A program made the translations under genes and the position numbers. Under the pieces are notes generated by a model. The model was not told the DNA's origin and made no database searches. It saw only the letters and a list, made by a program, of their open reading frames with translations. DNA of 64,000 nucleotides from Cantharellus purpuraceus (Eukaryota > Basidiomycota > Agaricomycetes > Cantharellales > Hydnaceae): the NCBI GenBank assembly GCA_025174535.1, contig JALBUN010000005.1, positions 744,001 through 808,000 of the forward strand. The letters are read 5' to 3'. Shown in pieces: positions 1 to 64,000 of the stretch. Position 1 is the first letter of the stretch. Each line of letters opens with the position of its first letter.

Positions 1-637
1 TGCCCTTGTCATGGGACTTATCCTGATTCTTGCCCAAGGAGGTCTCTCGAGCTACCTCAGAGCATCATTCCCAGTACCGAGCATCAATGGACTGTACTAA
101 AGTCCTGAGTTCAGATAGGGTGATGGGTTTGCCTACTCTGGCAACTTTGTCCTTAATTTGGGATGGAAGGCCATTGTATAATTAGTGCCAGAGTGCAGTG
201 TTCCCCCATTGGACACAAGCAGCTAGTCAATTGAACATAACTAGATACTTAGTGATCCGCTGGTTATCACACATTTGGAGATTCTCAAGTTCAGCCTCAG
301 CTTCGGCCTCCAGGTCATGAGGTCCAAAATTGGTCTTCAATTCAGAGATGAACACGGAGTAGTTGTCTAGCCAAGAGGCTTCAGAATTGGAGGTCAGGGT
401 GGGTTCAAACCAATCAAGTGCAGTTCCCTTTAAATAAGATAGAGCATAAGTAACTTTAGCACTACCATTGGAGAATGCATCAGGACAGTCACAGAAGTTG
501 AGGGTGCATTGGGTAAGGAAGGGCTGGAGTTTGTGGGAATTGGATCCATCAAAGGTATCTGGTTCCTGGACCTTGGTCCAAGCAGAGGACTTCTTCGGAG
601 ACAATATGGAGTTAGCCAACATACTGAGGGCTTCCAC
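1..637 (-). pseudogene. Ty3/Gypsy gag fragment (family B copy, runs off left edge)
   Basis: Minus-strand Gag of an LTR retrotransposon, cut by the window edge. The open part at 227-637 reads a retrotransposon-gag domain: a W-T-K-V..P-D-x-F-D-G-S-N start, a D-R/C-P-D-A-F stretch, then YLKGTALDWFEP and SELKTNFGP. The same order of blocks occurs in gag of A1 (from 14071) and A3 (from 32991). Stops lie below 227. The N-terminal 40 or so residues found in A1/A3 are missing, so the LTR-gag junction near 640-660 has a deletion. It sits just inside the LTR at 660-1204 and is read in the same direction, so it is the 5' part of one inserted element whose remainder lies outside the window. Gag normally forms the virus-like particle. 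Confidence 0.8.
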
Positions 638-659
638 AAGGTTAGGGATTGGGACGGAT

Positions 660-1204
660 CCAGTTCAACCGGAGACAGAGTGGGAGCAATACTATTGAGT
701 CAGATTGAGTGGACTTGGCTTCAACTTGTGTTGCACCCCCTCAGATTGTCAGTCCAATATTTTGGAGTTCGGAGTATGGAGTTGGATCAGGGATCCAGAG
801 TTCAACTTGTCAAGAAGGTACTTTTCAAGAAGCTAGCAACCAAGAAGTTGATGGGGCAAATCTTAGTTGATATACGAACTACTGTAATAGACAGAAAGTA
901 GCCCGTATAAGTATGTGGAGAATTGAATGCTAAAACTAAAATGAGAAAACAATAAGATGGATATGGAGTACAACACGGAAAGGAGTTTGGAGTTCAGACC
1001 CAAGTTCAAACTATACTAAGCAACATAAAAGAAGAGGTTTGTTGTACCCCATAAGAAGAAGCTACTTATGGAGAACAATAAGAAAAGGAGTTTGGAGTTG
1101 ACAGAGGTGGAGTAGGAAGAGATGGAGATGGAGATGGAGATGGAGATGGAGATGGAGTTGGAGTTGGAGTCCGGAGATCAGACTTGGTGTTACAGGATGT
1201 AACA
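660..1204 (-). mobile_element. LTR of family B Ty3/Gypsy element (5' LTR, copy B-a)
   Basis: This stretch is similar along its whole length to 8640-9165 and, in part, to 42946-43204 and 43519-43863. Read on the minus strand it begins TGTTACATCC. The inner end near 660 is not a clean CA, so the boundary is approximate. Its outer end at 1204 abuts a plus-strand gag fragment, so this element inserted into an older gag. The matching target-site duplication would lie left of the window. Confidence 0.75.
1121..1156. repeat. (GATGGA)6 hexanucleotide microsatellite inside LTR
   Basis: Six exact tandem copies of GATGGA, continuing into GTTGGA variants. The other B LTRs (about 9090-9130, 43800-43845) have only short irregular versions, so this is a local expansion. 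Confidence 0.9.
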
Positions 1205-1685
1205 GCCAGACACCCTGGTCACCCTTTGCAAACTCACCCAATCCATCGACACCTGTTACTGAGAACATCAATCTGAGGTCTCCCCAAATAATTCAACTAA
1301 CAATAAGTTAGACAAATCATTGGATAAGACCCCCAAGTCCAACAAAGGGTCTGACAAGAAGTCCACCAGTAACTCCAGTCAGAAGTCAAACACTGGCAAT
1401 GTCACCCCATCTGGTTCTGGTCAGAACAACTCCAGTTCTGGCAACAACTCTGGTGCTTGCAAGAGTACTCTGGACCTCTCTACCAAACTGGGTAAGGATG
1501 GCAAACTTACCCAACAGGAACACCAGCGCCACATGGACAACAATCTCTGCTTGTTCTGCAGAAGGGCTGGTCACCAAGTCAAGGATTGCAACAAGGCAAC
1601 TTCATCTGCTTCAAAAGTGAAGGCCCGCATGGCCAATGCTATGGAGGACAAGTCCAATGCCAAGGCAACAGACTCAAAAAAATAG
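1205..1685 (+). pseudogene. Ty3/Gypsy gag C-terminal fragment with zinc knuckle
   Basis: Plus-strand C-terminal Gag. It reads P-D-T-L-V-T-L..Q-S-I-D, then an S/N/K-rich linker from 1320, then a CCHC zinc knuckle (C-L-F-C-R-R-A-G-H-Q-V-K-D-C, about 1549-1590), which binds RNA in Gag. It ends at TAG 1683-1685. A stop is present near 1260 (CTG/CGA-type change to TGA). The 5' part was separated by insertion of the family B LTR at 1204. It continues through an A7 run into the protease reading frame. Confidence 0.85.
1676..1682 (+). promoter_or_regulatory. A7 slippery site, candidate -1 gag-pol frameshift
   Basis: Seven A residues directly before the in-frame gag TAG. Reading back one base gives ATA GTA AGC..., the start of the protease/pol frame. 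The same arrangement occurs at 15204-15210 in A1. Frameshifting is inferred, not shown. Confidence 0.6.
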
Positions 1686-2203
1686 TAAGCAGTCCTCTAG
1701 CCTCTGCATGGGCCAATGGCTGTATTCATACTCTCCGTACAACAAACAAGGTCTGCCTGAATGCATCCGCTCTTTTCCACTCTGACTCCCTTACCCTCCT
1801 CATCTACTCTGACTCCATCTCTGATACTGCTATACAAGCTTTAATTGATTCCAGTTCTACTCATTGTTTCCTTGATTCTCCCACTTTTCTGATCTACATA
1901 AACTCCATACATCCCCCATAACCCCAGTTCCACTCTGATTATTTGATGGCACTACTAATGCTGTTATTTCACAAGCTATAGATTTGTCTATCTGTTTTTC
2001 TGTCAGAGAAATCTGGACCATTACATTCTATGTTACTCCACTTGATTCCAGCTGTTCTGTGGTCCTTGGACACAATTGGCTCACCCGCTACAATCTGTTG
2101 ATTGACTGGGCATTGGGTCATATCACATTCTGCTCCCCAGTAAAGGCTGTCATCCTCAATGTCACCAGCAACTATAGGTGCAAAATCATCTTCCACCTCC
2201 ACT
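1683..2203 (+). pseudogene. Retropepsin-like protease fragment of a Ty3/Gypsy element
   Basis: Plus-strand pol N-terminus. The catalytic motif reads A-L-I-D-S-S-S-T-H-C-F (DSS in place of the usual DSG seen in A1 and A3), followed by the C-terminal retropepsin block V-V-L-G-H-N-W-L (about 2065-2090). There are stops near 1920 and 1940. At 2203 the homology breaks and the inverted-repeat structure begins. Matching pol sequence resumes only at about 7515, with roughly 80 residues missing. Positions 1761-2203 are duplicated in inverted orientation at 7072-7514. Confidence 0.85.
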
Positions 2204-2471
2204 GTAAGTACCCAAGGTACTTACTTACTATAATATATAAGTATAATTAATATATGCAGCATTCCCCTAAGGAATGCTGTCCTCTTGGTAGATATATGCA
2301 CCCATAGGGTGCATATGTATAGTTATTATGTAAGCCAGTGGACCCAGTACATGTGTGGGTCCACTTATAGTAGACAGAACTTAGTTAACTACCACACTGT
2401 ACAACACATCACCCAACCAATACACTTGGTTGAGTTCTGTGCAACGGTGTGAACTAAGACACCCATTAACA
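1761..2471 (+). repeat. Left arm of a 711-bp near-perfect inverted repeat
   Basis: Position x here pairs with 9275-x on the right, from 1761/7514 to 2471/6804, with no indel at the points I aligned. The outer 443 bp is retroelement protease sequence. The inner 269 bp (2203-2471) starts TGTAAGTACC, ends CATTAACA and is rich in short hairpins. Confidence 0.95.
2203..2471. repeat. 269-bp hairpin cluster, LTR-like TG..CA ends
   Basis: Consecutive perfect stem-loops: GTAAGTACC/GGTACTTAC at 2204-2224 (3-nt loop), CAGCATTCC/GGAATGCTG at 2257-2279, ATATGCACCC/GGGTGCATAT at 2294-2316, GTGGACCCA/TGGGTCCAC at 2338-2364 and CAACCAA/TTGGTTG at 2414-2432. No open reading frame of note. It could be a short LTR, a terminal repeat of a larger element, or part of the inverted duplication. 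The mirror copy is 6804-7072. Confidence 0.7.
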
Positions 2472-2512
2472 TTCAATCAAGGGATCTGATCAGTCATGTA
2501 TACAGTTGATCC

Positions 2513-3335
2513 TGTCAAGAATTTATTCAAGGAATATTACAATCTATTGGAGCAAGAAGGGGGAGTTTTATGATAAGAAAAAGTTGTGAAAAGTTTGGGA
2601 ATTTTTTGATTAAGGGATGAGGAGAAGGTGTTTTTCGATTTTATTTTGTGAGCCATCCTTTCGTTCTACGGGGGTGGTTACTACTCAAAAAGGGAGGTAT
2701 TATGATGATTTTCATTCGTCATAAACCTCAAGTCAAACGGGTAAAAACTCCTTTCTCTGTAAAAAGTTTTTCCCCATGACATCACATATTATCAATATCC
2801 ACATCATTTCTTTTATCATATGTTTCAATCTTACTAAAAGGCTTTTTTATCATGTGATTGTCAAATTGTATATTAACTACAACTGTGTACGAGTATCAAT
2901 AAGGAGATTCACTATTCTTAATCCCTTCCAAGCTGCAAACAAACAGCTTGTGTCAACTTTCTGTCGTTCCTGGAATAACTCCTAAACGACCTATTCGATT
3001 GGAAATCTTTTGCATATCCCATTAGGATATTGCATCAACTATTGCTATCTCAAATTACGAACGATTTGGATCATTACATCCATTTCTATTAAGCAAACAC
3101 TTTTTCGAAGTGTTGCTATTCCCATTTCTGCTCAAATATTTCGCAGAAGTCCCAGTTCTTAACCAAATATTCTGATATTTGGTAACATTACTCTACTAAA
3201 CAATATCTTTCCATCGACCCCGCATATATCTGCATCCTTGCAGTAATTGCTCCCCTATTCAAAATCTACTTCGCCACCATCCCTCACCATCATTTTACAC
3301 TCACCCACAACACCCCTCCATATCTTTTCTTAACA
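2513..3335 (+). mobile_element. Solo LTR (family D), TSD GATCC
   Basis: An 823-bp unit beginning TGTCAAGAA and ending TTCTTAACA, flanked on both sides by GATCC (2508-2512 and 3336-3340). The segment around 2960-3060 resembles 34300-34380 of the solo LTR at 33929-34638 (shared TCTGGAATAACTCC-like and ATCTTTTGCATA blocks). It has no coding capacity. Orientation is chosen to match that copy. Confidence 0.75.
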
Positions 3336-3340
3336 GATCC

Positions 3341-6300
3341 TTCATGAGATGATGCTATACACCTCATGTTTATATTTGGATCCTCCATTGGGGGTCCTTC
3401 ACTGAAGATAGCCCTTCTTTTGGGGAGGGCTGTATGGTGGGTAGCTTGTTCTTAGAGTTACCCCCTTGACATCATTTACTTATGCTGTTACTCCCTTTCC
3501 ACAGGGAGTGTACCCCATAACTCATAGTAGAGAGTCCTTTAAGAGAATCAAATCCCCTTATTCCCTGTGTCCCATTGTCTCAGATAAGCCGCAGTTATCC
3601 CATTCTCCCTTTGGCGTGATGCACATCGTTCCAGCAACACCAAGGCCGAATTGTTGTCTAGTCAACAAAGGTAAGAGTTGCCAATGATGGGGACAAGATA
3701 TGGGCTCAGTGCGCTGTGAGCAATGTGCAGATGCAAACTATCAGAGACTCTTCATATGTTCGCGTGAGTTGGCTTCTCAATATATAACTTGAACATGTAG
3801 ACTAACAGTAATCTAGTACACTCTCATGGTCGATAACCGCCATGGACATGACCAGCCTGCTCGACTATGACAAGTCTTTCACGGCAGGCTTGATTCATCA
3901 TCGACATATTACTCCCAAGTGCACCAAGCCTCAACATTTCTTCCACAACGCGCTATCTACTGGCACTGGTCAAGCCGTGCTCAACCGGCAGTAAAGACGC
4001 GACACAGGAGCTCACAACATACACAGAGACCATGACTCAGGTTGTTGTTGATCTTCGTACAATAGAGTGCGTTGTTGGTAGAGTACAGCGCGGAAACGAG
4101 TGGGGGATAGTCGATCGGAGCGTTGATTATGCACGCACGTATGGCATTTGTGGATGCGCAGAATGACGAGGAGTAACGTTGAGTCGGTGACAGCGGGGAA
4201 ATCATAGGTGTGAATCTATGGACTTGACCAATATCTCTCACTGAAAAATATTGTGTTGTTCTAGACTTCCCAAAAGTGGAACTGTTTTACCAACACTGAA
4301 ATTCAGTGCTCGCCAGTCCCCAAACTCATCGCAAATTGACTTGTTCGCAAACGGGGTTCAGTACTGTATTGAAGTGCAGAATGACACTTGTTTTCAGTTC
4401 TATAGTTTCAGTACTATTTGCACTGACGCTGGTTTGCGGTACATATTTACACTTCAAAAGCAGTACTCAAAATTCCGGGTTACTACAATGCAATTTACAG
4501 ATGACACCCGACATGAACAGTGTTTATTCATAAAAAATACATACATGAACCGAAATCTTCGCTACGTGAAGGGAAATAAAATCGGTTGTATTCTCGTTTT
4601 ACGGTTCTCTCATGTTTAGATCGGTAATCCCTCCAAACCCCGATTTTAACCGCCAGGACCCGACCAAGATACTATCACACACAATGATCCTAAAAAAACG
4701 ACCGACTGCAGGGGAGGCTCTCGCTTCCCTCACGAGAAGAATTGACATTCATTATCAGGCTTGTAACCTAGAGTTCTCTAGTACGATATGATGAGATTCC
4801 ATTCATAGTCTTTTCCCATAATGCATAGGTCAATTTGTTCCGAAACATAGCTAGAGCAATGGGGTGTTACAGTTTACGTCGTTCAGATTCAACACACCCC
4901 AGCTAGTGAATTCCTATAGCTGCAGGGATTCGGCCACATCATCCCAGCTAAAAAACACATTTCCAGAACTACGGATATCAACACGCGTTGCGTAAACCCC
5001 GAGCTTGACCCTATCGCTTGCACGCTTCTGCAATTCAATATACTGATGAAACATCAAGAAGAGCATACGTTGCTGCCACGTACAGTGTATGAGAAGGCGT
5101 AACTATGAAACTTTGCCATAACCCAGGCATCACCACCTGCAGGCCTCACCCAGATGACCTGGTTTGCCTTGTGGCACAAGATGCGTGTTAAGCTAAGTTT
5201 CTTCTTAGAGAAGTGCTACGTACAATAAAGCTATTGTGTGTTGCGTCCAACCTTGTCATCGGAGTTGTAGGCATGATCGTCGACAGTGGGTTTGATTGTA
5301 GGTTGCACGGGCAGGGTATAGGTGGGCTGAGGTTTGGACAAATTCTTGTGAGATTCAGTCATTTATATATGTGATGGAGCGTGTTGCATCATTTAAATTA
5401 TAACGCACTCACCCGCACAAACTATTGCGACCTGAGCAGGTGTCAAAATGAAGCTGTCAGAGCCGTGATTCCAAGCTCCATATTCTGTGGTGCCTGAAGC
5501 TGACGGTTACACAGCCTTGCAAACCCCGGTCCAATAGGGTTGTGGCCTTGGGGGATATGTGAACCTAGAGGACATTTGAAGGAACAGGACAACCAAACAC
5601 TAGGTCTTCGATGTGATGCCTCTACAGATAATGCCTGAAAAACAGGCTTCGGGACCGGGAGCTAGAGTACACCGGTATTCATTTCATATCTTCAGATTTG
5701 ATAACCAGCAGTTCCTACGTCAATCCTCATTGTAGACCTTACGGGTTGTGGCAGGAGGGCGGTACCACGCGATGATGGCCAAGATAGAACTTGAACTATC
5801 TTTGTTTTATCTTAAGAGGAATGCATTAGTGGAGAACGGGAAAAATCATGGCAGAGTGATATATAAGTCAATGGCATGTACTTATAAAGATGAAGGTGCC
5901 CGCACTGCTATCACTGCCACCAACCTTGCGGTTACTGTAATAGGAAGGTACAGGACATGGGCCGCTGTAGGAAACCCTAATCGAGTAGATCATTATAGGA
6001 AACCCTTATCGACTAGATCGATTAGATCACTGTAGGAAGAGACTTCTTATCACCTTATCCACGGGCACTGATAAGAAGTACTTGATTTAGCTGAATACAA
6101 GTGTGATTTTGAACAAGTGTCAGCATGCTGGATAGAAGTGCCATTTGACGCTGGTTGTCACTGGTCGTCAGTATGCACTGTGGGAAGCGGAACCACTGAA
6201 TTTCATATCTCAGTGGGTAGATCATTGAAACAGCATTCACTGAAAAAAAAAGGTGGATGAGATTTCAGTGGTTATACCACTGAATAAATTCAAGTGGTTG

Positions 6301-6440
6301 TCTCACTGAAATATCTCATGGTGGACCCTATGACTTTCCATACATTATGCACCCAAAATCTCTCAGTGAACATCACTGAGATTACTGTGGGGTTTCTCCC
6401 AAACTCTATGCATTTTTTTAAGTGGTCCTACCTTGCATTC
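3341..6440. other. Unrecognised spacer between the inverted arms, no gene seen
   Basis: No open frame over about 120 residues shows a recognisable motif. The 5' part (3341-3690) has more short hairpins, for example GCCCTTCTTTTGGGGAGGGC near 3411 and a TCCCTTTCCACAGGGA palindrome near 3489. Positions 4230-4460 and 6170-6390 contain repeated CACTGAA/TTCAGTG words. The rest resembles neither the retroelements nor the host genes in this window. Confidence 0.6.
6170..6390. repeat. CACTGAA/TTCAGTG inverted-word cluster
   Basis: Several short inverted pairs built from the same word: CCACTGA..TCAGTGG, TCAGTGGTTATACCACTGA, and CAGTGAACATCACTG near 6365. Related words occur at 4233-4310, including CACTGAAATTCAGTG. 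The pattern suggests a degenerate MITE or foldback element, but no clear ends were found. Confidence 0.4.
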
Positions 6441-6449
6441 TTCTCATGT

Positions 6450-6580
6450 GTTATGACCTCATTCACTCTGCCCAGATCCTCATCAGGTCTCATCAGATCT
6501 CTGTGTACATAAAATCTATACTGCATATGGAAATCATCACATCTCCATTAGTCCATCTGATCATCACCATTGCTCCAGTA
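6450..6580 (+). mobile_element. Diverged fragment of family A LTR
   Basis: It starts TGTTATGACCTCATTCACTC and continues through TAAAATCTATACTGCATATGGAAATCATCACATCTCC in patches. This parallels the first 130 bp of the A LTRs (for example 32431-32560), with many substitutions. It is an old truncated copy. Confidence 0.65.
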
Positions 6581-6599
6581 CATTCTGTAAGAAACTTAT

Positions 6600-6803
6600 C
6601 TGCTGCTGCCACAGACAGTGGGCTAATGAGAGTGTGGTGTAAAACCATTCTAGTTTTATTTGTTGTAGCTACTGAGTTGATATATGGATGGAGTGGCAGG
6701 GTGCTAATGGATACACAAACTATGACTAGACTCTTAATCTCAAGGTTGTGGGTTCAACCCCCATGTGAGGCTCCAGATGTAAGCTTTTCTGCTACTGCCA
6801 CAG
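6600..6803 (+). mobile_element. Candidate tRNA-Lys-derived SINE with ~15-bp flanking repeats
   Basis: A tRNA-like block at about 6692-6775 has the anticodon arm AGACTCTTAATCT (anticodon CTT at 6733-6735, as in tRNA-Lys), a T-arm GTGGGTTCAACCCCCAT, and a possible A box GTGGCAGGGTGC near 6693. The block is flanked by CTGCTGCTGCCACAG (6600-6614) and CTGCTACTGCCACAG (6789-6803), which could be target-site duplications. The acceptor and D arms do not fold well, so a working tRNA is unlikely. The right flank abuts the inverted arm exactly at 6804. Confidence 0.5.
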
Positions 6804-7514
6804 TGTTAATGGGTGTCTTAGTTCACACCGTTGCACAGAACTCAACCAAGTGTATTGGTTGGGTGATGTGTTGTACAGTGTGGTAGTTAACTAAGTTCTG
6901 TCTACTATAAGTGGACCCACACATGTACTGGGTCCACTGGCTTACATAATAACTATACATATGCACCCTATGGGTGCATATATCTACCAAGAGGACAGCA
7001 TTCCTTAGGGGAATGCTGCATATATTAATTATACTTATATATTATAGTAAGTAAGTACCTTGGGTACTTACAGTGGAGGTGGAAGATGATTTTGCACCTA
7101 TAGTTGCTGGTGACATTGAGGATGACAGCCTTTACTGGGGAGCAGAATGTGATATGACCCAATGCCCAGTCAATCAACAGATTGTAGCGGGTGAGCCAAT
7201 TGTGTCCAAGGACCACAGAACAGCTGGAATCAAGTGGAGTAACATAGAATGTAATGGTCCAGATTTCTCTGACAGAAAAACAGATAGACAAATCTATAGC
7301 TTGTGAAATAACAGCATTAGTAGTGCCATCAAATAATCAGAGTGGAACTGGGGTTATGGGGGATGTATGGAGTTTATGTAGATCAGAAAAGTGGGAGAAT
7401 CAAGGAAACAATGAGTAGAACTGGAATCAATTAAAGCTTGTATAGCAGTATCAGAGATGGAGTCAGAGTAGATGAGGAGGGTAAGGGAGTCAGAGTGGAA
7501 AAGAGCGGATGCAT
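6804..7514 (-). repeat. Right arm of the 711-bp inverted repeat
   Basis: This is the reverse complement of 1761-2471. Positions 6804-7072 mirror the hairpin cluster and 7073-7514 mirror the protease segment, read here on the minus strand. The translated products of the two arms are identical over at least 88 residues. Immediately outside, at 7515, plus-strand reverse transcriptase begins. Confidence 0.95.
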
Positions 7515-8196
7515 GATGTTTTTAGCAAAACCCATGCTGATACCCTACCTGCTCACAAGCCATACAATTTGAGAATCAAAATGGAAGATGGAACATCTCC
7601 TCCTTTTGGCCCAATCTACTCCTTGTCCCAGAGCAAACTCCAGGCTCTTTGAGAATTCATCAATGAGCATCTATCCTATGGTTTCATCTGGCCAACCCAA
7701 TCTCTGGGCAGCACTCCAGTCCTTTTCATTCAGAAAAAAGATGGCTCCCTCCAACTCTGTGTTGATTTCAGGGGCCTCAATAAAATCACCAAAAAAGACT
7801 GTTACCCACTTCCTCGCATCTCCAATCTCCTTGACAGTCCTAGGAAGGCTCAATTCTTCACCAAAATCAATCTCCAGCATGCTTACCATCTTGTCCGGAT
7901 TCATGAAGGTGACGAATGGAAAACTGCATTTCACACTCACTATGGCTCATTCAAGTGGTGCATTATGCCCTTCAGACTTAGCAATGCTCCAGCAGCATTC
8001 CAGCATCTTATGAACGACATCTTCTCCAACCCCCTGGATATATGCATCCTTGTGTACTTGGATGATATCCTGATATACTCCAACAACTCTGAAGAACACA
8101 GCAACCATGTCCTTCTCCGACTCCGGAAGCACAAGCTGTATGCTCAAGACAACAAATGTTCTTTCCACAAAAGCACAGTCGAGTACCTCAGATATA
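7515..8196 (+). pseudogene. Ty3/Gypsy reverse transcriptase fragment (family B-like)
   Basis: Plus-strand RT. Blocks in order: [58 protein letters not shown], and the catalytic YLDDILIY at about 8052-8080, so the YxDD aspartates are kept. At least one in-frame TGA is present (7650). The sequence is closer to the minus-strand B pol at 12673-13314 than to A (shared LDICIL..YLDD and KHKLYAQ blocks). It breaks at about 8196, where a different Gypsy pol is joined. Confidence 0.85.
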
Positions 8197-8599
8197 TAAG
8201 ATTGATCTATACTCAAAGAGTATGGATTGTCTTGGTCACCTAATAGATGACCAAGGTGTGCATGCAGGTGCTGACAAAATGCAGCAAATATAAGAGTGGA
8301 GGTGACCTAGGTCATACCATGAAGTCCAACGATTTCTTGGACTAGTGCAGTATCTGGCATACTATATGCCAGATATAACTGCATACACAACCCCATTATG
8401 TGGTTGTGCTCATAACAATTGTCCATTCATATGGACACTGCTGCTGGATAAATGCTCTGAAAGCATTAAAATCCTAGCATGCAGGGCTCCAAAGCCCATC
8501 AATGTCAATAACCCTGATACTATCTGGGTTATTACAGATGGCTCCAAGACTGGAGTAGGAGCCATGTTAAGTGCTGAGACGTGGGGTTCAAAGGAGTAA
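8197..8599 (+). pseudogene. RT/RNase H fragment from a different Ty3/Gypsy lineage
   Basis: Plus-strand reading: a degraded L-G-H-L-I-D-D-Q-G-V-H-A-G-A-D-K-M block, E-V-Q-R-F-L-G-L-V-Q-Y-L-A-Y-Y-M-P-D-I (RT thumb), then W-V-I-T-D-G-S-K-T-G-V-G-A-M, which is the start of an RNase H fold with its first catalytic Asp. This wording differs from A and B pol (F-L-G-F-A-N-F-Y), so it is a separate clade. It has stops near 8292 and 8305 and is truncated at 8599. Confidence 0.75.
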
Positions 8600-8639
8600 C
8601 CAGAGTTTGAATGCTAGTGATAAGGAGAGGGGGCTTTAC

Positions 8640-9165
8640 TGTTCCAGTTCAACCAGAGACAGAGGGAAGCAATAACTATTGAGTCAGATTGAGTGGACTT
8701 GGCTCCAACTTGTGTGTTGCACCCCCTTGGATCATCAGTCCAATATTTTGGAGTTTAGAGGTACAGAGTTGGATTGAGGATCTGGAGTTCAGCTTGTCAA
8801 GAAGTGTCTTGTCAAGAAGCTAGCAACCAGAATGATGAGGTCAAACTTAGTCAATATATGAACTACTGTAACATACAGAGAGTAGCCCATATAAGTATGA
8901 AGAATTGAATGATAAAACTAAAAATGATAGGACAATAAGATGGATATGGAGTACAACACAGAGAGGAGTTCAAAGTTTGGACTCAGTCCAAACTAATACT
9001 AATCAATATAAAAGTAATGGTTATTGTAACCCATATTAAGGAAACTACTTATTAAGCGAACAATAAATAGAGTTTGGGGTTGACAGAGATGGAGTAGATG
9101 GAGGTGGAGTAGACAGAGTTGGAGATGGAGTCCAGAGATTAGACTTAGTGTTACAGGATGTAACA
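8640..9165 (-). mobile_element. 3' LTR of family B element (copy B-b)
   Basis: 526 bp. On the plus strand it starts TGTTCCAG and ends GGATGTAACA. It is the outer end of the minus-strand B element whose accessory gene and pol follow at 9311-13314. The five bases outside are TTTAC (8635-8639); the partner duplication was not found because the 5' half of the element is missing. Confidence 0.75.
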
Positions 9166-9310
9166 GTATCTCCCTTCTAGATTGAGCCCATGAGATCTTA
9201 GTCAGCATCATGGGAAAATTGTCGGTATATGTGTTTGAATTGGTGCACAAGGCTGGGCCAATTATTAAAATGTGTGTCATTCCTCTCCTTATCTCTTTCC
9301 CCCATCTGCT

Positions 9311-10287
9311 ATGCCTTCTGCTGAAGAACTTTGCCAGCAACGCCCCAAGTTGGACAAATCAATCGTGGAGGCTGATGCCATAGAGAAGAAGAAGGCAGAG
9401 GAGGAGAAGAGGAAGAAGAGGGAGGAGGCAGCTCATGAGAGGGCCGCTGAGGTCGCCCAAGTTAGGGCAGAGGCCACAAAGAAAAGGGCCTTGATGAAGG
9501 TGGTTGCAAAAGGCAAGGAGGTTGTCCAGGACCTGGACAAGGAGTCCAAACTGGATCTCATATGCAATACATGCATCAAGCGTGATGATGTATGTGAGTG
9601 GGCAATGGTGAGTGAAACAGTGACTGGATGTTTGTCTCATACTGATTATTATTATTATTATTTTAGAAAGGAAATTTTCATTCCTGCCTCGTGTGCCAAA
9701 CTAATCAGCTGAAATGTGAGGTGAAAGGTAGTGCTCTGCCACATTGAAAATGTGATTGTGAAGAGGGCAGCAGTGCAGTGGAAAACCCTCCCAAGCATCA
9801 GAGGACTAGGACCATGTCCATGGGTCCCGCCATCAATCCTGTACCAACTGCCTTGGTAGAAGCCATGCAGGATGTCAGTATTAATGTGGCCATGGTGGCT
9901 CATTGATTAATCAAGGTCTCCAGGCACACCAAAGGAATGAATGTGGCTCTCCAGGGGATCGAGGCTCACTTGGGTGAGCTTGCTGGAATGTTCCACATCT
10001 ATACAATGGGATGGAGGTGGAGTCTGCTCCAAGGGGAGTTGGATGCATCGGAGCTGGAAGCTCTGGGCACCATATATGACATGGACTCAGACTCCACAGG
10101 ATCTTGGGATTCCTTGGAGAATTTTGATAGGTTGGATGATGAGAGGTGGTGGCCATGGGAGGAGATAGACAGGATGATTAGGGAGCAGGAGCTGGAACTG
10201 GAGATTTTGGAGAAGGAGGGGACTGTGGATGGAGGGTTGGGAGATGAGGAGTCAGATGTAGGAGAGTTGGAAATTGTAGCGGAGTGA
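9311..10287 (+). pseudogene. Accessory Zn2Cys6 coiled-coil gene of family B, antisense to pol, with intron
   Basis: Read antisense to B gag-pol, between the 3' LTR and the chromodomain. Exon 1 is 9311-9607: a K/E/R-rich coiled coil, then C-N-T-C-I-K-R-D-D-V-C. An intron, 9608-9666 (GTGAGT..TTTTAG, 59 bp), joins in frame to exon 2 from 9667, giving C-L-V-C-Q-T-N-Q-L-K-C. After splicing the cysteines are spaced C-x2-C-x6-C-x10-C-x2-C-x6-C, the pattern of fungal Zn(II)2Cys6 DNA-binding domains. TGA stops at 9745 and 9903 break the frame. The remaining frame runs to TGA 10285-10287 with a very acidic tail. No other part was matched to a known protein; DNA binding is inferred from the cysteine spacing. 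Confidence 0.75.
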
Positions 10288-10341
10288 TGTAGTCAAAGAT
10301 CGTGATGGAATGAATGATTTCTTGGGAATCTTGGAGTGAAA

Positions 10342-13314
10342 TTAAGATGGTATAAGGCCTGGTTTGTGAGGATAAGCCATATGGAAATCAGAGATAATCT
10401 CTGTCGCATGTCCTAGTTCCAAGGCTGGTAACCAGGAGGTTTCTTTGACTGTTCCTTCATATCCTGCCCACTTGACAAGGTATTGCAGTTTACATTTATG
10501 TCTCTTGTCGATCTTGGAGTCCAGGATCTCTGATATCTTGTACTCCAGCTCTCCATCTATGACAACAGGAGGAACTGGAGTTGGTTCCCAACCAGAGAAT
10601 GGATCTGGAGTTGATGGTTCAAGCATGGAAAGGTGGAAGATGGGATGAATGGAGTGCATGCTTTCTTGGAGACGGAGGGTAAAGGAGTTAGAGCCTGCTT
10701 GAGTGATGATTTTGAAAGGACCAAGGTATTTCTCCAATAGTTTCTTGGGAGGTCTTGTGGTATGGATATTGTCAGATTTGACAAAAACCTTGTCTCCAAC
10801 CTTGAAGTTCAGAGCTGGGGATCAGCAATGGTTGGCAGAGGTGGAGTAATGGCATTGGGCATCAGAGATGATCATTTGGAGATGCTGGTGGAGTTCATGG
10901 AGATCCACAGTGAAGTCTCAGGCTCTTGAAGAAGCAAGGTCTCATTTGGGATGTATGGAATTGTTTGGGTGGTAACCCTTGTTGGCAAAGAATGGAGATA
11001 AGCCAGTAGTGGCATTTGGAGTATTATTATATGCAAATTCTGCAAGTGGGAGTAAGTCGTACCAGTTGTCCTGTTGGTAGTTGCAATAGACTCAGAGGTA
11101 CTGTTCCAGAGTCTGGTTCATTCATTTGGTTTGTCCATTAGCTTCCAGGTGGTATCCAGAGGTGAAATGGAGTTTGATGTCCAAAGCCTTTCTGAGGGTT
11201 TGGAAAAAGGAGGACATAAACTCTGTACCATGGTTGGAGGTAATGTGTGATGGAACTCCATGCTTGGAGAAGACATGGAGCACAAATAGTTTTGCAAGCA
11301 TAGGAGCTGTGATGGTGTCGACTGTAGGAATGAAAATAGACTGCCTGGTGAGGCGATCCACAATAACTAGGATGGTGTCATAACCGGAGGATGCTGGGAC
11401 CTTCTCAATAAAATCCATGGATATGGAGTTCCATGGACTCTCCAGAACAGGGAGTTGCTTGAGTAGTCCATAAGGACAATGTCTCTGTGACTTTGAGCAC
11501 ATACAAGTGGTACATGACTTGATGTAGGACTTAACGGAACCATGGAGTTTGGGCCAGACATAGTCTTGCTTGACTAGATCTATAGTTTGGTTTTGTCCAA
11601 AGTGACTGGATGGTCATGTTTGTTCTGGAGTACACAGAGTTGGAGATTGTTCACATCAGGAACATAGATGTGGTTGTTGAGATGGAGTAAGCCTTCTGAA
11701 TCAATGGACAGTCGGTTTATTGAGATGATTGGAGATGGCTGGATCTGATTGGAGTGTGGATTGGATATCAGAGTGGAGTGTGTCAATGTCCATAGTGATG
11801 GCTGCTCGGAGGACTGGGGAATAGAATGTCATAGCTTGGAGGGATGCAGTTAACTGTTTGTTAGTGAACACAGGCCTAAGATTATGCAGATTTACTGCTG
11901 CATAATCATTTCCTCCATCTTTAGGATAGACATCCCATCATCTAGTTAATGAGTCCAGTTTTGTACTGAGTTTTCTGGGTGTTACGCACTAGGTCTGATT
12001 GGGGGTCAGAGATTGGGTTGGAGATTGGGTCAGAGGTTGAGTCAGAGTCAGAGCGGGAATCGGGGTGTGTTGTGGAGGTCGGAACGGACTTGGCTTCAGC
12101 TTAGGTGCTGTGCCCTCACTAATATTGGTGTCCAAGATTTCAGAGATGGAGTACGACTTAGATAGTTAGGATCAGACTTAGGAACCAGGTGTGATTCAAT
12201 ATTTGAACCAGGGAATGAAGTCCCCAGTTGGGCAACTTAAAATACATATTTGAAATCTAATAATAATTACTCCGGTGATGGGTCTCCAAGGCTGACGGCC
12301 TTATGTGAATATGTCTGAGTCTGACAGGGATGGATGTCCAGGTTCCTATGGTGATGCTGATGCATCAATCGGAACCAGAGGTGGATGAGCAAAAGCGGCA
12401 GTGACAATTGGACAGATATATGGAGACATGATGGTTTCCAAATGGAGTATAGATTTCATGTGCATGGGGATCTGAGTGGATCAGATGGGGATCTGGGCAT
12501 TAATGAATATAGTCATAACACCGGGATGGAAACAGATCACCAGATTAAACTGGGAAAGGAATTCTGACCAGTGGGCTTGCCACTGTATAAGGAGTTTGGT
12601 AGTTGAAAAGTATCCAAGGTTCTTGTGGTCTGTGATGACATTGACTGGAGTAGGAGATCCTTTGAGGTAATGTCACCAGGACTTGAAAGCTTCAAAGATT
12701 GCAAGTAGTTCTTTATCATGGACATCATAGTTGAGTTCTATTAGAGTGAAAGTCCAGGAGTGGAAGGCTATCAGATGGACCTCATTGTCTGTTGGAGAGA
12801 CAGTTGATAGAATGGCCATGAGTGTGTAGTCGGAGGTGTCAGTTTCTACAATGATCAGGGTTCTTGGGTTCCATTGTGATAAGACCAGAGCTGTGGTGAA
12901 AGCTCTCTTTAATGTTTCAAAGGATGTCTGACAGGAGTCTGAGAACTCCCACAGAATTCCTTTATGAGTTAAACGAGTCAGTGGAACTGTAAGATCAGAG
13001 TAGTTGAATATAAAATGCCTGTAGAAGTTGGAAAATCCTAAGAAGGATTGCACATCCTTGACTTTGTGGGTTTCTGGCCAATCTTGTATTACCTGGACTT
13101 TGCTGGAGTCCATAGTAAGTCTGTTAGGAGACAATATATATCTGAGATACTTGACCATGCTCTTGTGGAAAAAACATTTATCGGCTTGAGCATACAGCTT
13201 GTGCTTCTGGAGTCGGAGAAGGACTTCACAGACATGGTTGCTGTGTTCTTTGGAGTTGTCAGAGCATATCAGGATATCATCCAAGTACATGAGGATGCAT
13301 ATATCCAGGAGGTC
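10342..13314 (-). pseudogene. Family B pol: RT, RNase H, integrase, chromodomain (interrupted)
   Basis: Minus-strand pol read from 13314 down. RT palm starts at YLDDILIC (about 13260-13285). The thumb and F-L-G-F-S-N-F-Y block follow, then RNase H ([22 protein letters not shown]). A solo LTR interrupts at 11980-12520. Next come the integrase zinc region (around 11580-11786) and the integrase core (MDFIEKVP; S-N-H-G-T-E-F, where the second catalytic Asp is replaced by Asn; E-A-N-G-Q-T). The C-terminal chromodomain (L-Q-Y-L-V-K-W-A-G-Y-E-G) ends at 10342. The chromodomain places it among chromoviruses. RT motifs upstream of 13314 are lost because A2 inserted there. Several frameshifts and stops show it is dead. 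Confidence 0.85.
11980..12520 (-). mobile_element. Solo LTR of family A inside family B pol
   Basis: 541 bp. The minus strand begins TGTTATGACTATATTCATTAA and ends GTGCGTAACA. Flanks are CTGGG (11975-11979) and CCGGG (12521-12525), a 5-bp duplication with one transition. It splits the RNase H/integrase region of B pol. Confidence 0.85.
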
Positions 13315-13503
13315 TGTTACACACTAGTCTGATTGGGGGTTGGAGATTGAATTGGAGGTTTGGTCAGAGTTGGAGAGGGAGTCGGGGTATGTCATGGGGG
13401 TTGGAATGGACTTGGCTTCAGCTTATGTGCTGCACCCTCACTAATACCAGTGTCTGAGATTTCGGAGATGGAGTATGACTTAGAGAGTTAGGATTGGACT
13501 TAG
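13315..13503 (-). mobile_element. A2 3' LTR, first segment (split by A1 and C1)
   Basis: Minus-strand family A LTR starting on the plus strand at TGTTACACACTAG. It continues at 22772-22980 and 24419-24546; the three parts sum to about 527 bp, the usual A LTR length. It is the outer end of minus-strand element A2, inserted in B reverse transcriptase after AGGTC (13310-13314). Confidence 0.85.
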
Positions 13504-14038
13504 TGTTATGACTATATTCATTAACGCCCAGATCCCCGTCCGATCCACTCAGATCCCCACGCACATGAAATCTATACTCCATTTGGAAACCGCCACGTCT
13601 CCATCTACCTGTCCAATTGTCACCACCGATTCCACCCATCCATCTCCGGTTCCGATTGATGCATCAGCATCACCATAGGAACCCGGACATCTGTCCCCAT
13701 TGGACTCAGACATACTCATGTAAGGCCGTCAGCCTTGGAGACCCATCACCAGAGTAATTATTATTAGATTTCAAATATGTATTTAAGTTGCCCGACTGGG
13801 GACTTCATCCCCAGTTTGAATATCAAATCATGCCTAGTTCCTAAGTCCAATCCTAACTCTCTAAGTTGTACTCCGTCTCTGAAATCTCGGACACCAGTAT
13901 TAGTGAGGGCGCAGCACATATGCTGAAGCCAAGTCCATTCCAACCCCCACGACGTACCTGACTCCTCCGACTCCGACCAAACCTCTGACCAAACCTCCAA
14001 CCCAATCTCCGACCCCCAATCAGACCTAGTGCGTAACA
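13504..14038 (+). mobile_element. A1 5' LTR
   Basis: TGTTATGACT to GTGCGTAACA. A TATTTAAG box lies at 13780-13787. The 12-mer CAGTTTGAATAT at 13812-13823 is complementary to ATATTCAAACTG at 14041-14052 just after the LTR, a candidate self-priming pair. Confidence 0.9.
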
Positions 14039-14070
14039 GTATATTCAAACTGCCATACTCACTCCTACCA

Positions 14071-15213
14071 ATGCCACGATCCACCACCAATTCCGAACGC
14101 ACACGAACCATTGAGGTGCCTGCTCCCAGCATCGACACCATCCCTGAGGTCGTCGAAGAACCGACAGACCACATAGAGGCTGTCAATGAAGAAGATGACA
14201 CCCTGCCCTCTCCAAATCTGGCGCAAGCCATCTCCCTGCTCGCCAGCAGCATCTGTAACCCACAAGCCCCTAAGTCCTGGACCAAGGTCCGAGAACCCAA
14301 CCCCTTTGATGGCTCCAATCCATGAAAGCTCCAGCTGTTCTTGGTGCAATGCCGGTTGAATTTCCGCGACCGCCCCGATGCGTTCACATCCGATTGGGCG
14401 AAGGTCACCTTTGCCATGTCCTATCTCAAGGGCACCACACTGGACTACTTCGAGCCAGCGCTCATGGACGACTCCGATGACCCAATATGGTCAGAAGACT
14501 ACTCCGACTTCATCTCTGAACTTCGGACCAATTTCAGTCCTTACAACCCTGAGGCCGATGCTGAGAATGAACTCGATTGACTTCGGATGAAGGAAAATCA
14601 CAAAATTGCAAAATACATTGTGAGTTTCCAGCAGCTAGCCCCAAAAGTCCAATGGGGTGACACCACACTCTGATGCCAATTTTACATTGGACTCCCATCC
14701 CACATCAAGGACGAGATATCACACATTGGTAAGCCGGATACTTTGGTTACCCTTCGCAAACTCGCCCAATCCATCGATGCCTGTTATTGGGAACATCAAT
14801 CCGAGGTCTCCCATGAAAATTTGGCTAACAACAAATTGGACAAATCATCGGACAAGACCCCAAAGTCCAACAAGGGCTCCAATAAGAGGACCACTGCCAA
14901 CTCAGGCCAGAAATCAAATACTGGTAACACTGCCGCTTCTGGTTCTGGTCAGAACAACTCCGGCACCAGCAATAACTCTGGAGCTCACAAGAGTACTCCA
15001 GACCTCTCCACCAAGCTGGGGAAGGACAGGAAACTTACCCAGCAGGAACACCAGCGCCACATGGACAACAACCTCTGTCTGTTCTGTGGAAAGCCTGGCC
15101 ACCAAGCCAAGGATTGCAACAAGGCAACCTCATCCACAGCAAAGGCAAAGGGCCATGCCACCAATGCCACAACAGACAAGTCCGACGCAAAAGCGACGGA
15201 CCCAAAAAAATAG
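14071..15213 (+). pseudogene. A1 gag
   Basis: Starts at the ATG at 14071 (MPRSTTNSERTR). It has an acidic N-terminus, the gag domain (C-R-L-N-F-R-D-R-P-D-A-F; S-Y-L-K-G-T-T-L-D-Y-F-E-P), an N/S/K-rich linker and a CCHC zinc knuckle (C-L-F-C-G-K-P-G-H-Q-A-K-D-C, about 15079-15120). It ends at TAG 15211-15213. TGA stops near 14323, 14578 and 14671 replace Cys or Arg/Gln codons. The copy cannot make full Gag. Its end is an A7 run at 15204-15210 followed by TAG, and the pol frame is -1 to gag. Confidence 0.88.
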
Positions 15214-18200
15214 TAAGCAGTCCTATAGCCTCCATACTGGCTGAAGGCTGCATTGGTACTCCCCGTATGACATACAAGGTCCACCTGAACACATCCACTC
15301 TTTCCCACTCCAACTCCCTTACCCTCCTCATCTACTCCGATTCCATTCCCAATACCGCTATCCAAGCATTAATTGACTCTGGTTCTACTCATTGTTTCCT
15401 CAATTCCTCTTTTTCCAATTTACATAAACTCCATACATATACCATAACTCCGATATCACTCCAATTATTTGATGGCACTACTAATGCTGTTATTTCACGA
15501 GCTATAGATCTGTCTATCCATTTTTCTGTCAGAGAAATCCAGAACCTTACATTCTATGTTACTCTGCTTGACTCCAGCTGTTCTGTGGTTCTCGGACATA
15601 ATTGGCTCACCCGCTACAATCCATTGATTGACTGGGCATTGGGCCATTACATTCCATTCTCCAGTACAGGCTGTGTCATTCCCGACATCACCAGCAACTT
15701 TAGGTGTGAAACTATCTTCCACCTCCGCTGACTCCACTCCAATAGATACTCCGTCTACCCCGCCATTTATATCACTGGTGGACGCTATGGTCTTTGCCAG
15801 ACTAAGCAAACTGGATGGTTCTCACACATTCCAGGTTCACCTCTCCGATATGATATTCCTCGCCACTTGTTCCACCTGATCAACTCCACCGGACCTATCT
15901 ATGGTTCCTAAGGAGTATCATGAGTTCACCGACGTGTTCAGCAAGTCTAAAGCCGACTCCCTAGCAGAACACTGACCATATGATCTCAAAATTGAACTGG
16001 ATGACAACTCCACCCCTCTGCTTGGCCCTATCTACTCGCTATCCCAAAAAGAGCTACTGGCTCTCTGAACATTCATAGATGAGAACTTGGCCATGGGCTT
16101 CATCCACCCATCCCTATTGCCCCATGGAGCTCTGGTCCTATTTGTCCGCAAAAAGGATGGATCACTCCATCTATGCGTCGACTTCTGTGGACTCAACAAG
16201 ATCACCAAGAAAGACCGATACCCAATACCCCGCACCGTGGACCTACTTGAGAGTCCTCAAAAGGCCAAGATCTATTCCAACATAGATCTCCGACATGCCT
16301 ACCATCTAGTCAGCATCCGAGAAGGTGACGAATGGAAAATGACCTTCCGCACATGATATGGATCTTTTGAGTGGTGCATCATGCCCTTCGGACTAACCAA
16401 TGCTCCGGCCGCCTTCCAGAGGTTCATGAATGATACCTTCGCCGACCTCCTCAATGTGACTGTCCTTGTTTACTTAGACGACATTTTGGTTTATTTGGAC
16501 AATGAAGAAGAACATCAGACACATGTCCGAGAGGTACTCTGACGTCTCTGAAAACATGGCCTTTTCGCCCGCACTGACAAATGTGAATTCCACTCTGACT
16601 TGGTCGAATATCTAGGCTATATCCTCTCCCTGGCAGGACTGACAATGTGTGATGACAAAATCAAAGCCATACAGGAATGGCTGGAACCCCGGAAAGTCAA
16701 GGACATACAGTCCTTCCTGGGGTTCGCCAACTTCTACCACTGCTTCATTCACGGCTACTCCAATATCACCATTCCGCTCACCCAACTTACTAGGAAGGGT
16801 ACCCAATGGAATTTCACTGACGAATGTAGACAGAGCTTTGAGACCTTGAAAAAGGCCTTTACTTCCGCTCCGATACTGACTCATTGGGTTCCAGACGTTC
16901 CTATCCTATTAGAGACCGATGCCTCCGACTATGCACTTGCCGTGATCCTGTCCATCATCTCTCTGGACGACGGACAAGTCCATCCGATCACTTTTCACTC
17001 GGGTACATTTACGCCCCCTGAACTGAACTATGACATCCATGACAAAGAGCTCCTTGCCATATATGAACCCTTCCAGATATGGAGACACTACCTTGAAGGC
17101 CCCTCTGACCCGGTGGATGTCATAACTGACCACAAAAACTTGGAATACTTCTCCACAACAAAACTACTCACCCGAAGACAAGTCCGATGGTCCGAATACC
17201 TATCTCAGTTCAATCTCATTATCCGTTTCCGTCCAGGTCGACTCAGAGCAAAGCCCGACGCGTTAACTAGATACTGGGACATCTACCCTAAAGAGGGGAG
17301 TAGCGACTATGCCACTGTAAACCCACACAACTTTTGTCCTGCGTTCACTAACGAGCAGCTGGCATTGTCCCTATGAGCATCCACCCTCATGACTCCCACC
17401 CTCCAAGCTGTCATCATTATGGACATCAACCAACTCTGCTCTGACATCCGCTCATCACTCTGATCCGATCCTATTGCAGTTAAACACTTGGACAACCCTT
17501 CCGATCTGAAATGGTCACTTGACCCTGAAGGACACCTCCGACACAACAACCGGATATACATCCCCAATGCCAACGGTCTCCAACTCCAAGTTTTGCAGTA
17601 TTATCATGATCACCCAATCTCGGGCCATTTTGGGCAAAATCGCATGCAAGGATTAATCCGACGAGACTACGTATGGCCAAAAATGCGAGAATACATCCAA
17701 CACTACTGTAACTCCTGCACCACGTGTATGCGCTCAAAATCGCAAAGGCACAAACCCTACGGAACACTTAAGCAACTTCCAGTCCCAGAGCAACCATGGA
17801 ACTCCATCTCCATGGATTTCATAGAGAAGCTCCCCCCATCGCTCAGATATGACACCATACTCGTGGTTGTCGACAGGTTCACTAAACAGTGACTATTCAT
17901 TCCAATGCATGACACCATCACCTCCGCCTCACTAGCTAAACTGTTCGTTCTCCACATATTCTCTAAACACGGAGTCCCATCGCATGTCATGTCCGATCGG
18001 GGCTCGGAGTTCGTATCCTCCTTCTTCCACACATTAGGAAAGGCTCTCAACATGAAGCTTCATTTCACCTCCAGATACCATCCTGAAGGAGACAGACAAA
18101 CAGAATGAATGAATCAGTCCCTGGAGCAATATCTCCGAATCTATTGTAACTATCAACAAGACAACTGGGCTGATCTACTTCTGATCGCAGAGTTTGCCTA

Positions 18201-18882
18201 CAACAATGCTCCAAACGTGACTACTGGCATCTCTCCGTTCTTTGCTAATAAAGGCTATCATCCAAACATCTCCGTCCACCCTGAGAAGGAACTCGCCTCC
18301 ACCAAAGCCTGCCAATTTGTAACTGACCTTGATCAACTACACCAACATCTCTGAGAAACCATCTCCGATGCCCAGAAACAATATCAAGTCTCCGCAGACC
18401 AATGCCGCATTCTGGCTCCGGACCTGTGAATTGGAGACAAAGTATTCGTTAAGGCCGAACATTTCCGGACCACCCGTCCATCAAAGAAACTCTGCGAGAA
18501 ATACTTAGGTCCTTATGAGGTCATTGCTCGCACAGGCAGCAGGTCCTTCACCCTCTGCCTCCCTGACCACTTCCGGGCAGTTCATCTGGTCTTCCATATA
18601 TCAATGCTCAAACCTGCTACTACAAACAAGATCTCCGGTCGCACACAACCCCCACCTCCCCCGATCATCATCGAAGGAGATAATGAATATGAGATATCTG
18701 AGATCCTGGACTTGAAGATCAACCGTTGATACAAGTGCAAGCTCCAGTACTTAGTCAAATGGACTGGATATGAAGGCACCGACGAAGAGTCCTCATGGAT
18801 CTCCATGTCCGAACTTGATCATGCATCCGAATCCGTCTCCGACTTTCACTCCGCTTATCCAGACAAACCTGGCCTCTTATGA
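15211..18882 (+). pseudogene. A1 pol: protease, RT, RNase H, integrase, chromodomain
   Basis: Continues from the slippery site in the -1 frame. Protease A-L-I-D-S-G-S-T-H-C-F (about 15370). [24 protein letters not shown], intact YLDDILVY (about 16471-16494). RNase [25 protein letters not shown]. Integrase: H..H..C..C zinc region (17488-17730), core M-D-F-I-E-K-L-P, S-D-R-G-S-E-F (about 17992), P-E-G-D-R-Q-T-E. C-terminal chromodomain L-Q-Y-L-V-K-W-T-G-Y-E-G (about 18742-18780). Stops at CGA/CAA-type codons (for example 15975, 16066, 16356, 16542, 17374, 17461, 17890, 18106, 18354) make it a pseudogene. One lost base near the end brings the stop to 18880-18882. Confidence 0.9.
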
Positions 18883-19042
18883 ATCTTTAAGTCCCATTGC
18901 TAATGCTAATTCTATTATTTCGCATCGTCATTTTATTACAAGTCACAAGGGAAATTACAAGCCTGCCCAAAAAACTCCGAAGGAATCACTCCACCTCATT
19001 TTTCCCCGCTCCGAAATTTATAATCATTTTCATTTTCATTTT

Positions 19043-22000
19043 TTATACATTGTGTTTCCTTTTCCCCTTCCCCTTCCCCTTATCTACCTCAGGCTCCGTC
19101 TCCGACGCAGTCTCCGACTCATCATCACTCTCTACATCTGACACCCAATCTTTCTCATCCCCCATGTCTGAATCCTCGTCCAAAGGGGCCATGAACTTCC
19201 GCAGCCAACGTAACTCAGCAGTCCGCCGACCCTCCAGAACCTCCTGCCATTTCATCGTCTTCACCAAGTCCACTAGTAACCCCTCTGTCCGCCGGAGGTG
19301 CTCCGACTGCAGGTTAACCAGCCGGATAAGCTGGCCCATGGTACTGTTGGGTGCAGAGACGTGCCCCATACCTGCACCGGTCGTTGCCCCTTCCAATCTG
19401 ACACCACTACCCCCAGCTGCCACAGCACCCGTTGTTTTGGAACCCGCAAAATTATGGTGTTAGGGCAAACTCTAAATCACCACAATTCCGTGAATGAACA
19501 GCTGAGAAGAATATCAAACCCTGCTGCAGCACAACTCCAGAAACAATTTAACGTTTGTACTTTGGTTACAATCCTTTGTATTGGTCAATGCAGACTATAC
19601 GCAGAAAGGTAATACGTTTCTTAGCAGCAAGAAATGAATAAGACTTCCAGAGTCTAGAGTTCACGGACGCTTAGGGGTCCAGATATTCCAAAAAGAGGGG
19701 AATGCACTTAGAGGCTAAAGGAAGTAGGTGGATGAATCCAACCGTCCAACCAGTGGCACTCAGAAGCGGGTAACAGCAATGTGTGAAGTAGTCTAGCAAC
19801 TGCTTCACACGAGTTCAAGCTTCTAATGCTCTGCAAAGGCAGTACACACTAGTTACTTAAACAAGAGCACTAATGGCAGGACTATCGACAGACAATCTCA
19901 CCCTGTAGATTCGTAGTCACGTGAGGCAGATACTACACTCACGCCCAAAGCAGGAATATCACTACTTCGAGTGCAATCAAATACAGTTACACAACTGTAA
20001 AAGATCCTTGAACTGGTAATCAACAGTTACTGAGATAGAGGATGACACTGTATGTCACTCTAGTCACACTGGTGTGCAGAAGATGGGTAGAATATGATGA
20101 TATGTTCCTCTTTCAGAGGCAGAATGGCCTCCTTATATATTGTATTTACAGGGGCTGACTAATGGTTCTGGAATATTCTACCTATTAATAGATGGAAACT
20201 ACTGGAAGGTTGTGGAAGGTGGAAGAAAGGGGTAGAATATTCCAAGCCAATCACAGGATCTGATCACAGCACTAACACTGATCAGGAGCTGAATAATGGT
20301 TCTGGAAAGTTCTATCTAATAATAGAAGGAAACAGCTAGAATGTTATGGAAAGGGGTAGAATATTCCAAGGCAATCACCTGATTTGATCACCCATCAGCT
20401 GATCTGATCCCTGAGCTAGGCACTGATCAGGCAAAAAGAAGGGTGTCCACCCTGTTTTCTGCACTGGTTTGCACAGCCATGGATAGCCACATGTCATGTG
20501 ATGATCTCCACGGAAAATAGTGCCCTGAGAGGCTGTGGTTGTTAAGTTACAGAATATTTATTGATCAGAGACATCTGAGCTTGAATTCAGGCCAAATGCC
20601 TGGTCCAAAAGGGGAGAGCCGGCTGCGCGAAGGTTTGTGGGCGCCTATGGGTCCACAACTGTAGCACAGCAGAAATAAATGATTCTGAGCTGAGTTCTGC
20701 ATGGAATATTCCCGAAAAAATATGGAAAAATAGAGAATATTTGAATAAGTCCATTCCAGGTACAAGCATCAAATATATGCTGATATTTAGGAATGGAAAA
20801 GCAAAGAATAGCACATTGGTGCTGCATAAATGGAATTTGATAGGGAAAAGGTGGTTCCCATACACCCGTCTCCGTCTGCCGCTTTTTGGTGGGACGACCT
20901 TCTGTTTCTTTCTCCACCCCTCCTTGTACCACTAGTTGGGGCTTGATGCTCTGACTCTGGGGATTGAACTTTCCATCGATCCTACACCCTCCTTTCTGAC
21001 CCCGACAACGATCACAGGACTGAAGGCGATGGGTTGGGCCGGTAGGCCACACACACTCCATGCCCACATCACAACACAAGTCGCAAGTTACGCCAGGCCC
21101 GCCGAATGGCTCTGCTGGAGCCAGAGCCTTGGGTGGTCTGCTCCTTCTCGACGTGGCCTCCAAGTGTTCCCTCTCCTCCTCCTTGTCCTGCTGTTCTGCT
21201 GCTGCCTTCTCCATCTCGCGCTTGTGAAGCTGGATTGCCGACCTAGCGACACGCAGCTCCTTCTTATGGGTTGCCAACACGCAACTCTCCGCTTTGCACC
21301 ATATGACCCTCCGATCCGCCTCCCACTTCTCTGTATCAGCACTCGGGTATGCCTTCAATGAAAAGACCGCAATGTCAAGATTCTTCTTGGTGGTAGCAGC
21401 ATAGAGCTCCGCCCTTTTGCGAGCCTTGACCGCGGCTACCCAAGCCATCTCCTCATAACAACCGAAGTCGGATCCGGCTCTGCATCCGTCCCGACATCCA
21501 CACCCACCTCGGGCTCTGCATTTGCATCAAGCTCCATATTGGCATCAGGATCCACCTCCACCTCCGCCCTCTCTGCCTCCGCTGCTTCATCTTCCTCAGC
21601 TGCACCCAACCCAAATAATGGCTGTGCCTGCGGACATAACGGCGAGTCCACCGCAGTGACAGTTGTTGGACGAGCTGTCTCCGTCTGCGTAACGGAGATG
21701 ATGGTGACCTCGGGGGTCCCTGTCCATATAGGCACAATCGTCAGGCCCCAGTCACCTCCTCTACCTCCATGGCGGCTTCTAGCTCGTGCGCCTGTTCCTC
21801 CACTTCCTTCAGTCTCGCGGCCTCCATTGCGGCCGCAAGTTCCTTGACCCTGCGGCTCTCTCGGCCTTCGCTTCCTCCTCTTTCCTTCTCTGTTCCATCT
21901 CCGCCGCCTCCTTCCGTCTCCACTCCTCCGCCTCCTTCCATCTCCATTCCGCCTCCTCCTCCTCCTTCCGTCTCCATTCTGCTTCCTCCTCCTCTTTCCA

Positions 22001-22114
22001 TCTCCGTTCCTCTTCCTCTTCCTTCCATTTCTGCTCCTCTTCCTCTTCCTTCCGTCGGGCCAAGAGCAACTGCTCAAGCTCGGCCACACTCATGCTTGCC
22101 AAAGGGTTCGACAT
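19043..22114 (-). pseudogene. A1 accessory Zn2Cys6 coiled-coil gene, antisense to gag-pol, split by C2
   Basis: Minus-strand gene between pol and the 3' LTR. An ATG at 22136-22138 lies too close to the TATAAAAGG box (22145-22153), so the start at about 22112-22114 (MSNPLASMSVAELEQ) is preferred. Regions in order: E/K/R/W coiled coil (to about 21800), acidic middle, a helical M-A-W-V-A-A-V..K-R-A-E-L block (21448 down), then the zinc cluster C-D-L-C-C-D-V-G-M-E-C ... S-C-D-R-C-R-G-Q-K-G-G-C, spaced C-x2-C-x6-C-x12-C-x2-C-x6-C (about 21000-21110). The C2 solo LTR interrupts at 19433-20864. The tail continues from 19423 to the stop at 19043 with an acidic run and a basic end (KGKGKGKRKHNV). Frameshifts occur in the coiled coil. 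All six cysteines are intact in this copy. The function is unknown. Confidence 0.8.
19433..20864 (-). mobile_element. Solo LTR C2 (family C, 1.43 kb), TSD CCCGT
   Basis: Read on the minus strand it starts TGTATGGGAACC and ends GGTTCCAAAACA; CCCGT flanks it at 19428-19432 and 20865-20869. It is nearly the reverse complement of C1 (22981-24413). It sits in the A1 accessory gene. A TATATAAGG-type box lies about mid-length. The open frames inside are short and unconvincing. Confidence 0.9.
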
Positions 22115-22255
22115 CGTTGAGGATAAGACCTCAATCATGCCCCTCCTTTTATATGTCTCCAGACCCCCAGTATAACTCCGACTGCGCCCAACTGTCTCAC
22201 CTATTCAATCCACGGACATGAGGCCTCAGGGGCTCGGCCTTAAATGGAGAGATAC

Positions 22256-22766
22256 TGTTATGACTATATTCATTAATGCCCAGATCCCCATCCGATCCAC
22301 TCAGATCCCACACATATGAAATCTATACTCCATTTGGAAACCGTCACATCTCCATCTATCTGTCTGATTGTCACCACTGATTCCACCCATCCGTCTCCGG
22401 TTCCAATTGATGCATCAGCATCACCATAGGAACCCGGACATCTGTCCCCATTGGACTTGGACATACTCATGTAAGGCCGTCAGCCTCGGAGACCCATCAC
22501 TGGAGTAATTATTATTAGATTTCAAATATGTATTTAAGTTGCCTGACTGGGGACTTCATTCCCCAGTTCGAATATCAAATCATGCCTAGTTCCTAAGTCC
22601 AATCCTAACTCTCTAAGTCATACTCCGTCTCTGAAATCTCAGACACCAGTATTAGTGAGGGTGCAGCACATAAGCTGAAGCCAAGTCCGTTCTGACCCCC
22701 ACAACATACCTGACTCCTCTGACTCCAACCAAACCTCCGACCCCCAATCAGACCTAGTGCGTAACA
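22256..22766 (+). mobile_element. A1 3' LTR
   Basis: TGTTATGACT to GTGCGTAACA, 511 bp, about 24 bp shorter than the 5' LTR because of a small deletion near its 3' end. It is preceded by the purine-rich AAATGGAGAGATAC, a plausible polypurine primer for plus-strand synthesis. It is followed by CTTAG. Confidence 0.9.
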
Positions 22767-22771
22767 CTTAG

Positions 22772-22980
22772 GAACTAGGCATGATTTGATATTCAGACTG
22801 GGGATGAAGTCCCCAGTCAGACAGCTTAAATACATATTTGAAATCTAATAATAATTACTCTGGTGATGGGTCTCCAAGGCCAATGGCCTTACGTGAGTAT
22901 GTCTGAGTCCGATGGGGATGGATGTCTGGGTTCCTATGGTGATGCTGATGCATCAATCGGAACTGGAGATGGATAGGCGA
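22772..22980 (-). mobile_element. A2 3' LTR, second segment
   Basis: Resumes the minus-strand A LTR after A1 and is cut at 22980 by C1 with the duplication GGCGA (22976-22980). Confidence 0.85.
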
Positions 22981-24413
22981 TGTATGGGAACCACCTTTTC
23001 CCTATCAAATTCCATTTATGCAGCACCAATGTGCTATTCTTTGCTTTTCCATTCCTAAATATCAGCATATATTTGATGCTTGTACCTGGAATGGACTTAT
23101 TCAAATATTCTCTATTTTTCCATATTTTTTCGGGAATATTCCATGCAGAACTCGGCTCAGAATCATTTATTTCTGCTGTGCTACAGTTGTGGACCCATAG
23201 GCGCCCACAAACCTTCACACAGCCGCCTCTCCCCTTTTGGACCAGGCATTTGGCCTGAATTCAAGCTCAGATGTCTCTGATCAATAAATATTCTCTAACT
23301 TCACAACCACAGCCTCTCAGGGCACTATTTTCCATGCAGATCATCACATGACATGTGGCTATCCATGGCTGTCCAAACCAGTGCAGAAAACAGGGTGGAC
23401 ACCCTTCTTTTTGCCTGATCAGTGCCTAGTTCAGGGATCAGATCAGCTGATGGGTGATCAAATCAGGTGATTGCCTTGGAATATTCTACCCCTTTCCATA
23501 ACATTCTAGCTGTTTCCCTCTATTATTAGATAGAACTTTCCAGAACCATTATTCAGCTCCTGATCAGTGTTAGTGCTGTGATCAGATCCTGTGATTGGCT
23601 TGGAATATTCTACCCCTTTCTTCCACCTTCCACAACCTTCCAGTAGCTTCCATCTATTAATAGGTAGAATATTCCAGAACCATTAGTCAGCCCCTGTAAA
23701 TACAATATATAAGGAGGCCATTCTGCCTCTGAAATAGAGATATATCCATCATATTCTACCCATCTTCTGCACACCAGTGTGACTAGAGTGACATACAGTG
23801 TCATCCTCTATCTCAGTAACTGTTGATTACCAGTTCAAGGATCTTTTACAGTTGTGTAACTGTACTTGATTGCACTCGAAGTAGTGATATTCCTGCTTTG
23901 GGCGTGAGTGTAGTATCTGCCTCATGTGACTATGAATCTACAGGGTGAGATTGTCTGTCAATAGTCCTGCCATTAGTGCTCTTGTTTAAGTTACTAGTGT
24001 GTACTGCCTTTGCAGAGCATTAGAAGCTTGAACTCATGTGAAGCAGTTGCTAGACTACTTCACACATCACTGTTACCCGCTTCTGAGTGCCACTGGTTGG
24101 ACGGTTGGATTCATCCACCTACTTCCTTTAGCCTCTAAGTGCATTCCCCTCTTTTTGGAATATCTGGACCCCTAAGCGTCCGTGAACTCTAGACTCTGGA
24201 AGTCTTATTCATTTCTTGCTGCTAAGAAACGTATTACCTTTCTGCGTATAGTCTGCATTGACCAATACAAAGGATTGTAACCAAAGTACAAACGTTAAAT
24301 TGTTTCTGGAGTTGTGCTGCAGCAGGGTTTGATATTCTTCTCAGCTGTTCATTCACGGAATTGTGGTGATTTAGAGTTTGCCCTAACACCATAATTTTGC
24401 GGGTTCCAAAACA
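22981..24413 (+). mobile_element. Solo LTR C1 (family C, 1.43 kb), TSD GGCGA
   Basis: TGTATGGGAACC to GGTTCCAAAACA (1433 bp), flanked by GGCGA at 22976-22980 and 24414-24418. The end words GGGAACC/GGTTCC are inverted repeats of each other. TATATAAGG near 23706 is a promoter candidate. The unusually long LTR has no internal region anywhere in this window. Confidence 0.92.
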
Positions 24414-24418
24414 GGCGA

Positions 24419-24546
24419 GATTCGGTGGTGACAATCGGACAGATAGATGGAGATGTGACGGTTTCCAAATGGAGTATAGATTTCATATGTGTGGGATCTG
24501 AGTGGATCGGATGGGGATCTGGGCATTAATGAATATAGTCATAACA
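24419..24546 (-). mobile_element. A2 3' LTR, third segment
   Basis: Last part of the split LTR, ending ...ATAGTCATAACA at 24546. The next bases, GTATCTCTCCATTTAAGG, are the reverse complement of the polypurine region of A1 and A3. Confidence 0.85.
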
Positions 24547-24648
24547 GTATCTCTCCATTTAAGGCCGAGCCCCTGAGGCCTCATGTCCGTGGATTGAATA
24601 GGTGAGACAGTTGGGCGCAGTCGGAGTTATACTGGGGGTCTGGAGACA

Positions 24649-24657
24649 TATAAAAGG
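24649..24657 (+). promoter_or_regulatory. TATA box of the A2 antisense accessory gene
   Basis: TATAAAAGG. It lies 7 bp before the ATG at 24664 and 31 bp before the ATG at 24688. A start site about 30 bp downstream would exclude the first ATG and favour 24688. The box is conserved at 22145-22153 (A1) and 41884-41892 (A3), on the antisense strand. Confidence 0.65.
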
Positions 24658-24687
24658 AGGGGCATGATTGAGGTCTTATCCTCAACG

Positions 24688-26445
24688 ATGTCGAACCCTT
24701 TGGCAAGCATGAGTGTGGCCGAGCTTGAGCAGTTGCTCTTGGCCCGACGGAAGGAAGAGGAAGAGGAGCAGAAATGGAAGGAAGAGGAAGAGGAACGGAG
24801 ATGGAAAGAGGAGGAGGAAGCAGAATGGAGACGGAAAGAGGAGGAGGAAGCAGAATGGAGACGGAAGGAGGAGGAGGTGGAATGGAGATGGAAGGAGGAG
24901 GAGGAGGAGGAGTGGAGATGGAAGGAGGAGGTGGAGGAGTGGAGATGGAAGGAGGAGGTGGAGGAGTGGAGATGGAAGGAGGAGGTGGAGGAGTGGAGAT
25001 GGAAGGAGGAGGCGGAGATGGAACAGAGAAGGAAGGAGGAAGAAGCGAAAGCCAAGCAAGCCTGCAGGGTCAAGGAGCTTGCAGCCATGATGGAGGCTGT
25101 GAGACTGAAGGAAGTGGAAGAGCAGGTGCACAAGCTAGAAGCTGCCATGGAGGTAGAGGAGGAGGTGACCGGGGCAGGGGCAACTAGTCACCTGGGGAGT
25201 CTGAGTGTGCCAATATGGGTGGGGACCCCTGAGGTCGCCATTATCTCGATTATGTGGACAGGGTTGACCCGTCTGACAACTGTTCCTACAGTGGACTCAC
25301 CGTTACATCTGCAGTCATGGCCGTTATTTGCGGTGGGTGTGGCTGAGGAAGATGACATGGCAGAGGCAGAGAGGGCGGAGGTGGAGGCGGACCCCGATGC
25401 CAATATGGAGCTCAACACAAATGTGGAGCCAGAGGCAGGTGGGGATGTTGGGACGGATATGGAGCCGGATCCCACCTTGAATTGCTATGAGGAGATGGCT
25501 TGGGTAGCTGCAGTCGAAGCTTGCAAAAGGGCAGAGCTCTATGCTGCTACCACCAAGAAGAACCTCGAGGTTGCAATCTTTTCATTGAAGGCACACCTGA
25601 GTGCTGATACTGAGAAGCAGGAGGTGGACCAGAGGGTCATATGGTGCAAAGCGGAGAATCGTGTATTGGTGACCCATAGGAAGGAGCTGCATGTCGCTAG
25701 GACAGCGATCCAGCTTCACAAGCATGAGATGGAGAAGGCAGCGGTGGAACAGCAGGACAAGGAGGAGGAGAGGGAGCACTTGGAGGCCGCGTCAAGAAGG
25801 AGCGGACCCCCCAAGGCTCTGGCTCCAACAGAGCCATTCGGTGGTCCCGGTGTAATTTGTGACTTGTGTTGTGATGCGGGCATGGAGTGTGTGTGGCCTA
25901 CCAGCCCAACTCGTCGCCTTCGGTCCTGAGATCGTTGTCAGGGTCGGAAAGGAGGGTGTAGGATTGATGGAAAGTTCAATCCCCGGAGTCAGAGCGTCAA
26001 GCCCCAACTAGTGGTACAAGGAGGGGTGGAGAAAGAATCAGAAGGTCGTCCAACCAAAAAGCGGCAGATGGAGATGGGTGCTGTGGCAGCTGGGGGTAGT
26101 GGTGTCGGATTGGAAGGGGCAACAACCAGTGCAGGTATGGGGCACGTCTCTGCGCCCAACAGTACCATGGGCCAGCTTATCCGGCTGGTTAACCTGCAGT
26201 CGGAGCACCTCTGGTGGACAGAAGGGTTGTTAGTGGACTTGGTGAAGACAATGAAATGGAAGGAGGTTCTGGAGGGTTGGCGGACTGCTGAGTTGCATCA
26301 GCTGCGGAAGTTTATGGCCCCCTTGGATGAGGATTCAGATCTGGGGGATGAGAAAGATTGGGTGTTGGATGTAGAGAGTGATGATGAGTTGGAGACGGAG
26401 CCTGAGGTAGACAAGGGGAAGGGAAAAAGGAAACGCAATGTATAA
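24688..26445 (+). pseudogene. A2 accessory Zn2Cys6 coiled-coil gene, one nonsense in the cluster
   Basis: A nearly open frame of about 585 codons antisense to A2 pol. The N-terminus is MSNPLASMSVAELEQLLLAR. A long coiled coil follows, with repeated E-W-R-W-K-E-E-V-E units (about 24880-25020). Next come an acidic middle, the M-A-W-V-A-A-V-E block (25495), and Q-Q-D-K-E-E-E-R-E-H-L-E before the cysteine cluster. The first three cysteines (C-D-L-C-C-D-A-G-M-E-C, about 25858-25890) are intact; the fourth is changed to TGA (25927-25929, TGT to TGA), so the domain is truncated. The frame continues with C-Q-G-R-K-G-G-C and the conserved tail V-G-Q-L-I-R-L-V-N-L-Q-S-E-H-L and ends KGKRKRNV at 26445. 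The upstream ATG at 24664 is possible but probably not transcribed. Confidence 0.8.
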
Positions 26446-27014
26446 CTTAAAAATGAAAATGATTTGATTGTAATATTTCAGAGCAGAGAAAAATGGGGTG
26501 GAGTGAGATTCCTTCAGAGTTTGGGGTAGACTTGTAATTTGTGACTTTGTAATGAATGATCATGCGAAATAATATAATTAGCATCAGTAATGGAACTCAA
26601 AGATTCATAAGAGGGCCAGGTTTGTCAGGATAAGTGGAGTGAAAATCAGAGATGGATTTGGATACATGATTGAGTTCAGATGTGGAGATCCATGAGGACT
26701 CTTCATCGGTGCCTTCATATCCAGTCCATTTGACTAGGTACTGGAGCTTGCACTTGTATCAACAATCAATCTTCAAGTCCAGGATCTCAGATATCTCATA
26801 TTCGTTATCTCCTTTGATGATGACCGGAGGAGGTGGAGGTTGTGTGCGACTGGAGATCTTGTTTGTAGTAGCAGGTTTGAGCATTGATATATGGAAGACT
26901 GGATGAACTGCTCGGAAGTGGTCAGGGAGGCGGAGGGTGAAGGACCTGCTGCCAGCATGAGCAATGACCTCATAAGGACCTAAGTATTTCTCGGAGAGTT
27001 TCTTCAATGGACGG

Positions 27015-28439
27015 TGATGAGCCAGGATGCATCGAGGACGTATATCAAACCACTCTGACAGTCCAACTCTGCCAGCGTCTTTTCATATCAAACTTTTAAA
27101 TAGCACCGCAACTCCCTCTCCACCTCAGTCTCTAATTCTAGCCATCGATCGTCACTCGTGTTTCATCGCCATTGATAATTATCAGCCTTCAATTCACACC
27201 AATCCTTTCATCATCATTCACATGGCTTCCAATTCTATTCCCCTCTCCAACATCTCTTCTAATAATACGTCACACTGGTCTCTGGACACAGAGGACTATC
27301 AAAAATATGCTGAGCTCCACAGGCATGTTAAGCCACCTCCACATGTCAAAATACTTCCAAAACTCTTTCAATGTCCAAGATCCCCACCATGTCTCTCTTA
27401 TGCCATTGGCGATCCTATATTCTTTCACGATTCCATTGAACCATATACATTCCTCAGCATTTCACCTCTATATCGTAACACGGATAGAAGAGTTGAACGT
27501 GAGGTAGAATTTCAGTCACCATCGCCGACCTATCCTCCCACTTCAATCCGACTCAGGTTACATCGTGTCAGGCAAAGGGACCAAATACCCTTGGAATGGG
27601 ATACCATATGGAGACAGATCACTAAGACAATAAGGAGTATTTGTTGTGGATGCTGACTGAAGTCCTCATGTGACTCAGGGTTAATTTACCTTCAGCCATA
27701 GGGAAGATGGTATTGGTGGATGTTTCTATTGTTCTTTTATGACTCACCCCTGTTTCATCTTTTAATTCATTCATACACGACTTACTCATCCTTGTTCTAT
27801 TTTTGGTTCTTTTATTACTCATCACCCCCTATTCTTACAAAGATTACCCCTATCTGTCGCTTCATTTCTCCATGATTTCCCCATTAGTAGTTCAACTTCA
27901 CATGCTTTGTCAGCTGGCTTGATCAGCATTTCTTGCATCATATTGCATCATTTGCTCCTCATATTGTGTCGTTGTGCCCTGGGGATTTGTATATAAAAGG
28001 GTGCTAGTTTTTGCCTTTGGGATCAATCAACAAGTTTTCAGCCAACACTCTAAAGTCAAAGTCCATACTCTAAGTCTATGCTCTATGCTCTATATCACAA
28101 TCCATCATCTCTACACTGAGGCAAAGCACCTTGGTTCAACAATCAGATTTCCCTCCGCCACCGAGAGGTTACATCTCCTGAAACCAGCTTTCATGTACCT
28201 CCCAATTGGGCTCTCCATTGTCATCCAGTCACAGAGCACGATCAGCCATCTGGACCGTCCCTTTTGCTCCCATCCTCATCCAACCACAGAGCACTATTCC
28301 ACTTCCCTGTTACTCAGTGCTGCCCCTACCCCTTGACCCAATTGTTCTTTGGTGTGCTGAACAACTGCATTACACACCGTCTGTTTGCTAGGACTGTTGC
28401 ACACAGGCTTATAGGATCTATTCCATAAGCAAACCAACA
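27015..28439 (+). mobile_element. Element E1 (1.43 kb, LTR-like), 4-bp TSD ACGG/ATGG
   Basis: Begins TGATGAGCCAGG, ends AAGCAAACCAACA, and is flanked by ACGG (27011-27014) and ATGG (28440-28443). Family A pol at the empty site reads ..GATGGATGGG.. on this strand, which supports a 4-bp duplication with one transition. TATATAAAAGG lies near 27992. The only longer frame is at 27222-27656 (see separate entry). No gag or pol was found. It may be a solo LTR or a small non-autonomous unit. Its sister copy is E2. Confidence 0.85.
27222..27656 (+). CDS. Hypothetical ORF in the 5' half of element E1
   Basis: 145 codons from the ATG at 27222 (MASNSIPLSNISSNNTSHW) to the stop at 27654. The family is not recognised. 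The frame is kept in E2 for 109 residues (35539) before a CGA-to-TGA stop. It contains H-V-K-P-P-P-H-V-K and R-S-P-P-C-L-S-Y blocks, no membrane segment and no signal peptide. TTTAAATAG about 125 bp upstream could be a promoter. Two copies are too few to prove selection on the protein, so coding status is doubtful. Confidence 0.3.
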   Translation: MASNSIPLSNISSNNTSHWSLDTEDYQKYAELHRHVKPPPHVKILPKLFQCPRSPPCLSYAIGDPIFFHDSIEPYTFLSISPLYRNTDRRVEREVEFQSPSPTYPPTSIRLRLHRVRQRDQIPLEWDTIWRQITKTIRSICCGC

Positions 28440-31400
28440 ATGGGTGGTCCTGAAGTGTTTGGCCTTAACAAATACTTTGTCTCTGAGTTGCAGGTCCAGA
28501 GCCGGAATGCAGCATCAGTCCACAGAGACTTGGTATTGTTTCTGGGCATTGGAGATGGTTTCTCAGAGATGTTGGTGTAGTTGATCAAGGTCGGTTACAA
28601 ATTGGCAGGCTTTGGTGGAGGTGAGTTCCTTCTCGGGGTGGACAGAGATGTTCAGATGGTAGCCTTTATTAGCAAAGAATGGAGAGATGCCAGTAGTTGC
28701 GTTCAGAGCATTGTTGTAGGCAAACTCTGCGATCAGAAGTAGATCAGCCCAGTTGTCTTGTTGATAGTTACAATAGATTCGGAGATATTGCTCCAGGGAC
28801 TGATTCATTCGTTCTGTTTGTCCATCTCCTTCGGGATGGTATCCAGAGGTGAAATGAAGCTTCATGTCAAGAGCCTTTCCTAATGTGCGGAAGAAGGAGG
28901 ACACAAACTCCGAGCCTCAATCGGATGTGACATGCTATGGGACTCCATGTTTAGAAAATACGTGGAGAATGAACAACTTAGCTAGTGAGGTGGAGGTGAT
29001 GGTGTCATGCATTGGAATGAATAGTGATTGTTTAGTGAACCTGTCGACAATCACAAGTATGGTGTCATATCCAAGTGATGGGGGGAGTTTCTCTACAAAA
29101 TCCATGGAGATGGAATTCCATGGTTGCTCTGGGACCAGAAGTTGCTTAAGCGTTCTGTAGGGTTTGTGCCTTTGCAATTTTGAGCGCATACATGTGGTAC
29201 AGGAGTTACAGTAGTGTTGAATGTATTCTCGCATTTTTGGCCATATGTAGTCTCATTGGATTAACCCTTGTGTGCGATTTTGCCCAAAATGGCCAGAGAT
29301 CAGGTGATCATGATAATACTACAAAACTCAGAGTTGGAGACTGTTGGCATCGGGGACATATATCCAGTTGTTGTGTCAGAGGTGTCCTTTGGGGTCAAGT
29401 GACCACTTCAGATCAGAAGGGTTGTCCAAGTGTTTAAATGCAACAGGATCAGATTGGAGAGATGAGCAGATGTCAGAGTGGAGTTGGTCAATGTCCATAA
29501 TGGTGACAGCTTGGAGGGTGGGAGTCATGAGGGTGGATGCCCATAGGGACAATGCCAGCTGCTCATTAGTGAACACAGGACGAAAGTTGTGTGGGTTTAC
29601 AGTGGCATAGTCGCTACTCCCCTCTTTAGGATAGACGTCCCAGTGTCTAGTTAATGCATCCAGTTTTGCTCCCAGTTGACCAGGACGGAAACGGATAATG
29701 AGGTTGAACTGAGACAGGTATTCGAACCATTGGACTTGTCTCCGGGTGAGAAGTTTCATTGTGGAGAAGTATTCCCAGTTCTTGTGGTCCATTATGACGT
29801 CCACCGGATTGGAGGGGCCTTCGAGGTAGTGTCTCCATATCTGGAAGGGTTCATATATGGCAAGGAGCTCTTTGTCATGGACATCATAGTTCAGTTCAGG
29901 GGGTGTAAATGTACATGAGTGAAAAGCAATTAGATGGACAGGATCGTGGCCAGTGCATAGTTGGAGGCATCAGTTTCTAATAGAATAGGAATGTCTGGAA
30001 CCCAATGAGTCAGTATTGAAGTAAAGGCCTTTTTCAAGGTCTCAAAGCTCTGTCTACATTCGTCAGTGAAATTCCATTGGGTACCCTTCCTAGTAAATTG
30101 GGTGAGTGGAATGGTGATATTGGAGTAGCTGTAAATGAAGCGGTGGTAGAAGTTGGTGAACCCCAGGAAGGACTGTACGTCTTTGACTTTCCATGGTTCC
30201 GGCCATTCCTGTATGGCTTTGATTTTGTCATCGGACATTGTCAGTCCTGTGGGGGATAGGATATAGCCTAGATACTCGACTGAGTTGGAGTGGAATTCAC
30301 ATTTATCAGCATGGGCGAAAAGGCCATGTTTTTGGTGACGTCGGGGTACCTCTCGGACATGTGTCCGATGCTCTTCTTTGTTATCCAAATATACCAAAAT
30401 GTTGTCTAAGTAAACAAGGATGGTCACATTGAGGAGGTTGGCAAAGGTATCATTCATGAACCGCTGGAAGGCGGCCGGAGCATTGGTTAGTCTGAAGGGC
30501 ATGATGCACCACTCGAAAGATCCATATCAAGTGCGGAGAGTTGTTTTCCACTCATTGCCTTCTCAGATGCAGACTAGATGGTAGGCATGTTGAAGATCTA
30601 TTTTGGAATAGATCTTAGCCTTTCGTGGGCTCTCGAGTAGGTCCATGGTGTGGGGTATTGGGTATTGGTCTTTCTTGGTGATCTTGTTGAGTCCACGGAA
30701 GTTGATGCATAGACGGAGTGATCCATCTTTTTTGTGGACAAATAGGACCAGAGCTCCATGGGGAGATAGGGATGGGCAGATGAAGCCCATAGCCAAGTTC
30801 TTGTCTATGAATGTTTGGAGAGCCAGTAGCTCTTTTTGGGATAGTGAGTAGATAGGGCCAAGCAGAGGTGTGGAGTTGTCATCCAACTCAATCTTGAGAT
30901 AGTATGGTCGGTGTTCTGCTAGGGAGTTGGCTTTAGACTTGCTGAACATGTCGGCGAACTCATGATACTCCTTAGGAACCATAGATAGGTCCGGTGGAGT
31001 TGATCGGGCAGAATGAGCGGCGAGGAATATCGGGTCGGAGAGGTGGACCTGGAATGTGTGAGAACCATCCAGCTTGCTTAGTCTGGTGAAGACCATAGTG
31101 TCCACCATCAATATAGATGGAGGGGTAGACGGAGTATCTATCGGAGCAGAGTCAGTGGAGGCAGAAGATAATTTTGCACCTAAAGTTGCTGGTGACGTTG
31201 GGGATGACACAGCCTGTACTGGAGAATAGAATGTGATATGGCCCAATGCCCAGTCAATCAACAGATTGTAGCGGGTGAGCCAATTATGTCCAAGAACCAC
31301 AGAACAGCTGGAGTCAAGCAGAGTAACATGGAATGTAAGGTACTGGATTTCTCCAACAGAAAAATGGATAGACAGATCTATAGCTCGTGAAATAACAGCA

Positions 31401-32430
31401 TTAGTAGTGCCATCAAATAATTGGAGTGATATCGGTGTATGGGAACCACCTTTTCCCTATCAAATTCCATTTATGCAGCACCAATGTGCTATTCTTTGCT
31501 TTTCCATTCCTAAATATCAGCATATATTTGATGCTTGTACCTGGAATGGACTTATTCAAATATTCTCTATTTTTCCATATTTTTCCGGGAATATTCCATG
31601 CAGAACTCAGCTCAGAATCATTTATTTCTGCTGTGCTACAGTTGTGGACCCATAGGCGCCCACAAACCTTCACACAGCCGCCTCTCCCCTTTTGGACCAG
31701 GCATTTGGCCTGAATTCAAGCTCAGATGTCTCTGATCAATAAATATTCTGTAACTTAACAACCACAGCCTCTCAGGGCACTATTTTCCATGCAGATCATC
31801 ACATGACATGTGGCTATCCATGGCTGTCCAAACCAGTGCAGAAAACAGGGTGGACACCCTTCTTTTTGCCTGATCAGTGCCTAGTTCAGGGATCAAATCA
31901 GCTGATGGGTGATCAAATCAGGTGATTGCCTTGGAATATTCTACCCCTTTCCATAACATTCTAGCTGTTTCCTTCTATTATTAGATAGAACTTTCCTGAT
32001 CAGTGTTAGTCCAGTGATCAGATCCTGTGATTGGCTTGGAATATTCTACCCCTTTCTTCCACCTTCCACAACCTTCCAGTAGCTTCCATCTATTAATAGG
32101 TAGAATATTCCAGAACCATTAGTCAGCCCCTGTAAATACAATATATAAGGAGGCCATTCTGCCTCTGAAAGAATAACATATCATCATATTCTACCCATCT
32201 TCTGCACACCAGTGTGACTAGAGTGACATACAGTGTCATCCTCTATCTCAGTAACTGTTGATTACCAGTTCAAGGATCTTTTACAGTTGTGTAACTGTAC
32301 TTGATTGCACTCGAAGTAGTGATATTCCTGCTTTGGGCGTGAGTGTAGTATCTGCCTCATGTGACTATGAATCTACAGGGTGAGATTGTCTGTCAATAGT
32401 CCTGCCATTAGTGCTCTTGTTTAGGTTACT

Positions 32431-32958
32431 TGTTATGACTATATTCATTAACACCCAGATCCCCATCCGATCCCCTCAGATCCCCATGCATATGAAATCT
32501 ATACTCCATTTGGAAACCACTACGTCTCCATTTACCTGTCCGATTGTCACCGCCAATTCCGCCCATCCGTCTCCGGTTCCAATTGATGCATCAGCATCAC
32601 CATAGGAACCTGGACATCTGTCCCCATCGGACTCGGACATACTCACATAAGGCCATCGGCCTCGGAGACCCATCACCGGAGTAATTATTATTAGATTTTG
32701 AATATGTATTTAAGTTGCCTGACTGGGGACTTCATTCCCCAGTTCGAATATTGAATCATGCCTAGCTCCTAAGTCCAATCCTAACTCTCTAAGTCGTACT
32801 CTGTCTCCGAAATCTCGGACACCAGTATTAGTGAGGGCGCAGCACATAAGCTGAAGCCAAGTCCGTTCCGACCCCCACGATGTACTCTGACTCCGACCCA
32901 ACCTCCGACCCAACCTCCGATCCAATCTCTGACCCCAAATCGGACCTAGTGCGTAACA
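32431..32958 (+). mobile_element. A3 5' LTR
   Basis: TGTTATGACT to GTGCGTAACA (the 3' copy ends GTGCATAACA). A TATTTAAG box lies at 32707-32714. Confidence 0.95.
32740..32751 (+). promoter_or_regulatory. Predicted RNA 5' end, complementary to the primer-binding region
   Basis: CAGTTCGAATAT begins 33 bp after the start of the TATTTAAG box, where transcription should start. It is perfectly complementary to 32961-32972. Confidence 0.6.
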
Positions 32959-32960
32959 GT

Positions 32961-32972
32961 ATATTCGAACTG
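32961..32972 (+). promoter_or_regulatory. Candidate self-priming primer-binding site
   Basis: ATATTCGAACTG, two bases after the 5' LTR, pairs with 32740-32751. There is no TGG start expected for a tRNA 3' end complement at this spot. In A1 both partners changed together (CAGTTTGAATAT with ATATTCAAACTG). This fits the self-priming known for Tf1 and related chromoviruses. Confidence 0.6.
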
Positions 32973-32990
32973 CCACACTCACTCCTACCA

Positions 32991-34811
32991 ATGCCACGAT
33001 CCACCGCCAATTCCGAACGCACACGAATCGTCGAGGTACCCGCCCCCAGCATCGACACCATCCCCGAGGTCGTCGAGGAACCAACAGACCACATAGAGGC
33101 TGTCAATGAAGAAGACGACACCCCGCCCTCTCCAAATCTGGCACAAGCCATCTCCCTGCTCACTAGCAGCATCCGTAACCCACAAGCCCCTAAGTCCCAG
33201 ACCAAGGTCCGAGAACCCGACCCATTCGATGGCTCCAATCCGTGCAAGCTCCAGCCATTCTTGGTGCAATGCCGGTTGAATTTCCGCAATCGCCCTGACG
33301 CATTCACATCCGATCGGGCGAAGGTCACCTTTGCCATGTCCTATCTCAAGGGCACCGCACTGGACTACTTTGAGCCAGCACTCATGGACGACTCCGATGA
33401 CCCGATATGGTCAGAGGACTACTCCGATCAGTCCGTACAACCCCGAGGCCGATGCCGAGAATGAACTCAATCGACTTCGGATGAAGGAAAATCTCAAAAT
33501 CGCAAAATACATTGTGAGTTTCCAGCAGCTAGCTCCAAAAGTCCAATGGGGCGACGCCGCACTCCAACGCCAATTTTACGTTGGACTCCCATCCCGCATC
33601 AAGGATGAGATATCACGCGTCGGTAAGCCGGATACTTTGGCTACCCTTCACAAGCTCGCCCAATCCATCGACGCCCGTTATTGGGAACGTCAATCCAAGG
33701 TCTCCCACGAAAATTCGGCTAACAACAAATTGGACAAATCATCGGACAAAACTCCAAAGTCCAACAAGGGGTCCAATAAGCGGGCCACCGCCAATTCAGG
33801 CCAGAAATCAAACACTGGTAACGCTGCCACTTCCGGTTCCAGTCAGAACAACTCCAGCACCAGCAATAACTCCGGAGCTCACAAGAGTACTCCGGACCTC
33901 TCCACCAAGCTGGGAAAGGACGGGAAACTGTTGATTATGGGAGAAAGGGGTTAGGAGAGAGGGGGGACAGGAGCACATAGGAGGCTCAGGAGGTTGAGGG
34001 GGAGGTAGGAACGCGAGAGGAAATGGTTAGGAGGGAAGAGGAGAAGCCCCTGTAAGCTCCACACCCATCAGATTATTCTCCTATATTTCTTTTATATTTT
34101 ATTTCGTCATTTTTCCCCTATTGGCTCCACCCCCATTTCGTTTTTATCACAAGTTTCCTTCCCATGTTTCAAATGATTCAGGACTTTTATCACATGTTCT
34201 AAAGACACATATCTTGTATAAAACACGCTTAGCTAGATATGAAATGGATCAGAGAATTTACTCTCACTTGTTTTTGTTGACTGTGTCTGAACTACTTGTT
34301 TCTGGAATAACTCCAGAACGAACGCGTATTCTTACTATCTTTTGCATACTTCTCTAAAGTATTGCAACATCTATTCTAATCCCAGTTTGCGAAGCCTAAG
34401 CTCCACTGGTTGATTTTATATTAAGCATTTACTCTCATTCGAGTCATCTGCTCCTGATCCCTGCTCAAATTGTCAATATCTAGACGAGGACTACACCAAA
34501 TCTCATCAAATTTCGTACGAGGATACTCCCAAGATATATCCTCAATTCTACTACGCATACACCCAGTTCCCATCACTCCCTCTGTCATTATTTGAAATCT
34601 ACTCTCTACACCTCCCCAGCAAGGCGAAATTTTCAACAGAAACTTACCCAGCAGGAACGCCAGCACCACATGGACAACAACCTCTGTCTGTTCTGCGGAA
34701 AGCCTGGTCACCAAGCCAAGGATTGCAACAAGGCAACCTCGTCCGCAGCAAAGGCGAAGGGCTGCGCTGCCAACGCCACAATGGACAAGTCTGACACTAA
34801 AGCAACAGACC
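32991..34811 (+). pseudogene. A3 gag, with 26-bp deletion and solo LTR insertion
   Basis: ATG 32991 (MPRSTANSERTR). The gag domain is open to about 33424, where about 26 bp present in A1 (F-I-S-E-L-R-T-N-F-S region) is missing and the frame shifts. It continues in another frame to 33928, is broken by solo LTR D2 (33929-34638), and resumes with the zinc knuckle C-L-F-C-G-K-P-G-H-Q-A-K-D-C (about 34684-34727). The gag end has nine A's (34812-34820) rather than seven, fusing gag in frame with the protease. Confidence 0.88.
33929..34638 (+). mobile_element. Solo LTR D2 in A3 gag, TSD GAAAC
   Basis: 710 bp, TGTTGATTATGG to AATTTTCAACA, with GAAAC at 33924-33928 and 34639-34643. TGTTGA/TCAACA are inverted ends. 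It is distantly related to the solo LTR at 2513-3335. Confidence 0.92.
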
Positions 34812-34820
34812 AAAAAAAAA

Positions 34821-35332
34821 TAGTAAGCAGTCCTATAGCCTCCGTACGGGCTGAGGGCTGCGTTGGTACTCCCCGTACGACAGATGAGGTCCACCTGAAC
34901 GCATCCGCTCTTTTCCACTCCGACTCCCTTACCCTCCTCGTCCACTCCGACTCCCTTACCCTCCTCGTCCACTCCGACTCCCTTACCCTCCTCGTCCACT
35001 CCGACTCCCTTACCCTCCTCGTCCACTCCGACTCCCTTACCCTCCTCGTCCACTCCGACTCCATTCCCGATACCACTATTCAAGCATTAATTGACTCCGG
35101 TTCTACTCACTGTTTCCTCAATTCCTCTTTTTCCAATTTACATAAACTCCATACATACACCATAACTCCGATACCACTCTGATTATTTGACGGCACTACT
35201 AATGCTGTTATTTCACGAGCTATAGATCTGTCTATCCGTTTTTCTGTTGGAGAAATCCAGACCCTTACATTCTATGTTACTCCGCTTGACTCCAGCTGTT
35301 CTGTGGTCCTCGGACATAACTGGCTCACCCAC
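34821..35332 (+). pseudogene. A3 protease region (pol N-terminus)
   Basis: Reads I-V-S-S-P-I-A-S from the gag/pol junction. A 9-residue repeat follows (see the minisatellite entry), then A-L-I-D-S-G-S-T-H-C-F with an intact DSG active site (about 35085-35115), then V-V-L-G-H-N-W-L (about 35307). A TGA lies at about 35180 where A1 has CAA. E2 interrupts at 35333 and pol resumes at 36760. Confidence 0.88.
34917..35060 (+). repeat. 27-bp minisatellite in A3 pol (HSDSLTLLV x5)
   Basis: Five near-exact 27-bp units encode H-S-D-S-L-T-L-L-V, followed by H-S-D-S-I-P-D. A1 (15295-15350) and the 1.8-kb copy have a single unit. The expansion keeps the reading frame. Confidence 0.9.
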
Positions 35333-36759
35333 TGACGAGCCAGGACGCATCGAGGACGTATATCAAACCACTCTGACAGTCCAACTCCACCAGCGTCTTT
35401 TCATACCAACCTTTAAATAGCGCCACAACTCCCTCTCCACCTCAGTCTCTAATTCTAGCCATCGATCGTCACTCGTGTTTCATCACCATTGATAATTATC
35501 AGCCTTCAATTCACACCAATCCTTTCATCATCATTCACATGGCTTCCAATTCTATTCCCCTCTCCAACATCTCTTCTAATAATACGTCACACTGGTCTCT
35601 GGACACAGAGGACTATCAAAAATATGCTGAGCTCCACAGGCATGTTAAGCCACCTCCACATGTCAAAATACTTCCAAAACTCTTTCAATGTCCAAGATCC
35701 CCACCATGTCTCTCTTATGCCATTGGCGATCCCATATTCTTTCACAATTCCGTTGAACCATATACATTCCTCAGCATTTCACCTCTATATCGTAACACGG
35801 ATAGACGAGTCAAACGTGAGGTAGAATTTCAGTCACCATCGCCGACCTATCCTCCCACTTCAATCTGACTCAGGTTACATCGTGTCAGGCAAAGGGACCG
35901 AATACCCTTGGAACAGGATACCATATGGAGACAGATCACTAAGACAATAAGGAGTATTTGTTGTGGATGCTGACTGAAGTCCTCATGTGACTCAGGGTCA
36001 ATTTACCTTCGGAGCCGTATGGAAGATGGTATTGGTGGATGTTTCTATTGTTCTTTTATATGACTCACCCCTGTTTCATCTTTTAATTCATTCATACATG
36101 ACTTACTCATCCTTGTTCTATTTTTGGTTCTTTTATTACTCATCACCCCCTATTCTTACAAAGATTACCCCTATCTGTCGCTTCATTTCTCCACGATTTC
36201 CCCATTAGTAGTTCAACTTCACATGCTTTGTCAGCTGGCTTGATCAGCATTTCTTGCATCATATTGCATCATTTGCTCTTCATATTGTGTCGTTGTGCCC
36301 TGGGGATTTGTATATAAAAGGGTGCTAGTTTTCGCCTTTGGAAGGAATCAACAAGTTTTCAGCCAACGCTCTAAAGTCAAAGTCCACGCTCTAAGTCTAC
36401 GCTCTATGCTCTACATCACAATCCATCATCTCTACACTAAGGTAAAGCACCTTGGTTCCACGATCAGATTTCCCTCCTCCACCAAGAGGTCGCTTCTCTT
36501 GAAACCAGCTTTCGCATACCTCCCAACCGGGCTATCCATTGTCATCCAGTCACAGAGCACAATCAGCCATCAGGACCGACCTTTTGCTCCCATCCTCATC
36601 CAACCACAGAGCACTATTCCACTTCCCTGTTATTGAGTGCTACCTCTACCCCTCGACCTGATTGATCTTTGGAGTGCTGAACAACTGCGTTACACACTGT
36701 CTGTTTGCTAGGACCGTTGCGCGCAGGCTTATAGGATCTATTCCTTAAGCGAACCAACA
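35333..36759 (+). mobile_element. Element E2 in A3 pol, 4-bp TSD CCAC/CCGC
   Basis: 1427 bp, TGACGAGCCAGG to GCGAACCAACA. The flanks CCAC (35329-35332) and CCGC (36760-36763) match the empty site CACCCGCTAC in A1 with one transition. Nearly the same as E1, including the ORF at 35539, which here stops after 109 residues. Confidence 0.88.
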
Positions 36760-39700
36760 CCGCTACAATCCGTTGATTGACTGGGCATTGGGCCATATCA
36801 CGTTCCGTTCTCCAGTACAGGCTGTGTCATCCCCGACGTCACCAGCAACTATAGGTGCGAAATTATCTTCCGCCTCCGCTGACTCCGCTCCAATAGATAC
36901 TCCATCTACCCCTCCATTTATATCGATGGTGGACGCTATGGTCTTTGCCAGACTAAGCAAGCTGGACGGTTCTCACACATTCCAGGTCCACCTCTCCGAC
37001 CCGATATTCCTCGCCGCTCGTTCTGCCCGATCCACTCCACCGGACCTCTCTATGGTTCCCAAGGAGTATCATGAGTTCGCCGACGTGTTCAGCAAGTCTA
37101 AAGCTGACTCCCTAGCAGAACACTGACCATATGATCTCAAGATCGAACTGGATGACAACCCCACCCCTCCACTTGGCCCTATCTACTCGCTATCACAAAA
37201 AGAGCTACTGGCTCTCTGAACATTCATAGATGAGAACTTGGCCACGGGCTTCATCCACCCATCCCTATCTCCTCATGGAGCTCCGGTCCTATTTGTCCGC
37301 AAAAAGGACGGATCACTCCGTCTATGCGTTGACTTCCATGGGCTCAACAAGATCACCAAGAAAGACCGATACCCGATACCCCACACTGCGGACCTACTCG
37401 AGAGTCCTCGAAAGGCTAAGATCTACTCCAAAATAGATCTCCGACATGCCTACCATCTAGTCCGTATCCGAGAAGGCGATGAATGGAAAACGACCTTCTG
37501 CACACAATATGGATCTTTCAAGTGGTGCGTCATGCCCTTTGGACTAACCAATGCTCCGGCCGCCTTCCAGAGGTTCATGAATGATACCTTCGCCGACCTC
37601 CTCAATGTGACTGTCCTTGTTTACTTAGACAACATTCTGGTATATTCGGACAACGAAGAAGAACATCAGACACATGTCCGAGAGGTACTCCGACGTCTCC
37701 GAAAGCATGGCCTCTTCGCCCGCGCTGACAAGTGCGAATTCCACTCCGACTTGGTCGAATACCTAGGCTATATCCTCTCCCCGGCAGGATTGACAATGTC
37801 CGATGACAAAATCAAAGCCATACAGGAATGGCTGGAACCCCGGAAAGTCAAGGACGTACAGTCCTTCCTAGGGTTCGCCAACTTCTACCGCTGCTTCATT
37901 CACAGCTACTCCGATATCACTGTTCCGCTCACCCGACTCACTAGGAAGGGTATCCAATGGAATTTCACTGACAAATGTAGACAGAGTTTTGAGACCTTGA
38001 AAAAGGCCTTTACTTCCGCTCCGATACTGACTCATTGGGTTCCAGACGTTCCCATCCTATTAGAGACCAACGCCTCTGACTATGCACTTGCCGTGATCCT
38101 GTCCATCATCTCTCTGGATGACGGACAAGTCCATCCGATCGCTTTTCACTCACGTACATTTATGCCCCCTGAACTGAACTATGACATCCATGACAAAGAG
38201 CTCCTTGCCATATATGAACCCTTCCGGATATGGAGACACTACCTTGAGGGTCCCTCCGATCCGGTGGATGTCATAACGGACCACAAGAACTTGGAATACT
38301 TCTCCACAATGAAACTGCTCACCTGGAGACAAGTCCAATGGTCCGAATACCTATCTCAGTTCAATCTCATTATCCGTTTCCGTCCAGGTCGACTTGGAGC
38401 AAAGCCCGACGCGTTAACTAGACGCTGGGACATCTACCCTAAAGAGGGGAGTAGCGACTATGCCACTGTAAACCCACACAACTTTTGTCCTGTGTTCACT
38501 AACGAGCAGCTGGCATTGTCCCTACGAGCATCCACCCTCATGACTCCCACTCTCCGAGCTGTCATCATTATGGACATTGACCAACTCCACTTTGACATCC
38601 ACTCATCACTCCGATCTGATCCTGTTGCGGTTAAACACTTGGACAACCCTTCTGATCCGAAATGGTCACTTAACACCGAAGGGCACCTCCGACACAACGG
38701 CCGGATATACGTCCCCGACGCCAACAGCCTCCGACTCTGAATTTTGGAGTATTATCATGATCACCCAATCTCTGGCCACTTCAGGCAAAATCGCACACAA
38801 GGATTAATCCGATGAGACTACATATGGCCAAAAATGCGGGAATACATTCAACACTACTGTAACTCCTGCACCACGTGTATGTGCTCAAAATCACAAAGGC
38901 ACAAACCCTACGGAACGCTTAAGCAACTTCCGATCCCAGAGCAACCATGGAACTCCATCTCCATGGATTTCATAGAGAAGCTCCCCCCATCGCTCGGATA
39001 TGACACCATACTCGTGGTTGTCGACAGGTTCACCAAACAGTCCCTATTCATTCCAACACATGACACCATCACCTCCGCCTCACTAGCTAAATTGTTCGTT
39101 CTCCACATATTCTCTAAACATGGAGTCCCATCGCATGTCACGTCTGATTGGGGCTTGGAGTTCGTATCCTCCTTCTTCCGCACATTAGGAAAGGCTCTTG
39201 ACATGAAGCTTCATTTCACCTCCAGATACCACCCTGAAGGAGACGGACAAACGGAACAAATGAATCAGTCCCTGGAACAATATCTCCGAATCTATTGTAA
39301 CTATCAACAAGACAACTGGGCTGATCTACTTCTGATCGCAGAGTTTGCCTACAACAATGCTCCAAACGCGACTAACAGCATCTCTCCGTTCTTTGCTAAT
39401 AAAGGCTACCATCCAAACATCTCCGTCCACCCCGAAAAAGAACTTGCCTCCACCAAAGCCCGCCAATTCGTAACCGACCTTGATCAACTACACCAACATC
39501 TCCGAGAGACCATCTCTGATGCTCAGAAACAATATCAAGTCTCCACAGACCGACACCGCATTCCAGCTCCAGACCTGCAAATCGGAGACAAAGTATTCGT
39601 TAAGGCTGAACACTTCTGGACCACCCATCCATCGAAGAAACTCTCCGAGAAATACTTAGGTCCTTATGAGGTCATTGCTCACGCGGGCAGCAGGTCTTTC

Positions 39701-40042
39701 ACCCTCCGCCTCCCGGACCACTTCCAAGCAGTTCATCCAGTCTTCCATATATCAATGCTCAAACCTGCCACTACAAATGAGATCTCTGGTCGCACACAAC
39801 CTCCCCCTCCCCTGATCATCATCGAAGGAGACAATGAATATGAGATCTCTGAGATCCTGGACTCGAAGATCGACCGTCGATACAAGTGCAAGCTCCAGTA
39901 CTTAGTCAAATGGACTGGATATGAAGGCACCAATGAAGAGTCCTCATGGATCTCCACGTCTGAACTCGATCACGCATCTGAATCCATCTCCGATTTTCAC
40001 TCCGCTTATCCAGACAAACCTGGCCCCCTTATGAATCTTTAA
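36760..40042 (+). pseudogene. A3 pol: RT, RNase H, integrase, chromodomain
   Basis: Long open parts at 37238-38740 (500 codons) and 38834-40042 (402 codons). [38 protein letters not shown], then YLDN (about 37621-37635) in place of YLDD, so the second catalytic Asp is lost. RNase H: L-E-T-N-A-S-D-Y (first Asp changed to Asn), [11 protein letters not shown]. Integrase core: M-D-F-I-E-K-L-P, S-D-W-G-L-E-F, P-E-G-D-G-Q-T-E. Chromodomain E-Y-E-I-S-E-I-L-D..L-Q-Y-L-V-K-W-T-G-Y-E-G, stop TAA 40040-40042. TGA stops at about 37124, 37217, 38738 and 38814 fit CGA/CAA to TGA changes. Confidence 0.92.
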
Positions 40043-40254
40043 GTTCAATTACTAATGCTAATGTTATTATTTTGCATCATCATTTTATTACAAGTCAAGG
40101 GAAATTGCATGCCTGCCCAAAAAGCTCCGAAGGAATCACTCCACCTCATTTTTCTCCGTTCCGAAATTTATAATCAATTTCATTCTTATTTTATACATCA
40201 CGTTTCCTTTTTCCCTTTCCCTTATCTACCTCAGGCTCCGTCTCCGACTCCTCA

Positions 40255-41853
40255 TCACTCTCTACATCCGACACCCAATCCCATGTCTGAATCCTCGTCC
40301 AACGGGGCCATGAATTTCCGCAACCGACGTAACTCGGCTGTCCGACGACCCTCCAGAACCTCCTTCCATTTCATCGTCCTCACCAAGTCTACTAACAACC
40401 CCTCCGTCCGCCGAAGGTGCTCCGACTGCAGGTTAACCAGCTGGATAAGCTGGCCCACAGTGCTATTGGGCGCCGAAACGCGCCCCGTACCTGCACCGGT
40501 CGTTGCCCCTTCCGATCCGACGCCGCTACCCCCGGCTGCCACAGCACCCGTCTCCGTCCGCCTCTTTTTGGTCCGACAACCCTCCGATTCCTTCTCTGCC
40601 CCTCCTTGTACCACTAGTCGGGGCTTGACACTCCGACTCCGGGGATCGAACTTCCCATCGATCCTACACCCTCCTTTCCAACCCCGACAACAATTGCAGG
40701 ACCGAAGTTGGCGAGTTGGGCCGGTAGGCCACATGCACTCCACACCCACATCACGACATAAGTCGCAAGTTACGCCGGGTCCGCCAAATGGCTCCGTTGG
40801 AGCCAGAGCCTTGGGTGGCCTGCCCCTTCTCGCTGCGGCCTCCAAGCGTTCCCTCTCCTCCTCCTTGTCCTGCTGTTCTGCTGCCGCCTTCTCCATCTTG
40901 CGCTTCCAAAGCTGGATCGCCGGCCTCGCGACACGCAGCTCCTTCTTACGGGTCGCCAACACGTGACTCTCTGCCTTGCACCATATGACCCTCCGGTCCG
41001 CCTCTCGCTTCTCCGTATCAGCACTCGGGTAGGCCTTCAATGAAAAGACCGTGACATCGAGATTCTTCTTGGTGGTAGCAGCATAGAGCTCCACTCTTTT
41101 GCGAGCCTCGACCGCAGCTACCCAAGCCATCTCCTCGTAGGAATTCAAAGTGGGATCCGGCTCCGCGTCCGTCCCAACATCCACGCCCGCCTCAGGCTCC
41201 GCATTCACACCGAGATCCACATTGGCATCAGGATCCGCCTCCACCTCCACCCTCTCCGTCTCCGCCGCATCATCTTCCTCAGCTGCCCCCAACTCAAATA
41301 GGGGCCATGCCTGCAGATGTAACGGCAAGTCCTCCGCAGTGACAGTCCTCAAACGAGTCGTCTCCGTCCGTGTAACGGAGATGATGGCCACTTCCGGAGT
41401 CCCTGGCCGTATTGGCACACTTGGACTTCCTGGGTGGCTGGTTCCCCCTGCCCCGGTCACCTCCTCCTCTACCTCCATGGCGGCCTCTAACTCGTGCGCC
41501 TGCTCCTCCACTTCTTTCAGTCTCACAGCCTCCATCGCTGCCACAAGTTCCTTCACCATGCGGGCCCTCTCAACTTTTGCTTCCTCCTCTTTCCTTCTCC
41601 GTTCTGTTTTCGCTGCCTCTTTCCGCCACCGCTCCTCCTCCTCCTTCCGTCTCCGTTCCGCCTCCTCCTCCTCCTTCTGTCTCTGTTCCGCCTCCTCCTC
41701 CTCCTTCCGCCTCTGTTCCACCTCCTCCTCCTTCCGTCTCCGTTCTGCTTCCTCCTCCTCTTTCCGTTTCCGCTCCTCTTCCTCTTCCTTCCGTCGGGCC
41801 AAGAGCAACTGCTCCAGCTCGGCCACGCTCATGCTTTCCAAAGGGTTTGACAT
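40255..41853 (-). CDS. A3 accessory Zn2Cys6 coiled-coil protein, antisense to gag-pol
   Basis: The longest open copy: 540 codons from the ATG at 41875-41877, or about 532 from the preferred ATG at 41851-41853 (MSNPLESMSVAELEQLLLAR), downstream of the TATA box at 41884-41892. Order: E/K/R coiled coil (about residues 20-130), acidic middle (130-250), M-A-W-V-A-A-V-E helical block, second charged helix ending L-E-A-A-A-R-R, then C-D-L-C-R-D-V-G-V-E-C and S-C-N-C-C-R-G-W-K-G-G-C, spaced C-x2-C-x6-C-x12-C-x2-C-x6-C. Basic linker T-K-K-R-R, then V-G-Q-L-I-Q-L-V-N-L-Q-S-E-H-L and R-R-L-R-K-F-M-A-P-L-D-E. A short deletion relative to A1 (near 40280) replaces the acidic/basic tail with L-G-V-G-C-R-E. 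Zn(II)2Cys6 clusters usually bind DNA in fungal regulators; the role here is unknown. Confidence 0.8.
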   Translation of the reverse strand: MSNPLESMSVAELEQLLLARRKEEEEERKRKEEEEAERRRKEEEVEQRRKEEEEAEQRQKEEEEAERRRKEEEERWRKEAAKTERRRKEEEAKVERARMVKELVAAMEAVRLKEVEEQAHELEAAMEVEEEVTGAGGTSHPGSPSVPIRPGTPEVAIISVTRTETTRLRTVTAEDLPLHLQAWPLFELGAAEEDDAAETERVEVEADPDANVDLGVNAEPEAGVDVGTDAEPDPTLNSYEEMAWVAAVEARKRVELYAATTKKNLDVTVFSLKAYPSADTEKREADRRVIWCKAESHVLATRKKELRVARPAIQLWKRKMEKAAAEQQDKEEERERLEAAARRGRPPKALAPTEPFGGPGVTCDLCRDVGVECMWPTGPTRQLRSCNCCRGWKGGCRIDGKFDPRSRSVKPRLVVQGGAEKESEGCRTKKRRTETGAVAAGGSGVGSEGATTGAGTGRVSAPNSTVGQLIQLVNLQSEHLRRTEGLLVDLVRTMKWKEVLEGRRTAELRRLRKFMAPLDEDSDMGLGVGCRE

Positions 41854-41883
41854 CGTTGAGGATAAGACCTCAATCATGCCCCT

Positions 41884-41892
41884 CCTTTTATA
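41884..41892 (-). promoter_or_regulatory. TATA box of the A3 antisense accessory gene
   Basis: TATAAAAGG on the minus strand, about 100 bp inside the 3' LTR. It is identical to the boxes at 24649 and 22145. Confidence 0.65.
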
Positions 41893-41994
41893 TGTCTCCA
41901 GACCCCCAGTATAACTCCGACCGTGCCCAATCGTCTCACCTATTCAATCCACGGACATGAGGCCTCAGGGGCTTGGCCTTAAATGGAGAGATAC

Positions 41995-42522
41995 TGTTAT
42001 GACTATATTCATTAACGCCCAGATCCCCATCCGATCCCCTCAGATCCCCACACATATGAAATCTATACTCCATTTGGAAACTGCTACGTCTCCATTTACC
42101 TGTCCGATTGTCACCGCCAATTCCGCCCATCCGTCTCCGGTTCCAATTGATGCATCAGCATCACCATAGGAACCCAGACATCCGTCCCCATCGGACTCGG
42201 ACATACTCACATAAGGCCGTCGGCCTCGGAGACCCATCACCGGAGTAATTATTATTAGATTTTGAATATGTATTTAAGTTGCCTGACTGGGGACTTCATT
42301 CCCCAGTTCGAATATTGAATCATGCCTAGCTCCTAAGTCCAATCCTAACTCTCTAAGTCGTACTCTGTCTCCGAAATCTCGGACACCAGTATTAGTGAGG
42401 GCGCAGCACATAAGCTGAAGCCAAGTCCGTTCCGACCCCCACGATGTACTCTGACTCCGACCCAACCTCCGACCCAACCTCCGATCCAATCTCTGACCCC
42501 AAATCGGACCTAGTGCATAACA
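41995..42522 (+). mobile_element. A3 3' LTR
   Basis: 528 bp, TGTTATGACT to GTGCATAACA, preceded by purine-rich AAATGGAGAGATAC and followed by TTACT. Confidence 0.95.
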
Positions 42523-42945
42523 TTACTAGTGTGTACTGCCTTTGCAGAGCATTAGAAGCTTGAAATCATGTGAAGCAGTTGCTAGACTACTTCACACATC
42601 ACTGTTACCCACTTCAGAGTGCCACTGGTTGGACGGTTGGATTCATCCACCTACTTCCTTTAGCCTCTAAGTGCATTCCCCTCTTTTTGGAATATCTGGA
42701 TTCCTAAGTGTCCATGAACTCTAGACTCTGGAAGTCTTATTCATTTCTTGCTGCTAAGAAATGTATTACTTTTCTGCATATAGTCTGCATTGACCAATAC
42801 AAAGGATTGTAACCAAAGTACAAACGTTAAATCATTTCTGGAGTTGTGCTGCAGCAGGGTTTGATATTCTTCTCAGCTGTTCATTCACAGAATTGTGGTG
42901 ATTTAGAGTTTGCCCTAACACCATAATTTTGCAGGTTCCAAAACA

Positions 42946-43204
42946 CATATAAGTATGTGGAGAATTGAATGCTGAAACTAAAACGATAGGACAATAAGAT
43001 GGATATGGAGTACAACACAGAAAGGAGCCTGGAGTTCAGACCCAAGTCCGAACTATACTAAGCAATATAAAACAAGAGGTTTGTTGTACCCCATAAGAAG
43101 AAACTACTTATGGAGAACAATAAGAAAGGATTTCAGGGTTGATGGAGGTGGAGTTGAAGGAGATGTAGATCCAGAGATCAGACTTGGTGTTACAGGATGT
43201 AACA
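42946..43204 (-). mobile_element. Partial family B LTR (B-c)
   Basis: Matches the half of LTR B that starts CATATAAGTATGTGGAG and ends TACAGGATGTAACA. It is joined to the end of C3 on the left and to a C fragment on the right. Confidence 0.8.
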
Positions 43205-43518
43205 GACGGTCAGATTCATCCACCTACTTCCTTTAGCCTCTAAGTGCATTCCCCTCATTTTGGAATATCTGGACCCCTAAGTGTCTGTGAACTCTAGACT
43301 CTGGAAGTCTTATTCATTTCTTGCTGCTAAGAAATGTATTACTTTTCTGTGTATAGTCTGCATTGACCAATACAAGGGATTGTAACCAAAGTACAAACGT
43401 TAAATCATTTCTGGAGTTGTGCTGCAGCAGGGTTTGATATTCTTCTCAGCTGTTCATTCACAGAATTGTGGTGATTTAGAGTTTGCCCTAACACCATAAT
43501 TTTGCAGGATCCAAAACA
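43205..43518 (+). mobile_element. Partial family C LTR (C4, 3' end only)
   Basis: GACGGTCAGATTCATCC to CCAAAACA, the last 314 bp of a C LTR; the 5' part is missing. Confidence 0.85.
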
Positions 43519-43863
43519 AGTTTGACTTGTCAAGAAGGGACTTGTCAAGAAGCTAGCAACCAAGAAGTTGATGGGGCAAACCTTGGTCAATATACAAACT
43601 ACTGTAACATACACAGAGTAGCCCATATAAGTATGTGAAGAATTGAATGATAAAACTAAAAGCGATAGAACAATAAGATGGATATGGAGTACAACACAGA
43701 AAGGAGTTCAGAGTTTGGACCCAAGTCTGAACTTATACTAAGCAATATAAGAAGAAACTACTTATAAAGAGAACAATAATGGAGTTTGGGGTTGATGGAC
43801 ATGGAGATGATGGAGGTGGAGGTGACAGAGGTGGAGATGGACTTGGTGTTACAGGATGTAACA
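43519..43863 (-). mobile_element. Partial family B LTR (B-d)
   Basis: Starts AGTTTGACTTGTCAAGAAGG and ends TACAGGATGTAACA. It matches 8790-9165 with small deletions. Together with B-c and C4 it suggests recombination between nested LTRs. Confidence 0.8.
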
Positions 43864-44093
43864 CCTTTCGCCTTATGTGAGTATGTCTGAGTCTGACAGG
43901 GATGGATGTCCAGGTTCCTATGGTGATGCTGATGCACCAATTTGGAACCAGAGACAGATGGGTGGAAACAGCAATTGTGGTCAGACAGACTAATGGAGAT
44001 GTGACAGTTTCCAAATGGAGTATAGATTTCATATGTGCAGGGATCTGGATAGATTGGACAGGGATCTGGGCATTAATGAACATAGTCATAACA
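43864..44093 (-). mobile_element. Partial family A LTR
   Basis: Minus-strand A LTR from its TGTTATGACTATG start (44093) to about mid-length. It is truncated at 43864 against the B LTR. Confidence 0.8.
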
Positions 44094-44238
44094 CTCTTTC
44101 TCACGCTTCTTCTGCTCCTCTTCCTCCTTCTTCTCTTCTCCTCCTCCTACCTCTTCCACTCCCTTCCTTTTTCCATCAGGTCAAGAGCAGAAATTGCTCT
44201 ATCTCAGCCATACTCATGTTTTGCAAAGGGCTTGACAT
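44094..44238 (-). pseudogene. 5' remnant of another antisense accessory gene
   Basis: On the minus strand it reads MSSPLQNMSMAEIEQFLLL from 44236-44238, then an early stop and a K/E/R/G-rich run. It clearly parallels the MSNPLASMSVAELEQLLLAR start of A1-A3. It is a diverged, fifth copy of the accessory gene, cut by the A LTR at 44093. Confidence 0.7.
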
Positions 44239-44330
44239 TGTAGCTGATGAGACACTGACAACCAGTGATGTGAATGGTGAGGATGAGCATATTTGGCAGA
44301 TGTCTTTAATCTTCAACCCATGTTGCCTCA

Positions 44331-44610
44331 AGATGACTATCAATTGTCTGATGCCAGTAATTGTGAGTGGTTTTCCTTTATAGTATCATGTCCAAAAAAT
44401 TATGATGTTATGTACAGGCATTGTGGTGTGCATAAGGAAAGGAAATATACAGGATTTCATATATGAAATTCTAGTGCCTTCCCAATGCCAATTAACCTAT
44501 TTTCTCTCAACATGATCATCCGTTGTCTGATCCCAGTAAATGAGTGTTGTTTGTCTTTGCAGTACCAATCATAACCAAAAAAATATGATGTATATATACA
44601 GGCATTATAC
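44331..44610. repeat. Diverged direct repeat overlapping the 3' end of the ZIP gene
   Basis: About 95 bp at 44331-44425 recurs at about 44505-44610. Shared words are TTGTCTGATSCCAGTAA, TATGATGT and ACAGGCATT. The second copy reaches the ZIP stop codon, so the repeat boundary marks the edge between the repeat nest and gene space. Confidence 0.55.
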
Positions 44611-46445
44611 ACAGGTCCTCAAATATGTATTTGTATATACAGCAACTTTCTTGAGTACGTCGTGAACTCTGGAATATTCCCTGGTATTCGTTGATTTATT
44701 CAAGACCATCTTCACAACCAGACCACGATTCAGCATCGGGAAAAGCAGGAGAGAGAGAGGAATCACCCACATGCTAACAACGCCCATAGCCACCGTACCC
44801 AAAATCAAACTCCCAAGCCCCAACGCCTGCTTCCATACGCTAAGCTGCCGCATCTCGGGATCCATCACGAAGTCCCCCGCAAGCATCTCCACGGCCGCAG
44901 CATAGATTAGCATCCCCGCGCTCAAAGCGCACAGTAGGCCTTGCGTCAGCAACGATGTCTGGAGTTCCATCGATCCGCATACCACTGTGTTGACATCATG
45001 CTGTAGCGGCTGAACGAGGAAGTCGGGCAAGCTGAAGGTTTTGGCTGGTGAGGGGAGAAATACGAGGCCGAGGACTACGCCAACAGGCGCAGTGATGGCG
45101 AACAAGATACATAGGATAACAGGTAATATTCTCTTTGCGCGAGATCCGGAGGGTAAGGTGGATATACGGATGCCGAGTGACAGCCCCTCAAAGAGTTGGT
45201 GAAATACAAGCGCGGTTAATAGTGTGGCTGTCGGTCATCAATTATGACGGTCCATGTCTGAAAACTAGTATAGCTGAATAAGAGAAAACATACTGAAGTT
45301 GGCACCATCAGTGATGGACAGCGTGAGTCCGACGATTATCGAATGCAACATGATACCCAGTTGTAAGATCTGCCATTCCTCAGATTGAGAATCTTGACAA
45401 CTGTTTCCGTATCGAAATACATACCAAAATGCTGATAATCCTTGCCTTTCGGGGGGATTCGTGGGCAGCATCTGGACCATGCTCATGTGGATTTACGAGT
45501 AGGTCTGCGTCATCTGCTTCATCATTTGGAAGATGCATCGATGATATGCGATGACGGGGCTCTAAACGCGGCCCCGCTCGATGCTGATGGGCGCTCGGAG
45601 ACTCATGTCTAGAGCAAATGAATGAAATTTCAAAAAGGTCGTTGGATGACAACAGACCTGTGATGTCCAATAAACGACGAACGTCGACTCGGAGACAGTG
45701 GCGGATCCATGCGTGACGGGCGATGGTGATGACCCCCGGGAATATTGGGTTCATCAGATATAGGGACACGCGCGTCATCTAGCTGCTCGACGGCGGGTAA
45801 CGACTCGAATATTGGGTCATCGCGGTAAGGGGGAAAATGTGAATGGTAGTGCTCGATACTCGACCGGGATCTGCTATGACTGTGCGCGGCGGGTGATGGA
45901 GACATACGCTCCACGACAGCGGTGGAAATATCTGGCATGGCGGATAAGGATGGAAGGGATGGATATATAGAAGAGGAGGCGTACACTCAACAAGGAAAAT
46001 GGCTATGAATGAGGATAGCCTACAGAGTCCAACTATCAGTGATCAGTGTTTCGATATGTAGTAAGCATACACTATGGCGCCGGACCAATCCTTCCACTGG
46101 CCACCGAGACAAGGGCTGTTCAGACTCTCGAATCCCTCCTGCATGAGGTGAATAAATGCTGTTGAAAGAATCACCCCTACAGCGTCGTGCTCAAGATACA
46201 CGATCACAATATATGCTAGTCACAACCCTACCAGTCCCAAAATGTTTCCCAATAAAAAAAACAAGCTCTGGCGGCCCTATCCGCGGAACACGCTTTGCAA
46301 AAGACGGAAACGACGACGCTACCGCCGACACTAAAAGGATAATGCCCGCCCCGCCCAGTCGCCATGCAAGCGTTATTTCCAAGTCACCAGACCCACGAGA
46401 GTCTCTAGAGGTCGCGCACTGCAACGACTCCGAGGCGACTCTCAT
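44605..46445 (-). CDS. ZIP-family zinc/iron transporter
   Basis: Seven exons on the minus strand: 46445-46232, 46176-46071, 46019-45985, 45931-45658, 45608-45425, 45378-45294, 45227-44605. Introns are 46-66 bp, GT..AG. The joined frame is 506 aa. It is a polytopic membrane protein that moves divalent metal into the cytosol. TM I is R-L-G-G-A-G-I-I-L-L-V-S; TM II F-G-T-G-V-I-L-S-T-A-F-I-H-L-M; TM III S-F-I-A-I-F-L-V-E-Y-I-S. A His-rich loop (about residues 125-268) has HSHSRSRSS, E-H-Y-H-S-H, G-G-H-H-H and H-Q-H. TM IV/V carry the family signature: LGIMLHSIIVGLTLS and ALVFHQLFEGLSLGIRI, whose His residues line the metal path. Later segments follow to V-A-M-G-V-V-S-M-W. The last 50 residues are atypical; an extra intron there (GTGATT..ACCAG, about 44680-44750) is possible. 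The start is the ATG before TM I. Confidence 0.88.
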
Positions 46446-46649
46446 GTTGGTGCCTCAGAAAATGGATTTGTTTGGATAAAGGTTAAGGGCAAGAAGCGCA
46501 GGTGGCGGTCCAATGCCTCCGGTTGTACCCTCGCAGTCATGGGATTCGTGGGAAGGAAGATTACTTCAGCAAGCGACTTGAATAGATGCCTCACTTTCCA
46601 TGTTCTCTGTGCGCTTGCGTACAACTTGTTGCCCTATTGAGCTTTTCAA

Positions 46650-49600
46650 GGGAGAGTAATATACATCTATTAACGGAGCTTCGGGAACAGTGGCCATTTC
46701 GACGCCACATTTAATCGGTCACCTAAGGACACCGTGGCGGCACCTTCAAATTTATTTCAAGTCTATTTAATAGGTGTTTTCGTCTTTTTTTGGTTTTACA
46801 CAGGCATGCCGCTACAGAGTACAGACTGCGAGCCACGAGATCCAGGTAACATTAGCAATATTAGGGCGTATATGGAACCAGCTTAAGCTGAAAATCCAGC
46901 TTTTTGACGCTCTATCATAGTCTCAACTTAAGCCGACGTTAGTCCAAAGTGGAGCAACGGTCCAGGCCTGGATAGACAGCTTGTCAGACCGCCGAAAGCA
47001 AGCCGAACAGCGTGGCACCCCTTTGTACGATGGACAACCATGGCCAGTTTGTCATGAAGCCCTCCTTGTTCCTGGCCACTATTGCTGTGCCTCCCAAACT
47101 GACAGACACTGAAGTCCAACACGCTGCCAAGTCAGTCGTCACTGGCGGACTTTGGAGTTACATAATAGCATTAGTAATCAGCAAGAAGCTTTCAGGCTTC
47201 CCACACAACCTCACAGCGTCGTTGTTTACGCCGTACACTACCTGTAGAAGAGAAAGTACGCTTACTATATATATATAGTGCGCTCGCTATTAGTCAGCAC
47301 GTGTATAGTTCCTCTCTGGTCGCGTGCAATAGAGTTAGTTTTTTATCCTCGACCGTCGTGTAAAGTTGCTGTTCAACACTACCCTCACAATACACTTGTA
47401 AAATGTATTTCTCGGGCAAGTTGCTACCTGAATTCTGTCGCAAACCACCTCCCTGGTGGTCAGAATCATCTGCTCTGTGCCTGAGCACCTTCATCGTTTA
47501 TGATAGATTCACATCGGCATGGTAGCGAGCTTTGACATTCTTTTTGAACGGAGCTTCAAAGCGGCATGTATGGAGCAACTGTAGAGCTTCACCGGAGCCT
47601 TGCGAATGCTCCACTGTAGCTTTTCCTACGGCTATTATAGCTAGCAAAACTCAGCTCAAGCTGGTTCGCCCTATTGTTGAACTGCAATCTTTCAAGGCGG
47701 CGAGTATTCCTCCAGGATGTTTAGATATGCCTTTCACCCGTTTCCCAATAGGAGTCCGTTGCACCCGTGAAAACCGCACTTCTCCAAGAGCAAGCAGACT
47801 TCTACTCTTCGGACCCTTCGGGCTGGAACCTACCAGCCATCTTACCACTTAAAACTCTCACAGATATTATGCCCGGATACTAAGTGGTGTAGTCACACAA
47901 CGAACAACCGAAACGCTGCCATGCTGCCTCTCCGATGACGGTCTCTACGTAATGTGAAAAGCCAACTTACCAAAATGACCAAGTGTGGAGCAAGGGAAGA
48001 GCTGTCAAGCATCTGTTTGTGCCCAGCGTAGCTACCTTGACCAAGGACCCTACTACCGGGACGAGTCGTGTTTATGTCGCCCAAATTATTTTCGGACACC
48101 GAATACAGCGGAGACTGGAATGCTTCTCTTACTACTCGCTGCAGCACATCAGTGTAATTTTCCCATCCCCAAAGCTGTGTCTCCTCCTGGATTTCCCCTA
48201 ACACACACTTACACACACTCACCCACAAGAGCAGGACGATCTCTCCTTTCCCCATCAGCCTGCTAGTGGTCATATATTCACCAGCCCCTCCCTCCCTCAC
48301 TGGCACACACACTCACTGCTCACCATATGGCACTGATGACACTGAAGAGCTCCTCCCCCCCCCCTTCACCGATTATTCCTTGAGGGGAAAGAAGCAACAC
48401 TCCAGCTCTTGAGCCAGTATCAATAAGAGTCTGGCCTTGGGCGCTGCAAGAAGTCGCGAACACCTCGATGGATCCATAGAGCGTCCTCGTGGTTTTTTGC
48501 AGATAAAATAGCACTCTATGGGTTTGGCGGTAGAAGCTTGGCAAGTCAGAAAGTGGACAACTTGAAGTCTGGGCATCAGAGCGATCCAATCTAACATGGA
48601 ATGTTCTGGGATATATTACATGGAGTTTGTACCGGGTCAGTATCAATCCAATTTTGAAAAAAAAACACGGCACCGAGTCGCCTACAGTCTAGATTTGTCA
48701 ATATCAATATCAATGGACATTCCGGTGCTGAGAGCCGCCTATCCAGCCAAGCAAGTGATAGGGGCCCAATTTCTATGGCCACGTCTCAGTATAGTTCACC
48801 TGACCGCGAGTTAGTTGGTGTGATCGGGGAGTGAAATTTTGAAATGCAGAGAGTCTGATGACCTTTGATGTAAGGTACAGGATGAACAAAGTCAAAGTCA
48901 AATCCGTCTGATGCTATAAAACCGAGAATCTGGTTTCCCCCGCAGCCGCTTGCTGATCGATCGTCAACACCAACGTGTGTCCAGAAATGTCACCTCGTAC
49001 CAATCACCTTATTACGTAACTGGAAAATTGGATTTCATGCGGAGCTGTCTGGCTTATCACCGGTTGATGCCGTCCAGCGGTCTCCGTTCTGGATTTGCTC
49101 GCATTTACTATGAACTACCCACCGTTTTGGAAAAAACAATTGCGGCACAAACGACAAAAGAGAAGTCGCTTTTTATTTAGCTCTGTGTCAGGAGAAGGTA
49201 CCTTGGCATTGCTACGTTGTCCGGAACATCGCTTCGTAGACACCCGCATCCGTGTGCTCAGTCGGTCCCGACTTGTGGCTGTGAGGATGCGGCCAGTCAA
49301 CACAACGTACCATTATCCCCTAGTATTCACACGTGGCGCACTATGATTGCTGTTTGTCCAAGACATGCGGATTCCCCCTCTCTCTCTAAACTATATCTAG
49401 TATATCAACCATGGTGATATGGCCTCCTCTGCTCGCTGTCTGCCTCGGTACATTGTATCTGTATTTGCCAAGGCGGCACTTGACTGACATTATTGAGCCC
49501 TAAAGCCAAACGCCGAGTCAGCTTATAAGAGACTTCTCCATCAGTGCTGTACATTCAATATAGGTACCTGTGTCAAGCATTCGTCGACGTAAAGGGTACC

Positions 49601-50100
49601 TTCTCAAGGATCCCAAGGCGACCCTTGGCTGAGGATATTTAAAGCTAAAATAAAGTGCCAAGGTGAATGTTGTACATCAGAACGCACGTTCAAGATAGCT
49701 AGCCATGTCAGGGCTTCGTCTACGTAACAGGTGCGCTTCTCGTGTATTGTCTCCCAGTCGATCAGCGAAGATTTATTGATGTGATTGCCTCCGCCTGAGT
49801 CGTATCGTCTACACCTTAAGGTTATCGCGAAAAATGGCTCTGACTAGTTTTTGTTTAGTTCCACTTGAAAAGAGACGACTTTATGGAGGCACTCTGCGAG
49901 TTCGACGCTCCACAATACCAGTTTTTGTCCCCTTTGTCATAAGCGGACGTCAGCTTCGGGACCGAGCCTTGGTTCGACCTGTCACTCAAGGGTTCTCATG
50001 GAGGTGTTCCTGCTAACTGTGCATCGTGCTTGTCATGGCATACTCGTGTGCCTTGAACCTGTACTGTCCCCATTAAGCTAGGCATGATCCATGACCCATG
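46650..50100. other. Intergenic, no supported gene
   Basis: Only short open frames without recognisable motifs. Includes a C-run at about 48355-48364 and AC-rich low complexity at 48200-48320. No repeat shared with the nest was noticed. Confidence 0.6.
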
Positions 50101-50114
50101 ACCCTCCCTCGCTG

Positions 50115-50123
50115 TATAAAAGG
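50115..50123 (+). promoter_or_regulatory. TATA box of the hydrophobin gene
   Basis: TATAAAAGG, about 95 bp before the ATG, giving a 5' leader of about 70 nt. Confidence 0.7.
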
Positions 50124-50217
50124 CCTCACAAAGAACGTCCTTTGCTTCAGCTCAACAAACACCGTTGATCTACCCCCAGCGTTTTCTGCTTCACCAGCTA
50201 CATTCAAACATTCAAAA

Positions 50218-50805
50218 ATGTTCTCCAAGATTCTTGCATTCTTCTACGTCCTCGCTCTCTCCAGCGTTTTCGTCTCTGCCACCGCGTCTTGCACTACGAC
50301 TACCGTCACGGCCGCACCTACTGCCACCAGTGTCTCCCAATGCAACACTAGTGGTGCAGGTAGGCACTTCGCTGACTGACAAGATATCAGCAACAATGCT
50401 AACGTCTGAATATTTCTTTCGTACCTCCCTAGGTCCCGCGCAGTGCTGCGTATTGACCGAGACCGCCAGCACCTACGGGACGACCTTGCTTGGCCTGCTC
50501 GGGATTACTGTATTGAACCCCAGCACGATCCTTGTTGGTCTGGGTTGCACGCCTATCCTGGCGTGCGTAAACTTCTATTACCCTGCTACCACCAGGTGTT
50601 TCACGTTTGACTTACATACATGATATGAATATAGCACCTCCCCTATTTGCCTCACGCAGAAAGCTTGCTGCACTGACAACGACTTCACTGGAATAGTAAG
50701 TACCATACCTGCTAGCGCTTTCCCTTTCTTTGCTCTCTGCTAGGTGTTCTTGACCTGACTGCTGCTGCTTAGGTCAATGTTGGGTGCAACAACCTCGCAC
50801 TCTAG
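50218..50805 (+). CDS. Class I hydrophobin
   Basis: Four exons: 50218-50359, 50433-50562, 50635-50695, 50773-50805; introns of 73, 72 and 77 bp. The joined product is 121 aa and should be secreted to coat hyphae or spores with an amphipathic layer. Signal peptide MFSKILAFFYVLALSSVFVS, then a T/A/S-rich stretch. The eight cysteines follow the hydrophobin order: C, CC (Q-C-N-T-S-G-A-G-P-A-Q-C-C), C (V-G-L-G-C-T-P-I), C (S-P-I-C), CC (K-A-C-C), C (V-N-V-G-C-N-N-L). Nine residues between Cys1 and Cys2 is slightly longer than usual. The long hydrophobic stretch between Cys3 and Cys4 (L-L-G-L-L-G-I-T-V) fits class I. The strong TATA box suggests high expression. The second donor is GTGCGT, chosen because it restores frame to Cys5. 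Confidence 0.92.
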
Positions 50806-50829
50806 GCGGACGGCTTCAGGGCCGCTGGC

Positions 50830-52300
50830 TAACCCGTCATGATAGGGGAACGACAAATGGTTTCGCTCTTTAACTTTTTTTGTGATACTACTATGGCGCA
50901 GCTTTCTTCCTTTCCTTCTATCTAGCTTGCGTTCCCGGGCCTACGTGGCCCATTTGACTATGAAATACACTGTGGTGGTTTGATATGGAAAGGTGTCGAT
51001 GAACGTAAGAGCGAAGCCTTCTGTGAAAGCGAGTCTTCAATGAAATACCACAATACTGGCTCATTACCGTGGTCCCTGCTCGGAGCCGTCGGGCCACCGG
51101 CACCCTCGCTTATCCTGCTTATGACGGTACGTGCTTCATCAATCATGCTTGACCTGGTGTCATAGTGATTCTGTGATCACTGGCGAACATTATTCTCACG
51201 TGACTGTCAGTTTGATACCTCATACTCGACTCTTTTTATGGCTAGTCGTGTCCACGAAAAGCTTCCTTGTCCTTTGAGACTCGAGCCAAGTCTGCTTAAT
51301 GCAGAACGTCTACTCCGTCGATCATTCCACATTCAATATTCTTTGCTGTCTATCTGCAGCTTATCTGTAGCGTATCTATTCGCATATCGCTATGTTTAAG
51401 TGAATACGGAACGTCCAACATGATCGACGGGCGCTATAGCACAGTTGCAGACAGGTACGATTGCTGTATAGGCTGTACGATTCCGCTGTTCACTAGAGAA
51501 GGATGTATAAGTTGACCTAAGATTGGTGGGTTGAATGATTGTTATTTTGTGTTTTCTACCTTGGACACTGGGTTGTATTGAATTTCTCCTGTTACCAATG
51601 TAGGTCCAATGCCCCTCGATTTCCCACGAAAATTACGTAATACAAATATGCAAAGTTTTTAGCCATTGAATCAAAAGAGTATGTAGCGGTCAATCCCAAT
51701 GCAAAGGTGCTCACTGGCCAATTTCCTGATAGTCAAACCGCTTTCTGAAGAGCCGCTCGCAGGCGAGGAAGCTGACAGTCTCCTAGTATAGTATGAATGT
51801 TGTTTGGATGGAACACTACTGCTCCAGGGAAGCACTCCCATTGCAATTTTCAACATTTCATAAAATATTATTAAGATTGGACACTACAGTAGTTGCAAGT
51901 TCGGCTGGCATTGGAGGTAGGATAATGTTGATCAATGCTGACTAGGACAAATTGTCCTCCAACTCGCCATGTGCAGATTATTAAGAATACTTGGATATGA
52001 AGAAGCTCTAAGACATATTCCTTGCCACGGGTTTTGGGCAGAGGTGTCAATATTCGAGATCGCGCGTTGTCAATCAGCACACTTCCGAGTCGGTCCGGAT
52101 CCCATGTACGCCAAGCAGTACGGTACAGCATGAAACGATTCAAGGCTCCAGGTAGATCCTTGGAGACCAGCTTCGTGAAGCTAGTAATACACGATAGCCT
52201 ATTCCCTACTCTGCGCACCGAGAACTCTTCCAAGACCTTTTCTTAATCCATTTCTCCTCAAAGCCAACTTTCCCCGAATGCGAACACTCCACGATCATAA
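50830..52300. other. Intergenic, no supported gene
   Basis: Only frames under about 120 residues, without motifs. The first part is probably the hydrophobin 3' untranslated region. Confidence 0.55.
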
Positions 52301-52304
52301 GGAA

Positions 52305-53040
52305 TCATTTCCCTGCCGCCGTCTTCGCTCCCTTGTCCGCACGTTCCCCCCCAAATATGTTTTGGTGTGAAGGCGTCCAGATAATCTCCAGCTGTATAGC
52401 TCTATGTCTCATTCTTTCTAGATGCTGAAGGACCATCTGCTCCCAATAACTTCCATGTCCACCCTCTCTGCACCGCCTTTTGACCGCTGAAATCGCACCT
52501 TGGTTGTCCGCACAAAGCACTACATCATCCTGTATGCCTTTTTCTTGTCCAACCAACTCCAAAGCAAGATATATACCCGCCAACTCAGCTTCGTAAGAGG
52601 TATGGTCCTCTGGTGCTCCCAGTCGCATCATAGCCATCCTTTTTTCTCGTCCATTTTCAAATAACACTGCCGCAGCCCCGACCCCTCTAGGCATACGGGA
52701 GCCATCAGAGTAGACTTTGTATTTTGCTTTCCGCCGCGCTTCCTCTATCTTGGCCTTTTCTTTGCTATCTGCAAAAGGTGGGAAGATGGGTGTCAATACG
52801 CGCTTCTGTCGGGTATGTGTATTCTCTTCTTTCGTGAGACAACTTTGGAAACATGCACACCCCGTGCGGTAAAGGACTGGAACCTTTTATCTCTGCCTTC
52901 TGGGCATGTTTGGGAACGGAATGGGTTTCAGGGAGAGTCGAAGCGAGGCGAAGAGTCCCTCTGCTAATGGCGTTCCTGACGAATATCTGGGACAAAAAGT
53001 TAGCATTCAAGGTAGGAAGGGCAGGTAGAAGTGCGCATTG
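52305..53040 (-). pseudogene. Non-LTR retrotransposon (LINE) RNase H remnant
   Basis: Minus strand. The upstream part reads V-R-N-A-I-S-R-G-T-L-R-L-A-S-T-L-P-E-T-H, a linker typical before RNase H in Tad/I-like LINEs. After a frameshift near 52790 comes an RNase H fold: Y-S-D-G-S-R (Asp), S-Y-E-A-E-L-A-G-I (Glu), C-A-D-N-Q-G-A-I (Asp), W-T-P-S-H, E-R-A-D-K-G-A-K (Asp), so all four catalytic acids are visible. Reverse transcriptase and the 5' end are missing. It is separate from the LTR nest. The alternative, a host RNase H-like gene, is less likely because of the frameshift and missing start. Confidence 0.8.
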
Positions 53041-53049
53041 TGGAGGTCA

Positions 53050-53950
53050 ATTGCCTTGTTATTGCCATTCCGCCAACTTTCATTAATTCCAGTACCGAGC
53101 CTGGAACGCTGTTTTGTAGAGTTCCCCTGTTACTTGTCTTATCTCTTCTCCTTTTTTAACCACCCGCCACTTTACATCAGCACTTTACGAGGCAAGTGCT
53201 TCGATGTAGTATTTGAACGAACTTTCAGCAGTGACTCGGATAGTTCCAGCAGGATCCGTAATTGGTCAGACAATTACGTTGAATGATTGAGTCGTAATAA
53301 CTGCGTGCACTTAGGTATGTTTATCGGCGTGCTGGTGCTGTTTCATGGATTATATTTTCTTCCCATGACCCTGATGAGTTGGGTTAAAGGAGTTGCACAC
53401 GAACTTTGTTGTGGGACGAACTGGCGCCCATGATGACAGCTACTGTAAGCCTGTCGTTATCTAGACAGCATACTCGTGATTTCCCGTCCGCAATATTTTT
53501 TCTCTAGCACTTTGCTCAAGGCCATGTGCTCTCGTCGTGAATAAACTCGACATCCACTCTGCATAATAGGGGGTTAGCACGGATATTGGCTTAGACAGGG
53601 ATAAATTGTTTCCCGACCCCCAAAATTCTTTCACTTCCCTGAAAACTTGTTGTGTTGCAGCTGGCATTCCGTAATGCCAATTCTAGCCGTGGCTCATTTG
53701 GTTGGGTGCTGAAGCTGAGTCGCGATCTTTGGGAATGGATGTGGCGCCATGTATACAGTGCACGACGCACGACACATACATACATTTACATCATCTCGAT
53801 TGGATCTGACACAAGCTCAAAGCCAGTCCATTTTATCCGCGCCGGCGAGTGCAACTTTGAATTCATTTCCAAGCCGCTCTAGCGCGTCCATCTCAATCCC
53901 TGCATGTGATGTCCAAGTCCTTACAGAACACCCACAACGCAAGTTCACAC
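53050..53950. other. Intergenic, no supported gene
   Basis: No motif-bearing frame; probably includes the 3' flank of the UNC93-like gene. Confidence 0.5.
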
Positions 53951-53958
53951 GATCCATC

Positions 53959-55898
53959 TCACCCGGAGCTCTGTTTATTTACCTCTTGCTTTGTCTCGGG
54001 GTCCATACCGGCTGTCGTCTCAATTCTGTCTGCTCTGAGGTCGTCTACAAAAACGGTCTGCTTGGAATATGAGATAGCCTGTTATAAGAAAACATGCGCA
54101 AGTACTCACGTGCTCGTCGTAATTCGTCTCCTTAATGGTGCGAACAACCAGAAACGCCATTGGTAAAGAGACGAGCAACATGATCCAGCCCGCAAGCTGG
54201 AGGATGACATGAGGTTGAGCGGAAAAAATGATGGTGGAGATTACCAGCTCATTTAGGAAAGGTGTTGCAACGGCATCTATACCAAAACTTCCGGCACTAC
54301 CCTGGGATGGCAATTAATCGTTCCAAGTTTTGAATATAATCAACTCACGGCACTTTGAATAGCTTTGGAAAACCCAGCAAACCGTGCCAGCGTGAACGGG
54401 TCATTGGTGAGCGCAGACCTGTAAAATCGAGACGTGACGAGTACATGATTGTAGAGTGAAATCGTCATACATGATCCAGTAGGTGAGTGCCTGAAAACAT
54501 GAATCGGTAAAGTAGACTATCCGGAGGTTATTACCGAGAAGGGGCATTTTCAAATTGAAGAATGCCATTCACCGAAGAAAAACAGAAGCGCCTTCGCAGG
54601 GTAATGCTCACTCTTGTAGTTGATGAGATTTTCAGGCCCAAGATCCGCGCGCGTGAACGTGAGCTACACATGTGTGAACAGTTCATACGTTGCACCCTGT
54701 CGGCGGACAAACCTGCCATAAAAGCGCACACGTGCGGGTGGCAATTATCAATATGAAGGCGACTGCCAGACCCATGTATCCACGCGTGCGGCGGCCGAAA
54801 TACTTGCTGTCGAGAACGAGGTAGCCGAACATGATGGCACCAATAATGGCACCTGCGCTTGAGAGGGTGCTATTGAGAGCGCGAGTAGGACCGTCGAACC
54901 TTGCAGAATTGATGGCACCCTGGTAGGCATAGAAAAAGCTAGAGGAGAAGAACATGGGAAGAAGGGCTGTGGAGAGTTAGGGAGCCGCATAATAAGGGTG
55001 AGGGTACGAACCAAGCATACGCCAGTCTACAAATAAACGAAGGATTCCAAAGACTTCTTGTTTGACTGTGGCCTTGGCTTGTAACTTAACGAGGGTACCA
55101 TCTGCACGGATGACACGGTTTGGGCCAAGGACGAGGAAAGAAGAGCCAATTCCAATAAAGGTTATCGCGAGGAACGCCTGAAATCCAATGAGTGATGTAG
55201 TCGGCATACGATAATCATGGTAATTACCATGTACGTTGATGTCGAGACAGCCAGGATCTTTCCGCTTCGGATATTGATTGCGAGAGCAATGACGGAGCCG
55301 GTGAAAGTGCCGAATTGGAGTATTGCCCAAAATATAGAAAATGCTTTGCCCTTGTCCTTTTCAAGCGGGTAGCTCATCATGATTTCGCCTTGAGCAGACC
55401 AGAGAAATGCGGCAGAAATACCAAGGAGAGCGCCTGCCAGAATAAGAAACCAATCCGTACCTCGGGTTTGGTGGCTTGGGAAGGTGAACAAGAAGAGGAA
55501 AGACGTGGTGCTGCTAAACGCACCACCAGAGCGCACCAATATAGAGTGCATAGCCAAGAGTGCCGAGGAAGAGAGTCAATGGCGGACCAAAAACTGAAAA
55601 GGTTATTGGCGTATGCGTGCAAATAGAATGTATAACACACTGTTACATATACCACCACTAATGACGCCAGTCAACGAGAAAAAGCCATACAGGGTGCCAT
55701 TAGCAATGTCCACAAGAGAGACATCTTGGATTCCACCAGCGCCAAGATTAGTGAGGGCGCTGAACAAGCCTGGTGTACAGAAGCATGTAAAGCCAACTAA
55801 TATCACTTGGAATGTTGGCGTTCTAGAGACAGTGGGGTTAGAATAACGTTGATGATACAGACGATTCAAACTCACGTATACCATGGTGGTACCTTCAT
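53959..55898 (-). CDS. UNC93-like major-facilitator membrane protein, copy 1
   Basis: Twelve exons on the minus strand: 55898-55876, 55822-55641, 55593-55524, 55474-55228, 55177-55012, 54966-54713, 54663-54573, 54516-54471, 54418-54349, 54301-54245, 54196-54110, 54057-53959; introns 45-56 bp. The joined frame is 463 aa. It is a multi-spanning membrane protein of the UNC93/DUF895 type. Landmarks: MKVPPWYTTPTFQVILVGF, F-T-C-F-C-T-P-G-L-F, NLGAGG, Y-P-L-E-K-D-K-G-K-A-F between membrane segments, VLGPNRVIRADGTLV, F-F-Y-A-Y-Q-G-A-I-N, V-L-D-S-K-Y-F, A-T-P-F-L-N-E-L, and a final segment before R-T-I-K-E-T-N-Y-D-E. The substrate is unknown; some fungal members are annotated as putative ion or metabolite transporters. 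Exon lengths match the copy at 58173 except in the first, seventh, eleventh and last exons. Confidence 0.88.
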
Positions 55899-58172
55899 AA
55901 CGTAGAGTCGCGAGGCCCCAAGGAGGCTTCTTGAACTGTTTAATATACCGTAGCCGCGTCCATAAGAGGATGTGATAACATGTTTACATGTACCAGTCCA
56001 TGTTTGTGGGTCAAAAGCTCACCTGGCCACCCATTACCTATATAACATTGGTAAAAAAAAGTTTAGTTTATGTCATAGAATCTACAGGATCCAGACATCA
56101 AAACAGATACCAGGCCTGTATATTCCCAGCTTGCAGTCCAATGCGGTGTAACTTACAAACTTCAAGATTATGAAGCTAATTGCAAGCAAGAGCCTGAGGA
56201 AACTGATTAACATTGGCGGCCACATTAATTCTGTGGAGTTGGCCGACTAACTCTGAGTCGGAGTTACTAGTGCGCGCCGTATTTGCATCAGCACCCATAC
56301 TTTATTTCAATTTCTTTGTTCATCGCAGCAACTAGGTTGTTCTGGCACTCGGCGATGTTGTGTTCACGAGTTGGCGAACTGATTGAACTAAGGCTTTCCA
56401 AAGTTCAATTGCGCGGTGATTGTAATCATTTGTGACTAGTGCTTGAAGCTTGACTGGTAGGAGCTACTCCGATTCGTTGCACTCTTGCTGTATGGCTCTT
56501 TCACCAAGAGCTGTAGTTTCTGGGGCTGCTTAGCACATTGTCTACAGGCACTACCCACGCTCGGACAACGAACATGTGGAAACTCCTGGCTACCGTCAGA
56601 ATACTATATATGTATACAGGTCCATCAACCAGTTCTGCACGTCACCTATGGCACTGATTCTTGTCTTCTCGCTCTACCCTCTCGAATCTGGTGACCTCAC
56701 GTGAAGCTGCTCAAAAGTGAACATGTCGGCAGCCTGTCGAGGCATCAATCTCGGGCATGTGTCTCCGTCAACGCTGTCTAACTTGACATCTTTTTAGCGC
56801 GTGCCATCGCAGTATCTTCTGAATTCGCCTGATTTCCAGCTACGTCTCCATGCCTCTGCCTCACCACCTCTGCCTGAACAGCCATCCGTTTCCCCGACAT
56901 TCACCCATCCAGACCCTTACTGCTCACTCTTGGGCTGCAGCCGTCAATACGCCATGGTAGTCTAGTCTACAGGGCATAGCATAACTTCCCACACGTCCAT
57001 CTGGCACCCACTCAGTTGTGCGCTATGCGCTGTCCACGTGATCCCAATTGTCTAAGCCTCTGCACACCTCGGACAAGGGAGAGCTATATTCCATAACCAC
57101 TACAGCAGCCACTACCTTTCGAGCCTGGTGGGAAAGGGAAGGCCGACGTATCGGTTAGCAAGCGACGGAAGGTAATCAATCTACATTTAGGCTAAGGACT
57201 CGATACGAATTTGCATTGTTCCATGATTGGTATCTGCACTTATTCTGCCAGTTGCGTGAATCAGCTTTGCTGGCCTCTCTGTGGTACGTTGCCTTTTTCA
57301 TGTCTCTTTCATGACCACTTATCACTTCATACAGCACTGTCAGGAGATCCTTTCTCCAATGTATGACAAAGTTTGGATCGAGCGGTGCAGCAATATGGCT
57401 GACTCGGATAGTCGCACCACGATTCCGAACTGATGAGACAAGGTTTCGTCTACGACGAACCCTCAACTTGTGATCGAGCTGTCATTTAGAAGACTGAGTC
57501 AATACGCTGGGCACTTGAATCTAATACATCTGACTCTTCTACCGCGGTGCCCAAGCGTAGGTACGACGACACTTCGAGGATTCCTAAAATACCTAGACGA
57601 GGTGAGAGGTCGAGACTGAAGCGAGCTAATCATTACTGTCGCCACGATCGTCCACCCCATAAATTTGCAGGAGCGGATAGGGGTGGTGCAGATATTAGGG
57701 TAAAGTCAAGTCGTGAGCTGTCGCGAGTCAAAGGTCTCGGGCTTTCTGCACCTTGGCATGTTTGATTCTGGTGCATGTTGTGGATGGTGAAGTCGATCGT
57801 ATACGTGCCAGCTCAGTGCTACATGGATACGTTTTTTGTGAGGATCCGGAAGTTGCAAGTGATACGGCAGAGATGTTATTTGAAATCTGAAGAGTGGCCA
57901 CGGTGCCCGAGGTCTGGGTTAATGGAGACCCATATCACCTGTTCGCGCCGCGCAGGCCGGTACCTCTCAGGCCAAGTGTGACTATCCTTCACATGCGAAG
58001 AGAGCACATGGAAGAAACTACCCAATCCCTTACACGTGTGGTGCTCGGGATCATCGCTGGATGCCCATATGGTTCTTCTTATCGACTAAACTCGGCGCCA
58101 TACATTATTATATTAGGCCCCGCTGGCTAACTGACTTCACGCTACGCCCGACCGCGTTTCTCCCCAAACACC
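55899..58172. other. Shared intergenic region between divergent UNC93-like genes
   Basis: About 2.3 kb without a supported gene. It must hold both promoters. Short frames such as 57547-57765 are K/R-rich with no known motif. No clear TATA box was fixed for either gene. Confidence 0.55.
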
Positions 58173-60205
58173 ATGATGAAACTGCCTTCGTGGTATACGT
58201 GAGTGTCCTTTCGTCGTTGTTATTGACGTTCTGCTTATCGTCCCCCAAGGACCCCAACAGTGCAGGTGATGCTCGTCGGCTTCACATGCTTCTGTACGCC
58301 AGGCATGTTCAGCGCCCTGAATAACCTCGGTGCTGGTGGTACTCAAGACATTGCCCTCTCGGATACTGCAAACGGCGTCCTGTACGGCCTTTTCGCGTTG
58401 ACAGGTTTCATTAGTGGAGGAATTTGCAATGGTGCGTACCTCGCAGTGGAGCTCGGGACACAGTGTTTAAGGTTTCGCTCGTGCATGGTGCAGTCCTCGG
58501 TCCGCCGTTGACATTGTTTATCGGTACGCTCGGCTATGCGCTCTACGTCGGTGCCCTCTGGTGGTAAGCACCTCCTGTTGCTCTCCTACATCGTCTCATC
58601 CGTTCTATCGCCCCCCTATGACAGTCATCAAACGCAAGGCACGTCTTGGTTCCTCATCATGGCCGGCGCACTCCTCGGAATATCCGCCGCTCTCCTTTGG
58701 TCCGCCCAAGGCGAAATCATGATGAGCTATCCACTCGAAAAGGACAAGGGCAAAGCGTTCTCCATATTCTGGGCGGTTTTCCAGTTTGGAACGTTCATTG
58801 GATCGGTGATTGCCCTCGCTATCAATATCAAGAGTGGCATGCTGCAGGCCGTGTCCACGTCGACGTATATTGTGAGTAGCATCCTTGTTTTCGGAGTTCT
58901 TTCACGCTAACCCTTGTATCTCGATGTCAGGCCTTCCTCGTGATTATCTTCATTGGAATCGCCTCCTCCTTCCTTGTCCTTGGTCCCAACCGCGTCATCC
59001 GTGCAGATGGCACGCTCGTCAAGCTCCAGGCTAAAGCCACAGTGAGGGATGAAGTAGCAGGCGTCCTTCGCGTATTTATCGACTGGCGCATGCTTGGTTT
59101 GTCTTTCTACTGCGTTTTATCTGACGTCTGCCCTAACTCCTGTCAGCGCTCCTTCCCATGTCTTTCGCCTCAAACTACTTCTACGCCTACCAAGGAGCTA
59201 TCAACACTGCCAAATTCGACGGCCCTACTCGCGCACTGAATGGCACCCTCGCTGCTGCAGGCGCCATCGTCGGTGCTGTCATGATTGGTTACATCGTGTT
59301 GGACAGCAAACGATTCAAGAGGCGCACACGTGGATACCTTGGCCTTGGTGTCGTTACGGTTATGACCATCATTATCTGGTCGTGTGGACTTGCCTTCCAG
59401 GTCAACTCATACTCAATTCCTGGCATTTTGTTGTCTTGATGCTTAATATGTATATATGCAGCTGACTTTCACACGTGAGGAACTCACCCCCGGCCCCGGC
59501 CCCCTCATCAATTACAAGCACAAGAACTACACTGGCAAAGGGCCCCTGTTCTTCTTCTGTGCGTAAACATCCGACACCCTGTCGTGGGATGGTGCCTTGC
59601 ATACTTACATTTGTTTCAGATTACTTTGGTGACGCGTGCTACCAAGCATTGGCATATTGGATCATGTGCGTAATGTATTATTGTACATGGATCCGCTGAA
59701 CTCCCATCTACAGGTCCGCACTCACAAATGACCCATTCACACTCGCCCGCTTTGCCGGTTTTTACAAGGCCATCCAAAGTGCTGTGAGTTACTGTCTGGC
59801 GGATCATCGTATTGAAGGGTTCAATTTATGATATGATGATTGCATACAGGGCGCTGCTGGTAGCTTTGGTATGGATGCCGTTGCGACTCCGTTCTTGAAC
59901 GAACTCGTATGATATGTTTTGTTTATTTATGTCTGGGCGAACACTCACGTTTGCTCTCTCTGTCAATTTGGTAGCTCGCCAGTTGGATCTTGATGCTCGT
60001 CTCGTTCCCATTGGCGTTCATCGTGATCCGCTCCATCAAGGAGACGAATTACGACGATGAAAAGGTGCGTCTATCTTATGTGCTGGGATATGTCCATTCA
60101 GCCTCATGTGCTCCGCAGATGGTGTTCGTAGATGATCTCAAGGCGGCAGAGGTCGAGAAGGGGTCCACAGAAAAGACAAGCATAGAAGCTGAGGCGCCGA
60201 AATAA
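58173..60205 (+). CDS. UNC93-like major-facilitator membrane protein, copy 2
   Basis: Twelve exons: 58173-58198, 58250-58431, 58494-58563, 58625-58871, 58931-59096, 59147-59400, 59462-59558, 59620-59665, 59714-59783, 59850-59906, 59975-60064, 60119-60205; introns 48-73 bp. The joined frame is 463 aa, the same length as copy 1. Same landmarks: MMKLPSWYTTPTVQVMLVGF, F-T-C-F-C-T-P-G-M-F, NLGAGG, Y-P-L-E-K-D-K-G-K-A-F, VLGPNRVIRADGTLV, F-Y-A-Y-Q-G-A-I-N, Y-F-G-D-A-C-Y-Q-A-L, A-T-P-F-L-N-E-L, I-K-E-T-N-Y-D-D-E-K, and a charged tail M-V-F-V-D-D-L-K-A. Intron 1 is placed so that the frame joins T-P-T-V-Q as in copy 1. The last intron (54 bp) is open, so retention would add 18 residues without a stop. 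The function beyond membrane transport is not known. Confidence 0.9.
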
Positions 60206-63200
60206 CAGGATGTTGCGTAAGATCGACTTGATTTACATTCGGGTTGGGTCTCGCCAGGCTTCTTGGGAAGTTCCGTAATTGGAATTGGGTTTTGGTGGAC
60301 TAGGACTGTCAGCTTTGATATGAATATTGCACGCAGGTGTTAGGGCTCACTAATCGCTGACTAGTTACTTAGGCTACTCAGGTGCACAAGGCGGTTCTCG
60401 TAACGAACTGTTTGCAATTGTAATGATTTAACCACAAGATATGTGCCTCCCTGCTGTCTCTCTGCTTTGTGGACGGTAGCTATATCCAGCGTTCTCTTTT
60501 GTCGGATGCTTTGTCCTCTCTAGAGGGCTTGTTTTGACATGTTTTGATTGTCCAGACTCTTGTCCTTTCCAAAAACTTCACCGGACACAAGACTATGGCT
60601 CGCCCCACTTGTGACCAGACTGCTGTGAATAAGGATCATGATCGTATCACGTGCTGAACCCTCTTAGTTGAGTAAACGCGAGGCTGCGGGTTCAGAAGGG
60701 AATGGATTTGAAGTGAGAGATTCATGCCATCTTCGATGTGCATGCTTTGAGGAGCCTCTAGAAGCAAGGCTGGTGCGGAAGAATTATGATCAACGTCACA
60801 CGATGCCTTCCAATATGAAATGATCCGGCTGTAATGGTTGACGGATCGACTGCGAGTCCTAGTGAACTGAATAGAGGTGTCCGATTCGATAAATGACAGT
60901 TAGGCAAGTCTTTTTTGTGTTCGGCACCAGACAATAATATTTTTTTAACATCAAGAGTACTGGTAGCCATGCCAGTACTCTAAGTACCCAAAATGGCCAT
61001 AGTTTTCTTAAAACAGGGCATAATAGTAAATTACCACCATGCGTGTTCAGTTGTGATGAGAGGAGACTCACAGGTGACATGGTACACGGCATCTTCGGGA
61101 TACAATCCAGATATAGGATCATGGTCGCGTGCGCAAGCTCTGGGGTCCTAGTGATGATTCCTTCTTCCACGTCTGTATTCTATGCCCGCGCCGCACCATG
61201 AGAGCAACCGTCCATCATGTGCAGGGAAAGTATTTGCAATAGCCCCTACAGGAGTTTTTCTTACCTGACGTGCCGTTGCCTCCTAAGCCATGTGCTCAGG
61301 TTCCAACCTGGAACCGGCAGGTCTTGGCGTTGGGACTCTTCCTCATGAAAGCGGGCCGTATGCGGTACTGGTGAGGAAATTTATGCGTGGTGCTGTGAAT
61401 GGTGCTTCGATATGCTGTGGCTGGAGAAGTGTGAGGTTGATCGAAACGCCATCTTGGGAGGTGCAGACACTGTACCATATGGAACAGAATGCAATATTGA
61501 AATTCTTTGATTTAATTGTCGATAGCAGTGAAGGCCATGCATTGCCACTGCGTGCTTGGAAGAAGGTTTAACAGGGTTTGGTCAACGTTTCAACATGGAC
61601 TTAATGATCCCGTAGCCGCCGACTCACCATCCGACATTCACCCGCAAGGGCAAGACCTCTCGCTGTTCGTGCCTGGCCCTCTTCCTCCCCAAACAGGGTA
61701 GATCTACTCGGATAGATTTGCTTCATGGCACACCGGTCTTGCTTTGGGGTTATAACACACTATCAGGAACAGAATTATTATGAGGCGTATGGTTGAAACA
61801 TGATTATCAGAGGCACACCAGTCATCTATACGGCTTGACCAATGTTGCGTGCCTTGCATCGTTTCGCGACCTGGCCGGCGCTGATGATTATCTTGCGAAA
61901 ACGGAATGTTGTGATCCAAGTTACCCTGGGGCGCATGGGTATGTGTGATGAAGGGCGGTGCTACCAGTCAAGTAGAACTAATCTCACCCGTTTCTATGAC
62001 AGGTCCTATGTGGCACCTGGGATGTACAACAGGCTACAAACGTGTTCCCGGATAATCGTCGGTGCAGCACTTTGGTGATAGTTATGTAAGATCAAAAGCA
62101 GACAATGTGGTTTTGATGATTCTTAAGAAAAGAGAATTAAAGTCAAGGGTGAGTATAGTGCTCATGGACAAGCTTTAATGACTTCAAAATTTCACGGTGC
62201 GTACCCCAAGGTTTAAGAGACGAGGTATACTATTCACTAATACTCCAGAGGGGATTCAGGTTCTTCCGCCAGTGCTCGGGGAATACAGGTCCAAAAATCA
62301 ATAAGCTCCAGAGGGGTTCATAACTAGACCATAAACGATGGCTGAAGCGCTGATGGATCAAGGAGTAGTGGATGGCCCTGCGAACACTGGAGCTTGGTCA
62401 TTGGTCTGATGAGGACATAGGTGTGCGACTAACTCCTAATTTCTGAACGTAACTCATAATCCATAATAGCTGACTCCCTGCAGGGTTCAGTCTGGGGTAT
62501 GTCAGTCTGCATGTAATCCGCGGACTACACGATGTTTTATAGGTTGATCTACTTGATATAGGAATTGCAGTGGTGTCTATTTCACGCTTGTAGGCTTGCC
62601 AACTAGCTCGCAGCGACTCTTCGTCATCATATTCGATTTTCTAGGAACTGTGGCGACTAAATTACAAAACAGCAGCAAACTACCACAAACATAAACCACT
62701 TGCTGCTGGTTGTCTTCCTTCCAAAACTACTGCAAGTTCTTCAACTGACATATTATGATCTATCTCCAAGTTATGAAGGAATTACATTTAAGATATTAAC
62801 TCATGGAACGAGCGAATATGCGAGATGCATATCGCCGAGGTCCTAGATAGCTAGCTGCTCTAGTTATGTAACTACCTGGTATGTTTGTAACCAGCCACCA
62901 CTACATCGGTACTGTTGCTCCCTACTGCAATTTTTCTGCCCGATTCCTCAATAATGGTGTGGGCCAGGGTAGTCCAGAAGATCAAAGAAGAACGACAATG
63001 ACGAGCACGCACCCAGCGGCAAGAAACATGCATGTCATGGTCGTTGTGGCCTGCTTGCATGTCCCTGGCCTTGAATCTAATATTTAAGTCTATCCAGCAA
63101 AATCCACGAGGTCCTGGTGGAGAATAGGTGCTTTCAGAGGTACGCAATTCAAATCGTCCAGTTTTTGAGCTATTGTTTACTTCTCGCGCGTGTATTACTC

Positions 63201-63573
63201 TCCTATCTTCTCCTAGACATCTATCTTCCGATATGGACTCTCCTTCCCTTATCATCCAGTGATAATATCCCCAGAATGCCTCACTAACATTTTAGCAGGA
63301 GCCCGCCGAAGGAAGCCAATCTCGATATGGCCGTGACTCGTAAGAAATTAATTGCCAGAGCCAAAAGCCAGCTTATTCGTTCATGTACATGCCAAGGTTG
63401 TCTGCAATATATTAGTGACTTTTCAGTATCAGGTACCACAAATCATGTCAATTTCAGCGTTGGTGATATAGGGCGATGGAGCTACATGCCATGTAGCGCA
63501 TATTCACACGAGACTATAGGACCAGAGCAGAGTAGCCGACTGCAGCAGAGGCAGAATAAACCACCACCTACAG
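60206..63573. other. Intergenic, no supported gene
   Basis: Short open frames only (for example 61290-61571, 62872-63255) with no recognisable domain and no consistent exon chain. Confidence 0.5.
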
Positions 63574-64000
63574 TTAGGCACAACGCAATTCCTCAAGACC
63601 AAGAGCCCTTAGATCCTCATTGATCTGTTCCAAATTCGCCACAAATTCCCCTTTCAGGTTATCCCACATCTTGGGATCGTGCTCGTGTAGTTGTCCAGTC
63701 CTCTTCATTGCGTAATCCGTCAGTGTGAACATCATACTGGATTCGAACATGAACGCTGCAAGCATAGAACGTCCGTTAGTCACTATATCAGATATTATGC
63801 CAACCAAAAGGACGTACCGATAGAGCCTTCGCTGATCCGCTGGGGCTTCAGTTCGGCCTCACTTGCAGCTTTGAATTCTTCGTACGCCACTTGTCATAGA
63901 AAATGCCAGATCAGGAAACAAAACGCACTAGACAATGAACGAAAGAGAAAGGTGGTGACGCATACCTCCATGCGGGCAGAACCCAGTCTCAAAACTAGCA
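63574..64000 (-). CDS. HGD: Homogentisate 1,2-dioxygenase, C-terminal exons (runs off right edge)
   Basis: Minus strand, three exons in the window: 64000-63966 (partial), 63889-63818, 63755-63574; introns 76 and 62 bp. The joined end reads T-G-F-C-P-H-G, then Y-E-E-F-K-A-A-S-E-A-E-L-K-P, then R-I-S-E-G-S-I-A-F-M-F-E-S-S, the well-known C-terminal signature of this enzyme. The His of C-P-H-G corresponds to an iron ligand. The enzyme opens the ring of homogentisate to maleylacetoacetate in tyrosine and phenylalanine breakdown, in the cytosol. The last 50 residues (W-D-N-L-K-G-E-F..A-L-G-L-E-E-L) are less conserved. It stops at TAA 63574-63576. The catalytic N-terminal two thirds lie outside. 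Confidence 0.88.

What the first reader, a model, noticed from the sequence alone, without database searches (positions are those of the whole stretch)
40255..41892. Antisense accessory gene with a Zn(II)2Cys6-type cluster in chromoviruses
A3, A1 (19043-22114), A2 (24688-26445), the diverged family B (9311-10287) and a remnant at 44094-44238 all carry, between chromodomain and 3' LTR, a gene read against gag-pol. It combines a coiled coil with six cysteines spaced C-x2-C-x6-C-x10/12-C-x2-C-x6-C. Seen: position, orientation, spacing, and presence in two families with different LTRs. Known: this spacing defines fungal binuclear zinc cluster DNA-binding domains. Inferred: the element encodes its own DNA-binding protein, perhaps to control its transcription or antisense RNA, or to guide integration. 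I do not know of a description of such a gene in this position.
Basis: partly seen in the sequence, partly recalled or inferred. Interest (0 to 1): 0.88.

Follow-up and report, generated by a model that had tools for sequence, protein, structure and literature searches.

The report
Antisense zinc-motif gene in fungal retrotransposons
A high-copy fungal retrotransposon carries, on its opposite strand next to its right-hand terminal repeat, a real and evolutionarily maintained gene for a coiled-coil protein with six precisely spaced cysteines; genes in this position are already known in other retrotransposons, but this six-cysteine kind was not found in the papers searched, and what the protein does is untested.

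Summary
The antisense gene is real. A3 (TSD TTACT; LTRs 10 differences in 528) carries a 540-aa frame, 41877-40255(-), between chromodomain and 3' LTR. Over 70 genomic copies dN/dS is 0.31 (0.22 in the most distant pairs), near integrase (0.285); the other five frames give 0.43-0.97. Third-position changes follow the antisense code, not a sense product. TATAAA stands 39 nt before ATG 41853 in 58 of 63 copies. Family B needs an intron between its cysteine triads: splicing gives a 30-nt gap in 6 of 7 copies. Of 16 metagenomic homologues spanning the module (35-49% identity), 15 keep all six cysteines at the same spacing. Not supported: membership of Pfam Zn_clus (profile comparison weak) and LTR binding. 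Position and orientation are a known kind: antisense ORFs between pol and 3' LTR, including brtn of Boty-like elements of Botrytis. Verdict: a new variant of a known kind, coding for a probable zinc-binding accessory protein; nuclear location, DNA binding and autoregulation are inferred.

The parts
40255..41853 (-). A3 antisense accessory gene, from the preferred start ATG 41853 to the stop in this copy (in-frame upstream ATG at 41877)
   Evidence: start by homology to P0009/P0010 and TATA position
41887..41892 (-). TATAAA, 39 nt 5' of the ATG: putative promoter of the antisense gene, in the internal region and not in the LTR
   Evidence: at this distance in 58 of 63 copies examined; TATAAA within 60 nt in 61 of 63; A at -3 in 60 of 63
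41488..41802 (-). K/E-rich N-terminal coiled-coil stretch, length-variable
   Evidence: sequence; alignments of copies break or shift here
40822..41022 (-). long central helix, residues 286-352
   Evidence: AlphaFold2 helix 55-121 of the segment that starts at residue 232, pLDDT 74-95 by blocks
40666..40767 (-). six-cysteine module C-x2-C-x6-C-x12-C-x2-C-x6-C, residues 371-404
   Evidence: each Cys in 69 or 70 of 70 copies; all six in 15 of 16 metagenomic homologues that span it
40309..40461 (-). C-terminal helix, possible dimerisation coil, residues 473-523
   Evidence: AlphaFold2 helix 242-292 of the segment
38834..40042 (+). A3 integrase and chromodomain, convergent with the antisense gene
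   Evidence: SH3_Tf2-1 1e-18, Chromo 4.5e-8, rve 2.6e-7
41995..42522 (+). A3 3' LTR (528 bp)
   Evidence: 10 differences of 528 to 32431-32958; TSD TTACT on both sides
32431..32958 (+). A3 5' LTR
19043..22114 (-). A1 antisense gene, split by an insertion at 19433-20864; cluster intact
24688..26445 (+). A2 antisense gene, closed by a stop inside the cluster
9311..10287 (+). family B antisense gene (element on - strand), with later stops in this copy
   Evidence: 96 matching stretches in the genome, some copies giving two
9608..9666 (+). intron of the B gene (GTGAGTG ... CTGAT ... TTTTAG, 59 nt) between the two cysteine triads
   Evidence: donor in 9 of 9 B copies; spliced gap 30 nt in 6 of 7 copies with both triads
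9563..9595 (+). B first triad CNTCIKRDDVC
9685..9717 (+). B second triad CLVCQTNQLKC
44094..44238 (-). remnant of a related gene: N-terminus MSSPLQNMSMAEIEQFLL and coil start only, no cysteines

Best explanation
The A-type chromovirus carries an antisense accessory gene with its own TATA promoter just inside the 3' LTR. It runs tail-to-tail toward the integrase-chromodomain gene and encodes a coil-rich protein (540 residues in A3; frames of other copies mostly somewhat longer): N-terminal K/E coil, long central helix, a six-cysteine zinc module, a basic run, and a C-terminal helix. Selection kept this protein while the family was moving, about as strongly as integrase. Shown by computation: frame, selection, promoter motif, exact cysteine spacing, splicing signature in family B, homologues elsewhere. 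Inferred: the six cysteines bind two zinc ions; the protein enters the nucleus as a dimer or oligomer and binds nucleic acid; it regulates its own element (LTR or antisense output), in the manner of an HBZ-like or gene23-like accessory factor.
For: dN/dS 0.314 over 2415 pairs of 70 copies, falling from 0.63 at dS<0.1 to 0.22 at dS>0.4, as expected if copies were constrained before insertion and decay after it; integrase-chromodomain 0.285 (28 copies); other five frames 0.43-0.97. Third-position transversions seen in two or more copies: silent only in the antisense frame 15 of 114, silent only in the wobble-aligned sense frame 4 of 239, Fisher p 2.4e-5. TATAAA and A at -3 conserved. LTR upstream in 30 of 30 and convergent integrase in 29 of 30 loci with long flanks. 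Six Cys in 15 of 16 homologues at 35-49% identity; 33 of 161 comparable columns are at least 90% identical and all six Cys are among them. Intron in B. KKR-like basic run after the cluster in 65 of 70 copies.
Against: No known domain. AlphaFold2 gives low confidence for the cluster. TCGGA is over-represented in the A3 LTR (12 against 3.1 by an order-2 Markov model, 0 of 2000), but an order-3 model reproduces it (mean 10.1; 629 of 2000), it is also frequent in the integrase part (7.3 per kb against 14.3 in LTRs), and CpGs in TCGGA are kept no better than other LTR CpGs (0.48 against 0.55, p 0.09): no support for LTR binding. The basic run matched a loose pattern only. No RNA data. Within family A the Cys columns are no more conserved than half of all columns (212 of 416). 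Common (10-50%) transitions are only moderately depleted in replacements (0.67 of the neutral ratio, against 0.10 for transversions).
Confidence: 0.55

Rival explanations
1. The protein is kept but does not act as a transcription regulator: it is a replication or integration cofactor (nucleic-acid chaperone, nuclear import or chromatin tether) or an antagonist of host silencing.
For: Constraint like that of integrase; coil-rich build and a zinc module fit a chaperone or tether equally well; the LTR-binding test gave no support.
Against: The element already has a CCHC knuckle in gag (PF00098, E 2.1e-4, just over its cut-off) and a chromodomain, so chaperone and tether roles have other candidates.
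Confidence: 0.33
2. The antisense RNA is the functional product (dsRNA or interference with the sense transcript) and the protein is secondary.
For: The transcript would be complementary to the 3' part of the genomic RNA; a TATA box is conserved.
Against: dN/dS well below 1, frame-specific constraint, fixed cysteines across 35-49% identity, and B's intron removal restoring the reading frame all point to a protein.
Confidence: 0.07
3. The frame is a shadow of an overlapping sense product or of codon composition.
For: A wobble-aligned sense ORF (40055-40966, 303 aa) overlaps it, and that frame has the second lowest dN/dS (0.43).
Against: That sense frame carries 428 stops against 39 in the antisense frame; third-position changes follow the antisense code; no Pfam domain in the two sense ORFs tested, 40055-40966 and 41150-41914.
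Confidence: 0.02
4. It is a captured canonical fungal Zn(II)2Cys6 transcription factor (Pfam Zn_clus) used as such. (Overlaps in function with the best explanation; it differs in claiming membership.)
For: Identical cysteine spacing; the second half, e.g. CDRCRSRKAGC, resembles the canonical first half in 69 of 69 A copies, 9 of 10 metagenomic and 7 of 7 B sequences; a small profile of eight canonical domains, unfiltered, scores 12 of 17 family clusters at E<0.01 in that 17-sequence set, though at 15.4 bits at most; a C-terminal helix follows.
Against: No Zn_clus match at E<=10 in 14 proteins, 11 of which span the module (HMMER's filters drop most weak matches); hhalign global probability 2%, best local 28% and only half 2 against the canonical half 1.
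Confidence: 0.12

Closest known systems
brtn, antisense gene of Boty-like retrotransposons of Botrytis cinerea (Zhao et al. 2011, not held; known here through PMC8365987, PMC4227169, PMC7264820)
   Same: Fungal element whose gag-pol is listed with gag, ZnF_C2HC, RT, IN and CHROMO domains (PMC4227169 passage), with an additional antisense gene; the review names Boty among elements with antisense ORFs between pol and 3' LTR.
   Different: The sequence of BRTN was not available here, so a shared domain can be neither claimed nor excluded.
gene23 of maize Grande, and antisense ORFs of RIRE2 and PvRetro13 (review PMC7264820)
   Same: [quoted passage not shown] Grande's gene is transcribed from a promoter upstream of it and its product is nuclear (review's words).
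   Different: Plant elements; no six-cysteine module is mentioned in the parts read.
TRP28-coding antisense ORFs of plant Retand elements (PMC11963269)
   Same: Lineage-wide antisense gene with a predicted DNA-binding domain and a proposed regulatory role.
   Different: TRP28 (PF04195) instead of a six-Cys module; non-chromovirus lineage; the word zinc does not occur in that text.
HBZ of HTLV-1 (the two reviews; its bZIP domain is recalled)
   Same: Antisense-coded nuclear protein of a retroelement.
   Different: Antisense promoter inside the 3' LTR and a bZIP domain; here the TATA lies in the internal region and the module is six-Cys.
Zn(II)2Cys6 / Zn_clus (PF00172), GAL4 type
   Same: Spacing C-x2-C-x6-C-x(5-12)-C-x2-C-x6-C (general form recalled); one basic half; a helix downstream.
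   Different: No Pfam match; the basic half comes second; the module sits at residue 371 of 540 (a position near the N-terminus is usual for GAL4-type proteins, recalled).

Membership tests
[quoted passage not shown]
   LTR upstream in 30 of 30 and convergent integrase in 29 of 30 loci, the 30th at a contig end
Antisense additional ORF between pol and 3' LTR (aORF-3R class of PMC7264820) | Present in most copies, conserved like other element proteins | tested here: inconclusive
   Conserved like integrase: 0.31 against 0.285. 113 places listed (capped), but the share of all element copies that carry the gene was not measured
Antisense additional ORF between pol and 3' LTR (aORF-3R class of PMC7264820) | Transcribed from its own antisense promoter | not testable with these tools
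   only a conserved TATAAA; no RNA data
Zn_clus PF00172 (Zn(II)2Cys6) | Six cysteines with C-x2-C-x6-C-x(5-12)-C-x2-C-x6-C spacing | tested here: met
   the general form of the spacing is recalled
Zn_clus PF00172 (Zn(II)2Cys6) | Score over the family's profile cut-off | tested here: not met
   no match at E<=10 in 14 proteins, 11 of them spanning the module; A3, A1 and A2 none at E<=1
Zn_clus PF00172 (Zn(II)2Cys6) | Profile-profile similarity along the whole module | tested here: not met
   hhalign global 2%; local 28%, half 2 against canonical half 1 only
Zn_clus PF00172 (Zn(II)2Cys6) | Basic residues in the first half | tested here: not met
   mean net charge of half 1 / half 2: -2.1 / +1.7 in A (69), 0 / +2 in metagenomic (10), -0.6 / +1.4 in B (7)
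Zn_clus PF00172 (Zn(II)2Cys6) | Binuclear zinc fold | tested here: inconclusive
   AlphaFold2 pLDDT about 48-62 over the module and 33-42; no fold search run on it
brtn family | Sequence homology to BRTN | not tested
   BRTN sequence not held

The most novel reading that the evidence does not exclude
These chromoviruses encode, on the antisense strand and under a dedicated promoter, their own dimeric zinc-cluster regulator of a kind outside the described Zn(II)2Cys6 family (basic half second), which feeds back on the element as HBZ does in HTLV-1; in family B its production depends on splicing of the antisense RNA, which the genomic RNA escapes.
Probability: 0.3. Interest if true: 0.8.

Novelty: new variant of a known kind. 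Interest (0 to 1): 0.58.

Why it matters
Antisense genes between pol and the 3' LTR have been noted repeatedly, but the review read here states that their function is not known. This family offers a well-conserved case with a defined metal-binding candidate module, a mapped TATA box, a sister family with a splicing signature and 113 listed places in one genome, so the questions whether the protein is made, whether it binds zinc and DNA, and which DNA, become directly testable.

Tried and rejected
Sense-strand product as the cause of the frame: rejected. Pfam and NCBIfam for a known domain: nothing above chance. PDB by sequence profile: three weak matches at E 0.06-0.6, none a zinc cluster. AlphaFold2 twice: long helices confident, cluster not, so no fold search was run. 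LTR-binding idea: TCGGA is enriched in the LTR over order-1 and order-2 models but not over an order-3 model, and its CpGs are not preferentially kept; the excess of CGG/CCG over dinucleotide shuffles is modest (z 0.8-3.6 over 28 LTRs). Full swap of halves: half 2 resembles the canonical first half nearly everywhere, but half 1 is nearer the canonical second half only in 11 of 69 A, 1 of 10 metagenomic and 7 of 7 B sequences; the swapped order scores better in 57 of 69, 5 of 10 and 7 of 7. So a full swap is clear in B alone. Viral contigs: 112 pattern matches, none encoding a relative. Direct A-B protein similarity: none by BLASTP.

Rows dropped before counts: one search kept integrase copies with at least 150 codons (28); one search used 63 of 70 loci with the start found and 150 nt upstream; one search left out 1 of 70 A copies and 3 of 13 metagenomic proteins without a full cluster; searches kept LTR matches of at least 450 bp (28 of 30 loci), another the same without L009. 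In one search three copies (L084, L085, L088) have a second possible acceptor further 3', which would give 24-25 nt; I counted the first, pyrimidine-rich one. Counter-results: integrase dN/dS rises to 0.39-0.46 in its two most distant bins (50 pairs); copies were ranked by match score, so intact frames are favoured. Several of the 36 metagenomic proteins share a contig length in the listings (e.g. P0016 and P0023), so they may stand for fewer genes.

Full report
What is there. The window is a stretch of a 40.15 Mb genome in 50 contigs. It is fungal, judging by a hydrophobin match at 50165-50623 (E 1.2e-4, just over the cut-off) and 19 exon-wise Zn_clus places in the genome; its name is not given. 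Element A3 lies at 32431-42522: two 528-bp LTRs with 10 differences and a 5-bp target duplication TTACT, gag with a CCHC knuckle, RT/RNase H, and integrase ending in a chromodomain at 38834-40042. Between the chromodomain and the 3' LTR a frame of 540 codons runs on the minus strand, 41877-40255. Its product starts with a K/E-rich coil, has a long central helix (AlphaFold2), the six-cysteine module at residues 371-404, a KKR-type basic run (a loose pattern, 65 of 70 copies) and a C-terminal helix.

Is it a gene? I compared 70 copies of the same genome (loci L009-L078) over residues 118-533. In the antisense frame there are 39 stops in 29,020 codons, in the other five frames 428-1077 each; 28 of the 39 are CGA to TGA, the mark of CpG decay, and 38 of 70 copies have none. 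dN/dS is 0.314 over 2415 pairs. It falls steadily from 0.63 in the closest pairs to 0.22 in the most distant, which is the pattern of constraint during the life of the family followed by neutral decay of each copy. Integrase plus chromodomain, 28 copies, gives 0.285, although its two most distant bins rise to 0.39 and 0.46. The same DNA read in the other frames gives 0.43, 0.77, 0.85, 0.91 and 0.97. The 0.43 belongs to a sense frame whose third positions coincide with those of the antisense frame, so I tested third-position changes, seen in at least two copies, that only one of the two frames feels: transversions silent in antisense only were seen at 15 of 114 opportunities, silent in sense only at 4 of 239, p 2.4e-5; transitions go the same way, 4 of 11 against 0 of 9. 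The antisense frame is the constrained one. A caution: copies were ranked by match score, and only 80 of 1257 candidates were scored, so intact frames are favoured.

Promoter and context. Homologues from metagenomes start with MSSSVENMS(I/V)ADIEKLL (P0009, P0010), which aligns with MSNPLESMSVAELEQLL of A3; the start is therefore ATG 41853. In 58 of 63 copies that could be examined a TATAAA stands 39 nt before it, and A is at -3 in 60 of 63. In shuffled A3 upstream sequence TATAAA fell in the last 60 nt in 78 of 5000 trials. The box lies at 41892-41887, about 100 bp inside the LTR edge, so, unlike the antisense promoter of HTLV as the review describes it, this promoter core is not in the LTR. 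In the 30 loci fetched with long flanks an LTR lies upstream in 30 and a convergent integrase downstream in 29; the thirtieth ends at a contig end.

Family B. The element around 8.6-13 kb lies on the minus strand: its integrase part is 72.7% identical in DNA to that of A3 in inverse orientation (10934-11520). No self-match of the window pairs the stretch left of its antisense gene with the A LTR, and its antisense protein (first exon) has no BLASTP similarity to A's. The genome holds 96 matching stretches, some copies giving two. In nine copies looked at (window plus L083-L090) the first triad C-x2-C-x6-C is present in nine and a GTGAGTG donor follows 12 nt after it in nine. The second triad is present in seven. 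The unspliced distance between triads is 87-91 nt and changes frame from copy to copy; after removal of 57-61 nt (CTGAT branch-like motif, TAG acceptor) it is 30 nt in six of seven and 29 nt in L088; three of the seven also have a second possible acceptor giving 24-25 nt. This is what a spliceosomal intron in an antisense-coded protein should look like. On the sense strand the same stretch is not in splicing orientation, so the genomic RNA should keep it (inference).

Relatives elsewhere. Three protein searches gave 36 metagenomic relatives (JGI), listed without Pfam domains; their contigs could not be fetched, so whether they sit in retroelements is unknown, and shared contig lengths suggest that some are pieces of one gene. 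Sixteen span the whole module, and fifteen keep all six cysteines with x12 in the middle; P0015 has lost the first. Identity of these sixteen to A3 is 35-49%. Of 161 comparable columns 33 are at least 90% identical, and all six cysteines are among them. Within family A alone the cysteines are not exceptional, since 212 of 416 columns are as conserved. No relative was found in viral contigs. Other fungal genomes could not be searched with these tools.

Is it Zn(II)2Cys6? The spacing is that of the family. The Pfam profile finds nothing at E<=10 in 14 proteins, 11 of which span the module. A profile built from eight canonical domains (six solved, two of this genome; letters) aligns to the module with 2% probability globally and 28% locally, and the local match pairs the second half of the module with the canonical first half; the same small profile, unfiltered, gives the family sequences 0.3-15.4 bits. 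By residue scores the second half resembles the canonical first, basic half in 69 of 69 A, 9 of 10 metagenomic and 7 of 7 B sequences; the first half is nearer the canonical second half clearly only in B. I therefore call it a six-cysteine module of zinc-cluster spacing with the basic half second, and do not file it in Zn_clus. AlphaFold2 is not confident there.

What it does. The selection evidence shows that a protein matters to the element. Zinc binding is likely from six exactly spaced, nearly invariant cysteines. A basic run and coils make a nuclear oligomer plausible. Action on its own transcription is an inference by analogy with HBZ, Grande gene23 and Retand TRP28. My one test of LTR binding, the excess of TCGGA in the LTR, is undercut by an order-3 model that reproduces the count and by equal or lower retention of those sites.

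Literature. Nine searches were answered. [quoted passage not shown] PMC11963269 (passages) reports TRP28 antisense ORFs in 97% of Retand clusters with predicted DNA binding; PMC8365987 (passages) mentions brtn as the additional ORF of BcGypsy1; PMC4227169 (passages) describes a Boty-like element with brtn and a gag-pol with CHROMO; PMC5987419 (passage) reports a Monilinia transcript similar to Pol and BRTN; PMC3248453 and PMC2864245 (term look-ups) contain neither antisense nor zinc; PMC5408684 (passages) treats extra ORFs of rotifer elements. The paper on brtn itself was not held. In these searches I saw no description of a six-cysteine antisense protein in an LTR retrotransposon; most subscription papers are outside the library, so this is no proof of absence.

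Noticed in passing
window 9608-9666: Spliceosomal-type intron inside the antisense gene of family B, between cysteine triads; the A3 frame runs through the corresponding place without one.
   Followed up: yes
window 41995-42522 and 28 LTR copies: TCGGA/TCCGA is the commonest pentamer of the A3 3' LTR (12 in 531 bp; rank 1 in 17 of 28 LTR copies) and is also frequent in the integrase part. Cause unknown.
   Followed up: partly
70 copies, residues 118-533: Stops in these copies are mostly CGA to TGA (28 of 39), pointing to CpG-directed decay in this host.
   Followed up: partly
window 19433-20864, 22981-24413, 31434-32430: A repeat of 1-1.4 kb found at several places, also inside A elements, 96-98% identical between places, probably a separate mobile element.
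   Followed up: no
window 50165-50623 (+): Hydrophobin-like ORF (PF01185, E 1.2e-4).
   Followed up: no
window 44605-45105 (-): Fragment with similarity to ZIP zinc transporters (PF02535, E 1.3e-7, below cut-off).
   Followed up: no
window 54804-55476 and 58623-59309: Inverted pair of related stretches, 73.6% identical over 690 bp.
   Followed up: no
   Followed up: no
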